Source: Pseudoflavonifractor phocaeensis
GTDB taxonomy: Bacteria; Bacillota; Clostridia; Oscillospirales; Oscillospiraceae
NCBI RefSeq assembly: GCF_016901955.1
Contig: NZ_JACJLC010000003.1
Span: 1-64,000 of the forward strand
Length of the DNA: 64,000 nt
Direction of reading: 5' to 3'
Below the pieces are notes generated by a model. It was not told where the DNA came from, searched no databases, and saw only the letters and a program-made list of their open reading frames with translations. A program made the translations under genes and the position numbers. Shown piece by piece: positions 1-64,000 of this stretch (position 1 is its first letter; every line of letters begins with the position of its first letter).

Positions 1-109
1 CGGGACACGCCCGAACCCATACGCTCGGGGACACTGTGTAAGACCTCGCCGATGCAGGCTGTGGTGGGCGAACCGAGAATCCCCCGGCTTTAGCCGTGGG
101 GAGTGTCAA
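1..109 (+). mobile_element. Right end of an IS200/IS605-family element (tnpB/omega-RNA end)
   Basis: The segment ends with the short GC hairpin and GAGTGTCAA tail (about 82-109) that is characteristic of the 3' end of many IS605-type tnpB elements, where the right end and the omega (guide) RNA scaffold coincide. The last tnpB codons probably lie in 1-90, but I cannot fix the frame in so short a stretch. Position 109 abuts codons that read as RNase HI on the other strand, so the element is inserted in rnhA. The rest of the element lies outside the window. Confidence 0.6.
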
Positions 110-158
110 CCAGACATGCACCATCGGTATAGATCACAGCTTCAGGTTTAACTGACAT
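110..158 (-). pseudogene. rnhA: Ribonuclease HI, N-terminal fragment cut by the IS605-type insertion
   Basis: Reading down from the ATG at 158 gives MSVKPEAVIYTDGACL, which carries the first beta strand and the catalytic Asp of RNase HI (family motif YTDGAC). A Shine-Dalgarno-like GGGGGCGG lies about 8 nt upstream. After the codon at 113-111 the reading frame enters the insertion-element tail and stops at 92-90. RNase HI degrades the RNA strand of RNA-DNA hybrids. Only about 16 of roughly 150 residues remain here; the other part should lie beyond the element to the left of the window. Confidence 0.6.
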
Positions 159-295
159 AATAGAATCCGCCCCCTGTCTTTATGGGTTTCTTGAGTTCCT
201 GAGCACCCAAGACCCCAAGAACTGAAGAATTAGAGAACTGTTTCACATGTATATTATACCATATATTATTTATTTGGTCAATCCAGTATAAAAAA

Positions 296-338
296 ATACG
301 CCACAAACATAGGGTATTTTTTTACCTATGTGGCGTAT
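296..338. terminator. Inverted repeat, possible bidirectional terminator
   Basis: ATACGCCAC and ATAGG on the left arm (296-313) pair with CCTAT and GTGGCGTAT on the right arm (325-338), with a 4-nt bulge and a T-rich loop. A-rich and T-rich flanks on both sides suit a bidirectional terminator. Nothing clearly coding lies at 340-690; a 66-codon open frame there has no ribosome binding site and no recognisable content. Confidence 0.35.
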
Positions 339-691
339 CTTTTATTTTATTCAAATACTGAGGCAATCTGTTTTTTCGATGTGGCCACCAAAAGGTGTTC
401 ACAATCGGTTTCCCGGTGCCCGATCCCGCCCCGGTTCAGTTCTTATGAAGCATCGCTCATAGAGGCGATTAAAATGAGTGATGAAATGAGCGATGCAAAG
501 ATTGATAAGGCAATGCTTCACTGGACCTAATTACCGCTGATGTGAGGGGAATGTGCAGAGTGTCTGCGGCGATGGCAAATCGGATTTTAGCTGGGTTAAA
601 TTAGGCAAATATTGATGAACAGCCGCTTATTTCCCTTAATCTACCATCACTTACAATAAGCGCGGTGCTACCCCAGACACAAGCCAAACCC

Positions 692-718
692 GGAAACCCT
701 TGTCCCACAAGGCTTTCC
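692..718. repeat. Inverted repeat at the edge of truncated sigK
   Basis: GGAAACCCTTGT (692-703) and ACAAGGCTTTCC (707-718) form a 12-bp stem with one mismatch and a 3-nt loop. It lies about 24 bp outside the point where sigK homology stops. That is where the end of an inserted element would be expected to carry a recombinase site or a terminator. It may also simply be a terminator. Confidence 0.35.
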
Positions 719-732
719 TGGTTCAACTTACA

Positions 733-1380
733 TTAGTGGCGGCGCGATACATAGGATCGCGAGATACCGCACTGTGCGGCTACCTCCCGCTGAGTCAGGG
801 GCCGTTTGCCGCTGAGGCCGTAGCGAAGAGTAACGATCAATACTTCCCGCTGATCCAGTACCTCCGATACGCACTGACGGACCCGGCGGCAGCTGTCCTT
901 GGTGTCCAAATTCTCCAGCATGTCGTCGTCCACGCAGATGGTGTCCATCAGCGACAGGGCGTTCCCCTCCCCCTCCCCGTCAATGGCGTCGGACAGGGAC
1001 ACCTCCCCCTGGTTTTTCCGCTGGGACCGGAAGTACATCAGGATCTCATTCTCAATACACCGGGAGGCATAGGTGGCCAGACGGACCTTTTTGTCCGCTT
1101 TAAAGGTATTGATCCCCTTGATCAGCCCGATGGTCCCGATGGAGATCAGATCGTCCTGGTCTCCGTTGGGGGTATAGTATTTTTTGACGATATGTGCAAC
1201 AAGGCGCAGGTTGTGCTCAATGAGCTTGTTCCGGGCCTCCAGGTCCCCTTCCGCCGCCAGCTCCAGGCAGCGCCGCTCCTCCGCCGCCGACAGGGGCTTG
1301 GGGAAGGAGCCGGTGCCGCCGGACAGGCGGAGGGTAAAGAGCATCTGGTTTAGCATTAGCAAAAGCCATGCAGGAATCAT
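733..1380 (-). CDS. sigK: Sporulation sigma factor SigK, C-terminally truncated
   Basis: SigK directs late mother-cell transcription during sporulation. The hydrophobic pro-sequence (about residues 1-22), region 2 (LRLVAHIVKKYY, DLISIGTIGLIKGI, TYASRCIENEILMY) and region 4 (LTQREVAAQCGISRSYVSR) are all present. GGAGG about 10 nt upstream selects the ATG at 1380. After the codon at 744-742 the family would continue with IEK.AL and about 20 residues finishing the region 4.2 helix. Here the frame instead reads two unrelated codons and stops. Several spore formers interrupt sigK with an excisable skin element, so this may be one gene half; permanent inactivation is the alternative. Confidence 0.85.
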   Translation of the reverse strand: MIPAWLLLMLNQMLFTLRLSGGTGSFPKPLSAAEERRCLELAAEGDLEARNKLIEHNLRLVAHIVKKYYTPNGDQDDLISIGTIGLIKGINTFKADKKVRLATYASRCIENEILMYFRSQRKNQGEVSLSDAIDGEGEGNALSLMDTICVDDDMLENLDTKDSCRRVRQCVSEVLDQREVLIVTLRYGLSGKRPLTQREVAAQCGISRSYVSRRH

Positions 1381-1511
1381 AACGTTCACACCTCCATCGG
1401 TTCCACTCTATTCATCGCTTCTTGTCCCAATACAGCACTTCCTCCCTGCTCAGCAGAAAAAACGCGCGGGAACGGCAGCCTTTCGGTCATGCCAATCCCG
1501 CGCATTTGATT

Positions 1512-2186
1512 CTAATGCTCCAGATAGGAGGGTTTGGGCAGCTTCAGCAGTGGTCCAACTGTACCAACACAGCGATTGATAGGGGTGCCCATGCTATGAA
1601 ATTTCTCCTCATAGTCGGTCATAACGCCGCAGATCCCATCCGCATGCAAATTCCGGGTCACTTCCGTCAGAATAAATCCAGCCTTGGGAAACTGAAATAG
1701 AGACCACTCAAAAAGATCTTTGTTGTCGGTCTTAAAGTGGATCGCTCCTTTTCTGGACAGTACCTGCCGGTACCGCATCAAAAAATCGGTATGGGTCAGG
1801 CGGCGCTTGGCGTGGCGGTTACCTGGCCAGGGATCACAAAAATTGATGTAGATCCGGTCCACCTCACTGGGAGCAAAGAGTTCAGTCAGCCTGGCCGCGT
1901 CTCCATCAATAAAATAGACGTTGGTCAGACCCATAGCGCATACCCGTTCCATAGCAATCACCATGGCATCCGGTACCCGCTCCACCGCGATATACAGGAC
2001 ATGGGGATGCTGCGCAGCAGTTTCAGCGGTAAATCTGCCCTTTCCGCAACCCAGCTCCAGATAAAGAGCTTCTGCCTGAGGCATCAGAGACTGCCAGCGT
2101 CCCCGCATCGCTTCCGGCTCTCCGATCAATACATTGGAGCACTTAGCCATCCGCGGTTCCAAATTGGGCTTCTTTCTCATTCGCAT
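1512..2186 (-). CDS. trmB: tRNA (guanine-N7)-methyltransferase
   Basis: TrmB makes m7G46 in the variable loop of tRNAs using S-adenosylmethionine. The 224-residue protein has the SAM-binding motif LELGCGKGRF (about 49-58) and the family signature INFCDPWPGNRHAKRR (about 119-134). The ATG at 2186 is chosen because GAGGTGAG lies 9 nt upstream; the frame stays open for 75 codons further, but that stretch runs into tRNA-like debris. No operon partner is visible. Length and motifs are normal for the family. Confidence 0.93.
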   Translation of the reverse strand: MRMRKKPNLEPRMAKCSNVLIGEPEAMRGRWQSLMPQAEALYLELGCGKGRFTAETAAQHPHVLYIAVERVPDAMVIAMERVCAMGLTNVYFIDGDAARLTELFAPSEVDRIYINFCDPWPGNRHAKRRLTHTDFLMRYRQVLSRKGAIHFKTDNKDLFEWSLFQFPKAGFILTEVTRNLHADGICGVMTDYEEKFHSMGTPINRCVGTVGPLLKLPKPSYLEH

Positions 2187-2331
2187 TCCTTTGCTCACCT
2201 CAATTCGCATCATACCATATCTAATTGTACTCTTGCAATCCCATCCCTGATATATTATAATATTTGTTATACCGCTAACCCCATAGACTCGGGCCTTTAT
2301 ATATACATCTAGACTGCTTACGGCTTCATGT

Positions 2332-2364
2332 CTGGATGCAGTACAGTTAATAGCACACCTGCTT
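2332..2364 (+). pseudogene. Most decayed tRNA-Pro relic
   Basis: CTGGATGCAG and AGTTAATAGC, followed by CTGCTTTGG, match the 5' half of the intact tRNA-Pro downstream with many substitutions. The T arm and acceptor 3' strand are not recognisable. The preceding CTTCATGT matches the flank of the other two copies, so this is the outermost of three tandem units. Confidence 0.4.
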
Positions 2365-2511
2365 TGGAATTGCCCCTCGCCTATCCATGTGGGAAAATCG
2401 TAACCCCACAACCTACTGGGACACTACTAGAAGCTGGAACCATTTCCACAAAACCATTGGTCGAAATATGACCCTGACCACATGTTTGACTACAATTAAA
2501 AAATTTCATGT

Positions 2512-2580
2512 CCGGGTGCAGCGCAGTTGGTAGCGCGCCTGCTTGGGAGCGTGAGGCCGGAGTTCGAGCCACACTTCTCC
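2512..2580 (+). pseudogene. tRNA-Pro pseudogene
   Basis: The acceptor 5' strand CCGGGTG and the D arm are identical or nearly identical to the intact tRNA-Pro at 2694. The anticodon loop has lost one nucleotide, the variable region is altered, and the 3' acceptor strand no longer pairs. The upstream flank, ending in AAAATTTCAT, is shared with the intact copy, so the unit of about 180 bp was duplicated in tandem and then decayed. Confidence 0.6.
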
Positions 2581-2693
2581 AAAATCCCGGAAAGCTCTGG
2601 GACGCTAAGGCCGACGGAGTTTTACCCCTCGCCGGGAACTGGTCAAAAACCGGCGCTGACCCCATATTTGACCACAGTTGGAAAATTTCATAA

Positions 2694-2769
2694 CCGGGTG
2701 TAGCGCAGTTGGTAGCGCGCTTGCTTTGGGAGCAAGATGCCGGGAGTTCGAGTCTCCCCACTCGGACCA
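2694..2769 (+). tRNA. tRNA-Pro (anticodon TGG)
   Basis: The sequence folds as a full cloverleaf. Acceptor CCGGGTG pairs with CACTCGG, the anticodon stem CTTGC/GCAAG encloses the loop TTTGGGA with anticodon TGG, the T arm GGGAG-TTCGAGT-CTCCC is intact, and CCA is encoded. A strong intrinsic terminator follows immediately. Two decayed copies lie just upstream. Confidence 0.95.
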
Positions 2770-2806
2770 AAAACCGCCTCAAAACATCGGTTTTGAGGCG
2801 GTTTTT
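2769..2806 (+). terminator. Rho-independent terminator of tRNA-Pro
   Basis: AAAACCGCCTCAAAAC and its exact complement form a 16-bp stem around the loop ATCG, ending in a T-run. It overlaps the end of the tRNA gene. From here to 3150 I see no gene. Confidence 0.85.
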
Positions 2807-3152
2807 ATAACTTTTCAGGCAATAATTTATCTGGCGTTTTATATAAATAGAGTCTCAAATGTGGGCAAAGCACTTCTGCTGATTTGTTTTGCATTTTCTC
2901 CGTAAAGGAATTTTTGGGCCATCAATCACCATTATTTATTCAAAAAAGAGGCAAAGGAAAACTGCACACTTTTTGAAATATGGGGTCATGACCACCTATT
3001 CACGATCAGTTCACGCGGCCGTAGTCTTATCTTTGTTTCTTGCGTCGCAAAATCTGATGGGCCAGTCTGCGCCTCCCAGCCTTGTTCCTCTCAGCGGAGC
3101 CGTGTATAATGGCAGTGGAAAACAGTGAAAAAAACGAGTAAGGAGCAGTGCC

Positions 3153-3746
3153 ATGCGAATCCTCATGCTGGGCAACAGCTTTATCTCCACCAATAATATG
3201 CCCCAGATGCTGGCCAACCTGACCGGGGCGAAGGTGGTCCACCACACCCGGGGCGGGGCGCGGCTGTCGGAACAGCTGAACCCCAGCACCAGGCTGGGCA
3301 GTCAGACCCAGGCGGCGCTCCGAAACGGGCAGTGGGACTATGTGGTGCTCCAGGAGATGAGCCACGGCCCCATCACCGCCCCCAAGAGTTTCTTTTCCAG
3401 TGTGGAGGGGCTCTGCCGGCAGATCCGGGCAAACGGAGCGGCTCCCATTTTGTTTGCTACGTGGGCCTATCAGAGGGGCGGGGCCAAGCTGACGGGCAAG
3501 GGCTGGGATTACGACGAGATGGCCCAGAAGCTGTCCGAGGCTTACCACAGGGCGGCACAGGAAAATAACGCCCTGATCGCCGATGTGGGCCGGCGGTTTT
3601 ATGAGTTGTCCGACACCCAGAATCTCTACGCCACTGACGGCGTCCACCCCAGTGAGCTGGGCTCTCATATTGCGGCGGAGACCATTGCGGCAGTGATCCA
3701 GCAGCACGAAAGATTAACTATTAAAAGTCAACCACAAAATGAATAG
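3153..3746 (+). CDS. SGNH-fold hydrolase/esterase
   Basis: The 197-residue protein begins MRILMLGNSFIS, with the GxSF nucleophile block of SGNH hydrolases. It has YVVLQE(M)SH in the middle, the position usually holding the Asn/Gly block, and ends with TDGVHPSELG, the D-x-x-H catalytic pair (about 172-175). AAGGAG lies 10 nt before the ATG. There is no signal peptide, so it is probably cytoplasmic. The substrate cannot be read from the sequence; the family includes carbohydrate and lipid esterases. The IS110 element begins right behind it, so any downstream partner has been separated. Confidence 0.8.
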   Translation: MRILMLGNSFISTNNMPQMLANLTGAKVVHHTRGGARLSEQLNPSTRLGSQTQAALRNGQWDYVVLQEMSHGPITAPKSFFSSVEGLCRQIRANGAAPILFATWAYQRGGAKLTGKGWDYDEMAQKLSEAYHRAAQENNALIADVGRRFYELSDTQNLYATDGVHPSELGSHIAAETIAAVIQQHERLTIKSQPQNE

Positions 3747-3831
3747 CTGTGGTGAAAGGGAGATGGTTCAAAAAGGGTATAGCAAAGCTGAGGTGTTGTC
3801 AGCCCCCTGTTGGCTATTCAAGTAGTTGCAC

Positions 3832-5010
3832 TCAAGCCACCAAGCAATATGGCTGCCTGGATTTCTCCATAGCGAATATTAGACGAACCAACTTTTTTGC
3901 AGCATGAGAAAGCGCAACATTGTAGTGTTTGCCCTCCGCACGCTTCTTAGCAAGATAGGCAGCAAAGGTCGGATCCCAGTGGCAGACATACTTGGTCGCA
4001 TTGTAAAGAGCGTAGCGTAGGTATCGAGAGCCACGCTTTTCCATGTGTGGGTAGCAATTCTTGAGTTGTCCAGACTGGTAAGTTGAGGGGGACATCCCGG
4101 CGTAGGCCAACAGCTTGTCCGGGGAATCAAAACGAGTGAAGTCACCAACCTCAGCAAAAATCATGGCAGCCATTCGGAACCCAATCCCTGGGATAGTGGT
4201 AATGGGAGAATTAAGTTCGTCCATAATGGCTTGAATTTGCTTTTCAATTTCAGCGATTTCGTCGTCCAGTTCTCGGATGAGCCGGATGGTGTGCTGCAAT
4301 TCAAGAGACTTGGCAGGCATCCAGGAGCCAATAGAATTTCTGGCGGCATCCCGGATTTCAAGAGCCATGTCCCGTTTGTAATGGCCTTTAGAGGCGGTTT
4401 CGAGCAGTGTTTTCAGCCTCGTCAAATGAGCTGCGGCAATCTGTTTGGCCCCAGGGAACTCTTCCAGCAAGGCGTAGACAGAAGCAATATGCAGAGAAGG
4501 GACGAGTTTTTCCAATTCCGGAAACAGAACGCAGACCAACCGGGCGATAGAACTTTTCAGCTTGGCACGCTCTTTTACCTTGTCAAAACGGTATCTGGTC
4601 AGTGACTTTAGCTCCTCGTTGTGGTATGCTGTATTTGTGTAGGGCTTGAGGCCCGCATCGGATAACAGCATAGACGCAATCGTTCGTGCATCCACCCGGT
4701 CGGTTTTAGTCTTTCGCAGACTGAGACTCTTTCGGTAAATGTTTGTACGCAAGGGATTCAAGACATAGGTGGGTAGACCGTTGTCAAGAAGAAACCCAAG
4801 CAGATTGTAGCTGTAATGTCCGGTCGCCTCAAGCCCTACTTTTATTTTGTCCTGTGCATGGGTGCAATCCCGGATTCGTTGCAGCAGAAAGCGGAACCCG
4901 TCCAGGTTGTTGGGGATGGTAAACACATCCGCCAAGACTTCACCCTCGGAGCTGAGAATGAAGCAATCATGTTTATCCTTTGAGACATCAACGCCAACAG
5001 AAACAACCAT
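3832..5010 (-). CDS. IS110-family transposase (bridge-RNA-guided recombinase type)
   Basis: The protein has 392 residues. The N-terminal DEDD RuvC-like domain starts VGVDVSKDKHDCFIL (first catalytic Asp), with GLEATGHYSYNL and KTDRVDARTIA further on. The C-terminal Transposase_20 domain has ITTIPGIGFRMAAMIFAEVGDF and the serine-bearing stretch YAGMSPSTYQSGQ. GGAGG 9 nt upstream selects the ATG at 5010 over an earlier in-frame ATG at 5049. Length is normal and no frameshift is seen, so the element could be active. Confidence 0.93.
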   Translation of the reverse strand: MVVSVGVDVSKDKHDCFILSSEGEVLADVFTIPNNLDGFRFLLQRIRDCTHAQDKIKVGLEATGHYSYNLLGFLLDNGLPTYVLNPLRTNIYRKSLSLRKTKTDRVDARTIASMLLSDAGLKPYTNTAYHNEELKSLTRYRFDKVKERAKLKSSIARLVCVLFPELEKLVPSLHIASVYALLEEFPGAKQIAAAHLTRLKTLLETASKGHYKRDMALEIRDAARNSIGSWMPAKSLELQHTIRLIRELDDEIAEIEKQIQAIMDELNSPITTIPGIGFRMAAMIFAEVGDFTRFDSPDKLLAYAGMSPSTYQSGQLKNCYPHMEKRGSRYLRYALYNATKYVCHWDPTFAAYLAKKRAEGKHYNVALSHAAKKLVRLIFAMEKSRQPYCLVA

Positions 5011-5215
5011 AGTAAAAAACCTCCGGCGGTTAGAATTGTGATGCTGCATCCACAGTGCGCCTTACTTTTGTATCCTTGTTCCATATCAACCGTCTGGCGG
5101 TATTTAACTGATTAACAAAAGTGTAAGGGGCTGTGGTTGGAACCTTTCGTGAACCATCTTGTGGTAGGAGGCGGACACCAATCCACAGCATCCCTTACAG
5201 TGTAGCACAGCCCTT
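5011..5215 (-). ncRNA. Candidate bridge RNA / left-end region of the IS110 element
   Basis: In the IS110 group the long noncoding stretch in front of the transposase encodes the bridge RNA that pairs with target and donor DNA. This stretch is noncoding, about 200 nt long, and can fold: GTAAGGGGCTGTGG (5123-5136) pairs with CCACAGCATCCCTTAC (5181-5196). I cannot assign the target and donor loops by eye. Confidence 0.3.
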
Positions 5216-5266
5216 GGAGAGGGGCTTTAATAACTACTACTCTATAATACAAGGAGGCGCAGTAAT

Positions 5267-5827
5267 ATGCCAAACACCACAAAGCAGGCTCTGGAGGAAT
5301 CCCTGAAGCATATGCTGCTGAAAAAGCCCCTGGACAAGATTACCATCCGGGACATCACCGAGGACTGCGGCATCAGCCGCATGGCCTTCTACTACCACTT
5401 CAAGGACATCTACGACCTGGTGGAGTGGGCCTGCATCGAGGACGCGTCCAAGGCCCTCCAGGGGAAGAAGACCTACGAGACCTGGCAGGAGGGGCTTTTG
5501 CAGATCTTTGAGGCGGTGCAGGAAAACAGGCCCTTCATCCTCAACGCCTACCGCTGTATCAGCCGGGAGCAGATGGAGCGGTTCCTCTATCAGCTGACCT
5601 ACGGCCTGATCCGGGGCGTGGTGGAGGAACAGAGCCGGGGGACGGCCGTCTCTGAGGAGGACAAGTCCTTTATCGCCGAATTTTACAAGTACAGCTTTGT
5701 GGGGGTCATGCTGGACTGGATCCGCCAGGGGATGACCGCCGATCCCCGGGTGCTGACGGAAAAGATCAGCGCCGCCATGCACGGCAGTATCGCCAACGCT
5801 ATCCGAAATTTCACGGAAACAGAATAA
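5267..5827 (+). CDS. TetR-family transcriptional regulator
   Basis: The protein has 186 residues. The N-terminal helix-turn-helix (KITIRDITEDCGISRMAFYYHFKDIYDL, about 24-51) is typical TetR. The C-terminal half resembles the DhaS/TetR_C group, including FYKYSFVGVMLDWIRQGM near the end. AAGGAGG lies 11 nt before the ATG. The oleate hydratase begins 149 bp downstream on the same strand, with a long palindrome between, so the regulator probably controls that gene. The inducer is unknown; a fatty acid would fit the context but is only an inference. Confidence 0.85.
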   Translation: MPNTTKQALEESLKHMLLKKPLDKITIRDITEDCGISRMAFYYHFKDIYDLVEWACIEDASKALQGKKTYETWQEGLLQIFEAVQENRPFILNAYRCISREQMERFLYQLTYGLIRGVVEEQSRGTAVSEEDKSFIAEFYKYSFVGVMLDWIRQGMTADPRVLTEKISAAMHGSIANAIRNFTETE

Positions 5828-5837
5828 GAACCGCTTT

Positions 5838-5884
5838 ACAATCCGGGCCCGATGATCAGTTTTTGATCATCGGGCCCGGATTGT
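5838..5884. terminator. 21-bp perfect palindrome between TetR gene and oleate hydratase
   Basis: The arms 5838-5858 and 5864-5884 are exact complements with a 5-nt loop. There is no long T-run after it, so it may act as a terminator of the regulator gene, as an operator, or as both. Confidence 0.6.
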
Positions 5885-5975
5885 AAATGGAAGAAATGTT
5901 TCGCGGGGAGTAAAATCAAGCCATCAAATGAATCCAGCCCGCGGAAGCGGCAGGATCGGAAAGGCGGTATCTGAT

Positions 5976-7946
5976 ATGGATAAGAAATTGGGAGCGCTGA
6001 CCGCAGCGGCGGCTGTGGCCGGAGCGGGCGCTGCGGTGGCCCTGGCAAAGAAGGCGTCCGGCGGCAGAAAGACGGCAGAGGATGCCGGGACTGAAACCTG
6101 CGCCCCGGCATCTTATCGGAATACGGAGCTGGGGAAGCACGAGAAAAACCGCAAGGGCATCTATTACACCAACGGCAACTATGAGGCCTTTGCCCGGCCG
6201 GAGAAACCGGAGGGGGTGGAGAACAAAAACGCCTACATCGTGGGCAGCGGCCTGGCGGCCCTGGCGGCGGCCTGTTTCCTGGTGCGGGACGGGCAGATGC
6301 CCGGGGACCACATCCACATCCTGGAGGCCATGGACGTGGCCGGCGGGGCCTGCGACGGCATCTTCGACCCCAGCCGGGGCTATGTGATGCGGGGCGGCCG
6401 GGAGATGGAGGACCACTTCGAGTGTCTGTGGGACCTGTTCCGTTCCATCCCCTCTTTGGAGAAGCCGGGGGCCTCGGTGTTGGATGAGTTCTACTGGCTC
6501 AACAAGCACGACCCCAACTACTCCCTGTGCCGGGCAACGGTGGACCGGGGCCGGGACGCCCGCACCGACGGGAAGTTCAACCTGAGCCAGAAGGGCTGCA
6601 TGGAGATCATGAAGCTCTTCATGACCCCGGACGAGGACCTGTACGACAAGACCATCGAGGACGTCTTTGACGACGAGGTGTTCTCCTCCACCTTCTGGCT
6701 GTACTGGCGGACCATGTTCGCCTTTGAGAACTGGCACAGCGCCCTGGAGATGAAGCTCTACTTCCAGCGCTTCATTCACCACATCGCGGGACTCCCCGAC
6801 TTCAGCGCCTTGAAATTTACCCGGTACAACCAGTACGAGTCCCTGATCCTGCCCATGCAAAAGTACCTGGAGGAGGCCGGGGTGGACTTCCGTTTCGGCA
6901 CCGAGGTCACCAACGTGATCTTCGACATCCGGGACGGCAGAAAGACGGCCACCGCCATCGAGTGCCGGGTCAACGGCGCGGAGCAGGGCATTGTCCTCAC
7001 GGAGAACGACCTGGTGTTTGTCACCAACGGCTCCTGCACCGAGGGGACCATCTACGGCGACCAGGACCACGCCCCCAACGGGGACGCGGAGGTGCGCACC
7101 AGCGGCTGCTGGAGCTTGTGGAAGAACATCGCCAAGCAGGATTCCGCCTTTGGACGGCCGGAGAAGTTCTGCTCCGACATCTCCAAGACCAACTGGGAGT
7201 CGGCCACCATCACCACTTTGGACGACAAGATCCTCCCCTATATCACCAACATCTGCAAGCGGGACCCCCGCACCGGGAAGGTGGTCACCGGCGGTATCGT
7301 CAGCTGTCAGGACTCCAAGTGGCTGCTGAGCTGGACCATCAACCGCCAGGGGCAGTTCAAGGAGCAGGAGCCGGAGAAGGTGTGCGTCTGGGTGTACGGC
7401 CTCTTTACCGACGTACCCGGCGACTATGTGAAAAAGCCCATGAAGGAGTGTACCGGAAAGGAGATCACCCAGGAGTGGCTCTACCACATCGGCGTGCCGG
7501 TGGAGCAGATCCCGGACCTGGCTGCCCACAGCGCCGTGTGCGTGCCCACCATGATGCCCTACATCACCGCCTTTTTCATGCCCCGGACCAGGGGAGACCG
7601 GCCCGATGTGATCCCCGACGGCTGCGTGAACTTCGCCTTCCTGGGCCAGTTCGCCGACACCCCCCGGGACACCGTGTTCACCACCGAGTACTCCGTGCGC
7701 ACCGCCATGGAGGCCGTCTACGGCCTGCTGGGGGTGGACCGGGGGGTGCCCGAGGTGTGGGGCAGCGTGTACGACATCCGGGAGCTGCTGCACAGCACCG
7801 TCTGCTTGATGGACGGCAGGTCCCCGCTGGAGGTCTCGTTGCCCGGTCCTCTGGAGCTGCTGAAAAAGCCCCTGCTGAAGGCGGTCCGGGGGACCGTCAT
7901 CGAAAAGGTCCTGCGGGATCAGGACGTACTTCGGGACGGCATGTGA
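5976..7946 (+). CDS. ohyA: Oleate hydratase (10-hydroxystearate-forming, FAD-dependent)
   Basis: Oleate hydratase adds water across the cis-9 double bond of unsaturated fatty acids, detoxifying them. The protein (656 residues from this start) has the nucleotide-binding motif AYIVGSGLAALAAACFL, the conserved GGREMEDHFECLWDL and FEnWHSALEMKLYFQRF blocks, and FLGQFADTPRDTVFTTEYSVR near the C-terminus. The N-terminal about 35 residues are Ala-rich and hydrophobic, perhaps a membrane-associating segment. AAAGGCGG 8-9 nt upstream favours the ATG at 5976; an in-frame ATG at 5928 lacks a well-placed ribosome binding site. It is preceded by a TetR gene and followed by about 400 bp without a complete gene. 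Confidence 0.93.
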   Translation: MDKKLGALTAAAAVAGAGAAVALAKKASGGRKTAEDAGTETCAPASYRNTELGKHEKNRKGIYYTNGNYEAFARPEKPEGVENKNAYIVGSGLAALAAACFLVRDGQMPGDHIHILEAMDVAGGACDGIFDPSRGYVMRGGREMEDHFECLWDLFRSIPSLEKPGASVLDEFYWLNKHDPNYSLCRATVDRGRDARTDGKFNLSQKGCMEIMKLFMTPDEDLYDKTIEDVFDDEVFSSTFWLYWRTMFAFENWHSALEMKLYFQRFIHHIAGLPDFSALKFTRYNQYESLILPMQKYLEEAGVDFRFGTEVTNVIFDIRDGRKTATAIECRVNGAEQGIVLTENDLVFVTNGSCTEGTIYGDQDHAPNGDAEVRTSGCWSLWKNIAKQDSAFGRPEKFCSDISKTNWESATITTLDDKILPYITNICKRDPRTGKVVTGGIVSCQDSKWLLSWTINRQGQFKEQEPEKVCVWVYGLFTDVPGDYVKKPMKECTGKEITQEWLYHIGVPVEQIPDLAAHSAVCVPTMMPYITAFFMPRTRGDRPDVIPDGCVNFAFLGQFADTPRDTVFTTEYSVRTAMEAVYGLLGVDRGVPEVWGSVYDIRELLHSTVCLMDGRSPLEVSLPGPLELLKKPLLKAVRGTVIEKVLRDQDVLRDGM

Positions 7947-8087
7947 CCGTTGGGTTCTGCCATTCTGCGTCCTGAAAACCGAGGAGACGACCGTTACCCA
8001 GAATACTTTCATCCCTAACCGGGGCCTCCTTCTCAAAGATTATCGCCCGTCATGAGATTGAAAACATTGATATAATGACAAATGAAA

Positions 8088-8118
8088 GAGGATCGTATCG
8101 AGTTATGATACGATCCTC
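8088..8118. terminator. Hairpin behind the integrase relic
   Basis: GAGGATCGTATC and GATACGATCCTC form a 12-bp perfect stem with a 7-nt loop. It occupies the same position relative to the integrase 3' end as the hairpin at 9690-9728, so it is part of the duplicated module. Confidence 0.55.
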
Positions 8119-8120
8119 CT

Positions 8121-8254
8121 CTATTTCAGATTCCCCACCCCCAGTATCCCCCGCATCATCTCATACCACTTGGCCGCTGTGTGCCTTGTCACCCCGGCGC
8201 CTCGGGCGATGGCCCGGAAGCTGGTCACGTCGGGGTGGAACTTCATGTACGTCC
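8121..8254 (-). pseudogene. C-terminal remnant of a tyrosine integrase
   Basis: The minus strand reads MKFHPDVTSFRAIARGAGV..HTAAKWYEMM and ends at a TAG at 8123-8121. This is almost the same as the last ~45 residues of the integrase at 9734-11314 (MKFHPDVTSYRAIAKGAGV). Homology stops abruptly at about 8254 just before the shared WTYMKF segment. It has no start and is a leftover of an earlier or duplicated element end. Confidence 0.7.
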
Positions 8255-8365
8255 CAAATTGCAAACCTCCGCACAAATCACTTGCCACAGCGCGCAAGCA
8301 GTTGTATAATTTTCATTGAAAAGTAGTATGATAAATCTGTAAAGTTTTCAGTGAGGTGTGGCGCT

Positions 8366-9667
8366 ATGGAGATCAAACGGGACCGCTATCTGAACAAGCT
8401 CATATCCTTCATGTGGGATGGACAAGTGAAGGTCATCACTGGCATCCGCCGCTGCGGGAAGTCCTATCTCCTCCGCAATCTGTTCCGCACTTATCTGTTG
8501 GGGGAGGGCGTTCCGGCAGATCATATTCTCTCCTTTGAGTTGGATCTGACCCGTGATATCCGGTACCGGAACCCGCTGGAGCTTGCAAATCGTGTCCGGG
8601 AGATCGTTGAAAATCAGAGGGAGCAATTCTATCTTTTCGTAGACGAGATCCAGATGTCGGACGAAGTGCCGAATCCCTATAACCCGGACGGGAAGAAGAT
8701 CACCTTCTACGATGCGCTCAACGATTTGAAGTCCCTGTCCAACCTGGACATCTATGTGACCAGAAGCAACTCCCGGATGCTCTCCTCAGATATCCTCACC
8801 GAGTTCCGGGGGCGCAGCGATGAGATCCGGGTGCATCCGCTCAGCTTTGCAGAGTACTACTCCGCCGTGGGCGGGGACAAGGAGGACGCATTTGAAAATT
8901 ACGCCTTCTACGGCGGGATGCCGCTGATCTTGTCCCGCCCCACTGACGCGGCGAAAATGCAGTACCTGAGTTCTCTCTTCTCCGAAGTTTATTTGAAGGA
9001 CATTGTGGAGCGCAAGAAGGTCAAACGGGAGGATGTGCTTTCGGATATTCTGGACCTGCTCTGCTCCTCAGTGGGGTCGCTGACCAACCCCACCAGGGTG
9101 GCGGACACCATCAACTCCAAGCAGAAGCGGAGCGGCGAGAATACGGTTTCCCCCAACACTGTGAAAGCGTATATGGATCACTTGGCGGACGCGTTCCTTT
9201 TTACTGAGTGCAATCGCTGGGATGTCAAGGGGAAGAACTATTTCGATTACCCCAACAAATATTACTGTGAGGACATCGGCCTGCGGAATGCCCGCATCGG
9301 CTTCCGCCAGCAGGAGATGACCCACATCATGGAGAACATCATTTTCAATGAGCTGATGGTGCGGGAGTGCGCGGTGGACATTGGGATCGTGTACAGCAAT
9401 GAGCGAAATGCCAAAGGAAAACTGACCCCGGTAGCACGGGAGATCGACTTCATTGCTGCTTCCGGCGGAAAAAAGACTTATATCCAATCCGCCTACGCTC
9501 TTGGGACGGAGGAAAAGTCTGTCACGGAAAACAAACCGCTCTCCCTGACGGGGGACTCTTTTCCGAAGATCATCGTCCGGCACGACATCCGGAAACGGTG
9601 GTACGATGACAACGGCGTTCTGAATATTGGGATCTTGGACTTCCTGCTGGACGATACATTGGTCTGA
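8366..9667 (+). CDS. AAA ATPase with DUF4143 (AAA_14 family)
   Basis: The protein has 433 residues. Walker A is GIRRCGKSYL (about 25-34) and Walker B is FYLFVDEIQ (about 87-95). The DUF4143 part follows from about 230, with ANRIV-type winged-helix sequence and an EIDFIAASGGKKTYIQ block near the end that resembles a PD-(D/E)xK core. GTGAGGTG precedes the ATG at 8366 by 7 nt; the open frame starts earlier with the GTG inside that site. Function is not established for this family. It stands between two copies of an integrase 3' end, so it appears to have been captured by or left behind after integration. Confidence 0.85.
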   Translation: MEIKRDRYLNKLISFMWDGQVKVITGIRRCGKSYLLRNLFRTYLLGEGVPADHILSFELDLTRDIRYRNPLELANRVREIVENQREQFYLFVDEIQMSDEVPNPYNPDGKKITFYDALNDLKSLSNLDIYVTRSNSRMLSSDILTEFRGRSDEIRVHPLSFAEYYSAVGGDKEDAFENYAFYGGMPLILSRPTDAAKMQYLSSLFSEVYLKDIVERKKVKREDVLSDILDLLCSSVGSLTNPTRVADTINSKQKRSGENTVSPNTVKAYMDHLADAFLFTECNRWDVKGKNYFDYPNKYYCEDIGLRNARIGFRQQEMTHIMENIIFNELMVRECAVDIGIVYSNERNAKGKLTPVAREIDFIAASGGKKTYIQSAYALGTEEKSVTENKPLSLTGDSFPKIIVRHDIRKRWYDDNGVLNIGILDFLLDDTLV

Positions 9668-9689
9668 GCAGCGGATCATCTGGATCACA

Positions 9690-9728
9690 GGAAGAGGCTG
9701 GTATCAAAGTGTGATACCAGCCTCTTCC
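9690..9728. terminator. Convergent terminator between ATPase and integrase
   Basis: GGAAGAGGCTGGTATCA (9690-9706) pairs exactly with 9712-9728 around a 5-nt loop. It can end transcription from both the ATPase gene and the integrase gene, which converge here. Confidence 0.7.
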
Positions 9729-9733
9729 ACATT

Positions 9734-11314
9734 TTACGCCGCCCGCCCCAGCATTCCCTGCATCATCGCATACCACTTCGCCGCCGTGTGCCTCGTCACC
9801 CCGGCGCCTTTGGCGATGGCCCGATAACTGGTCACGTCGGGGTGGAACTTCATGTACGTCCAGATCTTCTTCTGGGTCTTGGTGAGCTTGTCCGGTGGAG
9901 TAATGCCCCGCATTTTGTCCCGCAGGGCCTGCCGCTCTGTGTTCATCTGCTGGATCAGCACCTTCAGCTTTGCCTCGCATTCCTCCCGGGTGTGGGCGTA
10001 GACGCATTTGGAGTGTTTGGTGCCGTCCGGCCAGGTGGGGGAGTAACGGCCCTCAAACAGGTGGTCATTGATCTGGGTGATACACCCGGTGCCGGGCTTT
10101 CGCTTTCGTCCCAGCACTGGCTGGAAGTTCGCGGTTGGGTCCTGCGCTGCCTGCTCAGGGCTCTCCAACACCTCGTTGCCCAGCCCCCGGTCGATCTTGG
10201 CCGCCGCCTCGGTCTGCATATCCCCGGTGACGTGGGTGTAGATGTCCAGGGTAGTGGCCGCAGACACATGACCCAGCATGGCGGAGAGGGTCTTCACATC
10301 CATGCCGCTCTCCAGGGACAAGGTGGCGAAGGTATGGCGTAAATCATGAAATCTAATTCTCTTACACCCGGCCCGCTCCAGAATGATCTGGAGCCGCCGG
10401 CGCACCGCGCCCGGCGTCATGGGCGTGTCCTCTTTGACCGGCGAGGGGAACATCCACCGGGAGTCCACCGTCTCCCGATACGCCCACAGCACCTCCACCA
10501 CGCTGGGCGGCAGGACCAGCCTGCGGATGGAGGCGCGGGTCTTCGGGACGCTCACCTGGAGCTGTCCCCTCACCTCGTAGACCTGCTTATTTACGGTCAA
10601 GGCCCCGGTTTTGAAGTCCAGGTCGTCCCATTGGAGGGCCAGCAGTTCGCCCCTCCGCAGGCCGGTGCACAGATCCAGGAGAAACAGTTCGTAGTAGCCC
10701 TCTGCCTGGGCCTGGATGAGGAACTGCTGGAGTTCCTCCCGGCCCAGAACCTGCATCTCCCTGCCCCGCTTGGGGGGCAGCTTGCAGCCTACCGCCGGGT
10801 TGGTGCGGATCAGTTCCTCCTGCACCGCCTTCTCCAGAGCGGACCGGCAGGCGGCGTGGAGGCCGCGCACCATGGAGTCGGACAGCCCCTTGCCGAACCG
10901 CTCTGTGCGGATGAGCCGCCCGCCCGTTTTCATCCGGGCATAGAACCGCTGGAGGTCCTTCTGGGTCAGCTGGTTCAGGGGGATCTTCCCCAGCTCCGGG
11001 AGGATGTGCTGATAGATCTTCGCCTCGTAGTTGGCCTGGGTGGTGGGGCGGATCTGGGGCTTCACATAGTTCTGATACCAGAAGTCCAGCCACTCCCCGA
11101 AGGGCATCTCCGGCCGGACCTTCTCCGTCTTGGAGCCGGTCACCGTTTCCCGGAGCTGTTTCAGCTTTTCCTGGCACTCCTGTTTTGTCTTGGCCAGGAC
11201 GTTCTTTGTCATGGGCAGGCCCTTCTCGTCGTAGCCGATGACCACCCGGCCCTCCCAGCGGCCGTCCTTGCGCTGGCGGACGGAGCCCTCCCCCTTTTTC
11301 CGGCGCTTAGCCAT
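9734..11314 (-). CDS. Tyrosine recombinase/integrase with extra C-terminal HTH domain
   Basis: The protein has 526 residues. An AP2-like arm-binding N-terminus (EGSVRQRKDGRWEGRVVIGYDEKG) and a SAM-like core-binding domain are followed by the catalytic domain: TGLRRGELLAL (first Arg), HDLRHTFA (His-x-x-Arg), LGHVSAATT (His) and DIYTH (Tyr). After the catalytic Tyr the protein runs on for about 150 residues with a second AP2-like stretch and a small HTH (YRAIAKGAGVTRHTAAKW), longer than usual for the family. AGGAGG 9 nt upstream selects the ATG at 11314, which overlaps the end of the other integrase gene by 8 bp, so the two are co-translated. Confidence 0.9.
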   Translation of the reverse strand: MAKRRKKGEGSVRQRKDGRWEGRVVIGYDEKGLPMTKNVLAKTKQECQEKLKQLRETVTGSKTEKVRPEMPFGEWLDFWYQNYVKPQIRPTTQANYEAKIYQHILPELGKIPLNQLTQKDLQRFYARMKTGGRLIRTERFGKGLSDSMVRGLHAACRSALEKAVQEELIRTNPAVGCKLPPKRGREMQVLGREELQQFLIQAQAEGYYELFLLDLCTGLRRGELLALQWDDLDFKTGALTVNKQVYEVRGQLQVSVPKTRASIRRLVLPPSVVEVLWAYRETVDSRWMFPSPVKEDTPMTPGAVRRRLQIILERAGCKRIRFHDLRHTFATLSLESGMDVKTLSAMLGHVSAATTLDIYTHVTGDMQTEAAAKIDRGLGNEVLESPEQAAQDPTANFQPVLGRKRKPGTGCITQINDHLFEGRYSPTWPDGTKHSKCVYAHTREECEAKLKVLIQQMNTERQALRDKMRGITPPDKLTKTQKKIWTYMKFHPDVTSYRAIAKGAGVTRHTAAKWYAMMQGMLGRAA

Positions 11315-12515
11315 GGCGGGCACCTCCTTCCGTCCTGTTTTTCTGCCACGGTTTCAGGTCTTTCCCCAGGAGATTTTCCAGGAAGCCGCCCACGATGTGG
11401 CTGGCCTCCTGCTGCATGTCCGGCGTCACATGGGTGTAGGTGTCCAGAGTGAAGCTGGCGTTGGTGTGGCCCAGGATGCCGGACAGGGTCTTGGCATCCA
11501 CGCCGCTGGTGAGGGCGTGGGTGGCAAAGGTATGCCTTAAATCGTGGAATCGGATCTCAGGCAGGCCGGCCTCTCTCAAGATCCGCTTCATCCAGTAGTA
11601 GGCGGCGCTGGGGCGCACCGGTTTCTCCGGAGCCAGGGGTTCCGGGAAGATCCACTGGCTGACGGCGTGCTGTTTCCGCTCCCGCAGCCGCTGGACGGTG
11701 CTGGGCGGCAGGCGGATGGTTCGCCGGCCTTGGCTGGTCTTCGTCTCACCGATCTCCAGCTCCCCGGCCTTGGGGACATTCACCGACCGAAGGACCTTCA
11801 GCGTCCCAGCCTTCTCGTCGAAGTCCTGCCACATGAGGCCGCAGATCTCGCCCCGGCGCAGGCCGGTGGTCAGCTCCGTGTAGAAGAAGTCCCGCCAGAT
11901 CTCGCTGTGGTCCACCGCCGCCAGAAATGTCTCCATCTGCTCCTTTGTGAGGATCTGCTTGGGCTTATAGCTGGCCTTGGGCACCACGGCCCCGTCGGTG
12001 GGGTTCCGGGCGATCACATGGGCCGCCTCTGCGTCCTTCAGGCACCGGTGGAGCATGGCGTGGATGCGGAGCACCATGGTGTCCGACAGCTCATGACCGT
12101 GTTCCGGGTGCTCACGGACCCGGCCCTCATGTTTCAGCTTTCGGTACAGCTTCTGGATGTCCATGCGGGTCACCCGGGAGACGATCTTGTTTCCCAGATA
12201 GGGCTTGATGTAGCACCGGATGAACTGCTCATAACTCCGCAGGGTGTTGGGCCGCAGGGTGGCGGCACCGTAGTCCTCCATCCACCGGTCCAGCCACTCC
12301 CCCAGGGTCATGCGGCTGTCCTCGGTGAGCTCCACGTCCTGAAAGGCCTCCAGGTCCCGGTGGAGCTTGTCCAGCAGTTCCTTCTGGGTCTTTGCCAGGA
12401 CATACCGGAAGATGGGCTCGCCGTTTTGCTTGTGGCCCACCACGATGCGGCCCTCCCAACGGCCGTCCTCCCGCTTTCGGACCATGCCGTCGCCGGACGG
12501 CCTGCGTTTTGCCAT
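11307..12515 (-). CDS. Tyrosine recombinase/integrase
   Basis: The protein has 402 residues. An AP2-like N-terminal arm-binding motif (DGMVRKREDGRWEGRIVVGH) and a core-binding domain (about 70-170) precede the catalytic residues TTGLRRGEICGL, HDLRHTFATHAL, LGHTNASFT and DTYTHV. AAGGAGG precedes the ATG at 12515. It lies upstream of and overlaps a second integrase gene. Paired overlapping tyrosine recombinases occur in some mobile elements where both are needed for integration. Whether both act on one site cannot be read from the sequence. Confidence 0.9.
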   Translation of the reverse strand: MAKRRPSGDGMVRKREDGRWEGRIVVGHKQNGEPIFRYVLAKTQKELLDKLHRDLEAFQDVELTEDSRMTLGEWLDRWMEDYGAATLRPNTLRSYEQFIRCYIKPYLGNKIVSRVTRMDIQKLYRKLKHEGRVREHPEHGHELSDTMVLRIHAMLHRCLKDAEAAHVIARNPTDGAVVPKASYKPKQILTKEQMETFLAAVDHSEIWRDFFYTELTTGLRRGEICGLMWQDFDEKAGTLKVLRSVNVPKAGELEIGETKTSQGRRTIRLPPSTVQRLRERKQHAVSQWIFPEPLAPEKPVRPSAAYYWMKRILREAGLPEIRFHDLRHTFATHALTSGVDAKTLSGILGHTNASFTLDTYTHVTPDMQQEASHIVGGFLENLLGKDLKPWQKNRTEGGARHG

Positions 12516-12518
12516 AGG

Positions 12519-12821
12519 CTATCCCTCCTTGCTTGGGTCGAGCAGACTGCCGTCGTCCTCATCCAGGGCCTCCAGGATCATGCGGACTCCCAGGCGGAAC
12601 CCCAGGATGAAGTTCTCCAGGGCCATGGTGCTGCCGATCTCATTCTCCGCGTTGATGAGCCGGAGCAGCAATGTTTTTTCCTTGTCCTCCAGCAGAGCGG
12701 TGAGTTTCTCCTCGCACTCCGCCGACTGTTCCATAGCTTTTTTCAGGGCAGTCCCCGATTTGACGATTTGATCGTTGGGGGTGATGTTTCCGAAGTATAG
12801 ATTTTCCAGTGTGTCTCTCAT
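12519..12821 (-). CDS. DUF6809-type small mobile-element protein
   Basis: This 100-residue acidic, helical protein starts MRDTLENLYFGNITPNDQ, the opening typical of DUF6809 proteins on clostridial mobile elements. The rest is amphipathic helix (CEEKLTALLEDKEKTLLLRLINAENEI) and then LGFRLGVRMILEAL. GGAGGCGG lies 8 nt before the ATG at 12821. The stop is 3 nt from the first integrase start, so it heads the integrase operon. Function is unknown; a role in controlling recombination is only suggested by position. Confidence 0.7.
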   Translation of the reverse strand: MRDTLENLYFGNITPNDQIVKSGTALKKAMEQSAECEEKLTALLEDKEKTLLLRLINAENEIGSTMALENFILGFRLGVRMILEALDEDDGSLLDPSKEG

Positions 12822-12968
12822 GTGTGCCGCCTCCTTTGTCAGCAACACACAATACCCGAACTTCCTCCAAATAGCCACCCCCAACCGCAACTATTTTCAG
12901 AAAGTTATCATCTGCGGGCAGGATTTTATCTTTGTATTGCGGTCCAGATTTTGATATGCCTGCCATAG

Positions 12969-12998
12969 AAAAAACCGCCTGCATCTCTGCAGACGGTT
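12969..12998 (-). terminator. Terminator behind the ParE/Phd pair
   Basis: On the minus strand AACCGTCTGCA pairs with TGCAGGCGGTT (one mismatch) around a 4-nt loop and is followed by a T-run. It ends the toxin-antitoxin transcript. The remaining sequence from 12822 to 13037 shows no gene. Confidence 0.65.
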
Positions 12999-13037
12999 CC
13001 GGAGACAAATCGTTTCTCCCTATGGAGAAGATTGTCT

Positions 13038-13373
13038 CTATTCGTTTGTTTCGTCGTCCTGCACATCTCCAAAGAGGATGCGAAGATAATCCCGGCGGCC
13101 GTAGAGCACACGATCCACATAGACATCGTTGTCAAGAACTCGGTAAAAAGTGAGGTAACTGCCGGTCACCAGGAAACGATAGTCACTCTCGACATCGGCA
13201 ATCGAGGACAGGGACGCGCCAATCAGACTGTGCTCCCGCAATCTGCGGAGGTCCTTTGTGATGTTCCGTACCGTGGAGATCGCCGCGCTGGGATTTTCCA
13301 AATTCTTTGCGATATAGGACTTGATCCCGGCCAAATCAGCCTGCGCCTCGTCGGATAAATGCAGGTTATTCAT
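13038..13373 (-). CDS. ParE/RelE-superfamily toxin
   Basis: The 111-residue protein has the family shape: LHLSDEAQADLAGIKSYIA at the start, LRRLREHSLIGASLSSI in the middle, and the C-terminal strands DYRFLVTGSYLTFYRVLDNDVYVDRVLYGRRDYLRILF. ParE toxins poison gyrase and RelE toxins cleave mRNA at the ribosome; the sequence alone does not decide. Its start overlaps the end of the antitoxin gene by 8 bp, the usual antitoxin-first arrangement. On a mobile element such a pair stabilises inheritance. Confidence 0.85.
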   Translation of the reverse strand: MNNLHLSDEAQADLAGIKSYIAKNLENPSAAISTVRNITKDLRRLREHSLIGASLSSIADVESDYRFLVTGSYLTFYRVLDNDVYVDRVLYGRRDYLRILFGDVQDDETNE

Positions 13374-13620
13374 CTGCGATTCCGAGATGTTTTTCTACGG
13401 CCTCCAGCGTCAACCAGCCCTTTTCCTCCCCGGACTTGCGGCCCTTGGCCAGCTCGTTCATCAGTCGGAGGGTGGCCTGTGTCCGCTCATAGTCCTGCAT
13501 GTCCACGATGGCGTAGCGGCCCCGGCCATTCTTCGTCAGAAAAACCGGTGCGCCTACTGCCACGTCACGCAGGACCTCCGTGTAATTACGCAGATCGGAG
13601 ATGGGTTTGATGTTCGGCAT
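13366..13620 (-). CDS. Phd/YefM-family antitoxin
   Basis: The 84-residue protein starts MPNIKPISDLRNYTEVLRDVAVGAPVF, with the DNA-binding Phd/YefM N-terminus and the KNGRGRYAIVDMQDYE strand-helix. The C-terminal tail would neutralise the ParE-type toxin whose gene overlaps this stop by 8 bp. AAAGGGG 9 nt upstream supports the ATG at 13620; an earlier in-frame start at 13680 lacks support. Autoregulation is expected for the family. Confidence 0.85.
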   Translation of the reverse strand: MPNIKPISDLRNYTEVLRDVAVGAPVFLTKNGRGRYAIVDMQDYERTQATLRLMNELAKGRKSGEEKGWLTLEAVEKHLGIADE

Positions 13621-13707
13621 GGTATTCAGCCCCTTTCTTGCCCTTAGTATACCTCGATCTGCTGTAAAATTCAACGGCATTTTTTACTGCGGTTTCGTTG
13701 GCGATTG

Positions 13708-15513
13708 CTACCACCCCATGGTCATGCCGCCCATATCCTGCCGGGGAGCTTCCTCATGGTCATCCGGCTTGTGACCCATGGCGATCTTCTTTTTCTGGAT
13801 TTTCCGCCGCAGCTTTCGGTCCACCCGCTGTCCCACCGGGGCGGCGGGCGGCACCGAGTTGTCACGAAAGATCTGACTCAGATGGTGGAGCAGTCGGGTG
13901 GCCGCCAGGAACACATTGGGCCTGCACGTCTGATCGAAGTGCTCCAGAAAGAAGTCGGCGTACTCATTTCCCTGTTCCGCCGATTCATAGAAATACGCCC
14001 AGGCCCGCTCCCGGTCCTGTTTGACATTCTGTCCGGTGAGGTACAGCTTTCCAAGAGCGTACTGGGCGTACTGGTTTCCGTGTTCGGCGGAGTCGGTGAG
14101 ATAGGCCACCGCCTTCGGCACATCCTTCGGGACATGCTCACCCTGGAGATACAACTTTCCCAGGCGGTAGGCGGCGCAGGAGTTCCCCTGTGCTGCCGCT
14201 TTTTCATACCAGGATACCGCCTCATCCATTCTCTTTTGGCTTTGCAGAAGCTTCCCCAGCGCGTATTGGGCGAAGTCATATCCCGTGTCTGCCGCCTGCC
14301 GGAACCACAGTTCTGCCTGCTCGTCGTCAGGGAGAACACCCTGTCCGTCCCGCCAGCACTTGCCCAGTTGGTAGGCGGCCAGGGAGAAGCCTCTCTGCCA
14401 GAGCTGCTCCAGCACCCGCACCTGTTCCGCCTTTTCACTCTCCGGATTTTCGTACTCCTCCAGCACTTCCTTGGCACTCTGGTAGGCCTCGGTCATCTGC
14501 CAGTCGGAGTCCCAGGCAAAGTACACCGCACCCTGGTCCTCATCCACCTCGTCTCTCATACGGGCATCCTCGAAGGTAACCGTGCCCAACCGGAGCCGTT
14601 CCGCCTCCCGGATGACCATGTTCTTGATGGCTTTGAACTCCTTCTGCTGGGAGAGGGGCAGGTGCTCTCTGGGGGCGTCCTTGTAGTAACGTTCCAGCTC
14701 GTCCCGAAGCTGGTTCCACTGCTCATAGCACTCTGCCACCTCCGGGACCTTGGCCAGTTCGTCCACGATGGCGTCCACCTGCACCTTCACCGGCTTTTTC
14801 AGGTAGCCATATACCTTTTTGCCCCTGTGGTCCTCCAGCATTTCGGCCAGCGTCTCCATCTGCTCTGCGATGACCGGATTGTGGCACAGGCCCGTCTCCA
14901 TCTCCCGGATGAGCCGCCCCATGGCCTCCGTTGCCGCGTCCCGCACTTGGCTGTAGGACAGATCTTTTTTCTGGTAGAGAGACAGCAGCTCGTCCCGGAA
15001 GATCTCATTGGACAGTTGGGAGCGCATGTTCTCAATACCCTTTTCCGTTAGAAATCCCTGCTTGGGGTCCGCCGACCAGACCATCATGTGCATGTGAGGG
15101 TGGTGCTTTTCGTCGTGGAAGGCGGCACACCAACGAAAATTGCTTGGCGGAATTTTCATCGCTGTCGCCAATTCTGCTTGATGAGCCAGCAATAACCTGC
15201 GCCAGCTTTCGCTGTTCTCATAGCCCAGCCGGTGGGCGTCCTCCCGCTTCAGGGAGTAGACGAAGGTCCACACCGGTCCGGTATGTCCGTTGATCTCATC
15301 CATGGTTTTCTCCAGATCGGCGGGACCGTCGGCAGAGAACAGGCCGTGGGAGCGGGGACGCTGGGCCATATATTCCAGGTAGCCGCCGCCGTCGTGGGCG
15401 GGGTGCGGAGCCTCGATGAGCTCCACACCCTCCCGGGTGGCGATGTATTCGGCGTAGTGACCGCCGCCATTTCCGGGCCTGATGTAGCCCGACTTCTGGA
15501 TCAACCCCGGCAT
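13708..15513 (-). CDS. MobP-type relaxase fused to Sel1 repeats
   Basis: The protein has 601 residues. The N-terminal third is a relaxase of the MobP3 sort: LIQKSGYIRP at the start, an early Tyr-rich stretch, and the metal-binding HDEKHHPHMHMMVW motif at about 132-145. From about 375 there are four Sel1/TPR-like repeats (AAYQLGKCWRDG.., AQYALGKLLQS.., AAYRLGKLYLQG.., AQYALGKLYLTG..). The relaxase nicks oriT and pilots DNA; the repeats probably bind a partner protein. The start overlaps the stop of the accessory gene upstream (TGATG), with GGAGG 6 nt ahead. Confidence 0.85.
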   Translation of the reverse strand: MPGLIQKSGYIRPGNGGGHYAEYIATREGVELIEAPHPAHDGGGYLEYMAQRPRSHGLFSADGPADLEKTMDEINGHTGPVWTFVYSLKREDAHRLGYENSESWRRLLLAHQAELATAMKIPPSNFRWCAAFHDEKHHPHMHMMVWSADPKQGFLTEKGIENMRSQLSNEIFRDELLSLYQKKDLSYSQVRDAATEAMGRLIREMETGLCHNPVIAEQMETLAEMLEDHRGKKVYGYLKKPVKVQVDAIVDELAKVPEVAECYEQWNQLRDELERYYKDAPREHLPLSQQKEFKAIKNMVIREAERLRLGTVTFEDARMRDEVDEDQGAVYFAWDSDWQMTEAYQSAKEVLEEYENPESEKAEQVRVLEQLWQRGFSLAAYQLGKCWRDGQGVLPDDEQAELWFRQAADTGYDFAQYALGKLLQSQKRMDEAVSWYEKAAAQGNSCAAYRLGKLYLQGEHVPKDVPKAVAYLTDSAEHGNQYAQYALGKLYLTGQNVKQDRERAWAYFYESAEQGNEYADFFLEHFDQTCRPNVFLAATRLLHHLSQIFRDNSVPPAAPVGQRVDRKLRRKIQKKKIAMGHKPDDHEEAPRQDMGGMTMGW

Positions 15514-15926
15514 CACTCAGCCTCCTTTTGGTAACGGACCGTGTCTTCGAAGCTGATCTCACCGTTGGTCTCCTTAACCTCTTTGACGCACCGCACCCGG
15601 GCCTTTCGCAGCTCATCCGGGTCGATCTCTATGTCGGCAGCCAGGATATTCCCCATGAGGTTTTGATCCACCGACAGTTTGAACAGCAGGTGTCCCATCC
15701 GGTTTCCCAGGGCCCCCAGCTTGCCCTCCAGCACATCGGCGAGGACCCGGGGCAGGTAAGCATCGGCAGACTCCGCGTCCAGGTAACCGGAGTAGAATCG
15801 GATGGCCTTCTCAATAAATTCGTTTCTGGTGGAGCAGTTATCTCGCCGGTAGCGCGATTCCACCTCGGTCCAGGCGGATTCACTGAGCCAGACGGAATGT
15901 TTCTTATTTTCCTTTTTCAAATTCAA
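15513..15926 (-). CDS. Relaxosome accessory protein (ribbon-helix-helix type)
   Basis: The protein has 137 residues. The start KKHSVWLSESAWTEVESRYRRDNCSTRNEFIEKAI has the shape of a ribbon-helix-helix DNA-binding domain. The remainder is helical. A TTG start at 15926 follows GGAGAGG. Its position in front of the relaxase with a 1-nt overlap, and beside an inverted-repeat-rich stretch, points to oriT binding. It is not closely similar to classic MobC, so the name is by position and fold. Confidence 0.65.
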   Translation of the reverse strand: MNLKKENKKHSVWLSESAWTEVESRYRRDNCSTRNEFIEKAIRFYSGYLDAESADAYLPRVLADVLEGKLGALGNRMGHLLFKLSVDQNLMGNILAADIEIDPDELRKARVRCVKEVKETNGEISFEDTVRYQKEAE

Positions 15927-16223
15927 AATCCTCTCCTTATTGCATCAGCGCCGCCCGAAAGCCTGTCACAGCGGGGATTCAGGCGGCTTTTGAGAAAAAA
16001 CAGCGCCGATCTCAAATCGGGTTGGTCGGAACAGCGCCAACTCCAACCCCTGAAACCGCCCGCACTGCGGGCGGAAGTGACCGCCCAGGCGCCATAAAAG
16101 CGCCAGGGCTTTCTCCTGCTTTTCCTTTCGTCCTCCGTAAATCAGTTATGGGGCGGCAAATTCCCCGGATAGGCCTCCTCCACAGCGGTGGAACAACGGG
16201 CCAAATCCGCCCCGAAACTGCCA
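15927..16223. other. Noncoding region, candidate oriT of the mobilizable element
   Basis: No ORF here is convincing. It contains an 8-bp perfect inverted repeat CCGCCCGC/GCGGGCGG (16056-16074) and smaller inverted repeats built around CAGCGCC. The location directly in front of the relaxosome genes is where oriT is expected. The nick site is not identifiable by eye. Confidence 0.35.
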
Positions 16224-16248
16224 GGAGGGGCAGGGTCTCTGCCCCTCC
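16224..16248 (-). terminator. Hairpin at the end of the HTH/hypothetical gene pair
   Basis: GGAGGGGCAG and CTGCCCCTCC pair perfectly around 5 nt. It lies directly behind the stop of the gene at 16249. Confidence 0.5.
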
Positions 16249-16632
16249 CTAAATCGAGGCACACAACCCCTCACAGGCCGTTACACGGGGAGAGCTGCTT
16301 GCGACGTACTGCGGCAGAAAGATCCGGCAGTATTCCTCCGGCCCGGACACCAGATGCCGGCGCATCATCTCGCCGCACTGAAACATCTGGAACACCGCAT
16401 TTCGATAGCAGGCCGTTATCTCCTCACGGCACTCCCTCGCAAAGATTCTTTGTTTATCTGTCAGGGTTCCGCGGTTCTCATCGCAGAGGAACAGAGCTAC
16501 CGCATCTTCGTCGATAGGATCTTCGTGCGTACGGCTCCACCGATTGACAATGTACCGCCGCATGTCTATGGTGCGCCGTGCTGACAGAGACGGGTCCTGC
16601 TCAATCAGGTAGTCGATCATCTGCATCAGCAT
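16249..16632 (-). CDS. Uncharacterised mobile-element protein
   Basis: I do not recognise a family. The protein of about 127 residues is helical, with DYLIEQDPSLSARRTIDMRRYIVNRW near the start and several Cys residues (CDENRG, CREEITACY, CRIF). The start is uncertain: ATG codons at 16632 and 16626 both overlap the stop of the upstream HTH gene, which indicates translational coupling. It belongs to the same minus-strand operon as the HTH and excisionase-like genes. Confidence 0.6.
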   Translation of the reverse strand: MLMQMIDYLIEQDPSLSARRTIDMRRYIVNRWSRTHEDPIDEDAVALFLCDENRGTLTDKQRIFARECREEITACYRNAVFQMFQCGEMMRRHLVSGPEEYCRIFLPQYVASSSPRVTACEGLCASI

Positions 16633-17066
16633 CCGGATGCACACTCCGTTCTCTCCAGCGCCGCCATGCGCCGCTCCGCTCTCTGTCGTTCCAGCGCCAG
16701 GTCAGCTGCGTGGAGCTGCCGCGCATAGAACTGTTCGATGGACATCTGGATGGGCAGGATGTAGTAACGCAGACAGCCGTTGAGGGTGCGGCCGTCCCGG
16801 GTGGTGACGGTGGTGCGCTCCGTCCGGATCAGACCCCGGCCCTCCAGCTCGGTCACATACTTGCGCACCGTGTTGACGCTCATCCCCACCGCTTCTCCGA
16901 TGGTCCGGTAGCTGGCCACACACTGGTAGGTCTTTCGGTCCTCCCGGTGGAGGAGAAATCCGTAGACTGCAATTGCCCCGGCGGACAGTCCCAGGGAGAA
17001 GATCTCGTTGGGGAGGGGGAAGTAGTTCTTGATGGGATCCCGCTTGGGCCAGTGCTGTTTTCTCAT
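16626..17066 (-). CDS. Winged-HTH protein, replication-initiator-like
   Basis: The protein has 146 residues. The start RKQHWPKRDPIKNYFPLPNEIFSLGLSAGAIAVYGFLL is like RepA_N-type initiator proteins. It is followed by a clear winged helix (SYRTIGEAVGMSVNTVRKYVTELEGRGLI). Proteins of this kind on clostridial elements are annotated either as replication initiators or as HTH regulators, and the sequence does not settle it. The ATG at 17066 overlaps the stop of the preceding gene as ATGA. Confidence 0.7.
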   Translation of the reverse strand: MRKQHWPKRDPIKNYFPLPNEIFSLGLSAGAIAVYGFLLHREDRKTYQCVASYRTIGEAVGMSVNTVRKYVTELEGRGLIRTERTTVTTRDGRTLNGCLRYYILPIQMSIEQFYARQLHAADLALERQRAERRMAALERTECASGC

Positions 17067-17272
17067 TTGGCACCTCCCGACTGTCCCTCCGCCCACTGAA
17101 TGAACTTCTCTTTCGGAACTACCATACGGCTCCCCACCCGCAGCGTGGGGAAGCCGGGGTCATTGAGCAGCTCGTAGGCGGTGGAGATGGACACGCCCAG
17201 CACCTGCGCCACCATCCTGGCGTTGAGGAACAGGGGCAGGTCGTCGTAGGATTTGTAGACAGACAGTTTCAA
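17063..17272 (-). CDS. Excisionase-like HTH protein
   Basis: The 69-residue protein, DDLPLFLNARMVAQVLGVSISTAYELLNDPGFPTLRVGSRMVVPKEKFIQW, is a MerR/excisionase-type winged helix. It starts at TTG 17272 with GGAGG 9 nt upstream. It is the first gene of the minus-strand operon. On an element carrying tyrosine recombinases it may direct excision or regulate the operon. Confidence 0.75.
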   Translation of the reverse strand: MKLSVYKSYDDLPLFLNARMVAQVLGVSISTAYELLNDPGFPTLRVGSRMVVPKEKFIQWAEGQSGGAK

Positions 17273-17315
17273 TGTTTAGTACCTCCGGTATTTCAAATTC
17301 AGAGAAAAAATTCTT

Positions 17316-17417
17316 GCGTTTCGGAGGTCTCTCTGTTAAACTGGGACACAGATCAGGCTGTGTTTTCCGAAACGCGGCAGGCCGCTGAACTGTTGCAGCA
17401 GTTCGGCGGTCTTTTTT
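17316..17417 (+). ncRNA. Candidate structured RNA ending in an intrinsic terminator
   Basis: GCGTTTCGGA (17316-17325) pairs exactly with TCCGAAACGC (17366-17375). It encloses a second hairpin ACACAG/CTGTGT (17346-17363). Directly after, GGCCGCTGAACTG pairs with CAGTTCGGCGGTC and runs into six Ts (17380-17417). The arrangement suits a small RNA or an attenuator leader. It lies between the divergent excisionase-like and DUF6076 genes. From 17418 to 17774 I see no supported gene. Confidence 0.4.
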
Positions 17418-17774
17418 ACAGGAGCTGTCTTTTTAGATCTGTCTGGCCATGCACCATACCCGTTCCTGCCCTGCGGCCTTGTTTGACCAACACAGCGTTT
17501 TCTTCCCCTTGGTATGCTCGACCGCTCCTTCTATGACGGCGTCCTGGCATTACTTCTCTGGGGAGTATCGTCTCTGATGATGGGTATTCGGTTTTCAAGG
17601 TGCCGTTCCGAATGTTTGGGACCAATTCCCCGTTGACAATCGGATTTGCGGGTGTTAGACTATTGTAAGATTATTTTGACAGCTCCTTTTCAACTGTATC
17701 GTAACATGATTTCCAGCCGCTGTCAAGACTATCTTAAAAATAATTTACGATTGTCTATTTCGGAGGACGCCGAC

Positions 17775-18752
17775 ATGTGGTATGCCAAGATGTACTTCTC
17801 TGAGAAAAAAGAGGTTTTCCAATTTGATAGCCACGGGGTTCAGGGCGTTCCCTCGACCTACGAGGAATTCCCGTTCCTGGAGAGCCTGCTGTCTTTTCTG
17901 GAGGCGGACTGTAAGGAGCTGGAGCCCCTGCTGCGGCGGGCTTATGAGAATTGGTCCCTTCTGATCGACAGGGATGATAGAGATGCTGGGGTCCGTACCT
18001 TGATGGACCTGGGTGACCTTGGGAGCCGGCATATCTACCTGCATCTTCTGTATGTGCGCTGGTTTGAGCGGTTTGGACGAATGGGGATCACCCAGGACCG
18101 GGGAAGCAGGGAGGATCAGCAGATGCTGGAGGAGCTGCAGAGCCTTCCGAAGCAGCTCCCACTGTATCAGCAGCAGGTACAGCGTTTCTTTGATCTCGTT
18201 TTGGATGTGGACAAGGCGGGGCGCGATCCCCAGCAGCAGGCATCGGCCCACTATCTCTACGATGCGCCCAAGGACCCGTCTCTGTTCTCCTTCCGGCCCA
18301 TCCCCCTCAGCTTTGAACCGGTGGAGCCGGGGCGGTGCTCGCCAGTCCTGTATCCCCTCCACATTTCGGACATGATCGACTACTCCCTGCGCAGCTGTGT
18401 GGAGCGTGGGATCACCGTCCGGCGGTGCAAGAACTGCGGCCGCTGGTTCCCACAGACCGGCCGGGTCAGCGCGGAGTACTGCGAGCGCCCGGTGGCCTCC
18501 GGCCAGCAGACCTGCCGGGAGGCCGGAGCCTTCCAGCAGTGGACCAAGAAGCAGTCCGACGACCCGGTGTTCAAGGCCTACCGCAAGGAATACAAGAAGC
18601 GGTTCGCCTGGATCAAGGCCGGCCGGATCACCGACGAGCAGTTCTACGCCTGGAGCGAACAGGCCAGAGAGATGAAAAAGAAATGCGACCGGGAAGTCAT
18701 CACTCTGGACGAGTTCCAGGATTGGCTGAAGAACGCAAAGGTGCCGCTCTGA
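17775..18752 (+). CDS. DUF6076 protein with C-terminal zinc-finger-like motif
   Basis: The protein has 325 residues. The N-terminal 200 are helical without a recognised motif. Then RRCKNCGRWFPQTGRVSAEYCER....CREAGA (about 218-250) gives four Cys in the spacing of a zinc ribbon, followed by a basic helical tail. The ATG at 17775 is chosen because GGAGG lies 9 nt upstream; the frame is open for 43 more codons without a site. Such proteins are common at one end of clostridial mobilizable elements. Function is unknown; nucleic-acid binding is likely from the zinc motif. Confidence 0.75.
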   Translation: MWYAKMYFSEKKEVFQFDSHGVQGVPSTYEEFPFLESLLSFLEADCKELEPLLRRAYENWSLLIDRDDRDAGVRTLMDLGDLGSRHIYLHLLYVRWFERFGRMGITQDRGSREDQQMLEELQSLPKQLPLYQQQVQRFFDLVLDVDKAGRDPQQQASAHYLYDAPKDPSLFSFRPIPLSFEPVEPGRCSPVLYPLHISDMIDYSLRSCVERGITVRRCKNCGRWFPQTGRVSAEYCERPVASGQQTCREAGAFQQWTKKQSDDPVFKAYRKEYKKRFAWIKAGRITDEQFYAWSEQAREMKKKCDREVITLDEFQDWLKNAKVPL

Positions 18753-18777
18753 TAGCGGCCTGTTTCAAAACGGAGAA

Positions 18778-18804
18778 AGGGACTGGCCGGAGGCCAGTCC
18801 CTTG
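18778..18804. terminator. Bidirectional terminator between DUF6076 gene and the defence operon
   Basis: AAGGGACTGGCC and GGCCAGTCCCTT form a perfect 12-bp stem with a 3-nt loop. It stands between converging transcripts: the DUF6076 gene on the plus strand and the long defence operon on the minus strand. Confidence 0.75.
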
Positions 18805-18870
18805 TATTCTTTGACTCGGCGATGCAGTTTTTGATGGGGTCATATGTGCTTAGACTCTCTATTTCCGAGT

Positions 18871-19248
18871 CTATGACTCCGTCTCATAGGGCCAGGTGCT
18901 GATGCCGCCGAATTCGTAGATGTTGGTGTAGCCCAGTTCTGCCAGAGCAGAGGATGCCGTCTTGCTGCGGTTCCCACTGCGGCAGTAGACCAGAACGGTG
19001 GAATCCTTTTCGGGGATCACCTCGGTGGCGGTGTCTTCGTCGATGCTTCCCACTGGCAACAACACTGCGCCGGGGATGTGGCCGCTGTCGTACTCGTCCT
19101 GCTCCCGCACATCCAGGATGATGACTTCCTGGGTGTCCATCATCTCTTTGGCCTCCTCCTGGGTGATCTGCTGGTAGCCATCCGTAGAGTTTCCACTGCA
19201 CCCAGTCAACAGCAGAAAAGATAAGAGTATAGGCAGGATCTGTTTCAT
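18871..19248 (-). CDS. Rhodanese-domain lipoprotein
   Basis: The protein has 125 residues. A signal peptide with lipobox LLTGC (cleavage before Cys17) is followed by one rhodanese domain: EVIILDVREQDEYDSGHIPGAVLLP and the active-site loop YCRSGNRSKTA with the persulfide-forming Cys. It should be anchored outside the membrane and carry sulfane sulfur or act as a thiol-binding module. Its ATG overlaps the stop of the SGNH gene by 4 bp, so it is the last gene of the long minus-strand operon. Confidence 0.88.
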   Translation of the reverse strand: MKQILPILLSFLLLTGCSGNSTDGYQQITQEEAKEMMDTQEVIILDVREQDEYDSGHIPGAVLLPVGSIDEDTATEVIPEKDSTVLVYCRSGNRSKTASSALAELGYTNIYEFGGISTWPYETES

Positions 19249-19778
19249 TTGACCACCTCCAGAAGTCCGGCGGCAAAGGCTCTGTGCCCCTGCTCCGTAA
19301 AGTGGACGCCGTCATAGGCCAAAGAAATGTCCCACTTCCCAGCGTCGGCAAAGCGGATGCCCAACTGTTCTGTCAGGTTCTGACAGAGCCGGGCAAAGGT
19401 GTGAGAATCGTCAATGAGCTGCTGATCCGGCACCCACGCGCCCCGCTTCACCGGCGGCGGGGCGATCAGCAAAATCTTGCTTCGATTCAGGGATATGCCG
19501 GAGAGAAACCGCTTCAGACTCACGGCGGCCTGTTCCGGGCTTCTGCCTTGGAGCAGGTCGTTGGTCCCCAGCATGACGATCAGCAGATCGGTGTCAGCAG
19601 GGAAAGCAAGAGCAGCAGAAGGGATCTCCCGGCCGTTCTGACCCATGTTGGAGATTGACCACCCGGTCTCCATAGCCAGGATGTCCACCCACCGGCTGTC
19701 CGGATCATAGCGGCCGCCCAGATAGGAGCGGGGATCGTAGCCGTAGGTGTTGGAGTCGCCAAAACAGATGACGTTCAT
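19245..19778 (-). CDS. SGNH/GDSL hydrolase (lysophospholipase L1-like)
   Basis: The protein has 177 residues. All four SGNH blocks are visible: ICFGDSNTYG (nucleophile Ser), NMGQNGREI (Gly block), VMLGTNDLL (Asn block) and YDGVHFTEQGH (Asp/His). There is no signal peptide. GAGG before the ATG at 19778 sets the start. It follows the NAM7-type helicase gene by 47 bp on the same strand and overlaps the rhodanese gene by 4 bp. Substrate unknown; an esterase acting on lipid or acyl-sugar is usual for the family. Confidence 0.85.
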   Translation of the reverse strand: MNVICFGDSNTYGYDPRSYLGGRYDPDSRWVDILAMETGWSISNMGQNGREIPSAALAFPADTDLLIVMLGTNDLLQGRSPEQAAVSLKRFLSGISLNRSKILLIAPPPVKRGAWVPDQQLIDDSHTFARLCQNLTEQLGIRFADAGKWDISLAYDGVHFTEQGHRAFAAGLLEVVK

Positions 19779-19825
19779 TTGGTATTTCCTCTTCTCTGCG
19801 TGATATCGGGGGAGCTTCGATAGAC

Positions 19826-22549
19826 TCATTGCCCTATGGAGATCGTTGCTCTCAGCTCCCGTTCAAGCCGTTCTTTCTCTCCGCTTTCATCTGTCCGGAG
19901 CCGCAGTAGCGGAATACCGCATAGTTCAAAAATACGGTTTTTCTTTTCATCTCTGTCTGCCTGGGTGCTTCCTGCAGCGTGAAACGCGACTCCATCTACC
20001 TCTACTGCCAGCAGAGGAGACTTGTCCATCCTGCGGAACAAGAGAAAGTCCACATGGGTCAGGGGATTGCGGGCGTATGCGGTTTCCTCCTCTGTCAACA
20101 TGGAGTAGTCTTTCACCAGATTGACCAACGACACATGGACTGCACAGTCCACAAAAGAAAACTCTTCCTTCTGGAGAACATCCTGGATCACAGCATAGAG
20201 AAGATTTTCCGAGTCATATTCCGAAACTCGCCCATGCTTTTTCAGAAAAGCCCGCCGTTGCTCGGCGTACCCCTGATAGAGCAAGTCAAAAACGGAGTAG
20301 ACCGAACTCTCAATCACCGCACAGTTGTTGTACTCGATATAGCGGGCCAGATCACCGTAGTTAGTCCGATCATTTTGTGGATCCTGAGAGGTGATAACAG
20401 TTAGAGATTTGACAGCCCGAGATACCGCCACATTCAGCATTCTGGGGTCATCCACAAAGTCGGTAATAACATTATCCACCGAGGTGAGAATGATGGTGTC
20501 CTTTTCCCGGCCCTGGAACTTATGGACGGTAGCCACTTCCAGGTCCTTGCCCAGCTGTGTTTGAATTGCCGCCACCTGATCTCTGTATGGTGTAATGATG
20601 CCGATACTCGCATACCCTTGTCTCGCCAGACTTGGAAGCACCTCCTGCCGGATCACGTCGATCTGTCTTTGGTTCAAATGACCACGGGCGTGGTTGCCAG
20701 GCGCTGTCCGATACATGGTCAGGACATCCGGCTCTTCATGGTCCTCTGTCATGACGATGAGCTTCCCACCGTAGAATTTCTGGTTGCAGAAATTGATGAT
20801 TTTGGGATGGCAGCGATAGTGTTCCCGCAGGAGAACCGTGGGAGCCTCCGGCCATGTGGCAATGGCAGAGGAGAGCAGACTGTGGGCAGAGAAATGGTAG
20901 ATCTCCGGAAGAGAATACCGCGACCAGACCGCCTCGCTGTCCTGGAAGTTTTTGCTGTCCAGCACATTGGGAAGCTGCTGGAGATCTCCCACAATGACGA
21001 TGTTGCGAGCGCAGGCAAGAGCCAGTACACCAGTGGCCAGATCTACCTGGGACGCCTCGTCCACGATCAGGTAGTCATAAATATGTTCAAAGTTTAGTGT
21101 TCCTTTAATGGAGTAAGTCGTACTTAAGATCACTGGATACTCCCGATTAAATTCCCTGGACTTTCCGCGAAAATCCCGTATCTCAAAGCGTCGACGTGGT
21201 TTCCGCCAATCGAATCTTTCGCTCAGTTCCGCCTGGAACAACCGCAGAGACTTTTCCGTCAGTTCTGCCATCTTTTCGTCAAATGCATATTGCTCCAGCT
21301 TCTTCTCCAGTTGAGCCCGCTCTTCCGTCAATTCTTGTCGGCGCACCACATAGAATTGCCGCTGAAGGTACGGAATCACCAGTTCTGGCGTCTGAAGGAA
21401 CACTTTCAGCGCACTGCGATTGAAGCGAAAGAGAATGGATATCTTTTGGAGCAGACCCAATTTACTCTCCTGCCGGGCATGCTGCTCGCACTCTAACCAC
21501 AGGGATAAAATCTTTTGGGAGGAGAGACCCTTCACCTCATTCTTTGGTGCCTGGGCATAGGTGTTGTAGTACTCACTAAAATAGTGTTGTTCCGGCGTCA
21601 GTTGGAGGAGTTCCTGTTCAACGGCAGCAATGCGGTTCTTCGCATTGAGCATCTCGCTGAGTTCTTTGGAGAGAACAGTTATCTCCTGGTCCAGCTGTGA
21701 CTTCTCCTCCTGCTCCAGAACCCAAGCCGACATATCGGGGTATTGGCCGGTCTGTGCCTCCAGAAAATGCTCCTTATTGGCACGACTCCCCAGAAAAGCA
21801 GTCAGAAACGAGAGCCCCTTCTTCTCCAATTTTTCCGCTACATTCAAGGTGGCGGAGTTATTGTTAGAGACAACAGCTACCGTATGACCATTTCGAACCG
21901 CATTGGAGATGATATTTAGAATGGTCTGTGTCTTTCCGGTACCGGGAGGTCCCTGGATGATGCTGACCTGGGAGGAAAGGGCGTTCTCCACCGCTGTTTT
22001 CTGGCTTTGGTTCAGACCAAAGGGGTAGATGACTGCCTCAGGGAGCGCCCGCACTGCGGGTTTCTTGGAAGAATCTAAATAGCAGGACAGCACGGTTACG
22101 TCGCTGACACTTTTGATCCGCTCATACTGGGCACTCAGGATGTTGAGACCACCTTCGGCTACCAGACTGACCGCCGCTGCTGTTTCTTTGAAGTATTCAA
22201 AAACGCCCGCTTGCTTCTGATTCGTCAGGCAGTTTTTCAGGAGTTCCACTTGGCTTTTGGGGTATGTAAGGGCCTTTTTTCCTGTTCGTAGAAAACGGTA
22301 AAAGGGGCCAAAATCCAGAATCACATCAACCTGCGAAAGAGGATTTCCGTTCACGGCAATAATGAACTGCGATGGATCAATCCGGTTCTGTACCTTCAGA
22401 AGCTGTACTTTTTCGGCATGGTAGCGATAGGACTTTGGAGAATTGGCATAGATTACCTCGCACATACCGTTCTGAAAACGGAAGCTGGCGACGGAGTCGG
22501 TTTTATCCTGGCCATTGATTAAAATCAGGTATTGTTCTCCGTTCACCAT
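19826..22549 (-). CDS. Upf1/NAM7-type SF1 helicase with C-terminal DUF2726-like nuclease domain
   Basis: The protein has 907 residues. Helicase motifs: IIQGPPGTGKTQT (Walker A, about 199-211), YDYLIVDEASQVDLAT (motif II), IVIVGDLQQLPN (III), REHYRCHPKI (IV), IGIITPYRDQV, VATVHKFQGREKDTIIL (V) and LNVAVSRAV (VI). The last ~100 residues hold HVDFLLFRR....LLAVEVDGVAFH, a D..ExD/K core like DUF2726 / PD-(D/E)xK nucleases. GGAGG before the ATG at 22549. The gene lies 24 bp behind the type III Res gene. Helicases of this class with nuclease tails occur in several phage-defence systems. Confidence 0.85.
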   Translation of the reverse strand: MVNGEQYLILINGQDKTDSVASFRFQNGMCEVIYANSPKSYRYHAEKVQLLKVQNRIDPSQFIIAVNGNPLSQVDVILDFGPFYRFLRTGKKALTYPKSQVELLKNCLTNQKQAGVFEYFKETAAAVSLVAEGGLNILSAQYERIKSVSDVTVLSCYLDSSKKPAVRALPEAVIYPFGLNQSQKTAVENALSSQVSIIQGPPGTGKTQTILNIISNAVRNGHTVAVVSNNNSATLNVAEKLEKKGLSFLTAFLGSRANKEHFLEAQTGQYPDMSAWVLEQEEKSQLDQEITVLSKELSEMLNAKNRIAAVEQELLQLTPEQHYFSEYYNTYAQAPKNEVKGLSSQKILSLWLECEQHARQESKLGLLQKISILFRFNRSALKVFLQTPELVIPYLQRQFYVVRRQELTEERAQLEKKLEQYAFDEKMAELTEKSLRLFQAELSERFDWRKPRRRFEIRDFRGKSREFNREYPVILSTTYSIKGTLNFEHIYDYLIVDEASQVDLATGVLALACARNIVIVGDLQQLPNVLDSKNFQDSEAVWSRYSLPEIYHFSAHSLLSSAIATWPEAPTVLLREHYRCHPKIINFCNQKFYGGKLIVMTEDHEEPDVLTMYRTAPGNHARGHLNQRQIDVIRQEVLPSLARQGYASIGIITPYRDQVAAIQTQLGKDLEVATVHKFQGREKDTIILTSVDNVITDFVDDPRMLNVAVSRAVKSLTVITSQDPQNDRTNYGDLARYIEYNNCAVIESSVYSVFDLLYQGYAEQRRAFLKKHGRVSEYDSENLLYAVIQDVLQKEEFSFVDCAVHVSLVNLVKDYSMLTEEETAYARNPLTHVDFLLFRRMDKSPLLAVEVDGVAFHAAGSTQADRDEKKNRIFELCGIPLLRLRTDESGEKERLERELRATISIGQ

Positions 22550-22573
22550 GCTCTTCCTCCGTATCATGCAATT

Positions 22574-25500
22574 TTACCGCATCACTTTGTCCAATAGAGC
22601 CTGATATCCATCGATTACATCATAGACTACATCTCCGCTGCTGATAGCCTTAAAGTGCTCTCTTGCACAGTGAATCTTGGCCTTTTCAATATCCCGCAGT
22701 TGCATAGATCGCATGGAACCCTTGGTCTCCGCCACAAAATAGATGTGTTTCACCTTTCCTTCATAAAAGGCGATGGCCCAATCCGGATTATAGCGGCCCA
22801 CCGGCGTGGAGATGTAAAACCCATCCGGTAGTTTCACATAGACGGCCACATGGGAGTCGACATCCAAGTCTTTGGCAAAATCCCGCTCGTTTGTGGAGTC
22901 ATAGAGGATATGGTCATAGAGGTGCTTGTCCGCCTTCATAGCATTGGTACCAAGCCTGCCTTTCAGCGTCGGCTCAGTAAACACATCTGTGTCATAGCGG
23001 TCATCCAGGACGTGATAGGTGATGTGCTGAATGATGGCGGTGGCCTTCTGATCGTTGATAAGAGATGATGCGTTTATAATGAACTCCTCTGGGTTTTCCC
23101 GGAACTGGTTGAACACCGCCGGTTGAATCCCGGTCAGAATGGCGATTATTGCTTTGCGGGTCAGGCTGGTTTCCTCAACCAGTTTGCCTACCAGGTCATA
23201 CTTCACAGCACTGTTCGCTCGTACCTGTTTATCCTGGGAGTACATCTCGGATTTCTTTTTAGAGAAGGAACTCCCCTCCAGCAGCGATTCCTTGGATTTG
23301 ACTTCTTCCATGGAACCACTCTCTACCCTAAAATAGATTTTGGAAACTCGCAGATCCTTATCAAGAGATTGAATGGCTTTTTGGATTAGCTCTTGGGTGT
23401 CAAAGTCCACCACATAGACGGACTTGCTGTTGATCCGGGACCAGAGGGCCTTGAACTCCGGCATGGCCAGTTTGTCCGGGTCCACCTGGAGCTCCACATT
23501 GTTGCTCCGGGCATTCTCCGGCTTCAGGGCGCTGTCACTGTACACGAAGTCCAGAATCGCCAGGACGGAGTCGGCGCAGTCAGCGGCTTCTTCTGCAATC
23601 TTTACTTGGTTGTTGGCCTTGTCCGCAAAGTATTTGTCCGTCAGCGCACCCTTGCGGTCCACATAGCCGTTGATAATCAGGTCATAGCAGATGGCCTGGG
23701 CCAGCGCGGCGTCTACCACCTGCTCATTGCCAGAGACGTCCCGGAGGACCTTGCCCTGGAACAGTTCCGGGGTGACAGCCCTGGGCCGGTCCGCCACAGC
23801 CTCCGCCATCTCGGATTGGAGGCCCTTGGCGAAGCTGTCGTAGCTCTCGCTGGCGATGACGGTGAGGATGTTGATGTTGTGGACGTCGTTTCCCAGCACA
23901 TTGGCGTCCATGCGCTCGCCGTCCTGGTTGACGCACAGGCGGAGACCACGCCCCACTTCCTGGCGTTTCCGAACCTCGCTGCTGCTCTGTTTCAGTGTGC
24001 AGATCTGGAACACATTGGGGTTGTCCCAGCCCTCCCGCAGGGCGGAGTGAGAAAAGATAAACCGTACCGGGGACTTCTTGGGGTCTCGGTCCAGCAGCAA
24101 CTCCTTGTTTTTCATGATCAAGTCATAGGCGTCTTTGTCGTCGGAGGTTCGTTCCTTTTTATCGCCCAGCTTGCTGTCGGTCATGTGGCCCTTCTTGTCT
24201 ACAGAGAAATAGCCCGCATGGGTGTCCTCAGCCTTGATGGATTTCAGATACTTGAGGTATTCATCCTCCCCGATGCCCAGCTGCATAGTGGAGAGGATGT
24301 CGTTGTACTCCTCCTCGAACATCTCCGCGAAGATGCCGTTATGAGGCTGTCCGGCGGCGTCATACTGTTTATAGTGGGCCACCTCGTCGATGAAGAACAG
24401 GGACAGGACTTTGATGCCCTTGTAGAACAACTGCCGCTCCCGCTCGATATGGGAGAGGATGGTCTCCCGGATCTGGATGCGGCGGAGCTGCTCCTCGCTG
24501 ACCTTGCCCACCACATCCCCGGCGTAGAGCTTCACGCCGTTGAGAAATTCCAGGGAGTCATCCCGACCGTCGATGGCCTTCACCACGAAGCCGTTTTTGT
24601 ACTCCTCCAGTTTTGTGACCTCGCCGGAGTTGTCGTAGAGATTGTAGCCGATGCCCACCTTCCGGGAGATTTTTCGCAGGCCGGACTTCCCCATGTAGTC
24701 GAACTGGATGGTGGCGGTGGGGTCTGCCTTGGAGAGGTTGATCCCCTCCAGGTATACATAGCCGTCGGTGGCGGTGGAGCCGCTCTCGGTGATGCCCTTG
24801 ACGGCGATCTTTTTCACCAGCTTCTTGTTATAGGCCTCCATGGCGTCCAGCCGGTAGACCATGTTGTAGATGCTGTCGGAGCGGTGGGTGGCGGAGTAGC
24901 GTAGCGTGAAGAGGGGGTTGAACTCCTTCAGCCGCTCCCTGGTCTGCTTGCCCTCCACCGACTGGGGCTCGTCGATGATCAGGATGGGGTTGGTTTTGGC
25001 GATGATGTCGATGGGGCGGCGGGAGCGGAACTCGTCCAGCTTCATGTAAATGCGCCGGGCGTCCTTGCCCCGGGCGTTGAAAGCCTGGGAGTTGATGATC
25101 ATCACGTTGATGGAGCTGTCGGAGGCAAAGCGGTCGATCTCCGTCAGCTGGGCGGAGTTGTAGATGAAGAAGCGGATCTTCTTGCCATACTCCTCCGCGA
25201 AATGCTCCTGTGTCACCTGAAAGGACTTGTACACGCCCTCCCGGATGGCCACGCTGGGCACCACCACGATGAACTTGCTCCAGCCATAGTGCTGGTTCAG
25301 CTCGTACATGGTCTTGATGTAGGTGTAGGTCTTGCCCACGCCGGTCTCCATCTCGATGGTGAGATTGTACCGCCCCTCCAGCCGGGGAGAGGGAGCGATT
25401 TGGTTGGCCCGCTGGATCTTGTTCAGATGTTCCAGCACCACCTGGTCGCTGAGCTCCGGGACGATGGGCTCGTTGCGCCAGCCGGTGAAGCTCATCGCCT

Positions 25501-25636
25501 CCAGGGTGAGCTGGTGCGTGTCGGAGCCCCGGTCCATCAGATAGGTGGGGGTCAGGTAGGGTTGCCCGGCGAACACATCCACCACGGCCTTGGCGGCGTC
25601 AGCCTGAAATTTTTGGTGTTTGAATTGGAGTTTCAT
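22574..25636 (-). CDS. Type III restriction enzyme Res subunit
   Basis: Res is the ATP-dependent translocase/endonuclease of type III restriction-modification. The protein has 1020 residues. Motifs: IEMETGVGKTYTYIKTM (Walker A, about 93-109), ILIIDEPQ (motif II), FTLRYSATHR (III), REGWDNPNVFQ and QEVGRGLRLCVNQ (VI). The C-terminal nuclease core NPDWAIAFYEGKVKHIYFVAETKGS has the PD..ExK pattern. It lies 3 bp behind the DUF2971 gene and is separated from mod by that gene, whereas mod-res is normally adjacent. Length is usual for the family. Confidence 0.92.
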   Translation of the reverse strand: MKLQFKHQKFQADAAKAVVDVFAGQPYLTPTYLMDRGSDTHQLTLEAMSFTGWRNEPIVPELSDQVVLEHLNKIQRANQIAPSPRLEGRYNLTIEMETGVGKTYTYIKTMYELNQHYGWSKFIVVVPSVAIREGVYKSFQVTQEHFAEEYGKKIRFFIYNSAQLTEIDRFASDSSINVMIINSQAFNARGKDARRIYMKLDEFRSRRPIDIIAKTNPILIIDEPQSVEGKQTRERLKEFNPLFTLRYSATHRSDSIYNMVYRLDAMEAYNKKLVKKIAVKGITESGSTATDGYVYLEGINLSKADPTATIQFDYMGKSGLRKISRKVGIGYNLYDNSGEVTKLEEYKNGFVVKAIDGRDDSLEFLNGVKLYAGDVVGKVSEEQLRRIQIRETILSHIERERQLFYKGIKVLSLFFIDEVAHYKQYDAAGQPHNGIFAEMFEEEYNDILSTMQLGIGEDEYLKYLKSIKAEDTHAGYFSVDKKGHMTDSKLGDKKERTSDDKDAYDLIMKNKELLLDRDPKKSPVRFIFSHSALREGWDNPNVFQICTLKQSSSEVRKRQEVGRGLRLCVNQDGERMDANVLGNDVHNINILTVIASESYDSFAKGLQSEMAEAVADRPRAVTPELFQGKVLRDVSGNEQVVDAALAQAICYDLIINGYVDRKGALTDKYFADKANNQVKIAEEAADCADSVLAILDFVYSDSALKPENARSNNVELQVDPDKLAMPEFKALWSRINSKSVYVVDFDTQELIQKAIQSLDKDLRVSKIYFRVESGSMEEVKSKESLLEGSSFSKKKSEMYSQDKQVRANSAVKYDLVGKLVEETSLTRKAIIAILTGIQPAVFNQFRENPEEFIINASSLINDQKATAIIQHITYHVLDDRYDTDVFTEPTLKGRLGTNAMKADKHLYDHILYDSTNERDFAKDLDVDSHVAVYVKLPDGFYISTPVGRYNPDWAIAFYEGKVKHIYFVAETKGSMRSMQLRDIEKAKIHCAREHFKAISSGDVVYDVIDGYQALLDKVMR

Positions 25637-25639
25637 ACA

Positions 25640-26383
25640 CTACATTCCCTTGAACTCATAAATTTTTGACCTGCCCCAGAACTTGATTCCGAAATGCATA
25701 CACATTTTCCTAATAAGCGCAACATACCCGTCATCAGCCAATGGATGTACCATCACACGCTCAACAAAATAAGATATATCCTTAATAGGGAGATATAGAA
25801 TACCATCGTTTATTCTATGTGGAACGGTACAGAAGGAAGATCCGACTAATCTCATTTCATTTTCATACTTAAAACACTTTCGCTTGTGGCGGATTATTTC
25901 ATCGCCATCATAGAGGACTATTCCATCATCTGTAAAGGTTGTATTATTAAGCAAAGTTTCCAGGCATGGTCTATCTAAATCATATTGAACCCGAAAAATA
26001 CTAAGAGAATCCGAATCAAGTTCCAAGAGTTTGTCTACTGATGTACGTATCATAACGGCGTGATTGTCGTAATTATACGCATTCCACATGACCTCAGCAT
26101 CTTTACTGCGTGAAAAACATAAGCAAAACATATCGTCCGTGATAGCCTGGATGGTCTCTATGAACGAGTTAAAATGTTTCTCGCAATGAATGCCGTATTG
26201 GGCAAATGAGTTCGCCATCTCTTCTCGATGTTGCAAATTTTTCAATGTTCTAACGACAAATGTTTCATATTGATCTGGCCATTTACTTGGATTAACTAAG
26301 GCAAGTTCTTGATGAAACAAAAGTTCGCAGAAGCGCTGAAATGAAATGTAACGGTAGACTTTCAAGGAATACTTGGTTGCCAT
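25640..26383 (-). CDS. DUF2971 protein between mod and res
   Basis: The protein has 247 residues and the DUF2971 pattern: VYRYISFQRFCELLFHQELALVNPSKWPDQYE at the start, CLCFSRSKDAEVMWNAYNYDNHAVMIR in the middle, and KYENEMRLVGSSF. The biochemical role of DUF2971 is not established; it recurs in defence islands. It starts 1 bp after the mod stop and ends 3 bp before the res start, so it is tightly built into the type III operon. AT-rich codon use compared with mod and res suggests separate acquisition. Confidence 0.8.
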   Translation of the reverse strand: MATKYSLKVYRYISFQRFCELLFHQELALVNPSKWPDQYETFVVRTLKNLQHREEMANSFAQYGIHCEKHFNSFIETIQAITDDMFCLCFSRSKDAEVMWNAYNYDNHAVMIRTSVDKLLELDSDSLSIFRVQYDLDRPCLETLLNNTTFTDDGIVLYDGDEIIRHKRKCFKYENEMRLVGSSFCTVPHRINDGILYLPIKDISYFVERVMVHPLADDGYVALIRKMCMHFGIKFWGRSKIYEFKGM

Positions 26384-26384
26384 C

Positions 26385-28370
26385 TCAAATCACCTTCACC
26401 CGGGTATCCGGGGCCAAAAGCTTGAAAATCTCCCCCACGTTGATCTTCTCCGGGCTGGTGGCAAAGCCGCTGTCCCGGAACACGGCCCGGAGGGGCTTCC
26501 GCTTGGCGATCTCCCGGATGACGTTCTCCGGGATGTTTTCGTCAAAGCAGGCGATCAGGTCGCCGTCGTTGTAGGTGTGGACGGTGCAGCCCTCCACCTG
26601 CTCGGAGCGGTAGGGCATGGACAGGGGCAGGCCCCACTCCAACAGGCAGCCGAACAGCAGGTCCAGGTCCGTGCGGTCGGGCTTGATATTGCTCTCCATC
26701 TTCTGGAGCATCCCCTGGTCGTACTCCTGGGCGGAGTAGTAGACGTCCTCCATGTTGGTATCGTCCAGCTTGAGGACACGGAAACCAATATCCAGATCGT
26801 CCGCCATTTTCTTTTTAGCAGTAACAACTTCTGGGGAGTCAGACCATTCTGCATAAACGAACCCCATAGATGTTCCATGCTCTTTTTTGAACTTTTCCAT
26901 TGCACGAACGGCTGTTCCTTCTTCCTCCAAGGCCTTTTTTGCCATATCGCCCGCCCGGCGGATGCGTTCTTTGCCAATGTCGCATAAAGTTGAAAATCCT
27001 TCGCTTTTAATTGGTTGCGGCAACTGTACCATAATAAATTGACGATTTCCGCCATCTTCTGCATTCTGTGCCATAACTGCATGGGCTGTAGTGGCAGAAC
27101 CACAGAAGAAGTCCATGACAATGTCATGCCCGTCTCTCGTGGTTGCAATTTGTAGCATACGTTTAATTAAGCGGGTTGGTTTTGGAGTGTCAAATACATC
27201 TTGTGATGTAGCAAAACTAAGTAAACTCAGCAATTCTTTTTTTGCTTCTTGTGTATGTCCAACTTCTTCGTAGGACCAGTATGTCTGGGGGACAATTCCT
27301 TGTTTTACTTCTGATAAATATGTTTTAGGGGCTGGGATGTTATTGCCATCGGGTCCCCAGTAAATTCTTCCTTCTTTATCAAGTTGCCAGAATTTTTCTT
27401 CCGAGTATATCCAATAGCGTCCGGACGGTGGTCCTTCTATAATGCGTCCGCCAGGGCATTTTATAGGATATGTTCCCTTACTATAGTAGTTTCTGGCAGA
27501 AAGATTGTTTGGGCGCCACGGACCGCGAGGATCATTGTCTGGATTGGAATACATTGAATTTTGTTTTTCTGTACGTGGCAATAGATTAGGACGCCAGATA
27601 GCGGAACATTTTGTATATACAAGGATATAATCGTGATCTACCGAAAAATATTGCGCACTGGATTTCGGCGCATAATTTTTTCTCCAGATTATAGTCGCAA
27701 TAAAGTTGCCCGGTCCAAAGATTTCATTTGCAATTTTTTTCAAACTGTCCTGTTCATTGTCATCAATAGAAATGAAAATGACTCCATCATCCGTCAGCAT
27801 ATTTCTCGCCAGCATTAGCCGGGGATACATCATGCTACACCAATCGGAATGGAACCGGGGACTGCTCTCGGAGTTCTCCGCAAACTGCTTGTTACCCTCC
27901 TCGTCAAACAGGCCGATCTGCTGGTCGTACTCCTGCTTGCCCATCTCAAATCGGTCGTTGTAGATGAAGTCATGGCCAGTGTTGTAGGGCGGGTCGATGT
28001 AGATCATCTTCACCTTGCCCAGATAGGCCTCCTGAAGCAGCTTGAGCACCTCCAGGTTGTCGCCCTCGATATACAGGTTTTCGGTGGTGTCCCAGTTCTT
28101 GCTCTCCTCTGGGCAGGGGCGCAGGGTCTTGCGGATGGGCTTGTTAGCCTCCACGATGGAGGCTTTCTTGCCCACCCAGGTGAACTCGTAGGACTCGTCC
28201 CCCTCCAGCACATCGTCGGACAGCATCTGCTTAAGCAACTCAAAGTTGATGGCCTTTTTCAGCCCGCCCTTGCCGTCCGGGCCCTCCGTGACGCACCCAG
28301 GGAACAGGGCGGCAATCTTCTCTATATTCTGTGCCGTCAAGTCCGGCGTCTCAAATTTCATGTGGTCCAT
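26385..28370 (-). CDS. Type III DNA methyltransferase Mod (adenine-N6)
   Basis: Mod recognises the site and methylates one strand. The protein has 661 residues. Motif IV is MIYIDPPYNTGHDFIYNDRF (about 130-149) and precedes motif I DIVMDFFCGSATTAHAVMAQ (about 418-437), the beta-class order normal for type III. The central ~200 residues, from GNFIATIIWRKN on, are AT-rich, the expected variable target-recognition part, and contrast with GC-rich ends. GGAGG 9 nt upstream selects 28370. The TIR gene ends 15 bp upstream. Confidence 0.93.
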   Translation of the reverse strand: MDHMKFETPDLTAQNIEKIAALFPGCVTEGPDGKGGLKKAINFELLKQMLSDDVLEGDESYEFTWVGKKASIVEANKPIRKTLRPCPEESKNWDTTENLYIEGDNLEVLKLLQEAYLGKVKMIYIDPPYNTGHDFIYNDRFEMGKQEYDQQIGLFDEEGNKQFAENSESSPRFHSDWCSMMYPRLMLARNMLTDDGVIFISIDDNEQDSLKKIANEIFGPGNFIATIIWRKNYAPKSSAQYFSVDHDYILVYTKCSAIWRPNLLPRTEKQNSMYSNPDNDPRGPWRPNNLSARNYYSKGTYPIKCPGGRIIEGPPSGRYWIYSEEKFWQLDKEGRIYWGPDGNNIPAPKTYLSEVKQGIVPQTYWSYEEVGHTQEAKKELLSLLSFATSQDVFDTPKPTRLIKRMLQIATTRDGHDIVMDFFCGSATTAHAVMAQNAEDGGNRQFIMVQLPQPIKSEGFSTLCDIGKERIRRAGDMAKKALEEEGTAVRAMEKFKKEHGTSMGFVYAEWSDSPEVVTAKKKMADDLDIGFRVLKLDDTNMEDVYYSAQEYDQGMLQKMESNIKPDRTDLDLLFGCLLEWGLPLSMPYRSEQVEGCTVHTYNDGDLIACFDENIPENVIREIAKRKPLRAVFRDSGFATSPEKINVGEIFKLLAPDTRVKVI

Positions 28371-28385
28371 TATGAAGTTCCTCCA

Positions 28386-28997
28386 TTATCGAAAATTGCG
28401 GACCTTAACCTTCGATGCAATCTCACTTGTTCGTTTATCAAATGCAATATTTACATAGCTTTCGGGATCGGCAACAAAATCATCCCATTTTACGAGAACA
28501 CAGTACCGTTCACTTTCGGACCATGCGCACCCAGAATGAGGCTCTATGTAGTAATTTGTGCTGAACTCTCGAATTACAGTGGAGTCTCCAATTACAACCG
28601 TATTGTGTGTACCGCCGCAAGTAAGGCATTGGTGACTCCCTTTATAAATGCGTTCATACATTTCCGGTAGGACTACACCCAAAATTCCGTTTCGAGTGTT
28701 ACCAACCCCATTATATAGAGAAGCTTGCAATTCTCGTTCAATAAAATAGTTTTTTCTTCGTCCCATGAAATCACAGCCTTCATTTTCAGAGGAGTGTGTT
28801 CCAATCACGAAGATTGTTACAGTAGAGTCCTGGAGATAATCCTGGCGAATTGTTTTCATAATGTAGTCACCATCATTGCTGTTGATAACTCGGTCAAGCC
28901 CTTTGTTAATCAAATCCGACTTTGCAATCAACTTATCAATGCGCTCCCGATACCATTGATCTTCCTTTTTGAAAGAAATAAAACATTTGTGCCCCAT
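28386..28997 (-). CDS. thsB: TIR-domain protein, Thoeris ThsB-like
   Basis: The protein has 203 residues. It opens MGHKCFISFKKEDQWYRERI, the first strand and loop of a ThsB-type TIR (MTH538/DUF1863) fold. It continues with DSTVTIFVIGTHSSEN and RKNYFIERELQASLYNG, where the conserved Glu-containing helix lies. ThsB senses phage and makes a NAD-derived signal; in type II Thoeris the signal is histidine-ADP-ribose. AGGAGG 6 nt upstream selects 28997. The macro-domain effector gene ends 17 bp upstream. AT-rich composition sets both genes apart from mod. Confidence 0.8.
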   Translation of the reverse strand: MGHKCFISFKKEDQWYRERIDKLIAKSDLINKGLDRVINSNDGDYIMKTIRQDYLQDSTVTIFVIGTHSSENEGCDFMGRRKNYFIERELQASLYNGVGNTRNGILGVVLPEMYERIYKGSHQCLTCGGTHNTVVIGDSTVIREFSTNYYIEPHSGCAWSESERYCVLVKWDDFVADPESYVNIAFDKRTSEIASKVKVRNFR

Positions 28998-29014
28998 GGT
29001 AAACCTCCTATGCT

Positions 29015-29839
29015 TCAAGCCTCAAATCGCTTTTTTATATCGTACAAACTAATTTTATCCAAGCAATCATTTGTGAGAACAATTTTCGCTTTAGCTGGAT
29101 ATTGAAATCGAATACGACTGACTTTGAACGTCCAAATAATTATTTCAAGAAGTTCTTGATCCGTAATATTTTCGTAGCCTCGGAAGCGAGTGATTCCTGA
29201 ACCAAGTAATGGTAAAACCACCGTGTTTCCACCATAATGAATATCACACTCATTCCACATATTCATTAGGCAAGAAGTGAAGTCATTAATCTCTAAAAAC
29301 GCACGATTATCTTTGTCAAAGTGGGTAAATGCAAGGAGAAAATATTCACCATTTTTTATTATAGTTCCAAGCCTATATTGGTTTGTCTTGCCAGTTTTTC
29401 TTTCGCATTTTCCAAGAATATATTCTGCTGAATGTGAATCTGAATCAATGGTTTTATCCAAGTCGGAGGGATTCAGATAAAAGCGGGTGATATATTGCCC
29501 ATTTAATGTGTTTTTTGAAATCAATGTGCCGTCTACTTTTGTATCAAAAAATTCGTTAAACGGAATAATTTTGAAACCATCCTCTAAAAAAATGTCACCC
29601 GTTTCGATTTCCATTGTTGAGTTATTTATTTTTAACGATATTTTCTTGAGATTATTCGCACGATACCACCTGAAAAGAAATACTACGACAAGAAAAATGG
29701 CAAACGCAATAAAGCAACATGTTTTTTTGTCATCGGGGATATCCAAAAACAGAAAAGTAAGTGAGGCAATAACGCTAACGATAGAGAGAGTTGCGTAGTA
29801 TTCCTTCCATAATTTCTTGTTTAGGAATTTAACTTTCAT
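29015..29839 (-). CDS. thsA: Membrane-anchored macro-domain effector, type II Thoeris ThsA-like
   Basis: The protein has 274 residues. Two N-terminal membrane helices (about 14-34 and 40-59) lead into a macro-like domain: IIKNGEYFLLAFTHFD, then GGNTVVLPLLGSGITRFRG (about 206-224), the phosphate-binding glycine loop. This domain order matches DUF6430 / ThsA of type II Thoeris, in which the macro domain binds His-ADPR and the membrane part disrupts the membrane. The TIR gene follows directly. The family call rests on architecture and neighbour; a stand-alone macro sensor is the alternative. Confidence 0.78.
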   Translation of the reverse strand: MKVKFLNKKLWKEYYATLSIVSVIASLTFLFLDIPDDKKTCCFIAFAIFLVVVFLFRWYRANNLKKISLKINNSTMEIETGDIFLEDGFKIIPFNEFFDTKVDGTLISKNTLNGQYITRFYLNPSDLDKTIDSDSHSAEYILGKCERKTGKTNQYRLGTIIKNGEYFLLAFTHFDKDNRAFLEINDFTSCLMNMWNECDIHYGGNTVVLPLLGSGITRFRGYENITDQELLEIIIWTFKVSRIRFQYPAKAKIVLTNDCLDKISLYDIKKRFEA

Positions 29840-29841
29840 AA

Positions 29842-30495
29842 TTACAACATCTCCAATTCCCTCTTCAACTTCTTTATGTTTACATTTATCTCCACCTGCC
29901 GGTTGAGTTGTTTTTCCTTCCGGATCTTATTTTCCAGCGCCGTGATCTGCTTCTGGAGCTGCTGCCGCCGGAGGTCCCGCTCCACGTTTTCCGCAACGGA
30001 TAACTCCACACTCCACTCTTCACACTCCACACTGCCCCTGCACTGCCGCACAAAATTCTCGTATACGGCGTCCAGGGAGTGCCCTTCCATGCGGAGGGGG
30101 AGTTGGTCTGACTCTATCCAGTCGGTGTGATAGTATTGGCTGACTTTGAAGGCGGAACTGCCGGAGGCGGCTTCTTTGTAGCCGATCCAGGCCTGGTATT
30201 TTCCCTCGTATTCCAGCAGGAAGAGAATGTAGTAGGGGATCTCTCTGTCGATTTGGAGCAGGACGGATTCGTCCAATGAGGGCTGGTTGAGCCGGAGTTC
30301 CAGCACCTCGATTTCTGTGACAGCCTCTCCCGGGGCCAGATTGACCGTTGCGGCGGCGATCTTGTTCCGCCACCAGATGGTCCTGATCTGCTCCACAAAG
30401 GCCCGCTTCAGAACGGGCGTCACCGGCAGGTTCTCATAGAATTTTTGCTTAGGAATACGCTTATTGAATTCCGTAGTTTTTGGCAGGCCCAGCAC
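29842..30495 (-). CDS. DUF4391 protein
   Basis: The 217-residue protein shows the DUF4391 pattern: LPKTTEFNKRIPKQKFYENL, FVEQIRTIWWRNKIAAATVNLAPG and IPYYILFLLEYEGKYQAWIGYK, ending in a Lys/Gln-rich coiled coil (about 170-215). Its start is near the end of a possible upstream codon overlap at 30495. DUF4391 proteins are, from memory, usual neighbours of type III-like Mod and Res with an SNF2-type helicase, so this looks like a core member of that cassette. Its activity is unknown. Confidence 0.75.
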   Translation of the reverse strand: MLGLPKTTEFNKRIPKQKFYENLPVTPVLKRAFVEQIRTIWWRNKIAAATVNLAPGEAVTEIEVLELRLNQPSLDESVLLQIDREIPYYILFLLEYEGKYQAWIGYKEAASGSSAFKVSQYYHTDWIESDQLPLRMEGHSLDAVYENFVRQCRGSVECEEWSVELSVAENVERDLRRQQLQKQITALENKIRKEKQLNRQVEINVNIKKLKRELEML

Positions 30496-30532
30496 AGGAT
30501 CACCCTTTTTCCCTTATGCATGTCAACAAATA

Positions 30533-32272
30533 TTACTTTAGCAATCCATTTTCTCTTAAATAGTCAAGGAACTTCGCCATTATTTCCTCGGTTCTATCCA
30601 AAATATCTTTTTCGGTAAAGTCTGTCAAAGTTTCAGAGAGATGATGCAACTCATGGTTTCTTGTGCCCTCCTTCTTCTGATTGCGACTATTCACAAAGCC
30701 TTGGTAATACTTGATTTTATCCTCAAAGCGATAATCAGCGGCACGGATATTGATGCGTTTTTCCAAAAGAGCCTTGTTTCCCAGCGCCTCCAGATTTTTT
30801 ACATCTGTTAGAGACTTATCTTTGTCATAGCGATTCCTGGCATAGATATGTTCAATCTCAAGTACCGTTTCAAGGGGAAAAAGCTCCTGATCATCATCTT
30901 GGAACGCCCACCATGCTAACATCGATTTTGTGATCGGTCTACTATTGTTGAATGTAAAGTTGGCAAACATGCTCTGCACCTTATCCGCCTCAAACTTGAA
31001 GTCGACAAAAGTAACGGGCTGGCTGTTGACGATACTGACCATCTCGGCATATACAGGGGTACGAAGTGCATTTACCCCAGGGTTTGTAACTGCATATGTC
31101 CAGATAAATCCAGTGATTTTGCTGAGGAACCGATAGAACTGGTCCTCATCTAACAGTCCTTCGCTATCTCGATTCTGCATAAAGAACACGGAAACAACAT
31201 AGGTCCACATACCATTTGGGGCATAATTTAATACAAATAGGCGGCGCAAAATCCGCTGTGAGAACCGATCTTTATCTTGATTGATGACATCCTCCCAAAA
31301 ATGAGCAAGTGTAATCAGATCATTAAACGTATCTTCTCTTTTGAGTAAGGTGTAATTGTCTTTCTCATAAAATTTGCGCAATGCTTCAGTCGTGGAAGAC
31401 TTGATTCCCTGCTTGGCACGGATATAATACATGTACCGTGTAAACAGTTCATCCATTGGCGTTCCGTTTAGCGGATGGAAAATTGATTCCGTTAATTCCT
31501 CCAGATCTTTCCACTGCTTAATAAATAGATCCTTTTTTCCGATATCAGAGTAATATTTGTAAAACTGTGCCTTGAAAATATCAGAATCAGAGAGTGGCAT
31601 TCCTCGGTCATTTAATGTTGAAAAGATTCGGAGCGCAGTGTCCTGCGATTCTGCTTCGATAGGGAGGAGAATGCAGTTGTTCATGATTCGAGTGGGTAAA
31701 TAAGCAAAATACGTCGGATACTTTGCTAAAAAGTCGTCAATACAGTTCTGAAAGAACCGGTAATTGGCGGCATATCTGCTTTTTTGCCCAGGTTTTACAA
31801 CACCCGTTTTCAATATCTCAAGAAATTCGTCTTTGTCTTTATCAGTGGCAACTTCAGAATCAATCTTTAGAGCTGACATATCAGGCTCACCAAATTCATC
31901 CGTTTTCCAGATACATTTCTCAATATTCTGTTTTGTAGCAACAGAGGCCTTGTCTTGCATGTGGCCAAATTTTTCATAGAAGGCACGTAAAAGTAGCATT
32001 AGCGTAGTAAGCCGTTGTTGTCCATCAATCACTTCCATCTTGGAGACACTATTTTTGAAAGTAACGATTGGTCCGAGAAAGTATTCACTATTACTGTCAA
32101 ATTCTGTGCGTCCTTCGTCTGGAATTGCGAATGAAAAGATATCATCCCAAAGGGTCTGACACTCAGTTTCACCCCACGCATAGGGACGCTGGTAATCAGG
32201 AATCAAAAAGTCTGCTCGTTTATCCTGGAATAAATCTTTAATTGTCTTTTGGTCCACGTTCAGCTTCGACAT
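30533..32272 (-). CDS. DUF262-DUF1524 protein (GmrSD-like endonuclease)
   Basis: The protein has 579 residues. The DUF262 half has FLIPDYQRPYAWGETECQTLWDDI and MEVIDGQQRLTTLMLLL, the ParB/Srx-like nucleotide-handling motif of GmrS. The C-terminal DUF1524 half has LEIEHIYARNRYDK and NLEALGNKALLEKRIN, the His-Me/HNH nuclease pattern of GmrD. Such fusions cut modified phage DNA in GmrSD and occur as subunits in other defence systems. It is co-directional with, and 42 bp behind, the large helicase gene. Confidence 0.87.
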   Translation of the reverse strand: MSKLNVDQKTIKDLFQDKRADFLIPDYQRPYAWGETECQTLWDDIFSFAIPDEGRTEFDSNSEYFLGPIVTFKNSVSKMEVIDGQQRLTTLMLLLRAFYEKFGHMQDKASVATKQNIEKCIWKTDEFGEPDMSALKIDSEVATDKDKDEFLEILKTGVVKPGQKSRYAANYRFFQNCIDDFLAKYPTYFAYLPTRIMNNCILLPIEAESQDTALRIFSTLNDRGMPLSDSDIFKAQFYKYYSDIGKKDLFIKQWKDLEELTESIFHPLNGTPMDELFTRYMYYIRAKQGIKSSTTEALRKFYEKDNYTLLKREDTFNDLITLAHFWEDVINQDKDRFSQRILRRLFVLNYAPNGMWTYVVSVFFMQNRDSEGLLDEDQFYRFLSKITGFIWTYAVTNPGVNALRTPVYAEMVSIVNSQPVTFVDFKFEADKVQSMFANFTFNNSRPITKSMLAWWAFQDDDQELFPLETVLEIEHIYARNRYDKDKSLTDVKNLEALGNKALLEKRINIRAADYRFEDKIKYYQGFVNSRNQKKEGTRNHELHHLSETLTDFTEKDILDRTEEIMAKFLDYLRENGLLK

Positions 32273-32314
32273 TTTTCTTCCTCCAATAAGCTTATCTAAT
32301 TCGACTTCCGATTA

Positions 32315-35300
32315 CTACTTCACCACCAAAAAGCAGATTAACTCAAAATCATCCAGCCCGGAGATCTGGGAGAGAAGCGCCGTCGTGCCGCCGCTTTTAA
32401 ACAGACTGTCAATGTCGCTCTCCTCCTTCACATCGATGATGGAGTTGACCGCCTCGCTCAGCAGTTCTGATATCTCAGCCATGTTCCGGCCATCGTCGGT
32501 CTCCTGATTGAATTCCCGGCAGAGGTCGGAAATAGGTTCCGTTCTGCCCCTGCACAGCAGGCGGATGGTGTCCAGCATCTGCTTGGGGTTGAGATAATCG
32601 CAGAGGATCTCGCCATCCATACCAATGTAGACCATGTAGAACGGATGGATGCGGTTTCGGTGGTCTACATTGACGCTGTCGTTGACATTCCGAAGGACGA
32701 AGATGGCTCCGGCCGGAGCGTCCTCCCGGGCCGGGACCACGGCGTGCATCCCATGGGGCGTGGTCTCCACATCATGGTGGTGCTTCATGTACTCCAAGAG
32801 ATCCAGACGGAATTCGTTGAGCCCCAGGTCCATGATGGAGATCCCGCTGGACATCTCCTCGATGTCCACGACTTCCTCCTGGAGCCGCTTCAGCTGCTGA
32901 CGGCGATACTCCAAATCTCCTTTTTCTTCGGCATTGATGGGGTCGTCATCGCCAGTAGAAGTCATAACGGAGATCTTCATGCGGGTCTCCACCCGGCTTT
33001 TCAGATTGATATATTCATCCAAGTCCATATCCGGCCAAAAATTCACCAGCTGGATCACCTGATTTCGGCTACCGATGCGGTCAATTCGACCAAACCGCTG
33101 GATGATGCGGACCGGGTTCCAGTGAATGTCGTAGTTGATGAGATAGTCGCAGTCCTGGAGATTCTGGCCCTCGGAGATACAGTCTGTGGCGATCAGGATG
33201 TCCAAGTCTTCCGTGTTGCCAGGCATCAAAATATCCCGGCCTTTCGAGATGGGGGAAAAGCAGGTAAGAACCGTATTCAAGTCCGCTCGCAAACGAGGAA
33301 TCGTAGTCTTGCCGTCTACGGTGCCCGTGACCTCCGCTGCGTTTAGCCCAAAATTCTGTTTGACAAAGGGAGCGACTTGCTGATAGAGGTAGTCCGCAGT
33401 GTCGGAAAAGGCGGTGAAAATGATGATTTTTCGATTTCCAGGATTGATTGGATGTTCTTGCTTCTCCCAAATCAAGTTCAGCAGCGTTTGTAGTTTGGTA
33501 TCATGCTCCGGTGTGATGTCGCCGATCATTAGGGAGAGCAGCTGCAAATTTTCGGCGTCTTTTTCCAAATCCCGCAGCCAGGAGAGGTAGTCCATATCTG
33601 CCAGATCGATTTTGACCTTCCGGCCCACGGAGAAATAGTCGGTATTCTGGTCATCCAGGTCAAATTCATCAGCGTCAGAAAGGTCTTGCAAATCCAAAAG
33701 CTGCTCGCCGGACTGGTAGGCGTGGATCGTCTCAATGGTCGACTGGATCAGGTGATAGACCCGGTCAATGGTGAGCCGGAAGGCGTAGACCGAACTTTCT
33801 AATCGCTTGAGCAGATTGATGCTCATCAGGCGTCGAATGCCTTCCTCACGGCCTTTCTGGGTCAGGCTTGTCCCCTTGTTATGGGTGAGGTCCTCGTATT
33901 TGGAAAGTCGGGAGGCCATGATGTAATAGGTGGGGGTGTAGATTGAAAGATTCAGAGAGATCAACAGTTCATAGATCTGATTATAGTTGATGGCATCCCC
34001 AAGATCGGTCAGGCAGGGACGCAGGGAGATGGGCTTGAGCCGCTCCGGAAATTTTCCAATATCCGTGGTATCGTAATACTTTTCGATGTGCCGCCGGGAG
34101 CGGGCGATGGTCACGCTGTCCAGAACCTCAAAGAAGTCAAAGTCCAGCATTTTCAGCAGTGCATCCGTAGTGCGTTCTTCGGCAGGTAGACGGCTCCACA
34201 CGTTAAAGGCTTTCTGGGCCCGACGGAAAATCTCATCAATGGAGGTGCTGGTGTCCAGTTTCTCATTGATTTGAGCGGAATCCCCCTCATACGCCAGTGC
34301 CAGCTGATTTTTCAGATCGATGAATCGGTTGTTGACCGGGGTGGCGGAGAGCATCAGAACTTTGGTGCGGACGCCTGCCCGGATCACCTTATTCATCAAT
34401 TTTAAGTAGCGGTTTTCCTTGGCGTCCTCACCGGAAACTTCTCCGCCATTGCGGAAGTTATGACTCTCGTCGACGACCACCAGATCATAGTTGCCCCAAT
34501 TCAGGCGATCCAAATCAATGCCGTTGGATTTGCCGTGTTCCCGGGACAAATCCGTATGATAGAGCACGTCATACCGCAGACGATCCTCGGCGATTGGGTT
34601 GTTGATGTAATTCCCTTTGTAGGTGTTCCAGTTCTCGGACAGCTTTTTAGGGCACAGGACCAGAACGGATTTATTGCGGTTTTCGTAGTATTTGATGACT
34701 GCCAAGGCGGTGAAGGTCTTGCCCAGGCCGACGCTGTCCGCCAGGATACAGCCGTTGTACTTTTCCAATTTGTTGATGATGGCAAGGGCGGCGTCCTTCT
34801 GGAAGTTGTAGAGCAGGTTCCAAATCTTGCTCTGTTTGAATCCCGTTGCCTCGTTGGGCAGAACATCCTCGGAGATGTCTTCCAAAAATTCGTTGAAAAT
34901 GTTATACAGAGTAAAGAAATAGATGAAGTCAGGGGAATTCTCCCGGTAAGCAGTGGAGATACTGTCAAGAACGATTTCAGTGACATTTTGGAGCTTCTTT
35001 TCGTCGTTCCAAAGCTCTTCAAACAGTTTCAGGAAATATCGGCCATTCTCATAGCTCTCCGTCTTCTGGACAGGATAATAGGCGTTGTTGCCCCGTTCAC
35101 AGCCCAGATCCACGGTGGTAAAGCCGTTGATGGGCATATAGGTGCTCTCATCCACCGTTAGAAATCCCATCATCTGTTCCTGCGTCACATTGGACTTGAA
35201 AGTCACCTTTTTCCGTACCCAATCAGCGCACTCTTTGGCAATGGCCTTTTGGGTCAATTCATTGCGCAGTTTGATCTCAAAATCAGTCCCGTACAGGCTG

Positions 35301-35539
35301 CGCTCCCGGTTCAGCCTGGGAATATAGAACTCCCGCTTCTCTTTGGGAATCTTCTCCTGGATGAATGTAGGCGAAGTGAAAATAAACCGCAATTCATCCA
35401 CGCTGTCCAGCTGCTTCTTCAACTCTTGATAGGCGTAGATGGAAAAACAGGCGGCAGCGATGGACACCCTGCTTCCTTTTTTGATAGAGACCTGCAAATC
35501 AGACCGCACTGTCTGATTGATATTATCTAATATCTGCAT
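32315..35539 (-). CDS. SNF2-type helicase with N-terminal PLD-like domain
   Basis: The protein has 1074 residues. The N-terminus (SIAAACFSIYAYQELKKQL, FIFTSPTF) is the phospholipase-D-like domain seen in this helicase class. The helicase core has CILADSVGLGKTFTALAVI (Walker A, about 266-284), LVVVDESHNFRNG (motif II), VLMLSATPVNN (III), ILIATDCISEGQNLQDC (V) and IIQRFGRIDRIGS (VI). It is the first large gene after the HTH regulator, 11 bp from it. Its role is probably to scan or translocate invading DNA for the downstream modification and cutting subunits; that is inferred from position. Confidence 0.88.
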   Translation of the reverse strand: MQILDNINQTVRSDLQVSIKKGSRVSIAAACFSIYAYQELKKQLDSVDELRFIFTSPTFIQEKIPKEKREFYIPRLNRERSLYGTDFEIKLRNELTQKAIAKECADWVRKKVTFKSNVTQEQMMGFLTVDESTYMPINGFTTVDLGCERGNNAYYPVQKTESYENGRYFLKLFEELWNDEKKLQNVTEIVLDSISTAYRENSPDFIYFFTLYNIFNEFLEDISEDVLPNEATGFKQSKIWNLLYNFQKDAALAIINKLEKYNGCILADSVGLGKTFTALAVIKYYENRNKSVLVLCPKKLSENWNTYKGNYINNPIAEDRLRYDVLYHTDLSREHGKSNGIDLDRLNWGNYDLVVVDESHNFRNGGEVSGEDAKENRYLKLMNKVIRAGVRTKVLMLSATPVNNRFIDLKNQLALAYEGDSAQINEKLDTSTSIDEIFRRAQKAFNVWSRLPAEERTTDALLKMLDFDFFEVLDSVTIARSRRHIEKYYDTTDIGKFPERLKPISLRPCLTDLGDAINYNQIYELLISLNLSIYTPTYYIMASRLSKYEDLTHNKGTSLTQKGREEGIRRLMSINLLKRLESSVYAFRLTIDRVYHLIQSTIETIHAYQSGEQLLDLQDLSDADEFDLDDQNTDYFSVGRKVKIDLADMDYLSWLRDLEKDAENLQLLSLMIGDITPEHDTKLQTLLNLIWEKQEHPINPGNRKIIIFTAFSDTADYLYQQVAPFVKQNFGLNAAEVTGTVDGKTTIPRLRADLNTVLTCFSPISKGRDILMPGNTEDLDILIATDCISEGQNLQDCDYLINYDIHWNPVRIIQRFGRIDRIGSRNQVIQLVNFWPDMDLDEYINLKSRVETRMKISVMTSTGDDDPINAEEKGDLEYRRQQLKRLQEEVVDIEEMSSGISIMDLGLNEFRLDLLEYMKHHHDVETTPHGMHAVVPAREDAPAGAIFVLRNVNDSVNVDHRNRIHPFYMVYIGMDGEILCDYLNPKQMLDTIRLLCRGRTEPISDLCREFNQETDDGRNMAEISELLSEAVNSIIDVKEESDIDSLFKSGGTTALLSQISGLDDFELICFLVVK

Positions 35540-35550
35540 AACGGACTCCT

Positions 35551-35796
35551 TCAGCGGTTAGAAGTTTCGGGACTTTCGGCAGGACATTCCTTTTTCTTTC
35601 GATACTTCTCGGAAAAACCGATATATTTTCCGCTTTTGATCCTGGCGTCACCAGGCTTTTGAGCGTCTTTTGGAATCGCCCAGCTTCGCCCCAGGCGCTC
35701 TGCCCCAGAGATACGGCCAGAGGCGCACAGGATCTGGACCCGGCGGGAGCTGATCCCCCATTTTGCAGCCGCATCAGAAATGGTCATGTAATCCAT
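35551..35796 (-). CDS. Small HTH regulator heading the defence operon
   Basis: This 81-residue protein begins MDYMTISDAAAKWGISSRRVQILCASGRISGAERLG, a MerR/excisionase-like winged helix, and ends in a basic tail. AGGAGGG lies before the ATG at 35796. The helicase gene starts 11 bp after its stop. Proteins of this kind often head defence operons on clostridial elements and probably set their expression. Confidence 0.8.
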   Translation of the reverse strand: MDYMTISDAAAKWGISSRRVQILCASGRISGAERLGRSWAIPKDAQKPGDARIKSGKYIGFSEKYRKKKECPAESPETSNR

Positions 35797-35841
35797 CTGG
35801 ACCCTCCTAATCGACAGTACTACAAATTTCTCTTAATTCTG

Positions 35842-35870
35842 ATAGTACACGATTTGGCGAATATTATCAA
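35842..35870 (-). promoter_or_regulatory. Promoter of the defence operon
   Basis: On the minus strand TTGATA (35870-35865) and TACTAT (35847-35842) are separated by exactly 17 bp, about 45 bp upstream of the HTH start. The -35 box matches five of six consensus bases and the -10 box four of six. Confidence 0.5.
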
Positions 35871-36041
35871 CATAAATCTACAATTTTAGCCTGTCGTGCC
35901 CCGGTTCCTTCGTGTTGTGTGGCACGACCTGTCATATGTAGAAAATTTGTAAGTTTACTATCGTTGTGAAACCGAATTTATTCCAATATAATAAAACTAA
36001 AGTAAATGGTGAGGATTTTCATAGAGAGCAGGTGTCGAAAA

Positions 36042-36716
36042 ATGATTGACCCTACCATGGAAAAGAAAAACGAATCCGTCTTTCCCGCTACTTTTCCTGG
36101 TGCCCCGGTGATCTACCTGAATACTTACTCTAACGAGGGGCAGAAGGTATATGAGGCTGCGCAGGCGGTCGGTTGTCCACCCTTTTCCCTGGTGGCCGTC
36201 AGCGACTTGGACTGGAACCGGGACATGGCCCCGTGGGACAGCCCGGCGGCGTTCAAGAACGGGGAGCCCTTCACCGGCGGGGCAGACGACTACCTGCGGC
36301 TGCTGGTTGAGGAAATCATACCCAGGGCAGAAAAAGAGCTGGTCGGGCCTCCGGCGTGGCGGGGAATCGCCGGGTACTCTCTGGCGGGGTTATTCGCCCT
36401 GTACACCATCTACCAGACAGATGTGTTCTCACGGGTGGGGTGCATGTCCGGCTCCCTGTGGTTTCCAGGTTTCAAGGAATACGTCTTTTCCCATGAGCCG
36501 AAGCGCCGGCCAGACTGCATTTATTTCTCTCTGGGGGACAAAGAGGCCAAGACCCGCAATCCAGTCCTGAAAACAGTTCAGGAAAAAACAGAGGAGATTC
36601 AGACCTTTTACCAGAACAAGGGCATCGACACGGTGTTCCAGCTGAATCCCGGAAATCACTTCGCCCAGGGGATTGAACGGACAGCGGCAGGCATCCAGTG
36701 GCTGCTGAACAGATAG
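36042..36716 (+). CDS. Alpha/beta-hydrolase, esterase family
   Basis: The protein has 224 residues. GIAGYSLAGLFALY (about 108-121) contains the nucleophile elbow G-x-S-x-A/G, and GNHFAQGIERT near the end holds the probable catalytic His. SLGDKEAK in between offers the Asp. The fold resembles the IroE/Fes-type enterochelin-esterase and D-family esterase proteins; the substrate is not evident. The start is uncertain: 36042 has AGGTG about 9 nt upstream, and 36006 is an alternative. It is transcribed away from the defence operon. Confidence 0.75.
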   Translation: MIDPTMEKKNESVFPATFPGAPVIYLNTYSNEGQKVYEAAQAVGCPPFSLVAVSDLDWNRDMAPWDSPAAFKNGEPFTGGADDYLRLLVEEIIPRAEKELVGPPAWRGIAGYSLAGLFALYTIYQTDVFSRVGCMSGSLWFPGFKEYVFSHEPKRRPDCIYFSLGDKEAKTRNPVLKTVQEKTEEIQTFYQNKGIDTVFQLNPGNHFAQGIERTAAGIQWLLNR

Positions 36717-36737
36717 ACCGCAGGCTGTAGGCTTTTA

Positions 36738-36817
36738 TTCTTTGAATAGGCGTGTGAAAAACTGATACGCTCACTGTTGATAAAAGACTTGCTTAACCGC
36801 TGCGGCAGAGGTACAAT
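36738..36817 (+). repeat. Dispersed repeat, copy 1
   Basis: TTCTTTGAATAGGCGT then AAAAACTGATACGC, followed about 20 bp on by GACTTGC and GGCAGAGGTACAAT. Copies 2 (37367) and 3 (42044) share the first block; copy 3 also shares the second. Confidence 0.55.
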
Positions 36818-36837
36818 ACCCAAAACCCAGAGTCGTG

Positions 36838-36898
36838 AAAAAACGCTTCCCGGCCGGGGTTGGCAGACACTTGCCGCCCCTGGTCAGGAAGCGTTTTT
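36838..36898. terminator. Large hairpin with T-run beside a shared 20-bp motif
   Basis: AAAAACGCTTCC and GGAAGCGTTTTT form the outer stem, and an inner GC-rich part can pair further. It is followed at once by GACCCCATATTTGACCACAG (36899-36918), identical to 2658-2677 beside the tRNA-Pro array. Confidence 0.5.
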
Positions 36899-36918
36899 GA
36901 CCCCATATTTGACCACAG

Positions 36919-37366
36919 TCAGGACCGGAACACATGGAAACAGCGGATTTAAGAGGGTCAAAAAATATTCAATACTGAACGGAAAGTGCCGGAAAGCACT
37001 ACAAATCACCACAAAAAATTTGGTTCAAGCGTTTGGGTATTTCATGCAGCAGAAACGAGTAAATTGCAAAAAAGTTGCTAATATCCAGCTAAAGTGCAGA
37101 AAATATTCCTAATAGTCCAATAAAAATCACAACCTTTTATAGTCGGCATCCGTTTTGACCACATGCCATTCTATGAAATTTGATTATTCCGAACATAAAC
37201 GCAAGAAAATTGCCTCCATTTTTGCATAATCCGTCATTTTTAGTACATAAATTCGGTGGTCAAAAATTGCAGTCGATTATTTATGCCTACTGATACTATA
37301 ATTTTATCTCCCATTCCAACTAAGCATCGATCGTACATTTTATATTGGAGATTTCAGAGCGCTTAT
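36919..37366. other. AT-rich spacer without recognisable gene
   Basis: The 450 bp have no open frame with a ribosome binding site on either strand. Short runs repeat the phrase GAC/TTTGACCACA in diverged form (for example near 37155). It looks like the decayed edge of one or more integrated elements. Confidence 0.5.
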
Positions 37367-37400
37367 TTCTTTGATTATGGCATGTTAAAAACTGATATGC
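37367..37400 (+). repeat. Dispersed repeat, copy 2
   Basis: TTCTTTGATTATGGCATGTT then AAAAACTGATATGCCTGC. On the minus strand the same bases form the last codons of a 34-codon ORF ending at 37375. Confidence 0.5.
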
Positions 37401-37479
37401 CTGCTGCACGGATTTCTTCGATGCTTTGGTCAGATATTGGCTCACGCTTGATGTCATTTTCAAAGCAAACAATTCTCAA
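37375..37479 (-). CDS. Tiny ORF 2 downstream of the TOTE gene (or frameshifted C-terminus)
   Basis: Starting at a TTG that overlaps the stop of the ORF before it (TTGA), the frame reads RIVCFENDIKREPISDQSIE and ends with AGISVFNMP: 34 residues with protein-like composition. It could be translated by coupling, or it could be the C-terminal part of a single gene broken by a frameshift. No family is recognised. Confidence 0.35.
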   Translation of the reverse strand: MRIVCFENDIKREPISDQSIEEIRAAGISVFNMP

Positions 37480-37625
37480 TTTAATTCCTCGAGCACAAGC
37501 ATACGCACTGGCTGGTCAATGGGCATACGTCCCCCTTCGGCCTTAAGTCCGGACACGATTTCCTGTATATTCGAAATAGAAGCCACCGGGTTATGGCTTT
37601 TTCTTCCGGGCACTAACGCCGCCAT
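37476..37625 (-). CDS. Tiny ORF 1 downstream of the TOTE gene
   Basis: ATG at 37625 opens a 49-codon frame reading MAALVPGRKSHNPVASISNI, then QEIVSGLKAEGGRMPIDQPV and MLVLEELN. It lies 45 bp behind the TOTE stop on the same strand and has a weak AAAGAAAG upstream. It may be a small operon partner or a relic. No family is recognised. Confidence 0.35.
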   Translation of the reverse strand: MAALVPGRKSHNPVASISNIQEIVSGLKAEGGRMPIDQPVRMLVLEELN

Positions 37626-37669
37626 ATTCGCTTTCTTTGTTTTTAAGAAAAATACCCTGAAAATGCCCT

Positions 37670-40600
37670 CTACATTGAAACATCTTCTATGACAAACTGT
37701 ACGCTTTCTGCGTGACCGGAAAGGGATAAGAACTCACCTGCAATATCCGGGTTTTTGAACCGAAGTACATCCGTATCTTTTCTGCCAAACGAAAGAAAAT
37801 CCACGCCGCCATACCACACAATGCTTTCATCAACAACGGCATACCGCTGATTGAGCGCCTTGTGCGCATGAACCACAATGCCCGCCTGTTCCAGCATCTT
37901 GATCGCTTCACACACACTTTTTTGAATTGAGAGTTCTCTGCTCTCTGCTGTTCTGATATGGACCGCAATTTTGGCGCCGGAAGCAATCGCCTTCTGTAAA
38001 TGGGGAAGAAGTTTCACGATTCTGCCTTTTTGCAGATAGGGACTGACGATAACCACGCTGCGGGCGGCATCATCCAAGTCCTGCTCAAAGGGAAGCATAG
38101 ATGAGTATCCATCGTAAATCGCGCTGACAGACTGATCCGCCGCACCGAATTTGACCTGATATCCCAGTTCTGCATAGCCCTTCAGGCGTTTATGATACAT
38201 CCGCTCCAATGTAGGAACATGGATATCCACATAATCGTAGATACGAACTTCCTGCTTTCCCTCATAATTTCTGTGGAGACGTCCGGCATACTGCGCCAAT
38301 GTACCTTTCCACGATATGGGCATCGCAAGAAGCAAGGTATCCAACCGCGGGGCGTCAAAGCCCTCTCCAATATACTTTCCGGTGGCAACGACCACCACAT
38401 CCTCATCGTCAGGCACATTCTGCAATGCTGTCAGTTTATCACGCTTATCCCTTTGCTTGTCACTGCCAATGAGCAGGAAAACATGTTTCACCTGGTCCGA
38501 CAGATGACTGGCGAGCAGTATAGCGTGTTCCTTCCGCTCTGTCAGCAGAATCGGTGTGCGCCCCTCCTGAACCAACTTCAACGTGTCTGACACCAACAGT
38601 TCGTTCCTGTTGTGATTTTCAATCACACCGGCATACATATCCTGAATCCCGTTGGCATCCGGCAGCCTTAGGCGTGTGAATCTGGGAATTACCATGTGGG
38701 AGAATCTTTGCTTTTCCGCCTGACTTTTGGCATCCACCAAATACCGGACGGGGCCGCACTGCATAAAGATGATGGGATGATGACCGTCCTTGCGGACAGG
38801 AGTGGCAGACAAACCATAAACATATTTGGCTTCAACTGCTTTCAGCACGGTTTCGAAGGTGAATGCGGCCACATGATGGCACTCATCTACAATGACCATT
38901 CCGTACTCTGCCACAAATGACTTTACGGTCTTCTCTTCTCTCTCAAGCAAGGACTGCATGGTGGCAATATCGACGATCCCGCTGCGGGTATTCTTTCCGC
39001 TGCCGATTTGGCCAATGAGGTGCTGTTTTTTCTTCCTGCCACGCTTTTTGGGCAGTTCCGGCAGGACCTCATGAATATTCAGAAATTGTTCCAGCGAGGA
39101 TTTCCACTGTTCCAGCAACGCGCTGGACTGCACCAACACCAGGGTATTGACTTTGCGCTGTCCAATCAGATAGGCGCCAATCACAGTTTTCCCAAACGCA
39201 GTAGTTGCGGACAGAACGCCCATATCTGCATCCAGCAGCGCTCGGGCGGCAGGTTCCTGTTCTGGGCGCAGCACCCCATTGAATTCCACATCAATGGAAC
39301 GTCCCAGTGATCTGTGATCCTCCAGAATGACAGGGACTTCATATTGCTCGAATAATCCCTGAAGTCCATCCATACAACCGCGGGGAAGGCCGATATAGTT
39401 CTCATCCTCATATCCGCAATCCAGTACACGAGGAATGCCATATACGGAAATGCGCATGGCTTGCTTGGAGCGAAATTCCGGATTTGGAAACGCCGCAAGC
39501 CGTTTGAGCGTATTCAACGCCCCTTGAGAGAAGTCCTTTTTCTCAATGTAAATCAAATTGGAACTATACAGGCTTACCTGCAGAGGAAAATCTTTGCGCA
39601 TCAGTTTCGTTTGGGTTCGCTTGCGTTTCCATGGAACCTGCTTCTCCTCAGCATCTGCCAATTCTCCAATGTCCCCATGATGACATAGTTTCCTTAAAGC
39701 TTCTTCCAACTTTTCCGGCGTGATTTTTGGCAGAGAGGACAGAAACGCCCACTGATCGGGATAAGGCTCAAAGCGATCATCCACAAACAGAGAATTTCCG
39801 TCTTTCTGCGCCTGCCCTTGGAATGGCAGCGCAATCAAATTCCCAAAACCGCCCTTCGGCACAAAATCTTGAGAGGGGAACAAGCGGTCGTAGGATGAAA
39901 AGGATAGCTCATGCCGACACGACATGGTGCGAGTCAGCAAACCGGTGCCCAAGCGTCTGGCATCGGCGGCAGAAACAGGCTCCGAAAAGAAAAACCAGAC
40001 ATGGGCTCCGTTTCCGGAACGGGAGCGTTCCACGGCCGGGACCAGTCCCGCATCTTTGCAGGATTTACAAAATTCCGTCACATCAAGCTTCCAGTTTTCT
40101 TCATCAAAATCCGCAGCCAACAACCAGGTTCTGTTGTCCTCCAGCATCGGATAGATTGCCGCCACATCTCTGCACAAAGCATCACGGCCCATCAAATGCG
40201 CCTTGACCACATCGGCCGTGAGCGGCCGAAACTCACGATTGGGACACTCTGCGCACCTGTATTTCTTTTTATCGCACAGGCCATGCATCCATTCATTTTT
40301 GCAGACTGGGGTGTAACCGGTTTTTCCGGTGGTCGTGCTGTGATACCGGCGTGCATATACATCTTCCCGCCCTTTAAAGACAGAGAGGAAATACTCGATT
40401 TTCTCCTGTGAGGAGCTATGTGCATGAATCGGGGCAGACCGCATATCCGTTAGCGCACAGCTGCGCCACAACGACTCAGAGCATGCCGCTCTCTTGCCAT
40501 TCTCATCTTTACAAAGGAGGAGCGACTGCCCTCCATCCAGAGACGGGATTATTTCAAGAAGCATATATTCTCGGCCTTTGATGATTGCTTTTCGGTTCAT
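37670..40600 (-). CDS. TOTE conflict-system protein: AEP primase + SF2 helicase + PLD-like domain
   Basis: The protein has 976 residues. After a Cys cluster (CKNEWMHGLCDKKKYRCAEC, about 113-132) an archaeo-eukaryotic primase domain follows, with WLLAADFDEENW (metal-binding acids) and ERSRSGNGAHVWFFF. The helicase part has LSATTAFGKTVIGAYLI (Walker A), MVIVDECHHVAAF (II), VYGLSATPVRKDG (III) and LAQYAGRLHR (VI). The C-terminus, RYAVVDESIVWYGGVDFL, is a PLD-type strand with a degenerate HKD. Proteins of this build are the TOTE conflict systems proposed as anti-invader factors. The AlbA-type gene lies 23 bp upstream in the same operon. Confidence 0.85.
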   Translation of the reverse strand: MNRKAIIKGREYMLLEIIPSLDGGQSLLLCKDENGKRAACSESLWRSCALTDMRSAPIHAHSSSQEKIEYFLSVFKGREDVYARRYHSTTTGKTGYTPVCKNEWMHGLCDKKKYRCAECPNREFRPLTADVVKAHLMGRDALCRDVAAIYPMLEDNRTWLLAADFDEENWKLDVTEFCKSCKDAGLVPAVERSRSGNGAHVWFFFSEPVSAADARRLGTGLLTRTMSCRHELSFSSYDRLFPSQDFVPKGGFGNLIALPFQGQAQKDGNSLFVDDRFEPYPDQWAFLSSLPKITPEKLEEALRKLCHHGDIGELADAEEKQVPWKRKRTQTKLMRKDFPLQVSLYSSNLIYIEKKDFSQGALNTLKRLAAFPNPEFRSKQAMRISVYGIPRVLDCGYEDENYIGLPRGCMDGLQGLFEQYEVPVILEDHRSLGRSIDVEFNGVLRPEQEPAARALLDADMGVLSATTAFGKTVIGAYLIGQRKVNTLVLVQSSALLEQWKSSLEQFLNIHEVLPELPKKRGRKKKQHLIGQIGSGKNTRSGIVDIATMQSLLEREEKTVKSFVAEYGMVIVDECHHVAAFTFETVLKAVEAKYVYGLSATPVRKDGHHPIIFMQCGPVRYLVDAKSQAEKQRFSHMVIPRFTRLRLPDANGIQDMYAGVIENHNRNELLVSDTLKLVQEGRTPILLTERKEHAILLASHLSDQVKHVFLLIGSDKQRDKRDKLTALQNVPDDEDVVVVATGKYIGEGFDAPRLDTLLLAMPISWKGTLAQYAGRLHRNYEGKQEVRIYDYVDIHVPTLERMYHKRLKGYAELGYQVKFGAADQSVSAIYDGYSSMLPFEQDLDDAARSVVIVSPYLQKGRIVKLLPHLQKAIASGAKIAVHIRTAESRELSIQKSVCEAIKMLEQAGIVVHAHKALNQRYAVVDESIVWYGGVDFLSFGRKDTDVLRFKNPDIAGEFLSLSGHAESVQFVIEDVSM

Positions 40601-40623
40601 GCACAGCCCCTCCGCACCAGCAG

Positions 40624-41928
40624 TTACTTCCGTCTATACTTGGTTTTTCTGCCGTTTCCGTCCTGATAAATCAGGCCCTCAGCTACCATGCGTTTCAGAA
40701 TCCGGTTGGCTGTGGCCTGGCTTACCTCCAGCAGCCGGTCCACATCACTGCGCACAATATAGCCATGGGAACCAATAAAATCCAGAATCCGTTTCTCGTC
40801 GCCTTTGATCGTGCCAACCAATGTCTCTGCATGATTTGCGCCAGTATTCCTGTTGGGCAGCGTGATTTTAAATGCATTGCTGGATACTTCGATTTTGGGC
40901 TTTGATTCCGACTCCGTGTAGGCATTCATGATTTTAGGCATACCCGTGCCGTATGCCTCAATCAGCTGCAGACGATAAAATATGGCTGCCAACTTGGGGT
41001 TTCGGCAAACCGAGAGTCCCAGCATAATGTCGTCCAGTGCAATGCCGGAGGGCAGTCCACCCACAGAGACAAATTCGATTCTGTCTGCATATACACTGAC
41101 AATGGTGCTTGCACGGAAGGAATAGTCTCTGTGGACCAGCGAGTTCAACAGTGCTTCCCGCAGTGCATCTTCCGGATAATCCCGTGTGTCGATTCGGTAT
41201 AGTCCATCAAACGTTGCCTTTGTCTGGTTGCGCATATCCAGATAGCTGTACAGCTCCTCCATCTGCTGAAACAGCGAACCGCTAAATTCTCTTCTATCCT
41301 GAAAACTGCCTTTATCTTCCCCCGAGAAGGTCGCCGCCTTGATGGTGCTGGGACACTGGTCGGACAGGAGCAGCGCCACATTGGAGTAGATACCATCCGC
41401 CGAAATCATCCCAAGGGTCTGCATTTTTGCGGCGTCAAACGGAATATTCTGCTTCTCGAATTGCTTCTCCGCCGCTTCAAAGCTGAGGTTTTGTTCCAGC
41501 GAACGCATGGATTCAAAGCTGTCGCCATCGGTTTCCTTAATCATTTTTCGGATTGCAGTATCTGTAGCCGGATCAGACGACGTGCCGTTCCTGACATAGA
41601 CCCCACTGGGTTTCAACCCCTTGCTGCTCAAATAATAGGGGCGGTCGGTCCCTTTTTGAATGGTCACAGCGATGATATCCTTGTCACTGACATGTTGGGC
41701 TTCATAGCCCACAAACATGGTCACATCAGGCTTGATGGAATCTCGAATCATATTGTTCATCTGTAAAATGACTTGGTCGGCGTTTTTGACTCCCACAACA
41801 CTTCCATCGTTGCTGACGCCAATATACAGCGTACCGCCTTTGGTGTTGGCAAAGGCAATGACTTCTTTACAAATATCACCCACGATCTCCGCCTTTAGCT
41901 CAACAACTTCGCTTTCAACAAATGCCAT
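40624..41928 (-). CDS. AlbA_2/Schlafen-type ATP-binding regulator
   Basis: The protein has 434 residues. The N-terminal AlbA_2 domain has ESEVVELKAEIVGDICKEVIAFANTKGGTLYIGVSNDG. The middle HATPase-like part contains ALREALLNSLVHRDYSF and YGTGMPKIMNAY. The C-terminal winged helix is GYIVRSDVDRLLEVSQATANRILKRMV. This is a common regulator class in bacteria and is often placed next to defence genes. It is driven from a consensus promoter with direct repeats and is followed 23 bp on by the TOTE gene, so it is the probable controller of that gene. Confidence 0.88.
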   Translation of the reverse strand: MAFVESEVVELKAEIVGDICKEVIAFANTKGGTLYIGVSNDGSVVGVKNADQVILQMNNMIRDSIKPDVTMFVGYEAQHVSDKDIIAVTIQKGTDRPYYLSSKGLKPSGVYVRNGTSSDPATDTAIRKMIKETDGDSFESMRSLEQNLSFEAAEKQFEKQNIPFDAAKMQTLGMISADGIYSNVALLLSDQCPSTIKAATFSGEDKGSFQDRREFSGSLFQQMEELYSYLDMRNQTKATFDGLYRIDTRDYPEDALREALLNSLVHRDYSFRASTIVSVYADRIEFVSVGGLPSGIALDDIMLGLSVCRNPKLAAIFYRLQLIEAYGTGMPKIMNAYTESESKPKIEVSSNAFKITLPNRNTGANHAETLVGTIKGDEKRILDFIGSHGYIVRSDVDRLLEVSQATANRILKRMVAEGLIYQDGNGRKTKYRRK

Positions 41929-41955
41929 ACATAGCGCCTCCTCTTCTTAGTTATC

Positions 41956-41984
41956 ATTATAGTCATTCTTGTCATTCTTGTCAA
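41956..41984 (-). promoter_or_regulatory. Perfect consensus promoter with repeat operator
   Basis: On the minus strand TTGACA (41984-41979) and TATAAT (41961-41956) are both full matches, 17 bp apart. The spacer is a tandem repeat: GTCATTCTT occurs twice on the plus strand (41962-41979). A repressor bound to the repeat would sit exactly over the promoter. Confidence 0.75.
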
Positions 41985-42043
41985 ATTCTATTCATCCGAC
42001 AAGAAACTGATTCCGACCTGTCAACGCCCTGACCCGAGAATAT

Positions 42044-42123
42044 TTCTTTGATTAGGCGTACTAAAAACTGGTATGCCTGCGGTGCAGAAATGACTTGCAT
42101 GTCCTTGAAGGCAGAGGTACAAT
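42044..42123 (+). repeat. Dispersed repeat, copy 3
   Basis: TTCTTTGATTAGGCGT then AAAAACTGGTATGCCTGC, followed by GACTTGC and GGCAGAGGTACAAT as in copy 1. It lies at the left edge of the conjugative element. From 42124 to 42266 there is no gene. Confidence 0.55.
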
Positions 42124-42266
42124 TTTTCAAACCTGGAGTGAAAATACCTCCTATTTGGGCATATGCTCCGTCATATCAATTCCATGGCCCCGGAGTCTTG
42201 GCGCGGAAATCCACCGCCCAAAAAAGCGATGCGTCCCCCTCAGAAGAAGCGGAAGGAGGCGGAACG

Positions 42267-42671
42267 ATGAAGCGGGAAAACGCGGGTGCAAAGCCAACCC
42301 CACCGCCCAAGCTGCCGCCAGAGGCGGAGCAGGAGATCCTGGATGCGCTGTTCGAGGGAATGGAGATCCACTCCAGCGAGATCGCCGCGATCCTGAAAAA
42401 GCATGGGGTGTGCGGAGACGCGGAGGCCCTCCAGGACAGCTACCGCAAACGCCTGGGTCAGCGTCTCATGGCCAGTCTCCGGGATGATACCGGGCGGCGT
42501 GAGGTGCTGGCCAACGGAAAAGGCAGCTATGTAGTGCTGGAGGGCTGCGGCGACAGGCGGCAGCTCAAACAGATCCGTCGCCGCATCCAGCGCCAGATGA
42601 ATGGGCTGGATCTCTCGGCGCGGAAAGTGTCCGGCAGGCTGACTGTTCTGGAACGGCTGACCCAAAAGTGA
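42267..42671 (+). CDS. Uncharacterised conjugative-element protein
   Basis: The protein has 134 residues: a Pro-rich start (AKPTPPPKLPPEAEQEIL) and then a helical body (ALFEGMEIHSSEIAAILKKHGV, RQLKQIRRRIQRQMNGLD). I do not recognise a family. GGAGG 7-8 nt upstream selects the ATG at 42267 over the longer frame from 42048. It is the first gene of the plus-strand block of the element. Confidence 0.6.
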   Translation: MKRENAGAKPTPPPKLPPEAEQEILDALFEGMEIHSSEIAAILKKHGVCGDAEALQDSYRKRLGQRLMASLRDDTGRREVLANGKGSYVVLEGCGDRRQLKQIRRRIQRQMNGLDLSARKVSGRLTVLERLTQK

Positions 42672-42687
42672 AGAAGGGCTGGTTGAG

Positions 42688-43056
42688 ATGGACGCAAAGA
42701 CATTCTATGAGCAGCTCGCCCCAGAACTGGACCCAGGTGGCTTCAAGCTGTACTTCACAGCCCAAAGGCTGACAGGCTTTGAGCTATATAAGCAGTTCCC
42801 TTATGAGGACTCCCGCGGGATGTTTGAACTGATGAACGGTCATCAGCTCATGCGCTATCTGCTGGCGGATCAGTTCCATGCCATCCGCTGGGAGATCGTA
42901 CCTGGAACCTGCTACGAACGGGCCGTCCTTCTCCCTATCGACCGCACCACACCGGCATATCGGGCATTTGAGCAAAAGCTGTACACAGCGATACTGCAAA
43001 ACTACCATCTAAATCCTCAGAAACAACATGATCGGAAGGAGCACGATACCAGATGA
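42688..43056 (+). CDS. Uncharacterised conjugative-element protein
   Basis: The 122-residue protein MDAKTFYEQLAPELDPGGFKLYF.. is soluble with mixed helix and strand. No family is recognised. It begins 16 bp after the previous stop and its own stop overlaps the ParM-like start by 4 bp, so it is probably co-translated with the partition genes. Confidence 0.6.
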   Translation: MDAKTFYEQLAPELDPGGFKLYFTAQRLTGFELYKQFPYEDSRGMFELMNGHQLMRYLLADQFHAIRWEIVPGTCYERAVLLPIDRTTPAYRAFEQKLYTAILQNYHLNPQKQHDRKEHDTR

Positions 43057-43985
43057 ATGATGTAATTGTGATCGGCGTGGATCATGGCTATGCAGCCATG
43101 AAAACTGTCCACTTCTCCTTTCCCACCGGGTTAGTAGAGTACGAACACGAGCCGTACACCCAGAAAGATGTACTGGAGTGCGGCGGCAGATACTATGTGG
43201 TGGGCAGCGGTCGTCAGCCCCTTCAGAGGGATAAGACCCAGACGGAGGACTACTATCTGCTTACCCTGGCAGCCATCGCCAAGGAGCTGGAGCACCGGGG
43301 TGCGGAGCACACCGCCAGCATCCACCTGGCGGCGGGTCTGCCCCTGACCAGCTTTGGCCGGGACAAGAAGTCCTTCCGTTCGTATCTGTACCGGGATGGG
43401 AGCGCCATTCCTTTTCGCTATGAGGGGCAGGACTATACCATCACCATCCAAGAGGTGTCCCTGTTTCCCCAGGGCTATGCTGCCGTCCTGACCCAGACGG
43501 AGCTGCTGGACGAGCCGTCCATCATCGTGGCAGACATAGGCGGCTGGACGGTGGATCTGATGCGTCTGGACAACCGCATCCCCAACGCTGCCTCCTGCCG
43601 GAGCCTGGAACTGGGTATGATCCGCTGTGTCGATGAAATCAGCGAACAGGTGCGCCGGTTGTTCGGACTGTCCATGACAACCGCTCAGATCGAAAGCGCC
43701 CTGCGGGGTAGCTCCGGCGGGATGGATGAGCGAATCAGGGCGGTTATCCACGCCCAGGCAGGCAAGTACGCCCGAAACCTGCTCTCGGCAGTCACAGAGA
43801 GCGGCCTGGACATCCGAGCCATGCCCACCATCTTTCTGGGTGGCGGAGCGGCGCTCTTAAAACGCCACCTTTCGGCCACAGACGGCCTGTGCCGCCCGCT
43901 TATCCTGGATGACGTATCCCTGAACGCCAAAGGGTATGAGCGCCTTGTGGGGCAGATATCGCGGGGTGTCGGCCATGGCGGATAA
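43053..43985 (+). CDS. ParM/StbA-like actin-family segregation protein
   Basis: The protein has 310 residues. The actin-type nucleotide motifs are visible: VIGVDHGYAAMKT (phosphate 1, about 6-18), SIIVADIGGWTVDLM (phosphate 2, about 152-166) and TIFLGGGAALL (adenosine, about 259-269). ParM filaments separate plasmid copies. A basic DNA-binding-type gene follows with an 11-bp overlap, the parM-parR order. On an integrating element it suggests that the circular form replicates and is partitioned. Confidence 0.85.
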   Translation: MNDVIVIGVDHGYAAMKTVHFSFPTGLVEYEHEPYTQKDVLECGGRYYVVGSGRQPLQRDKTQTEDYYLLTLAAIAKELEHRGAEHTASIHLAAGLPLTSFGRDKKSFRSYLYRDGSAIPFRYEGQDYTITIQEVSLFPQGYAAVLTQTELLDEPSIIVADIGGWTVDLMRLDNRIPNAASCRSLELGMIRCVDEISEQVRRLFGLSMTTAQIESALRGSSGGMDERIRAVIHAQAGKYARNLLSAVTESGLDIRAMPTIFLGGGAALLKRHLSATDGLCRPLILDDVSLNAKGYERLVGQISRGVGHGG

Positions 43986-44274
43986 GCGGCGGCTCAACCT
44001 TTCTTTTTCTCTGACATCGCCCCAACAGCGTGATGCATGGCGCATTCTCAGCTCCATCCCTGCCGGGCAGCGGACAGACGCTGTGTGTCGGATGGTGTGT
44101 AAAGCCCATGAACAGGATGCCCTCCTGTCTGCCATCCGTGGGCTGATTCGGGAAGAGTTGCGCAATTTGGATCTGACAACAGAAAAAAGCCAGCAGGCAC
44201 AGGCCGGGGACATGGATGAGAATGTCCTCGGCTTTCTTCTTGCCCTGCAGCAGGAAGGAGATGAGATCACCTGA
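43975..44274 (+). CDS. ParR-like partner of the actin-family protein
   Basis: The protein has 99 residues. MADKRRLNLSFSLTSPQQRDAWRILSSIPAGQRTDAVCRMV has a ribbon-helix-helix shape, expected for ParR, and the tail MDENVLGFLLALQQE could contact the filament. The ATG at 43975 lies inside the end of the ParM-like gene. The assignment rests on position and fold. Confidence 0.65.
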   Translation: MADKRRLNLSFSLTSPQQRDAWRILSSIPAGQRTDAVCRMVCKAHEQDALLSAIRGLIREELRNLDLTTEKSQQAQAGDMDENVLGFLLALQQEGDEIT

Positions 44275-44368
44275 TACGCCATTTTGATATGTTCGCCGGG
44301 ATCAGCGGTTTTCGAACGGATACAGTGTTTACAAGGTTTTGAAATATCTTTTAGAAGGGAGCAGTGAC

Positions 44369-45340
44369 ATGAATGAAGCAGGACTAAAAGATCAGTGTTT
44401 CGGCGTGGAAGTGGAACTGACCGGAATTACTCGTGAACAGGCGGCCCAAGCCTTGGCAGATTATTTTGGGACGGAGCCTCGCCGTGGCGATGACTACTAC
44501 GACAGCTGGTATGTGCGGGATGGGGAGGGAAAAGAATGGCGGCTTATGAGCGATAGTAGTATCCGTGGAGAACAAAAAGTGGGTGCCAGATACACCTCCA
44601 CCTCAGATCCGAGGTATCGTGTGGAAATGGTCACGCCCAAACTGACCTATGCGGAATTGCCCAAATTTCAGGAATGCGTCCGCCGCGTCCGCACCGCAGG
44701 GGGAAAAGTCAATTCCTCCTGCGGTATCCATGTCCATGTGGATGCTGCAAATCATAACCGCCAGAGCCTGAAAAACCTGCTGGGCATTATGTATTCCAAA
44801 GAAGATATTCTGTTCAAGGCACTCCAGGTTAACTCCTATCGCATAGCGAACTATTGCCAGAAAGTACGGGAACCCATGCTGCAAAAGGCACGCAAGCTTT
44901 CATCCGAAGAAACCAAAAACCTGACACAGCTGGAAGCCATCTGGTACGAGGGGGACAACGGCAGTACAGAGCACTACAACTGGACGCGGTACTATGCGCT
45001 CAATCTCCATTCTGTGTTTTACCGAGGGACCGTGGAATTCCGCTGTTTTAACTCCACTCTCCATGCGGGCCGGGCTGCCGCTTATGTGAATCTGTGCCTT
45101 GCCATATCGGCCCAAGCCATCGCCCAGCGCAGCACCGTCATGCGCAAGACACACAGTGACAACGAACTGTTCACCTTCAGGGTGTGGTTGGTACGCCTTG
45201 GGTTGAATGGTCCGGAGTTCAAGCACACGCGGGATCACCTTCTGGCCAACTTGGACGGAGATCGGGCATGGCGCTATGACAAGGACAGTTACGATGTCAA
45301 TAAGAAAAAGAAAAACCGAAGCAGTGAGGTGGCACGATGA
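44369..45340 (+). CDS. Amidoligase-family protein
   Basis: The protein has 323 residues. CFGVEVELTGI at the start, SDPRYRVEMVTPKL and GIHVHVDA in the middle, and HSVFYRGTVEFRCFNSTLHAG are the acidic and His motifs of the putative amidoligase (glutamine-synthetase-like, COOH-NH2 ligase) family. It would form amide or isopeptide bonds using ATP. AAGGGAG 8 nt upstream selects 44369. The gamma-glutamylcyclotransferase gene two places on is a recurring partner of this family. Confidence 0.85.
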   Translation: MNEAGLKDQCFGVEVELTGITREQAAQALADYFGTEPRRGDDYYDSWYVRDGEGKEWRLMSDSSIRGEQKVGARYTSTSDPRYRVEMVTPKLTYAELPKFQECVRRVRTAGGKVNSSCGIHVHVDAANHNRQSLKNLLGIMYSKEDILFKALQVNSYRIANYCQKVREPMLQKARKLSSEETKNLTQLEAIWYEGDNGSTEHYNWTRYYALNLHSVFYRGTVEFRCFNSTLHAGRAAAYVNLCLAISAQAIAQRSTVMRKTHSDNELFTFRVWLVRLGLNGPEFKHTRDHLLANLDGDRAWRYDKDSYDVNKKKKNRSSEVAR

Positions 45341-45588
45341 AAATACGCATTGAAGATACCGTGTACGAGGGTACCGGGACAGAAATCATGGATCAGCTTC
45401 GGAAAGCTGCCTTTGACCCCACGGAGTTTCCGGATACAGAAAGCTATATCTGGCAGCTTCGCAGCAATTTCATCCGCATGACGGATCAGGACTGCATTCT
45501 GCCGGATCGCGGTGTGGAGGCGCAGGCGCAGACCATGATCATGGCGCTGGCGAAGATCGGCGCGCTGGAGGTGTTGAACCATAGCTGA
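45337..45588 (+). CDS. Small protein between amidoligase and cyclotransferase
   Basis: The 83-residue protein MKIRIEDTVYEGTGTEIMDQLRKAAFDPTEF.. is not recognised as a characterised family. Its ATG overlaps the amidoligase stop by 4 bp and its stop falls close to the next start, so it is tightly co-translated with both. It may be a substrate or adaptor of the pair, which is only a guess. Confidence 0.65.
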   Translation: MKIRIEDTVYEGTGTEIMDQLRKAAFDPTEFPDTESYIWQLRSNFIRMTDQDCILPDRGVEAQAQTMIMALAKIGALEVLNHS

Positions 45589-45595
45589 AGATAAA

Positions 45596-46120
45596 TTGTA
45601 TTTCGCCTACGGCAGCAACATCAACCTGGATCAGATGGCCTACCGCTGTCCCGCGGCCCAGGTGGTGGGGCCGGTCGTGCTGGAGGGATATGAACTGCTG
45701 TTTCGCGGCAACGCAAGCGGAAATGGCGTTGCCACCATCAAGCCCAAGGAAGGGCAGCAGGTACATGGCCTACTTTGGCGGATCACACCGGGCTGTGAGC
45801 GGTCTCTCGATCTCTATGAGGGATATCCCCACCTATACGAAAAAGAGTCTGTTGCTGTGCGGGATAATGCGGGGCGGCAGCTGACTGTCATGGCCTACGT
45901 GATGACGGATGGGGATCGGTGGCGCTCTCCCGCCCTGCCCTCGGAATATTATTACCAGGGCATTCGGGATGGCTATCGCCAGAACGGACTGCCACTGTCC
46001 AAATTAAAACAGGCGTGGGAGTATTGTGCCAAGGAACTGGATCAAGAGAGCAGTAGACTCAACCGTATCTGCGGCAGGCAGGCCAAATCGCCCAAGAAGC
46101 AACGCGGGAAAGAGCGATAG
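45596..46120 (+). CDS. Gamma-glutamylcyclotransferase-fold (AIG2-like) protein
   Basis: The protein has 174 residues. It opens YFAYGSNINLDQMAYRCP, the YGSN substrate loop of the family, and has VHGLLWRITPGCERSLDLYEGYP with the catalytic-type Glu. Members cleave gamma-glutamyl groups to pyroglutamate. Together with the amidoligase it could add and remove glutamyl-type tags. The start is a TTG (45596) without a clear ribosome site, so translation is probably coupled to the small gene before it. Confidence 0.82.
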   Translation: MYFAYGSNINLDQMAYRCPAAQVVGPVVLEGYELLFRGNASGNGVATIKPKEGQQVHGLLWRITPGCERSLDLYEGYPHLYEKESVAVRDNAGRQLTVMAYVMTDGDRWRSPALPSEYYYQGIRDGYRQNGLPLSKLKQAWEYCAKELDQESSRLNRICGRQAKSPKKQRGKER

Positions 46121-46135
46121 GGGGAATGAGCGCAC

Positions 46136-46540
46136 ATGAAAGTATTAGTTGTAGAACCGCAAAAGCCCTGCCGTGTGCAGGAGATCAATAGTCTCGCAGA
46201 TATGCAGCGGATCGTAGGCGGAGATATTGAAGCCGTGTACCCGTTCCAAGAGCCGGTTGCCCTGGTGTGCAATTCTGAGGGAAAGCTCCTTGGTCTGCCG
46301 ATGAACCGCCCGCTGCTGGATGAAGATCGCCTGCCCTATGACATCATCTGCGGGACCTTCTTTATCGCTGGGCTTGGTCAGGAGGACTTTGTTTCCCTGA
46401 CGGATGAGCAGCTCCAGCGGTACAAGTCCCTGTACGACAACGTGCAGATCCTTCCTGTGCGAACGGCAACCGGAGAACAGGGACGGATCGTTGGCGATCA
46501 ACACATAAAAAAGAAAGGGAAATCTAACCATGAGAGATAA
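46136..46540 (+). CDS. DUF3846 protein
   Basis: The protein has 134 residues: KVLVVEPQKPCRVQEINSLADMQRIVGGDIEAVYPF and LCNEEGK-like ALVCNSEGKLLGLPMNR, then IICGTFFIAGLG. This is the DUF3846 pattern, common on conjugative elements of Clostridia and of unknown function. AGGGGG lies upstream. It overlaps the MetK start by 11 bp. Confidence 0.8.
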   Translation: MKVLVVEPQKPCRVQEINSLADMQRIVGGDIEAVYPFQEPVALVCNSEGKLLGLPMNRPLLDEDRLPYDIICGTFFIAGLGQEDFVSLTDEQLQRYKSLYDNVQILPVRTATGEQGRIVGDQHIKKKGKSNHER

Positions 46541-47681
46541 ATACATTTTGACCGCAGAGTCTGTTACCGAGGGCCACCCTGACAAGCTCTGCGACACCAT
46601 CGCGGATTCTGTTCTGGATGCCTGTCTGAAGGGTGACTCCTCCGCCCATGTGGCCTGCGAAGTACTGGCCACAGCTGGCAAAGTGCTGGTGGCCGGAGAG
46701 ATCTCGGCAAAGATCATGCCGGATATCTCCTCCATTGTCTGCCGGATCATCCGGGAAGCTGGGTACACTGGGCTGGACTATGAGATCGAGGTCATCACCC
46801 ACGATCAGAGCGATGATATTGCTCACGCTGTGCGGGAAGGAGTCCAGACCGGGGCTGGCGACCAGGGGATCATGTATGGCTTTGCCTGTGATGAGACAGA
46901 ATCCTATCTTCCTCTGCCGGTCATCCTGGCCCACCGGCTCACCCGGCTGCTGACCAACGCCAGAAAAACCGGGATGATCCAGGGCCTACGTCCGGACGGC
47001 AAGGCGCAGGTGTCTGTGGAGTACAACTTCGATATCCCCGTGCGTCTTGCATCGGTTGTTCTGTCCTGCCAGCATGACCCTGAGAAAGATCTGGGCCAGC
47101 TGCGAGAGGAACTCATGGACCATGTGATCCAGCCCGCACTGCGGGAGCTGCCGCCCGATACGAATACAGAGATCCTGATCAATCCATCCGGGCGGTTTGT
47201 CTACGGCGGATTTGAGGCGGATACCGGCCTCACGGGCCGCAAGCTGATGGTGGATACCTATGGCGGACTGGCCCCTCACGGCGGCGGCGCGCTGTCTGGT
47301 AAAGACTCCACCAAGGTCGACCGCAGCGGAGCCTACATGGCCCGCTATATTGCAAAAAGCATTGTATCTGCCGGTCTGGCGGATCGCTGTACCGTCGCCC
47401 TGGCCTATGCCATTGGCAAGGCTGAACCCGTGGCGGTCAACGTGGACACCGATGGGACCGGCGAATACCGGGATGATGTGCTGGAACAGGCCGTCCGGGC
47501 GGTCTTTGACCTGACCCCCGCCGGGATGCGTCACACCCTCGGACTGGACAAGCCCATCTTCGCTCAGTTCTGTAACTATGGCCACTTTACCCATCCGGAC
47601 GCTCCCTGGGAGCAGACGGACAAAGCGGAGGTACTGTGCAACGTCTGTCGCATCAAGGAAGCAGGTGTGTCGGACCGTTGA
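46530..47681 (+). CDS. metK: S-adenosylmethionine synthetase carried on the element
   Basis: MetK makes S-adenosylmethionine from methionine and ATP. The protein has 383 residues with TAESVTEGHPDKLCDTIADSVLD at the N-terminus, GAGDQGIMYGFACDET (about 108-123), PSGRFVYGGFEADTGLTGRK and GGGALSGKDSTKVDRSGAYMARY (about 249-271). All catalytic motifs look complete. AAGAAAGGGAAATCTAACC sits before the ATG. MetK is normally a single core gene, so a copy on a conjugative element is unusual. It overlaps the PP-loop gene as TTGA. Confidence 0.93.
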   Translation: MRDKYILTAESVTEGHPDKLCDTIADSVLDACLKGDSSAHVACEVLATAGKVLVAGEISAKIMPDISSIVCRIIREAGYTGLDYEIEVITHDQSDDIAHAVREGVQTGAGDQGIMYGFACDETESYLPLPVILAHRLTRLLTNARKTGMIQGLRPDGKAQVSVEYNFDIPVRLASVVLSCQHDPEKDLGQLREELMDHVIQPALRELPPDTNTEILINPSGRFVYGGFEADTGLTGRKLMVDTYGGLAPHGGGALSGKDSTKVDRSGAYMARYIAKSIVSAGLADRCTVALAYAIGKAEPVAVNVDTDGTGEYRDDVLEQAVRAVFDLTPAGMRHTLGLDKPIFAQFCNYGHFTHPDAPWEQTDKAEVLCNVCRIKEAGVSDR

Positions 47682-48421
47682 AACATGTTGCCTCCTGTTC
47701 CTTTGGTAAGGACAGTCTTGCCACCATATTACTGGCTCTGGAACATGGGGAGCCTCTGGATGAGGTAGTATATTGTGAGGTCATGTTCGACAAGGAGATC
47801 TCCGGCGAGGTGCCGGAACACCGAGATTTTATCTACACCACCGCCATTCCGGCTTTAGAACGCAGGGGTGTGAAGGTAACCGTCCTGCGCAGTGAGAAAA
47901 CGTATGTGGATCTCTTCACAGGCAAAATCACCCGCGGTCCCAAGAAGGGCCTTCTGCGTTCTTTCCCCATCTGCGGACGGTGTGCTGTTCAGAGAGATTG
48001 CAAGCTGAAACCGATCCTGCGATACCAAAAATCGCTGCCGCCCGACACAGTTCAGTATATTGGGATCGCCAAGGACGAGCAGGAACGGCTGCTTCGATTG
48101 GCCGGGAACCGAGTCTCCTTACTGGACAAGTACAACTGCACAGAGGGAGATGCAAAGCAGCTCTGCCAGCGGGCAGGGCTGCTTTCGCCTGTCTACACAT
48201 TTACAACCCGCGGGGGCTGTTGGTTCTGCCCTAACGCCAAAAGAAAAGAACTGCGCCATCTCTATGACTACCACTCGAACCTGTGGGAACGGATGTTGGA
48301 GCTGCAGGCCTTACCCAACAAGGTGAGCGAGAAATTCAATCGCAGAGAGACCTTCTCCGACATTGACGAGGAGTTTCGTTTGGAAGATGCGCAGGAGAGT
48401 CTGTTCCAAAATGCTGCATAA
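47678..48421 (+). CDS. PP-loop (PAPS-reductase-like) ATP pyrophosphatase
   Basis: The protein has 247 residues. It begins MKHVASCSFGKDSLATI, with the PP-loop SFGKDS. Then come ICGRCAVQRDCK and GGCWFCPNAKRKELRHL, two Cys pairs that could bind a metal or carry sulfur, and QYIGIAKDEQERL. The family includes PAPS reductases, DndC and RNA-thiolation enzymes. The start is a TTG sharing three bases with the MetK stop, so the two are translated together. This links it to S-adenosylmethionine or methionine sulfur chemistry; that is an inference. Confidence 0.85.
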   Translation: MKHVASCSFGKDSLATILLALEHGEPLDEVVYCEVMFDKEISGEVPEHRDFIYTTAIPALERRGVKVTVLRSEKTYVDLFTGKITRGPKKGLLRSFPICGRCAVQRDCKLKPILRYQKSLPPDTVQYIGIAKDEQERLLRLAGNRVSLLDKYNCTEGDAKQLCQRAGLLSPVYTFTTRGGCWFCPNAKRKELRHLYDYHSNLWERMLELQALPNKVSEKFNRRETFSDIDEEFRLEDAQESLFQNAA

Positions 48422-48429
48422 AAAAGGAG

Positions 48430-49065
48430 ATGAAAACAACGAGCAATCAGAAATATGAAATCACGGAGATCTCGCACGAAAAGTATCCCTTTCTTCATCG
48501 TATCCGGGCACTCCGAGATGTGAGTGCGGAGGTCAGAGCCGGTGATTTAGGTGGCTTTGTGGAGAGCGAGAGCAACCTTTCTTTTGAGCCGGACGATACC
48601 GCATGGATTTTTGACGATGCCATTGCCTGTAATGACGCCTATGTTGACAAGGGGGCTGTTCTGCGTGGAGAGGCGGTCGTCTGCGACAACGCTTATATCT
48701 CTATGGGCGCTGTCCTTTCCGGCCATGCGCGGGTAGAGGACAATGCCTATATACGCGGCGCTGTGCTCAGCGCCTCTGCCAGGGCCTCCGGGTTTTCCAT
48801 GATCCTCAATGACAAGGATACCATGGGCGTTCCCATTCTGTCCGGCCACTGCGCGGTCTATGGCAAAGTATCCGGAGATGTGCGTCTGACAGGTAGCGCA
48901 TTGGTGATCAGCGGTGAGGAGATCCGCAACGATACACTGGATACTCTGGTGATCAGCGGAAAAAACCGTTCTGTGATCCGGGATTCGTCCCGAGACGAAC
49001 TGGCTCCTCAACAGCCAGCTCCTTCTCCCCCTAAGAAACAGAAAGGCTGTGAGATAAGCAGATGA
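48430..49065 (+). CDS. Left-handed beta-helix (hexapeptide-repeat-like) protein
   Basis: The protein of about 211 residues has a repeating pattern (AYVDKGAVLRGEAVVCDNAYISMGAVLSGHARV..NAYIRGAVLSASARA), the coils of a left-handed beta helix. No acyltransferase His is obvious, so it is probably structural. The ribosome site AAAGGAG runs straight into the ATG at 48430, leaving no spacer. The codon at the ideal distance, 48439, is ACG, one base away from ATG, so the true start may be non-standard or mutated. Confidence 0.7.
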   Translation: MKTTSNQKYEITEISHEKYPFLHRIRALRDVSAEVRAGDLGGFVESESNLSFEPDDTAWIFDDAIACNDAYVDKGAVLRGEAVVCDNAYISMGAVLSGHARVEDNAYIRGAVLSASARASGFSMILNDKDTMGVPILSGHCAVYGKVSGDVRLTGSALVISGEEIRNDTLDTLVISGKNRSVIRDSSRDELAPQQPAPSPPKKQKGCEISR

Positions 49066-49841
49066 GCAACTTTTTTGAGCAGGAACTCCGCAAACTGTTT
49101 GCGGACGGAGCTGTGATCCATGATCCGGTCTTTGTAGGCCGTGCTTGCCTGGGTGGCTTGGACAGAAATCGTCAGGTGAGGGCTGAATTTGTTACACTGG
49201 GCCATGCGGATCACTATGCAGCTCTTCGCCTGACGCTGCTGGACAGCAATCAGGGTGTGGTGGACAAGCTGACACTTCGGTTCAAGGATGTATGGGGAAA
49301 ACAGAAGATCCCCAACAACCCCTACCTGCGGGATGGCGTTGATCCGCATATTTGGGTAGATGGTGACCGGATCGATTGGTATGCCTACCATCCCTCCCAG
49401 GAGGACTACCGGCAGCTCCGGCAAATGGCCAGCGATTATGTGGAGACCTTCCGTATTCAAGTCCCGGCAAAAAACCACGGCCCCAAATTGGTGTACATCT
49501 GTGCGCCCCTTCGAGGCGAGGTAGAGAAAAACATTGAGTTTGCCAGACAGAAAGCCCAGGAAGTCTTTCAGGCGGGCGACATCCCGGCCTGCCCCCATCT
49601 CATGTTCCCGCCCATCGCAGATCCGGGCGATCCGGTGCAGGATCAGGCCGCACGGGAGATGGGCCTGCGGCTGGTAGAAAAGTGCCAGCAGGTCAATGTC
49701 TATGGACCGGTCACGGAAGGGATGTGGGCGGAGATCCATCGCGCCAATAAACTGGATATCCCAGTGGTAACCGATTTGAAAACGAAGGGACGTACTTCGC
49801 CCAGAAGAAAGAAAAGCGCCAAGCGCGAGGAGGTCAAATGA
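49062..49841 (+). CDS. Two-domain protein with C-terminal DUF4406-like domain
   Basis: The protein has 259 residues. The N-terminal ~130 (FEQELRKLFADGAVIHDPVFVGRACL, IWVDGDRIDWYAY) resemble the large-polyvalent-protein modules found on such elements. The C-terminal part (LVYICAPLRGEVEKNIEFARQKAQEVFQAGDIPACPHLMFP, VYGPVTEGMWAEIHRA) matches DUF4406, a nucleoside-deoxyribosyltransferase-like fold. It overlaps both neighbours by 4 bp. A role in modified nucleotide supply or sensing is possible. Confidence 0.7.
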   Translation: MSNFFEQELRKLFADGAVIHDPVFVGRACLGGLDRNRQVRAEFVTLGHADHYAALRLTLLDSNQGVVDKLTLRFKDVWGKQKIPNNPYLRDGVDPHIWVDGDRIDWYAYHPSQEDYRQLRQMASDYVETFRIQVPAKNHGPKLVYICAPLRGEVEKNIEFARQKAQEVFQAGDIPACPHLMFPPIADPGDPVQDQAAREMGLRLVEKCQQVNVYGPVTEGMWAEIHRANKLDIPVVTDLKTKGRTSPRRKKSAKREEVK

Positions 49842-50431
49842 TCCGAGAAAAGACCACGGAGGACTTGCGGCACATGACCGATGAGGAGGGGCTGATCCTC
49901 CAGGGCTGCGGCGGCGATCTTCAGGAATGGGTGGACGGCATCAACGAGCTGCTTACTCAGGAAGGAATCCTGCTGAACGGCTCCAAGTTCGAAAACGCGG
50001 CTACATTCCAGCACGACGGTCTCACAAGCCTGCTGTTCTCTTTTGAGGGGGTTCAGCTGAATGTGGGAAAGCTTGCGATGTGGCGGATTCAGACACACAG
50101 CCAGTTCGGCGGTACTTGGCTGTCTGACTATGTACCCAACCGGCTGGGTGGTTTCCTGGATCAGCCGAACCAGCAGGTGCGAGCGAAACCGTACTGTTCG
50201 CTGATTGAACAAGACGGTAACATCTTCAACCTGATGGGGGCAGCGTCCAGAACGCTCCGGGAGCATGGCATGGGTGACCAAGCCAAAGAGATGTGCGACC
50301 GCATCACCGGAGGGAATTGCCACAGTTACCATGAGGCGCTGTGTATCATCAGCGAATATGTGGAGACGGATCTGCCCGCGCTCCAAAATCAATCCAAAGG
50401 AAAGAAGGAGAAACATGCCTATGAGCGATAA
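49838..50431 (+). CDS. Uncharacterised conjugative-element protein
   Basis: The 197-residue protein MIREKTTEDLRHMTDEEGLILQGCGGDLQEWVDGINELL.. is soluble, with a conserved-looking WRIQTHSQFGGTWLSDYVPNRLGGF block. I know proteins like it from Tn1549-type elements but not their function. It is translationally coupled at both ends, including a 17-bp overlap with the methyltransferase. Confidence 0.65.
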   Translation: MIREKTTEDLRHMTDEEGLILQGCGGDLQEWVDGINELLTQEGILLNGSKFENAATFQHDGLTSLLFSFEGVQLNVGKLAMWRIQTHSQFGGTWLSDYVPNRLGGFLDQPNQQVRAKPYCSLIEQDGNIFNLMGAASRTLREHGMGDQAKEMCDRITGGNCHSYHEALCIISEYVETDLPALQNQSKGKKEKHAYER

Positions 50432-51164
50432 CATCACTGCGATTCATCCCAGCTGGGAGATCATCCACGGCGACGCACTGAAGGTCCTGCGCGAGTTTGC
50501 CCCTAATACCTTCGATGCGGTCATCACCGATCCCCCCTATGCCTCTGGGGGCCGGACCCAGGCGGAGAAAAACAAGTCCACCGACAAGAAATATTCCAGC
50601 ATGGGGGAAAGCGCACCCCCTCCCTTTGACGGCGACTCCAAGGATCAGCGATCCTGGACCCGCTGGGCCGCTGAATGGCTCTATGACGCCCGCAAGGTCT
50701 GTAAACCCGGTGCCCCTGTGTGCATGTTTATCGACTGGCGGCAGCTCCCCGCAGCCACTGATGCGCTCCAGTGGGCGGGGTGGATCTGGCGCGGCACAGC
50801 TGTCTGGGACAAAGGCAACAGCCGTCCCCAGAAGGGCCGTTTCCGCCAGCAGGCTGAGTACATTGTCTGGGGTTCCAACGGGGATATGCCCATCAGCAGA
50901 CCTGTCCCCTGTCTGCCCGGCGTATTCAAGTATGGCAATCCCCAGAACCGCATCCACCTGACGGAAAAGCCCTTGCAGCTCATGCGGGATGTGGTGAAGA
51001 TCACCGAGCCGGGCGGACATATTCTGGACCCCTTTGCCGGTTCCGGCAGCACGGTGCTGGCCGCTGTGCTGGAGGGCTACTCCGCCACCGGCATTGAGGT
51101 TACGGATGCCTACGCCGCCCTGTCCAGGGAACGGATTGAGCGGGAACTGGCCCAAGGTGCGTGA
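50415..51164 (+). CDS. DNA methyltransferase (N6-adenine / N4-cytosine type)
   Basis: The protein has 249 residues. Motif IV is VITDPPYASGG (about 33-43) and motif I is ILDPFAGSGSTVLAAVLEG near the end, with HLTEKPLQLMRDVVKIT before it. There is no obvious separate target-recognition domain and no nuclease beside it, so it is a solitary methylase. AAGAAGGAG 5-6 nt upstream selects 50415. On a conjugative element such a methylase may protect incoming DNA or mark it; the MetK gene in the same operon supplies its cofactor. Confidence 0.88.
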   Translation: MPMSDNITAIHPSWEIIHGDALKVLREFAPNTFDAVITDPPYASGGRTQAEKNKSTDKKYSSMGESAPPPFDGDSKDQRSWTRWAAEWLYDARKVCKPGAPVCMFIDWRQLPAATDALQWAGWIWRGTAVWDKGNSRPQKGRFRQQAEYIVWGSNGDMPISRPVPCLPGVFKYGNPQNRIHLTEKPLQLMRDVVKITEPGGHILDPFAGSGSTVLAAVLEGYSATGIEVTDAYAALSRERIERELAQGA

Positions 51165-51220
51165 CGGCGTACTATCTGCCGATTGTCCTTGATGAGTTTT
51201 CTGATAATATATTATAGTTT

Positions 51221-51259
51221 GGGCAGGGTGTCGCATTAGACCCCCTGCCCGGATTTTTT
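51221..51259 (+). terminator. Terminator behind the methyltransferase operon
   Basis: GGGCAGGG and CCCCTGCCC pair around a 13-nt loop and are followed after GGA by six Ts. Confidence 0.75.
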
Positions 51260-51345
51260 AACCTTCAGGGTGCTAACATAGACACCCTTGTATGGAGATG
51301 ATCATGTCAGAGGAATATTGAGCATTCCAGCCTGCAAGGTAGGCG

Positions 51346-51375
51346 TCACCGCTCTGGCCCAGAGCGGTGATTTTT
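51346..51375 (+). terminator. Second terminator in the oriT region
   Basis: TCACCGCTCT and AGAGCGGTGA form a perfect 10-bp stem with loop GGCCC, followed by five Ts. It would insulate the transfer genes from upstream transcription. Confidence 0.75.
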
Positions 51376-51594
51376 CTTTTTCGAGGAGTTGGCAGGCTCT
51401 GCCTGCCTGGATTATGATCCACCTACCGCATGAGAAAAGGCCCCGCTTCGGCGGGGCCGAGCCAACGCCGCCAGGGGCGGCGTTGGGCAAGCATAGCGCA
51501 AATGTACATTTTGCGCGCTTGCAGGGGAAACCCCTGACCCCAATGCCGCCTGCAGGCGGAAGGTTTGCGGCAGAGCCGCAGAAAGGAGGCACGC

Positions 51595-51912
51595 TTGGGG
51601 CTCCCAAAAGAAAAACACCATCTGCACATCGAGCTGACGGCGGAGCAGTATCAGCAGCTCTGTCGTCAGGCCAAACTCTGCGGACTATGCAAACGGGCTT
51701 ATATCGTCCGGCTCATCGATGGGACTCCGATCCGGGCCAGGCCCTCCCAGGAAATCAAGGACCTCCGCACGGAGATCCATCACATTGGCAATAACATCAA
51801 CCAGATCGCCCGCAGCGTCAATGCCGGTATCGCCACGGCAGAGGATGCCAGGCGTGGACTGTTCCTGCTGGATAAAGTCTATGAGTTGATGTACCAGGTG
51901 GCCAATCCGTAA
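51595..51912 (+). CDS. mobC: MobC-type relaxosome protein
   Basis: The protein has 105 residues. HHLHIELTAEQYQQLCRQAKLCGLCKRAYIVRLIDG is the ribbon-helix-helix-like start, and EIKDLRTEIHHIGNNINQIARSVNAG is the conserved MobC C-terminal block. It binds oriT and helps the relaxase. AAAGGAGG 7 nt upstream selects the TTG at 51595. The stop overlaps the relaxase ATG (TAATG). Confidence 0.88.
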   Translation: MGLPKEKHHLHIELTAEQYQQLCRQAKLCGLCKRAYIVRLIDGTPIRARPSQEIKDLRTEIHHIGNNINQIARSVNAGIATAEDARRGLFLLDKVYELMYQVANP

Positions 51913-53318
51913 TGGCCGTCACCAAGATTCTGGCTAGAAAAGGTCGGTTGGATATTGGAATCGACTATATCCTGAATGGCGATAAGACGGAGCAGAAGAT
52001 TCTCACAGCCCATCAGGGCTGTGAACCAGGCTGGGAGTGCCGTCAGATGCTGGAGACCAAACGGGACACTGAAAACATGGGGGGCGTCCAATATTACCAT
52101 ATTGTCCAGTCCTTCAAGCCCGGTGAAATCTCTCCCGAGCTGGCTCTGGAAATTGCCAAGACTTTCGCTGCGGAGCATCTGAACGGTTACGAGGCGGTAA
52201 TTGCTACCCATGTGGATCGGGGGCACATCCACTCACACATTGTGTTCAACTCCGTGAATGCGGACACCGGCGAGAAATATCATAGCAATGCCAGAAGCTA
52301 TTACTGCCAGATCCGGGCCATCTCAGACCGGCTGTGCCGGGAGCACGGCCTCTCCGTGATTCTCTCTGGAGAGGCCTCCAAATCCATGAGCTATGTGGAG
52401 TGGCTGCGTCAATCCAGGGATCAACCCACCTTTCGCTCCATGCTTGAGGCGGATCTCCGGGAGTCCATTGAGGACGCCAATGACCTGGGCCACTTCTTCC
52501 TGCTCATGGAGCACAAGGGCTACGAGATCCGCCACGGAAACCGCCTGGGGTTCCGCCTGCGGGGGCAGGAACGGTTCCAGTATCCAGGCAGAAAAAATGC
52601 CGCCTTCTCAGAGGACGGTATCCGTGCCGCCATCCTGGGCAATTTGGAGGAAATCGAGACAGGTCAACGGGCCGCTTTTGCGGACAGACCCATGTTTCGT
52701 CCCTACCGCAGACACCCCAAATACACGGGCTTTTTGGCCCTGTACGTTCATTATCTCTACCTGCTGGGAAAAATCGAACAGCGACAGTATCCCCCCAGGA
52801 TGACGCCGCACCTGCGGCAGGAAGTCATGAAGTTTGAGCAGTACCGAACACAGTTCGCTTTCCTGCGAGAGAACAACATTTCCACCACTGACGAAATGAC
52901 CGCCTACCAAAGCCGCACAGAGGAAACTCTGGCCAATCTGATGAAGCAGCGCACCATCCTCAATGTGCGCAAAAAGAAGCAGCAGGCGCTGTACGACGCC
53001 TTGGCGGATATGGAGGCCCTGGCACCGGCCAAGGCACTCTATGAGAACGGGCTGTCCGGCATGGAAGATGAGTTTGCCCGCTACATGGAGGCCGTGCGTC
53101 TGCTGGAGCGGTGCGGCGTCCCATCAGAGCATCTGACGCAAGAAAAAACGGAGGTGTATAACCAACTTGCCGATTTGAACCGGCAGATTCGCACAGAACG
53201 CAAAAAGCTGGCTCTGTGTCGGGAGATCCAGACGGCAAGCAAGCAGATGGAAGAAGATATCCGCAAAACCGAAACAAGAGGAAAAGAGGTGGAACACGAT
53301 GAACATCGGAGGCGGTGA
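51912..53318 (+). CDS. MOBP-type relaxase/mobilization nuclease
   Basis: The protein has 468 residues. The relaxase domain has KGRLDIGIDYILN, HIVQSFKPGEIS and the metal triad HVDRGHIHSHIVFN (about 98-111), with the catalytic Tyr probably in the first 40 residues. The C-terminal 180 residues are coiled coil. It nicks at oriT and leads the strand through the type IV apparatus encoded downstream. It overlaps the PcfB gene by 20 bp. Confidence 0.92.
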   Translation: MAVTKILARKGRLDIGIDYILNGDKTEQKILTAHQGCEPGWECRQMLETKRDTENMGGVQYYHIVQSFKPGEISPELALEIAKTFAAEHLNGYEAVIATHVDRGHIHSHIVFNSVNADTGEKYHSNARSYYCQIRAISDRLCREHGLSVILSGEASKSMSYVEWLRQSRDQPTFRSMLEADLRESIEDANDLGHFFLLMEHKGYEIRHGNRLGFRLRGQERFQYPGRKNAAFSEDGIRAAILGNLEEIETGQRAAFADRPMFRPYRRHPKYTGFLALYVHYLYLLGKIEQRQYPPRMTPHLRQEVMKFEQYRTQFAFLRENNISTTDEMTAYQSRTEETLANLMKQRTILNVRKKKQQALYDALADMEALAPAKALYENGLSGMEDEFARYMEAVRLLERCGVPSEHLTQEKTEVYNQLADLNRQIRTERKKLALCREIQTASKQMEEDIRKTETRGKEVEHDEHRRR

Positions 53319-53946
53319 GGCTGCCGACCAAATGGTTCGCATGATGTTGACCGGCACAGAAGTGACGGTTCGGCTGGGCGCGTCCGCCCTCAAAAATCTA
53401 CTGGCCATTACGCTGGCTTTGGCAAAGCATCACAAGACCCTGTCCGGGAAGGTCAACATGGGAAAAATGCTCCGGGAGACACGGGATATCCGAATGTTCC
53501 CCATGTCGCCGGAACAGTATCAGGCATTCAAGCAGAGAGCGGTCAAACAGAAGATCCTGTTTTCTGTCATCCGGGATTCAGATGGGCGGGGCAAGGTGGT
53601 AGATGTGGCCATGCCAGTCACAGAGCTGGAGCGAGCCAATCTCATTTTTGAGCGCATCCGATACCTTCCGCAGGATCGCCAGAGTACACCAGCCAAGGAG
53701 CAAGCCCCCATGCGGGATTCCGTGATCCAGGAGGAAAGAACGCCAAAAAAAGAGTCTCGGTCGGAGTTCGACTTGGCCGGTATCAGCGGCAGCTCCAGTA
53801 TCTCCAAGAGCGAAATCAGTACGGAGACGACTCATGAGCGCCCCTCTGTTCTGGCACAGCTGAAGGGATACCGGGAACAGCTAAATCGGCAGCACAAAGC
53901 GGCTCCGGCCAGAAGCAAACAAAAAGGACGCCCCAAGCAGAGATAA
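53299..53946 (+). CDS. PcfB-family (DUF3801) transfer protein
   Basis: The protein has 215 residues. TGTEVTVRLGASALKNLLAITLALAKHHKTLSGKVNMGKML and QYQAFKQRAVKQKILFSVIRDSDGRGKVVDV match PcfB/DUF3801, a relaxosome protein that connects the processing complex with the coupling protein. The C-terminal 70 residues are low-complexity and basic. In Tn1549-type elements VirD4 follows directly; here that gene lies 3.5 kb further on, beyond inserted cargo. Confidence 0.85.
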   Translation: MNIGGGEAADQMVRMMLTGTEVTVRLGASALKNLLAITLALAKHHKTLSGKVNMGKMLRETRDIRMFPMSPEQYQAFKQRAVKQKILFSVIRDSDGRGKVVDVAMPVTELERANLIFERIRYLPQDRQSTPAKEQAPMRDSVIQEERTPKKESRSEFDLAGISGSSSISKSEISTETTHERPSVLAQLKGYREQLNRQHKAAPARSKQKGRPKQR

Positions 53947-53951
53947 TGCCC

Positions 53952-54176
53952 CTACGGTTGGGGCGTATGTTCACACTCGCAATCGATTAAAAACAAATCA
54001 TTTGGTGTGCAGTTTAGCAATAAACACAGGGTTTCAATTCGCTCCAATTTGATAGACTGAGTTTCATTGTTCACCATGCGGTTGAAATTCTGATAGCTCA
54101 TTCCAAGTTGCTTATAGAGCCAATATTTTGTCCTGCCCTGTTTCTTCAGCAATTCCAACACATTCAGTTTCACCAT
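53952..54176 (-). CDS. XRE-family regulator (Cro/C1-type HTH)
   Basis: The 74-residue protein MVKLNVLELLKKQGRTKYWLYKQLGMSYQNFNRMVNNETQSIKLERIETLCLLLNCTPNDLF is one complete HTH_XRE/HTH_26 domain. It is divergent from the DUF1273 gene, and the 114 bp between carry two dyads that look like its operators. It converges on the PcfB gene with 5 bp between the stops, marking the left edge of the inserted cargo. Confidence 0.88.
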   Translation of the reverse strand: MVKLNVLELLKKQGRTKYWLYKQLGMSYQNFNRMVNNETQSIKLERIETLCLLLNCTPNDLFLIDCECEHTPQP

Positions 54177-54190
54177 ATCTCATGCTCCTA

Positions 54191-54269
54191 TTATCTAATG
54201 TTATGGTTAGATAATAAGGAATTGCTCACTCGAGGATATAGACTATTACATTAGATAATGTTATAGTCT
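54191..54269. promoter_or_regulatory. Two operator-like dyads between XRE and DUF1273 genes
   Basis: TTATCTAA/TTAGATAA (54191-54214) is a perfect 8-bp dyad. AGACTATTACAT/ATGTTATAGTCT (54240-54269) is a 12-bp dyad with one mismatch, centred on TTAGATAA-like bases. Both contain the TAGATAA word, consistent with binding by the XRE protein. Confidence 0.55.
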
Positions 54270-54290
54270 ACACCAAAGGAGGAGTGGTTT

Positions 54291-54779
54291 ATGCATGAGC
54301 AAGAGCTACGGAAACACCGTTGCTGCTTTACGGGACACAGACCAGAAAAGCTGAACATCTCAGAAGAACAGCTATGTGTACGATTAGGACAGGAAATCGA
54401 CCAAGCGATAGAGGATGGGTTTACTACATTTATTTCAGGGATGGCAAAGGGGGTAGATATTTGCGCGGCAGAACTGGTTCTTAAACGCAGAGTATCAGAT
54501 GCCAGATTGAAGCTGATCTGCGCACTTCCGTATGAAAATTTCGGACTTCATTGGAGTACGTCGTGGACTGATCGTTATGTGGAGGTGATACGGCACGCTG
54601 ATCTGGTGCGCTGTATTAGTCAGGAGTTTTCCTATTCCACATACCAGCGCCGCAATGAATGGATGGTGGATCACTCCGGGCGGGTAATCGCAGTCTATAC
54701 AGGTGAGAGCGGCGGAACCAGAAATACCATCGCTTATGCCAAACAACAGCACATTCCATGTGTTATCATCACGCCATAA
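54291..54779 (+). CDS. DUF1273 / SLOG-family protein (YpsA-like)
   Basis: The protein has 162 residues. RCCFTGHRPEKLN at the start, FTTFISGMAKGVDICAAELVL in the middle and AVYTGESGGTRNTIAYAKQ near the end are the Rossmann-like SLOG motifs for binding a nucleotide-derived ligand. GGAGG precedes the ATG at 54291. SLOG proteins are proposed sensors or effectors of nucleotide signals in conflict systems. Here it pairs with a divergent XRE regulator. Confidence 0.85.
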   Translation: MHEQELRKHRCCFTGHRPEKLNISEEQLCVRLGQEIDQAIEDGFTTFISGMAKGVDICAAELVLKRRVSDARLKLICALPYENFGLHWSTSWTDRYVEVIRHADLVRCISQEFSYSTYQRRNEWMVDHSGRVIAVYTGESGGTRNTIAYAKQQHIPCVIITP

Positions 54780-54783
54780 ATAG

Positions 54784-54819
54784 GGGGACTCAGCAGATGA
54801 ATCCATCTGCTGAGTCCCC
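54784..54819. terminator. Terminator behind the DUF1273 gene
   Basis: GGGGACTCAGCAGATG and its exact complement form a 16-bp stem with a 4-nt loop. It is T-rich on the 3' side. Confidence 0.75.
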
Positions 54820-54914
54820 TGTGTTTTGCTTGTGTGCGATAAAGAAGCAATAGAAGTGTAAAAATTTTGCCGTTCTTATCCGGCACTTGCCATTGTGTCG
54901 GATAGGTCGGGCGG

Positions 54915-55375
54915 TTATTCGGGCAAGTCAATCTTGCCGACAAAGCTGCAATAAATATCAATGTTCTGCCTGGGGGTGCCGTTCTCGTCATAGCTGCACT
55001 TATGCACCACGATTTTCTCAATCATTTCCCGCAAGAGGGTGAGGGTCAGTTCTTCGAAGGCAAGGTGCCTGCGGACAATGCCCATGAATTTCTCGGCGTT
55101 GACGGTGGCTACCTGTGACTTGTCCAGTTCGGCTTGCAGGACGACCGCTCTCTTTTTCAGCTCCGCTTGCTCGGCTTCGTAGTCAGCCGACAGTTCCACG
55201 AAACGTTCGTCGCTGATTTTGCCGTTCACATTGTCCTCATACAACCGCTTAATCAAATCATACGGCTGATTTCAGAAATACGTTCCCGCGCCAGCTGCTT
55301 GGTGGCTGCGGCGGTCTTTCGCTTGCCGCCGATCTCGTTCTGCTGGACAAGCACACCAAAACATCATGCGCTAAA
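54915..55375 (-). pseudogene. C-terminal remnant of a large serine recombinase
   Basis: The last 113 codons read LYEDNVNGKISDERFVELSADYEAEQAELKKRA.. and LTLTLLREMIEKIVVHKCSYDENGTPRQNIDIYC, the DUF4368 tail of TnpX/Tn1549-type recombinases. Upstream, another frame gives KRKTAAATKQLARERISEI, the coiled coil that should precede it, separated by an in-frame stop near 55257. The catalytic domain is missing. It is the scar of an element that brought the neighbouring genes. Confidence 0.75.
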
Positions 55376-55417
55376 AAATGCCATGCCGAAAATAGTTCAC
55401 AAAATGTTCTCATCCAC

Positions 55418-55486
55418 ACTATCGGGGTAGTGTTGACAACTGAAAACTATTGTGGTAGTATCATAGCGTAAACTATTGCAATAGTT
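55418..55486 (+). promoter_or_regulatory. blaI promoter with three ACTA-N6-TAGT operators
   Basis: TTGACA (55433-55438) and TAGTAT (55456-55461) are 17 bp apart. The box ACTA-N6-TAGT occurs at 55418-55431, 55446-55459 and 55472-55485, the last inside the perfect palindrome AACTATTGCAATAGTT. Spacings of 28 and 26 bp surround and overlap the promoter, as expected for binding by the BlaI-type repressor encoded next. Confidence 0.75.
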
Positions 55487-55506
55487 CAAAGAAAGGATTT
55501 GATGAT

Positions 55507-55866
55507 ATGGCAATTAAGCTCTTTGATTCCGAGCTAAAGGTCATGGATGTGCTATGGAAAGAAGGTGACAAGACCGCAAAGCAAATTTCTGATATTCTCA
55601 AAGAGGAAATCGGCTGGAACATGAACACCACCTACACCGTGATTAAAAAGTGCATCGCGAAAGGCGCCATTGAGCGTAGCGAGCCAAACTTCATGTGCCA
55701 TGCGCTGATTGCAAAAGAGGTTGTGCAAGAGGCGGAGGCAGAGGAGCTGATTGGCAAGCTGTTTGACGGCTCCCCCGACAAACTGTTTGCCGCCTTGCTG
55801 GACAATCAAAAGCTATCCAAGGAGCAAATTGAAAATCTGCGCCGGATGGTGGCTGAATTGGAATAG
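55507..55866 (+). CDS. blaI: BlaI/MecI-family repressor
   Basis: The 119-residue protein has the family winged helix (LFDSELKVMDVLWKEGDKTAKQISDILKEEIGWNMNTTYTVIKKCIAKGAIERSEPNF) and a short helical dimerisation and cleavage region. AAAGGA lies before the ATG. It binds the ACTA-N6-TAGT boxes in front of itself by inference, and would be inactivated by proteolysis triggered by the membrane protease encoded 19 bp downstream. Confidence 0.9.
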   Translation: MAIKLFDSELKVMDVLWKEGDKTAKQISDILKEEIGWNMNTTYTVIKKCIAKGAIERSEPNFMCHALIAKEVVQEAEAEELIGKLFDGSPDKLFAALLDNQKLSKEQIENLRRMVAELE

Positions 55867-55885
55867 TTGGAATAGGAGGTAACAC

Positions 55886-57184
55886 ATGAGCCTATTTCAA
55901 ATGAGCGTGGCCGGAGGAGTATTGATCTTATTCATTGTGGTTATCCGCGCATTGGCAATCCATCGTTTGCCTAAAACAACCTTTTTAGCGTTGTGGATGA
56001 TCGCGGCTCTACGCTTGCTCCTGCCATTCTCCATCCCGCTGCCTTTCAACATCCATATCGGCCTTGATGTTTTTTCAGATGTGGTTCAAGAATTACCCTC
56101 TGGAAATATCGCTTCTACTTTACCGGGGGATAGTCCGCCGTCTTATGATATAGGTACGGCTGTTCCAAGTCCTGCAACAGAACACATTTCTACCTTTGAG
56201 ATACTCTGGTTGGTTGGCGTGCTGCTGTTGGCAATCTACTTTTCCATATCCTATTTTCGGAGTATGCGGAAGTTCAGAATGTCTATCCCCGACAACACGC
56301 CGTATATCCAAAATTGGTTGACCGCACACCAAATTTCCAGACCCCTTGCGGTGCGGAGCTCCGATTTGATTTCCTCTCCGCTGACCTATGGCATCCTGCA
56401 TCCGGTGATCCTCTTGCCCAAAAAACTTGATCGGAATGACCAAGCGGCATTGAAGTATGTACTGACCCATGAATATGTCCATATTCGTCGCTTTGACGCA
56501 ATCACAAAAATTCTCTTTGCCGCTGTACTCTGCATCCATTGGTTTAATCCGTTGGTTTGGGTCATGTATGTTCTCGCCAACCGGGATATGGAGTTATCGT
56601 GTGATGCCTGGGTTATCCGTATGTTGGGTGAGAAAAATCGTTCCTCTTATGCATTGATGTTAATTAAAATGGAGGAACGGAGAAGCGGTATGTCCGCTTT
56701 ATGTAGCCATTTGGGGAAAAATGCAATTTCAGAAAGGATTGAAGCAATTATGAAATTCAAAAAGACGTCTATTTTAGCCTATGCCTTTGCGTTGGTTTTG
56801 GTAGTCGGTGCAACAACTGCCTTTGCAACATCTACGGGTGCTTGGCGGGAGTTTGATCTAGATGACCTTAACCTCACAGAAGGGCATACCGGGACAGAAA
56901 CTGATAATATGAAGATTGTTGATTCTGAGGACATCCCTGACCAAGTTAAAGATCTGGATCAGTTCGATCTTACGGAAGGACAAGTGGGAACGCAATCTAA
57001 CGGCATGAAGATGATTGATCCATCTGATACTCGCGGCCAGATTTTGGATACTGATGACTTAAACCTGGTAGAAGGCAATGTGGGGACTGAAACCAGCAGT
57101 ATGAAAATGTTTGAATATACCCCAGAAGAGTGGAACGACATTCAGCAGAAAATTGATAACGGTGAGCTCGTTTGGCAGTACTAA
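55886..57184 (+). CDS. BlaR1-type M56 membrane protease with a repeat-built sensor tail
   Basis: The protein has 432 residues. Membrane helices at about 5-27, 31-50, 105-125 and 283-302 embed the M56 protease, with LTHEYVHIRRFDA (HExxH, about 192-204) and NRDMELSCD. Classic BlaR1 ends in a penicillin-binding domain of ~250 residues. Here the outside part is only about 125 residues and is three tandem repeats (DLNLTEGHTGTETDNMK, FDLTEGQVGTQSNGMK, DLNLVEGNVGTETSSMK). The signal is therefore unlikely to be a beta-lactam bound covalently. No beta-lactamase gene is near. Confidence 0.85.
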   Translation: MSLFQMSVAGGVLILFIVVIRALAIHRLPKTTFLALWMIAALRLLLPFSIPLPFNIHIGLDVFSDVVQELPSGNIASTLPGDSPPSYDIGTAVPSPATEHISTFEILWLVGVLLLAIYFSISYFRSMRKFRMSIPDNTPYIQNWLTAHQISRPLAVRSSDLISSPLTYGILHPVILLPKKLDRNDQAALKYVLTHEYVHIRRFDAITKILFAAVLCIHWFNPLVWVMYVLANRDMELSCDAWVIRMLGEKNRSSYALMLIKMEERRSGMSALCSHLGKNAISERIEAIMKFKKTSILAYAFALVLVVGATTAFATSTGAWREFDLDDLNLTEGHTGTETDNMKIVDSEDIPDQVKDLDQFDLTEGQVGTQSNGMKMIDPSDTRGQILDTDDLNLVEGNVGTETSSMKMFEYTPEEWNDIQQKIDNGELVWQY

Positions 57185-57249
57185 TTTCTGGCTTCGCTGA
57201 GTACCGCATGGAGAATAATAACCCGATAAATAGTATTGTGCAATAGTAT

Positions 57250-57282
57250 AGGGGCAACAGCAATTTTTGCTGTTGCCCCTTG
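57250..57282 (+). terminator. Terminator of the BlaI-BlaR1 operon
   Basis: GGGGCAACAGCAA and TTGCTGTTGCCCC form a perfect 13-bp stem. The following 57283-57489 has no supported gene and joins the cargo to VirD4. Confidence 0.8.
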
Positions 57283-57489
57283 TCTGCTCACCAGCAAAGG
57301 CAGATGCGGCTGTCAGCGGCGGGCGTAGCCCGTTTATCTTGACCGTTAACTGGCTTGGCTGGATTTGCTATTTTACCACCGGTTATGAATTTTTCTATGG
57401 CGTATCTTTTCTGCGGAATAGCGGAGGCGTCTGTCTTTATCTCGTAGTGCTTCTCTATGCAACATGAACATGTCTGGAGGTGAATTTTC

Positions 57490-59229
57490 CTGAAACAAAG
57501 TTCCAGGGCCGGGGACATTGTCCTGGCCCTGTTTTTCTACGTTCCGGTGGTCTGGGGTGCATTGCTCATTGCTCAATCCTTGGGACATGGATTGCCGGAA
57601 CTTCTTACCAACCTGACAGCGGCGCTTCAGCACCCGCTGGATATCCATTGGACAGACAAAAGCATGCTGTCCATCCTGATCTGCACCGGCCTCTATATCA
57701 TGGGCCTATGCGTCTACGCCTCGGAACAGCGGCGCACGCGGGACGGCGAGGAGCACGGCTCCGCCGCCTGGGGCTCTCCCCGGCAGGTCAACGCCATGTT
57801 CCGCCAAAAAGAGAACAAGATCCTGACCCGCCATGTCCGCCTGGGCCTGGACACCCACAAGCACCGCCGCTCCCTCAACGTCCTGGTTATTGGCGGCAGC
57901 GGCGCGGCTAAGACCCGCAGCTATGTCAAGCCAAACATTCTGGAGGCCAACACCAATTATGTCATTACCGACCCGAAAATGGAGGTGCTCACAGCCACCG
58001 GAGGGTGGCTGAAAAGCAAAGGGTATGACATCCGGGTGCTCAACCTGGTCAACCTGGAGGAGTCGGACGGGTATAACCCATTCCGCTATCTGAGAGATGA
58101 AAAAGATGTCCTCAAGCTGGTTAATAATCTCATCCAGGCCACCACACCAAAGGGCAGCCATGAATCTGATCCGTTTTGGACGAAAGCTGAGACGGCGCTC
58201 CTTCAGGCCATCATCCTCATGCTGTTCCAAGAGGCCCCGGAGTATGAGCAGAACTTCTCCATGGTCATGCGGGTGCTGGAATACGCAGAGGTTCGAGAGG
58301 AGGATGACGAGTATCTCTCCCCCCTGGATTTACTGTTTCAGGCCATGGAACGGGAGAACCCGGAGAGCGTGGCTCTGCGGCAGTACAAAGTATTCAAGCA
58401 GAGCGCAGGCAAGACAGCCAAGAGCATTCTGGTATCCGCCGCGGTTCGTCTGGCCCCCTTTAACCTACCCCAGATCCGGGCCATCACGGACCACGACGAT
58501 ATGGACCTCTATACCCTGGGAGAAAAGAAATGCGCTCTCTACGCCGTAATCCCGGACAATGACAACACCTTCAATTTCTTGGTGTCCCTGCTCTATTCCC
58601 AGGCGTTTCAGACGCTTTACTACAGCGCGGACCAGATCCATCATGGGGCGCTACCCCGGCACGTCCACTTTGTATTGGATGAGTTCGCGGCCATGCCGCT
58701 GCCAGGGTACACCCGTGAATTGGCCACCATGCGTTCCCGTAACATTTCCTCCAGCACCATCATCCAGAATATGGCCCAAATCAAGGAGCTATACAAGGAC
58801 TCCTGGGAGACCATCCCCGGCAACTCGGACACTATCCTCTATCTGGGCGGCAACGAGCAGAGCACCCATAAGTATATCTCTGAGGCCCTGGGCAAGGCCA
58901 CCATCGATACAAAGACCCATGGGCAGACCAAAGGCAAATCAGGCTCCTACTCCACCAATTTCCAGATGAGTGGACGGGAGCTGCTTACCCCTGATGAGGT
59001 CCGTGCATTGGATAATCGCTATTGCATCTTGTTTATCCGGGGAGCAAAACCCGTCATGGACCTAAAGTATGAACTGACCGAGCACCCCGCTATCCGCTAC
59101 ACCGTGGACGGAGGCGGAGCGCCGTATATTCACCATGGACACAACACCACACCGGCCATTCCAGGCACACCGTTCTTCCAGGTTATTTCTGCCGATGAAA
59201 CCAACAAAGAAAAGGAGACTGCAGCATGA
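57490..59229 (+). CDS. virD4: VirD4/TraG-type coupling protein
   Basis: The coupling ATPase links relaxosome to the secretion channel. Two N-terminal membrane helices (DIVLALFFYVPVVWGALLIAQ and SILICTGLYIMGLCVYA) precede the ATPase: LNVLVIGGSGAAKTRSYVKPN (Walker A) and VHFVLDEFAAMPLPGY (Walker B). GGAGG at 57476-57480 points to a CTG start at 57490 giving MKQSSRAGDIV, which keeps the first membrane helix. The GTG at 57547 would cut it. About 580 residues, normal for the family. Confidence 0.9.
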   Translation: MKQSSRAGDIVLALFFYVPVVWGALLIAQSLGHGLPELLTNLTAALQHPLDIHWTDKSMLSILICTGLYIMGLCVYASEQRRTRDGEEHGSAAWGSPRQVNAMFRQKENKILTRHVRLGLDTHKHRRSLNVLVIGGSGAAKTRSYVKPNILEANTNYVITDPKMEVLTATGGWLKSKGYDIRVLNLVNLEESDGYNPFRYLRDEKDVLKLVNNLIQATTPKGSHESDPFWTKAETALLQAIILMLFQEAPEYEQNFSMVMRVLEYAEVREEDDEYLSPLDLLFQAMERENPESVALRQYKVFKQSAGKTAKSILVSAAVRLAPFNLPQIRAITDHDDMDLYTLGEKKCALYAVIPDNDNTFNFLVSLLYSQAFQTLYYSADQIHHGALPRHVHFVLDEFAAMPLPGYTRELATMRSRNISSSTIIQNMAQIKELYKDSWETIPGNSDTILYLGGNEQSTHKYISEALGKATIDTKTHGQTKGKSGSYSTNFQMSGRELLTPDEVRALDNRYCILFIRGAKPVMDLKYELTEHPAIRYTVDGGGAPYIHHGHNTTPAIPGTPFFQVISADETNKEKETAA

Positions 59230-59552
59230 AACATGATCTGACCACCCGTAAGTATGAGCGCCGCGCACGGAAACTGTACGCCCTGTTTTCCTGCCTCGTT
59301 CTGGCGCTGACCGTTATGGTTGTCCCGGCCTTTGCCGCAGACGATCCGCTGACGGTCGTCAACAACCTTTCCGAGTTCATCTTCTCCCTGATTCGAGCCA
59401 TCGGCCTGATCCTGCTGGGCTTCGGCGTCCTCCAGCTGGGCCTGTCCCTCAAGAGCCATGACCCCTCCCAGCGGGCCAATGGCATGCTCACCATCGCCGG
59501 TGGTATCGTGATCACCTTTACCAAGGAGATCCTCACCCTCATCACCGGCTGA
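59226..59552 (+). CDS. Maff2/TrbC-like pilin-type membrane protein
   Basis: The protein has 108 residues. A signal-like helix ending VPAFA-AD (about 38) is followed by two hydrophobic helices (FIFSLIRAIGLILLGFGVLQLGL and GMLTIAGGIVITFTKEIL), the size and shape of VirB2/TrbC pilins, and the protein matches the Maff2 group of clostridial elements. Its ATG overlaps the VirD4 stop by 4 bp. Confidence 0.82.
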   Translation: MKHDLTTRKYERRARKLYALFSCLVLALTVMVVPAFAADDPLTVVNNLSEFIFSLIRAIGLILLGFGVLQLGLSLKSHDPSQRANGMLTIAGGIVITFTKEILTLITG

Positions 59553-59572
59553 TGAGGAAGAAACGCAAGAAC

Positions 59573-59600
59573 ACCCACGGCCCTGGAATGGGCCGTGGGT
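59573..59600 (+). terminator. Hairpin between pilin-like and VirB6-like genes
   Basis: ACCCACGGCCC and GGGCCGTGGGT pair perfectly around 6 nt. There is no T-run, so it may be a processing or stability element that lets the pilin message accumulate. Confidence 0.5.
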
Positions 59601-59652
59601 GAGAAAGGAGTGGCTGCAACATGAGATACAGCCTGTATGGGAGGTGAAGTGA

Positions 59653-60498
59653 TTGGGCAGTGGAAACTGGATCGTAGACAATCTGAATTCCGCCCTGCAG
59701 ACCTGGAACGACAAACTCGCAGAGATCTGGACCCTGATCAGCACAACCCCAGAGGACTTCAAAGGCGGCGGGATCTGGAACGTGATCGTCAGCATCAACG
59801 GGGCGCTGCAAGCCATTGGCTATGCTCTGTTGGTGCTGTTTTTTGTGATGGGCGTAGTCAAGACCTGCGGCAGCTTTACCGAGATTAAGCGCCCGGAGGT
59901 GGCCTTCAAGTGCTTTATCCGCTTTGTGCTGGCACAGGCGGCAGTGACCTATGGTATGGAACTGATGAACGCCCTGTTCCGAGTGGCCCAGGGGGCAATC
60001 TCCACCATCATGGATGCATCCGGCATGACTGCCATGTCACCCACCACACTGCCGGAAGAACTCATTACCGCCATTGAAAGTGTAGGACTGTTGGAGTCCA
60101 TCCCCCTTTGGGCGGTGACTCTGCTGGGCTCCCTGTTTATCTGGGTTCTGTCCCTCGTTATGATCCTGACCGTTTACTCCCGCTTTTTCAAGCTCTACAT
60201 GGCCACCGCCATCGCGCCTATCCCCCTGGCCAGTTTCGCGGGACAGCCCTCCAGCAGCATCGGCGTCGCTTTCCTCAAAAGCTATGCCGCCATCTGCCTG
60301 GAGGGCTGTATCATTGTGCTGGCCTGCGTCATTTTTTCGCAGTTTGCCTCCGCCCCGCCCGCTGTGGGCGACGCTTCCACAGCACCGGCCACACTGGTCT
60401 GGAACTACATTGGCGAGTTGATCTTCAATATGCTGGTGCTGGTTGGTTCCATCAAGATGAGTGACCGGATCATCCGGGAATTGATGGGGCTTGGTTAA
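59653..60498 (+). CDS. VirB6/TrbL-like membrane protein (CD0415/CD1112 family)
   Basis: The protein has 281 residues. It opens GSGNWIVDNLNSALQTWNDKLAEIW and has about five to six membrane helices, with KCFIRFVLAQAAVTYGMELMNALFRVAQG and YSRFFKLYMATAIAPIPLASFAG, the conserved loop of the family. It forms part of the inner-membrane channel. The start is TTG 59653 after GGGAGGTGAAGTGA. The stop overlaps a convergent small membrane-protein gene. Confidence 0.87.
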   Translation: MGSGNWIVDNLNSALQTWNDKLAEIWTLISTTPEDFKGGGIWNVIVSINGALQAIGYALLVLFFVMGVVKTCGSFTEIKRPEVAFKCFIRFVLAQAAVTYGMELMNALFRVAQGAISTIMDASGMTAMSPTTLPEELITAIESVGLLESIPLWAVTLLGSLFIWVLSLVMILTVYSRFFKLYMATAIAPIPLASFAGQPSSSIGVAFLKSYAAICLEGCIIVLACVIFSQFASAPPAVGDASTAPATLVWNYIGELIFNMLVLVGSIKMSDRIIRELMGLG

Positions 60499-60857
60499 TC
60501 ATCGTCAAACAGGTCGTCCACCTGGATCTTATATCCGCCATCCGCTTCTGGTTTCCCGTACATTTGGGCCTCCCGCATCCGGTTGAGCACGATGAGTTCC
60601 AGCATCTTGTCCTCTCTCCTCCGGAGCAGGATGTCCTGAACCTTCCGAACCAGGGAGACCACCCAGGACAGAACTACAACCGCCAGCAGCGCATACCAGA
60701 TGACGTTGGCCAGCGTTTGATTGGCATAGTACCATTCATGAAAAACGGTGGGAACGATCAGCGCATAAACCAGTGGGATGGTCAGGCGAAACACCGCGGC
60801 CAGGCGGAACACAATGGAGAGCAAGATCATTACGCTCCCGAGCATCAGATATGCCAT
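60495..60857 (-). CDS. Small membrane protein on the opposite strand within the transfer genes
   Basis: The protein has 120 residues with four hydrophobic segments (LMLGSVMILLSIVFRLAAVF, LVYALIVPTVFHEW, VIWYALLAVVVLSWVVSLV) and an acidic tail. GGGAG 7 nt upstream supports the ATG at 60857. It converges with the VirB6-like gene, sharing 4 bp. No family is recognised. Codon use is the same as its neighbours, which argues for a real gene. Confidence 0.6.
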   Translation of the reverse strand: MAYLMLGSVMILLSIVFRLAAVFRLTIPLVYALIVPTVFHEWYYANQTLANVIWYALLAVVVLSWVVSLVRKVQDILLRRREDKMLELIVLNRMREAQMYGKPEADGGYKIQVDDLFDDD

Positions 60858-60959
60858 ACGCTCAACTCCCTTCCTAAGTTGAGCAAATGGTACCATAGCC
60901 GGACAGGCTTTGCAACGGTCTGTCCATGAAAACCAAACAGAAATGCAGGAGGTGATACC

Positions 60960-61313
60960 TTGGAGGTACGCATCAATAAAGAGGTGCGGAATTACCAGGA
61001 AAGTCTATTTTTCGGCCTGTCCCTGCGGCAATTTTTGTTTGCCCTGCTGGCCGTTCTGGTGGCGCTGGCCGTGTACTTTTGCCTGCACCCGGTGCTTGGA
61101 ACAGGCGAGATCGGATGGGTGTGTATCCTGGCCGCGTTTCCATTCGCCCTGGGTGGTTTTTTCACCTATAACGGCATGACGCTGGAACGCTTTCTCATGG
61201 CGTATATCCGCTCGGAATTTTTCATGCCCAAACGTCTCTTGTTCCGTTCAAACGATCTCTATGTCCAACTCATGGAACATTCATCGATAAAGGAGGCCAT
61301 TCGACTTGATTAA
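60960..61313 (+). CDS. PrgI-family transfer protein (VirB3-like)
   Basis: The protein has 117 residues: EVRINKEVRNYQESLFFGLSLRQFLFALLAVLVALAVYF, then a second helix and MTLERFLMAYIRSEFFMPKRLLFRSNDLY. This is the PrgI pattern, two membrane helices placed before the VirB4 ATPase. The start is TTG 60960 after GGAGGTGATACC. It overlaps the VirB4 start by 8 bp. Confidence 0.9.
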   Translation: MEVRINKEVRNYQESLFFGLSLRQFLFALLAVLVALAVYFCLHPVLGTGEIGWVCILAAFPFALGGFFTYNGMTLERFLMAYIRSEFFMPKRLLFRSNDLYVQLMEHSSIKEAIRLD

Positions 61314-63642
61314 GCCCCTTCAAAACACATTGAAGCAGGACAAGGAGCACCTTACGGTGCCAAAGTCCGTTCAGGACACCATCCCCATCCGCCGGATCTG
61401 GCCGGATGGGCTTTTCCAGTTCGGCGGGAAATTCTCGAAAACCATCCGCTTTTCCGACATCAATTACGCCATCGCTTCCAAAGAGGACAAGACGTCCATG
61501 TTCCTGGGCTACTCGGAACTACTCAATGCCCTGGACACCGGCTCTACCACCAAAATCACCATCAACAACAAGCGGCTCAACCGCCGCAACTTTGAGCGGG
61601 AGATCCTGATCCCGCCCCAGGGGGATCATCTGGACGGAGGCCGTTCGGAGTACAACGCCATGCTGCTGGACAAGGTCACCGACTCCTCCAACAGCATGGT
61701 GCAGGAGCGATATGTCACCGTCTCCACCCATAAGAAAACGCCCGAGGAGGCCCGGACCTTCTTCGACAGGGTCATGAATGATGTGACCACCCGGCTCAAT
61801 CACCTGGATTCCCACTGTGAGGAGCTGGACGCGGTGGAGCGGCTGCGTGTGCTCCATGATTTTTACCGGGTGGGCGAGGAGTCCCGGTGCCATATCGACC
61901 TGCGGGAGTGCATGAAAACAGGACGCTCCTTCAAGGACACCATCTGCCCGGACAGCATGGAGTTTCGGAAGGATCTCTTCATCATGGGCGATAAATATGG
62001 CCGGGCCATGTTCCTCAAGGAGTATGCCAGCTACATCAAGGACTCCATGATCAATGAGCTTACCAGCCTGAACCGCACCATGATGCTGTCCATCGACGTG
62101 ATCCCTGTCCCCACCGATGAGGCCGTGCGTGAGATGCAGAACCGCCTGTTGGGGGTGGAGACCAACGTCACCAACTGGCAGCGGCGGCAGAACAGCAACA
62201 ACAACTTCTCCGCGGTGGTGCCCTACGACCTGGAGCAGCAGCGGAAAGAGACGCGGGAAATGCTGGATGATCTAACCACACGGGATCAGCGGATGATGTT
62301 CGCCGTGGTGACTCTGGTGCATCTGGCCGACAGCAAGGAGGAGCTGGACAGCGACACAGAGACCCTCCAGTCCATCGCACGCAAGCATTTGTGTCAGCTG
62401 ACCACTCTGAACTGGCAGCAGGACGCGGGCCTTGTCACCGCCCTCCCCTTGGGTCTGCGGCGGATCGACGCCCTGCGCACCCTTACCACCGAGGCCCTGG
62501 CCGTCCTCATGCCCTTCAAAGCCCAGGAGATCCGGGACCGGGGCGGCATCTACTACGGCCAGAATGTCATCAGTAAAAATCTCATCATTGCCGATCGCAA
62601 GCAGCTCCTCAACGGCAACGGATTTGTTCTGGGCGTGTCTGGCTCCGGCAAATCCTTTACCGCAAAACGGGAGATTACAGCCCTGGCCCTCTCTACCCAG
62701 GATGACATCCTGATTATTGATCCGGAGTCGGAATATCGGCCCCTGGTGGAAGGGCTGGGCGGCGAGGTGGTGGAGATCTCCGCCACCTCCAGCAACCACA
62801 TCAACGCCATGGACATGGAGCAGGGCTACGGCGAGGGTGAAAACCCCGTGGTGCTGAAATCGGAGTTCCTGCTTTCTCTCTGTGAGCAGTCTGTGGGGGC
62901 CGGAAAGCTGTCTGCCAAGGAGAAGTCTATCATCGACCGCTGTACAGCACAGTGCTACCACGACTATGTGCGGGACGGCTGCCGGGGCCAGGCCCCCACA
63001 CTCCAGGACTTTCACGCCGAACTGCTGCGCCAGCCGGAGGCCGAGGCGCGGGATGTGGCTCTGGCCCTGGAACTGTTCACGGAGGGCAGTCTCAACACCT
63101 TTGCCAAACCCACCAATGTGGACATGAGCTCCCGCATCGCCTGTTATGACATCCGGAAGCTGGGCAAACAGCTGCTCTCCATGGGCATGCTGGTGATCCT
63201 GGACAGCTTTCTCAACCGAATCACCCGCAACCGCCGCCTGGGGCGGAATACCTGGATCTATATCGATGAGATCTATCTGCTGTTCCAGCATGAGTACAGC
63301 GCCAACTTCCTGTTCACCCTTTGGAAGCGGGTGCGGAAGTACGGTGCCTGCTGTACCGGCCTGACCCAGAATGTGGACGATCTGCTCCAGTCCCACACGG
63401 CCCGGACCATGCTCGCCAACAGTGAATTCCTGGTCATGCTCAACCAGGCCAGCACCGACCGGCTGGAGCTGGCCCGTCTGCTGAACATCTCAGACAACCA
63501 GCTCTCCTACATCACCAATGTGGACTTTGGGCGGGGCCTCATCAAGTGCGGCAGCGCCATTGTGCCCTTCATGGACAATTTCCCCAGGCACACGCAGCTC
63601 TATAAACTGATGACGACCAAGCCCTCTGACTTGGCCGCGTAA
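61306..63642 (+). CDS. virB4: VirB4-like conjugation ATPase
   Basis: The protein has 778 residues. Walker A is GFVLGVSGSGKSFTAKREI (about 440-458). Walker B region is DILIIDPESEYRPLV and TWIYIDEIYLLFQHE (about 650-664), with TGLTQNVDDLL after it. The N-terminal half is the CagE/VirB4 domain. The start is TTG 61306, overlapping PrgI. It powers pilus assembly and substrate transfer. Complete and of normal length. Confidence 0.93.
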   Translation: MIKPLQNTLKQDKEHLTVPKSVQDTIPIRRIWPDGLFQFGGKFSKTIRFSDINYAIASKEDKTSMFLGYSELLNALDTGSTTKITINNKRLNRRNFEREILIPPQGDHLDGGRSEYNAMLLDKVTDSSNSMVQERYVTVSTHKKTPEEARTFFDRVMNDVTTRLNHLDSHCEELDAVERLRVLHDFYRVGEESRCHIDLRECMKTGRSFKDTICPDSMEFRKDLFIMGDKYGRAMFLKEYASYIKDSMINELTSLNRTMMLSIDVIPVPTDEAVREMQNRLLGVETNVTNWQRRQNSNNNFSAVVPYDLEQQRKETREMLDDLTTRDQRMMFAVVTLVHLADSKEELDSDTETLQSIARKHLCQLTTLNWQQDAGLVTALPLGLRRIDALRTLTTEALAVLMPFKAQEIRDRGGIYYGQNVISKNLIIADRKQLLNGNGFVLGVSGSGKSFTAKREITALALSTQDDILIIDPESEYRPLVEGLGGEVVEISATSSNHINAMDMEQGYGEGENPVVLKSEFLLSLCEQSVGAGKLSAKEKSIIDRCTAQCYHDYVRDGCRGQAPTLQDFHAELLRQPEAEARDVALALELFTEGSLNTFAKPTNVDMSSRIACYDIRKLGKQLLSMGMLVILDSFLNRITRNRRLGRNTWIYIDEIYLLFQHEYSANFLFTLWKRVRKYGACCTGLTQNVDDLLQSHTARTMLANSEFLVMLNQASTDRLELARLLNISDNQLSYITNVDFGRGLIKCGSAIVPFMDNFPRHTQLYKLMTTKPSDLAA

Positions 63643-63650
63643 TAAAACCA

Positions 63651-63672
63651 GGGAGGGGCCAAGGCCCCTCCC
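63651..63672 (+). terminator. Hairpin behind virB4
   Basis: GGGAGGGGCC and GGCCCCTCCC pair perfectly around two bases. It has no T-run and lies 13 bp before the next start, so it may tune rather than end transcription. Confidence 0.45.
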
Positions 63673-63684
63673 TGCCGGAGTGAG

Positions 63685-64000
63685 GTGAGATATATCGATA
63701 AAATCAAAGAGAAACCCCAGGTGCAGCACACTTTGAAAGAACGGGTCAAGTCCGCGCCGAAGGAATTGATCCGGCGGGGGCTGGATGACGGCACAGAACG
63801 CCTGCGGGGCCAGCTGCGGGACACGGCCCAGCACGGCCAGCGGGATGACTTCGGCGGCGACCAGCTGGGCGATGCCGAGGTGAGCGGTGTCAAACGGGCG
63901 GAGCAGCTGGCCGAGCATCTGCTGGGAAAACGAAAGAAAGGTGCAAAGCACACCCCGGATGCAGGCCCGGACGGATACCCTGACCGTCACGATCCGCCAG
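63685..64000 (+). CDS. Start of a transfer-region protein (CD1108-like), cut by the window end
   Basis: GTG at 63685 opens a frame without stop to the window end, reading MRYIDKIKEKPQVQHTLKER, KSAPKELIRRGLDDGTERL and so on. It is highly charged with no membrane segment in the visible 105 residues. In Tn1549-type elements the gene after virB4 encodes the large CD1108-type cell-wall hydrolase, whose N-terminus is similarly charged. That assignment rests on position. Confidence 0.6.
   Translation, partial: MRYIDKIKEKPQVQHTLKERVKSAPKELIRRGLDDGTERLRGQLRDTAQHGQRDDFGGDQLGDAEVSGVKRAEQLAEHLLGKRKKGAKHTPDAGPDGYPDRHDPP

Follow-up and report, generated by a model that had tools for sequence, protein, structure and literature searches.

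The segment at positions 37670-41984 of the window (the whole 64-kb stretch of DNA that was analysed) was found to form a two-gene operon that is most likely anti-phage and that, in what we consider a reasonably probable reading, moves as a single unit within a defence array delimited by sites. The operon is flanked on each side by a 49-bp site with a TARACAAAGAA core; such sites run in one orientation along arrays of defence units, and tyrosine recombinases, often two in tandem, lie within these arrays or next to them. An initial annotation had taken the pair for a self-contained, normally silent defence cassette. As a whole that interpretation is partly supported, and its self-containment was not upheld, the pair being one unit of a multi-system array.

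The downstream gene (37670-40600, minus strand) encodes a 976-aa protein in which Pfam, motifs, AlphaFold and Foldseek point to a CAPP-like prim-pol with a four-Cys motif, an XPB-like SF2 helicase and a degenerate PLD-like C-terminus. The AEP-TOTE domain (PF22548, residues 66-300, E 9e-95) and the SF2 helicase domain were both recognised by Pfam, and prim-pol and helicase motifs are near-invariant among the aligned proteins. In the AlphaFold model (pLDDT 84.3, pTM 0.72), the prim-pol fold matched the Marinitoga CAPP structure 7nqd (TMt 0.82) and the helicase fold matched XPB/TFIIH (3e-19). The two folds are thus like those of CAPP and the XPB helicases, here fused in one chain, and, in contrast to CAPP, no CRISPR gene was recognised among the window proteins scanned. 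PADLOC returned PrimPol (6e-84) and partial helicase matches, which are single-protein matches and not a system call for the pair. No close copy was seen in the plasmid collection, where 957 records matched, 6 of them covering 80% or more of its length and the best 20 of the 957 at 41-46% identity, nor in the phage collection (1,699 matching records, none over 80% of the protein and none above 60% identity).

The label "TOTE protein" held for the domain, and the partners were missing from the genes scanned. TOTE conflict systems are described as comprising TPR, OB, TBP and Effector (PMC12458937). The 976-aa protein shares the AEP domain that Pfam named after them, whereas TPR, OB-fold/cold-shock and TBP genes were without counterpart in a Pfam scan of 29 window proteins (the operon and its neighbours among them) and 19 upstream neighbours of relatives. 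Nor was the proposed PLD nuclease sustained: PLDc_2 matched with an E-value of only 0.0095, below cut-off, and where HxK(x4)D would be expected the protein has N-Q-R-x4-D. At these positions His is found in 33 of 59 and Lys in 36 of 59 aligned proteins, and the catalytic His is absent from all ten near-clade proteins aligned. With this His lost and Arg in place of the Lys, the role left to the PLD-like end is probably no more than binding or dimerisation, which narrows the predicted effector to priming and helicase activity.

The upstream gene (40624-41928, minus strand), separated from its partner by the 23 bp originally annotated, encodes a 434-aa likely regulator in which an SLFN_AlbA_2 domain (E 1e-21), a GHKL-type ATPase-like domain (HATPase_c_4) and a DIP2311-like C-terminus with a MarR winged helix were all present (Pfam). 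Structure 3lmm was matched both by PDB profile (5e-24) and by Foldseek (4e-20, on a moderate model with pLDDT 75.9 and pTM 0.52). This three-part architecture is common to the DIP2311 (3lmm) family regulators, from which the 434-aa protein differs in sharing one operon with a defence-type effector, and it is most likely the autorepressor of that operon. The reverse assignment, in which the AlbA protein would be the effector, a Schlafen-type RNase, with the primase-helicase as sensor or helper, would account for its profile matches to SLFN nuclease cores and for its retention beside a broken (L016, L026) or shortened (L012) primase-helicase, yet we judge it quite unlikely. The active site of Schlafen-type nucleases consists of three acidic residues, whereas in the window clade E5 and E10 are retained and the third acid aligns with N40 or G40, which speaks against membership of that class. 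The winged helix, the repeats in the promoter and a C-terminal family that Pfam named after a transcriptional regulator also speak for regulation.

The shared promoter (TTGACAAGAATGACAAGAATGACTATAAT; 41956-41984, minus strand), identified by pattern search and conservation, carries the exact TTGACA and TATAAT boxes and 17-bp spacer that had been claimed for it. TTGACA-16..18-TATAAT has its sole occurrence in the window here, against 0.01 expected from shuffles, and the 3.5-Mb assembly holds 31 exact matches with a 17-bp spacer compared with 1 for the reversed pattern. A 9-bp tandem repeat (41954-41983, minus strand; 3.3 copies, 90% matches), found by repeat search, conserved in 14 cassettes and likely to be the operator, had been assigned to the spacer; the repeat is real and extends more widely, across the -35 box too. 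In the 14 cassettes, which include several near-identical strains, invariance extends to 26 of the 29 columns of the promoter, versus 11 of 60 columns just upstream. Conservation of the promoter spacer in the cassettes could be inherited. Besides these columns, the proposed tie between regulator and promoter is supported by three more AlbA-TOTE pairs whose 5' end is readable (L023, L025, L028): each has an exact TTGACA-17-TATAAT, accompanied, on inspection by eye, by different repeats or palindromes; the fourth pair (L060) has none. TOTE operons with another upstream partner showed the exact promoter in 1 of 13 cases, a set that includes L073, where AlbA lies downstream.

An AlbA partner accompanies 13 of 14 near relatives and only 6 of 66 more distant loci (directly upstream in 4 of the 6), so that the association expected beside TOTE genes in other genomes stands close to the window clade and fades beyond it. 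Elsewhere the AlbA protein is one of several alternative partners of TOTE genes; upstream neighbours were scanned for 19 of the 66 distant loci, in addition to the 4 with AlbA upstream, and the alternatives include HipA, AbiEii, Fic and PIN proteins, often of toxin type. The only near relative without the AlbA gene, L010, has a weakened -35 box (TTGAAA) and still carries an intact 976-aa primase-helicase, which leaves the assertion that the promoter arrangement demands repression unsupported; derepression is therefore not obviously lethal. A toxin-antitoxin type abortive module, with AlbA restraining a lethal primase-helicase, would fit the tight overlap of repeats and strong promoter and the occurrence of HipA, AbiEii, Fic and PIN proteins as partners. 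It is nevertheless unlikely given the intact effector of L010, though the promoter there is weaker, and given alternative partners that are themselves often of toxin type.

Under the preferred reading as a regulated anti-phage operon, the winged helix of the DIP2311-like regulator would most likely bind the TGACAAGAA repeats that overlie the promoter of its gene, keeping the operon low, and its ATPase and SLFN/AlbA parts may act as the release switch. Release would then deliver the fusion of CAPP-like prim-pol and XPB-like DNA translocase, expected to open invading or replicating DNA, to prime on it and to disturb replication. Counting against this reading are the intact effector of L010, which lacks the regulator, and, in AlbA-bearing relatives, the broken effectors of L016 and L026 and the shortened one of L012. 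The pair would thus supply a consensus promoter with repeats together with a predicted, likely ATP-sensing regulator.

The boundary site is made up of a palindrome whose arms vary and, after it, TARACAAAGAA. With model R1 (a CM), the copies flanking the pair scored 35.5 bits (upstream, 42034-42081; E 2e-8) and 39.9 bits (downstream, 37357-37405; E 1e-9), both belonging to the training set. The next site of the array lies at 36728-36775 (22.3 bits, E 1.4e-4) and another just upstream of the recombinase genes at 12918-12964 (21.4 bits; E 2.5e-4 in the window, 0.0043 over 75 sources). Only these four stand out in the window, a point against the array reading; a possible decayed terminal site at 3020-3067, beside tRNA-Pro (2694-2769), reached 11.6 bits (E 0.17) and is alone not significant. 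All five are on the minus strand. The 0.6-kb unit between two sites at 36776-37356 contains GTTTGGG (37031-37037), a motif that in several relatives abuts the tRNA-Pro 3' half, and no support for protein coding or a known RNA was obtained for it from Rfam or reading by eye. The unit from 36728 to 12964 spans 24 kb and many genes, which also counts against the array reading. Minus-strand genes of the array encode a Sel1-repeat MobL relaxase in the unit adjoining the recombinases (13708-15516; Pfam), a type III restriction enzyme (22574-25636; PADLOC 7e-286) and methyltransferase (26385-28370; PADLOC 1e-218), a ThsA-type macro-domain protein (29015-29839; Pfam, PADLOC), a GmrSD-type protein (30533-32272; Pfam) and a Snf2-type helicase (32315-35539; PADLOC HKD+Snf2 candidate C3a139, 5e-124). 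The tandem tyrosine recombinases (Pfam), also on the minus strand, are a 402-aa protein (11307-12515) and a 529-aa protein (9734-11323). In the pairs G305:C70, G145:C103 and G304:C24, the first recombinase is 52-62% identical to the 402-aa protein and its partner 55-57% identical to the 529-aa protein.

Model R1 was built on 22 sites picked by eye from regex matches in loci fetched for the primase-helicase or the site pattern (genomes G000, G300, G301 and G303-G306), and its E-values are rough. At E<=0.01 the model matched 85 of the 197 genomes that represent the order, G000 being the only training genome among those with a match, and at E<=0.001 it matched 61 of the 197 among the matches listed. 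Outside the order, 7 of 247 genomes of the phylum matched at E<=0.001 according to the kinship column, the 220 match-less genomes being unlisted individually and all but G000 and G066 placed outside the order by that column and sorting; distant genomes reached through the loci matched at E<=0.01 in 5 of 24 cases. Among the 150 matches listed, 24 contigs bear at least two sites, and neighbouring sites within 45 kb share their orientation in all 41 pairs. Across 80 primase-helicase loci, 34 of 35 R1 matches at E<=0.1 lie on the strand of the gene, a count that includes the training loci L005, L016, L020, L025 and L041; the same scan gave no match in L006, L010, L011 and L017. Palindrome covariation scored 0.254 compared with 0.112 +/- 0.022 for shuffled sites, and shifting the register by -2 still gave 0.223. 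All 500 shuffles were exceeded by the score and by the double-changed cells, whereas pairs changed on both sides (6 vs 5.5) and extra pair types (16 vs 14.8) did not beat them.

DNA identity to near relatives spans the operon and promoter, and most flanks are unrelated, although L005, L007 and L015 have 2.4-2.7 kb in common downstream and only about 0.4 kb upstream. In L005, L007, L009, L015 and L016, whose palindrome is a different one, homology to the window cassette stops at 42058, 4 bp past the core; in L006, L011, L012 and L017 it stops earlier, at 42004-42006. This coincidence of site and breakpoint speaks against the view that the 49-bp element is a common regulatory or terminator element of defence operons and not a recombination site. 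Such an element could explain the small palindrome and the placement of the site upstream of the operon in 15 of the 80 loci, 91-118 bp away in 13 of the 15. It would not be expected 8-22 bp after recombinase genes, as in G408 and G441, or as paired sites 116 bp apart with no gene between, and no Rfam match was found in the window region (35000-43000). This view is accordingly held to be improbable.

A recombinase HMM was positive in 10 of 12 arrays (7 as tandem pairs; stretches of 13-58 kb) compared with 1 of 10 control stretches of 20 kb, no recombinase being found in G066:C28 (first 13 kb only) and G403:C1. The cargo includes DISARM parts, Gabija, BREX and Druantia components, the BREX, DISARM and Gabija arrays coming from genomes fetched through the primase-helicase. 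The largest cassette protein, one per array and taken inside one fetched stretch, matched PADLOC in 7 of 10 arrays (of the 12) versus 2 of 10 random stretches, the latter weakly.

Alternatively, integrative mobilizable elements, together with remnants of them that lack an integrase (CIMEs), might have accreted in tandem at a tRNA attachment site to give the arrays, the 49-bp site being a conserved inner end and not the crossover point; this alternative is possible, if doubtful. About 300 bp separate the site from a GTTTGGG in L112, L113, L117, L118 and L121, and this GTTTGGG, read by eye, continues into a tRNA-Pro 3' half, although no complete tRNA was found in these loci. A tRNA-Pro flanks one side of the window array, the end blocks are genome-specific, and a MobL relaxase is encoded within the recombinase unit in G305:C70 and, in the window, within the unit next to it. 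However, the G306 sites are as close as 116-281 bp, too short for elements, homology stops at 42058 and not at GTTTGGG, and one core occurs with quite different outer ends. Reading the direct repeats as the two ends of a small transposon was given up, and the genome-wide site search favoured the array over a CIME at tRNA-Pro. The 200-400 bp adjoining each site are genome-specific and common to unrelated units, which counts against the preferred array reading, as plain cassette movement leaves them unexplained.

In the array reading, the sites are most likely where the recombinases cut and rejoin DNA, and units would therefore be gained, lost and reshuffled. More generally, and with slightly less than even confidence, we suggest that Clostridia of this order own an integron-like platform, in which paired tyrosine recombinases act on the 49-bp palindrome-plus-TARACAAAGAA site. 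Complete anti-phage systems would thereby be gathered, arranged and traded as cassettes, of which at least some bring a promoter along, and the primase-helicase/AlbA pair would be one of them. If true, changing arms with a fixed core would give each genome a private site family, as in chromosomal integrons. The arrays bear on the build-up and turnover of defence islands and may reveal the way in which gut bacteria acquire and exchange anti-virus systems; named members of the order among the loci are mostly gut bacteria. As the boundary is searchable by model, with matches in 85 of the 197 genomes taken from this single order, and candidate enzymes lie adjacent, gain, loss and shuffling of defence systems become directly testable, and cassette contents offer a route to unknown defence systems. 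Among the titles and abstract starts listed in searches of open-licence literature, none described such arrays in Clostridia.

Integrons combine IntI, attI and attC gene cassettes, with one-orientation sites made of a variable palindrome and a conserved core whose sequence is genome-specific. The arrays share the one-orientation sites with a foldable arm (every listed pair, with covariation in part), the variable palindrome and conserved core, the tyrosine recombinases and the genome-specific site. The attC consensus boxes are RYYYAAC and GTTRRRY; as a pair they occur in 0 of 53 sites (GTTRRRY at the core in 1 of 53), and classical attC was rejected. An IntI integron was likewise rejected, the integron integrase (TIGR02249) staying below cut-off in all 8 genomes. 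General tyrosine recombinases match TIGR02249 weakly everywhere, controls included. Unlike integron cassettes, the units here are whole multi-gene operons of up to 16-24 kb, the window unit has its own promoter and the recombinases often form a tandem pair.

With IMEs, CIMEs, tandem accretion at tRNA genes and IME8, the arrays have in common two adjacent tyrosine recombinases, a MobL relaxase (two cases) and tRNA-proximal ends, whereas their short units lack a mobility gene and are bounded by the 49-bp site and not a tRNA core. IME8 carries Int1-Int2-Hp3 and needs a third protein (PMC13239906), of which no equivalent was recognised here. GInts have three integrases and ginD, imperfect end repeats of 10-17 nt and one cargo block (PMC5385486). 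They resemble the arrays in having several adjacent tyrosine recombinases and large cargo including restriction systems; the arrays differ in having usually two recombinases and many internal sites.

The two genes, which encode a 976-aa primase-helicase (37670-40600, minus strand) and a 434-aa AlbA-type protein (40624-41928, minus strand), were confirmed to lie 23 bp apart in the window, together with the exact promoter, 17-bp spacer and tandem 9-bp repeat described in the initial annotation. This promoter was unique in the 64-kb window, where 0.01 were expected, and the 3.5-Mb assembly has 31 exact matches with a 17-bp spacer, this one included. When 14 cassettes including that of the window were aligned, several of the rows being near-identical strains, 26 of 29 promoter columns were invariant, compared with 11 of 60 columns upstream. 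Relatives were compared at the 80 best of 574 loci in other genomes; 14 of the 80 (L004-L012, L014-L017 and L026) formed a near clade. The expectation that AlbA would be conserved beside TOTE genes held for 13 of these 14 but not for the other 66, of which six encoded such a protein by tblastn (L023, L025, L028, L060, L071 and L073), directly upstream in four. Each of the 13 AlbA-bearing near loci carried the exact promoter; in the exception, L010, the AlbA gene was absent, the effector was complete at 976 aa and the -35 box read TTGAAA instead of TTGACA. The exact TTGACA-17-TATAAT arrangement was also present in three of the four distant loci with AlbA directly upstream, with other repeats by eye, and in one of 13 operons with a non-AlbA upstream partner (L020); in L060 no such promoter was visible and the start was apparently frame-shifted. 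Judged from these sequences, the consensus promoter tends to accompany AlbA, and the AlbA protein would act as repressor of the operon.

Among 19 other upstream neighbours scanned, AAA_14-DUF4143 was found in five, AbiEii in two and SNF2 in two, with single occurrences of HipA, Fic/RhuM, YhcG, PIN, HTH, XamI/methylase, DUF6398 and pyruvate kinase, and no family was assigned for two. As these neighbours vary, the partner slot is swappable, with AlbA one recurrent occupant. A second recurrent partner is the AAA_14-DUF4143 ATPase, whose gene immediately precedes that of the primase-helicase in L013, L021, L027, L041 and L047.

Pfam placed AEP-TOTE at residues 66-300 of the 976-aa protein and an SF2 helicase at about 443-790, the C-terminal PLDc_2 match being sub-threshold. 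Its AlphaFold model (pLDDT 84.3, pTM 0.72) resembled XPB/TFIIH helicases (3e-19) and the Marinitoga CRISPR-associated prim-pol (TMt 0.82), and a sequence-only search returned XPB, Rad25 and the same Marinitoga chains. In an alignment of 59 proteins, the zinc cysteines and the DxD, GxGxHxW, Walker A, DECHH and QYxGRLHR motifs were invariant or had one miss, whereas the PLD signature was variable (His in place in 33, Lys in 36), reading N-Q-R in nine of ten near-clade proteins aligned, including that of the window, and G-Q-R in the tenth, L012, which is cut short. L016 and L026 pair an intact AlbA with a broken primase-helicase, L012 with a shortened one. Pfam assigned the AlbA-type protein an SLFN_AlbA_2 domain, HATPase_c_4 and a winged helix of the MarR/DIP2311 type; SLFN_AlbA_2 has only three matches in the genome of the window. 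The closest solved structure was DIP2311 (3lmm; profile 5e-24, fold 4e-20), followed in the fold ranking by GHKL kinases above E 0.001, and the model was moderate (pLDDT 75.9, pTM 0.52). Against the positions that we take to form the SLFN nuclease triad, two acids were retained and the third aligned with Asn40 or Gly40 in the window clade. From sequence, neither candidate nuclease centre, PLD-like end or SLFN triad, looks intact. The prim-pol/translocase would disturb invading DNA. TOTE denotes TPR, OB, TBP and Effector (PMC12458937). As no TPR, OB or TBP partner was found among the genes scanned in the window and beside its relatives, the label "TOTE system" was dropped and the protein is regarded as the named effector domain without the system.

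Near relatives are about 80-92% identical in DNA over the operon and promoter and little beyond, and flanks of the 14 near loci were mostly unrelated. Context was common to L006, L011 and L017 (complete for L006 and L017), a 0.3-0.9 kb flank to the Pseudoflavonifractor-type L004, L008, L014 and L026, and 2.4-2.7 kb downstream, holding a tyrosine recombinase in L005 (G301:C25), with only about 0.4 kb upstream, to L005, L007 and L015. Window repeats at 36749, 37379 and 42055 flank the operon, and the operon of relatives is bracketed by the same kind of site, a 49-bp boundary comprising a palindrome and TARACAAAGAA. Homology to the window stops at 42004-42006 in L006, L011, L012 and L017, and 4 bp beyond the core (42058) in five Gemmiger-type loci, whose palindrome differs and whose following core is identical.

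In 22 sites picked by eye, the palindrome stood at constant distance from TARACAAAGAA, with a covariation score of 0.254 against 0.112 ± 0.022 for shuffled alignments (equalled by 0 of 500; 0.223 after a register shift of -2); neither pairs altered at both positions nor additional pair types were in excess of shuffles. The covariance model placed four window sites on one strand (42034, 37357, 36728 and 12918), two of them from its training set. Matches occurred in 85 of 197 Oscillospirales genomes at E ≤ 0.01 (61 at E ≤ 0.001, counted from the table) and in 7 of 247 genomes of the phylum outside the order at E ≤ 0.001. Among the 150 matches listed, 24 contigs held at least two sites, and orientation agreed in 41 of 41 neighbouring pairs within 45 kb. 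Around the best 80 of 574 primase-helicase loci, 34 of 35 matches at E ≤ 0.1 lay on the strand of the gene; an upstream site was found in 15, with a gap to the operon of 91-118 bp in 13, whether the partner was AlbA, AAA_14-DUF4143 (L013) or an HTH protein (L020). Five contigs of genome G306 (C182, C250, C198, C221 and C211; L139-L142 and L158) have sites 116-281 bp apart, with no room for a gene, and this genome gave 19 core-pattern matches against four in a control. A 0.6-kb unit without a convincing gene recurs between two sites in several genomes (window 36776-37356, L110 9865-10468, L124 10124-10726); it contains TTTGACCACA repeats, a strong hairpin and, near the middle, GTTTGGG or GTTTAAG.

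Cargo between sites included DISARM parts and a Gabija pair, BREX and type I restriction genes, and DruE and DndH-like proteins. The largest protein matched PADLOC in 7 of 10 arrays compared with 2 of 10 random stretches from the same genomes (one-sided p 0.035). A recombinase HMM, trained on 23 proteins from other genomes, matched 10 of 12 arrays (stretches up to 58 kb), seven with a tandem pair, compared with one of ten controls of 20 kb. The pairs of G408 and G441 stop 8 and 22 bp short of the last visible site. In the window, a tandem pair (402 and 529 aa) stands behind the site at 12918, and the region from about 42 kb to 9.7 kb is therefore read as a single array. Besides the primase-helicase pair, its cargo comprises type III restriction-modification, a macro protein of the ThsA type, a GmrSD-type protein and a Snf2 helicase. 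Adjoining the array, a conjugative element (42127-64000; actin-like ALP, S-adenosylmethionine synthetase, relaxase, VirD4- and TraG/VirB4-like genes) may cut off its outer end. A reverse transcriptase gene (L196:4871-6577) lies beside the tandem recombinases of another array, G455:C2.

With its site-bounded units in one orientation, their cargo and the associated recombinases, the array architecture works like an integron, and the paired recombinases would act at the 49-bp sites. A serious rival is tandem accretion of mobilizable elements at tRNA-Pro, given the tRNA-Pro halves seen by eye near some array ends, where ARAGORN calls no whole tRNA, the presence of relaxases and the end blocks specific to each genome. 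About 300 bp outside the site, a tRNA-Pro-like 3' half (GGGAGTTCGAGTC..., by eye) was seen in L112, L113, L117, L118 and L121, an arrangement resembling an attachment site, with a related half in L116. A degenerate tRNA-like copy, by eye and without an ARAGORN call, lies at window 2512-2580, just upstream of an intact tRNA-Pro (2694-2769).

No description of site-delimited defence arrays in Clostridia was found in the open-licence literature searched by title and abstract start. The integron-like architecture shares the one-orientation site array with integrons but differs in that no integron integrase scored above its cut-off in 8 genomes and the attC box pair was present in 0 of 53 sites, and the arrays accordingly fall outside that class. 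The closest published elements found were IME8, which combines two tyrosine recombinases and one further protein (PMC13239906), the GInts, in which three integrases accompany ginD (PMC5385486), and the tyrosine recombinase classes of PMC8138268.
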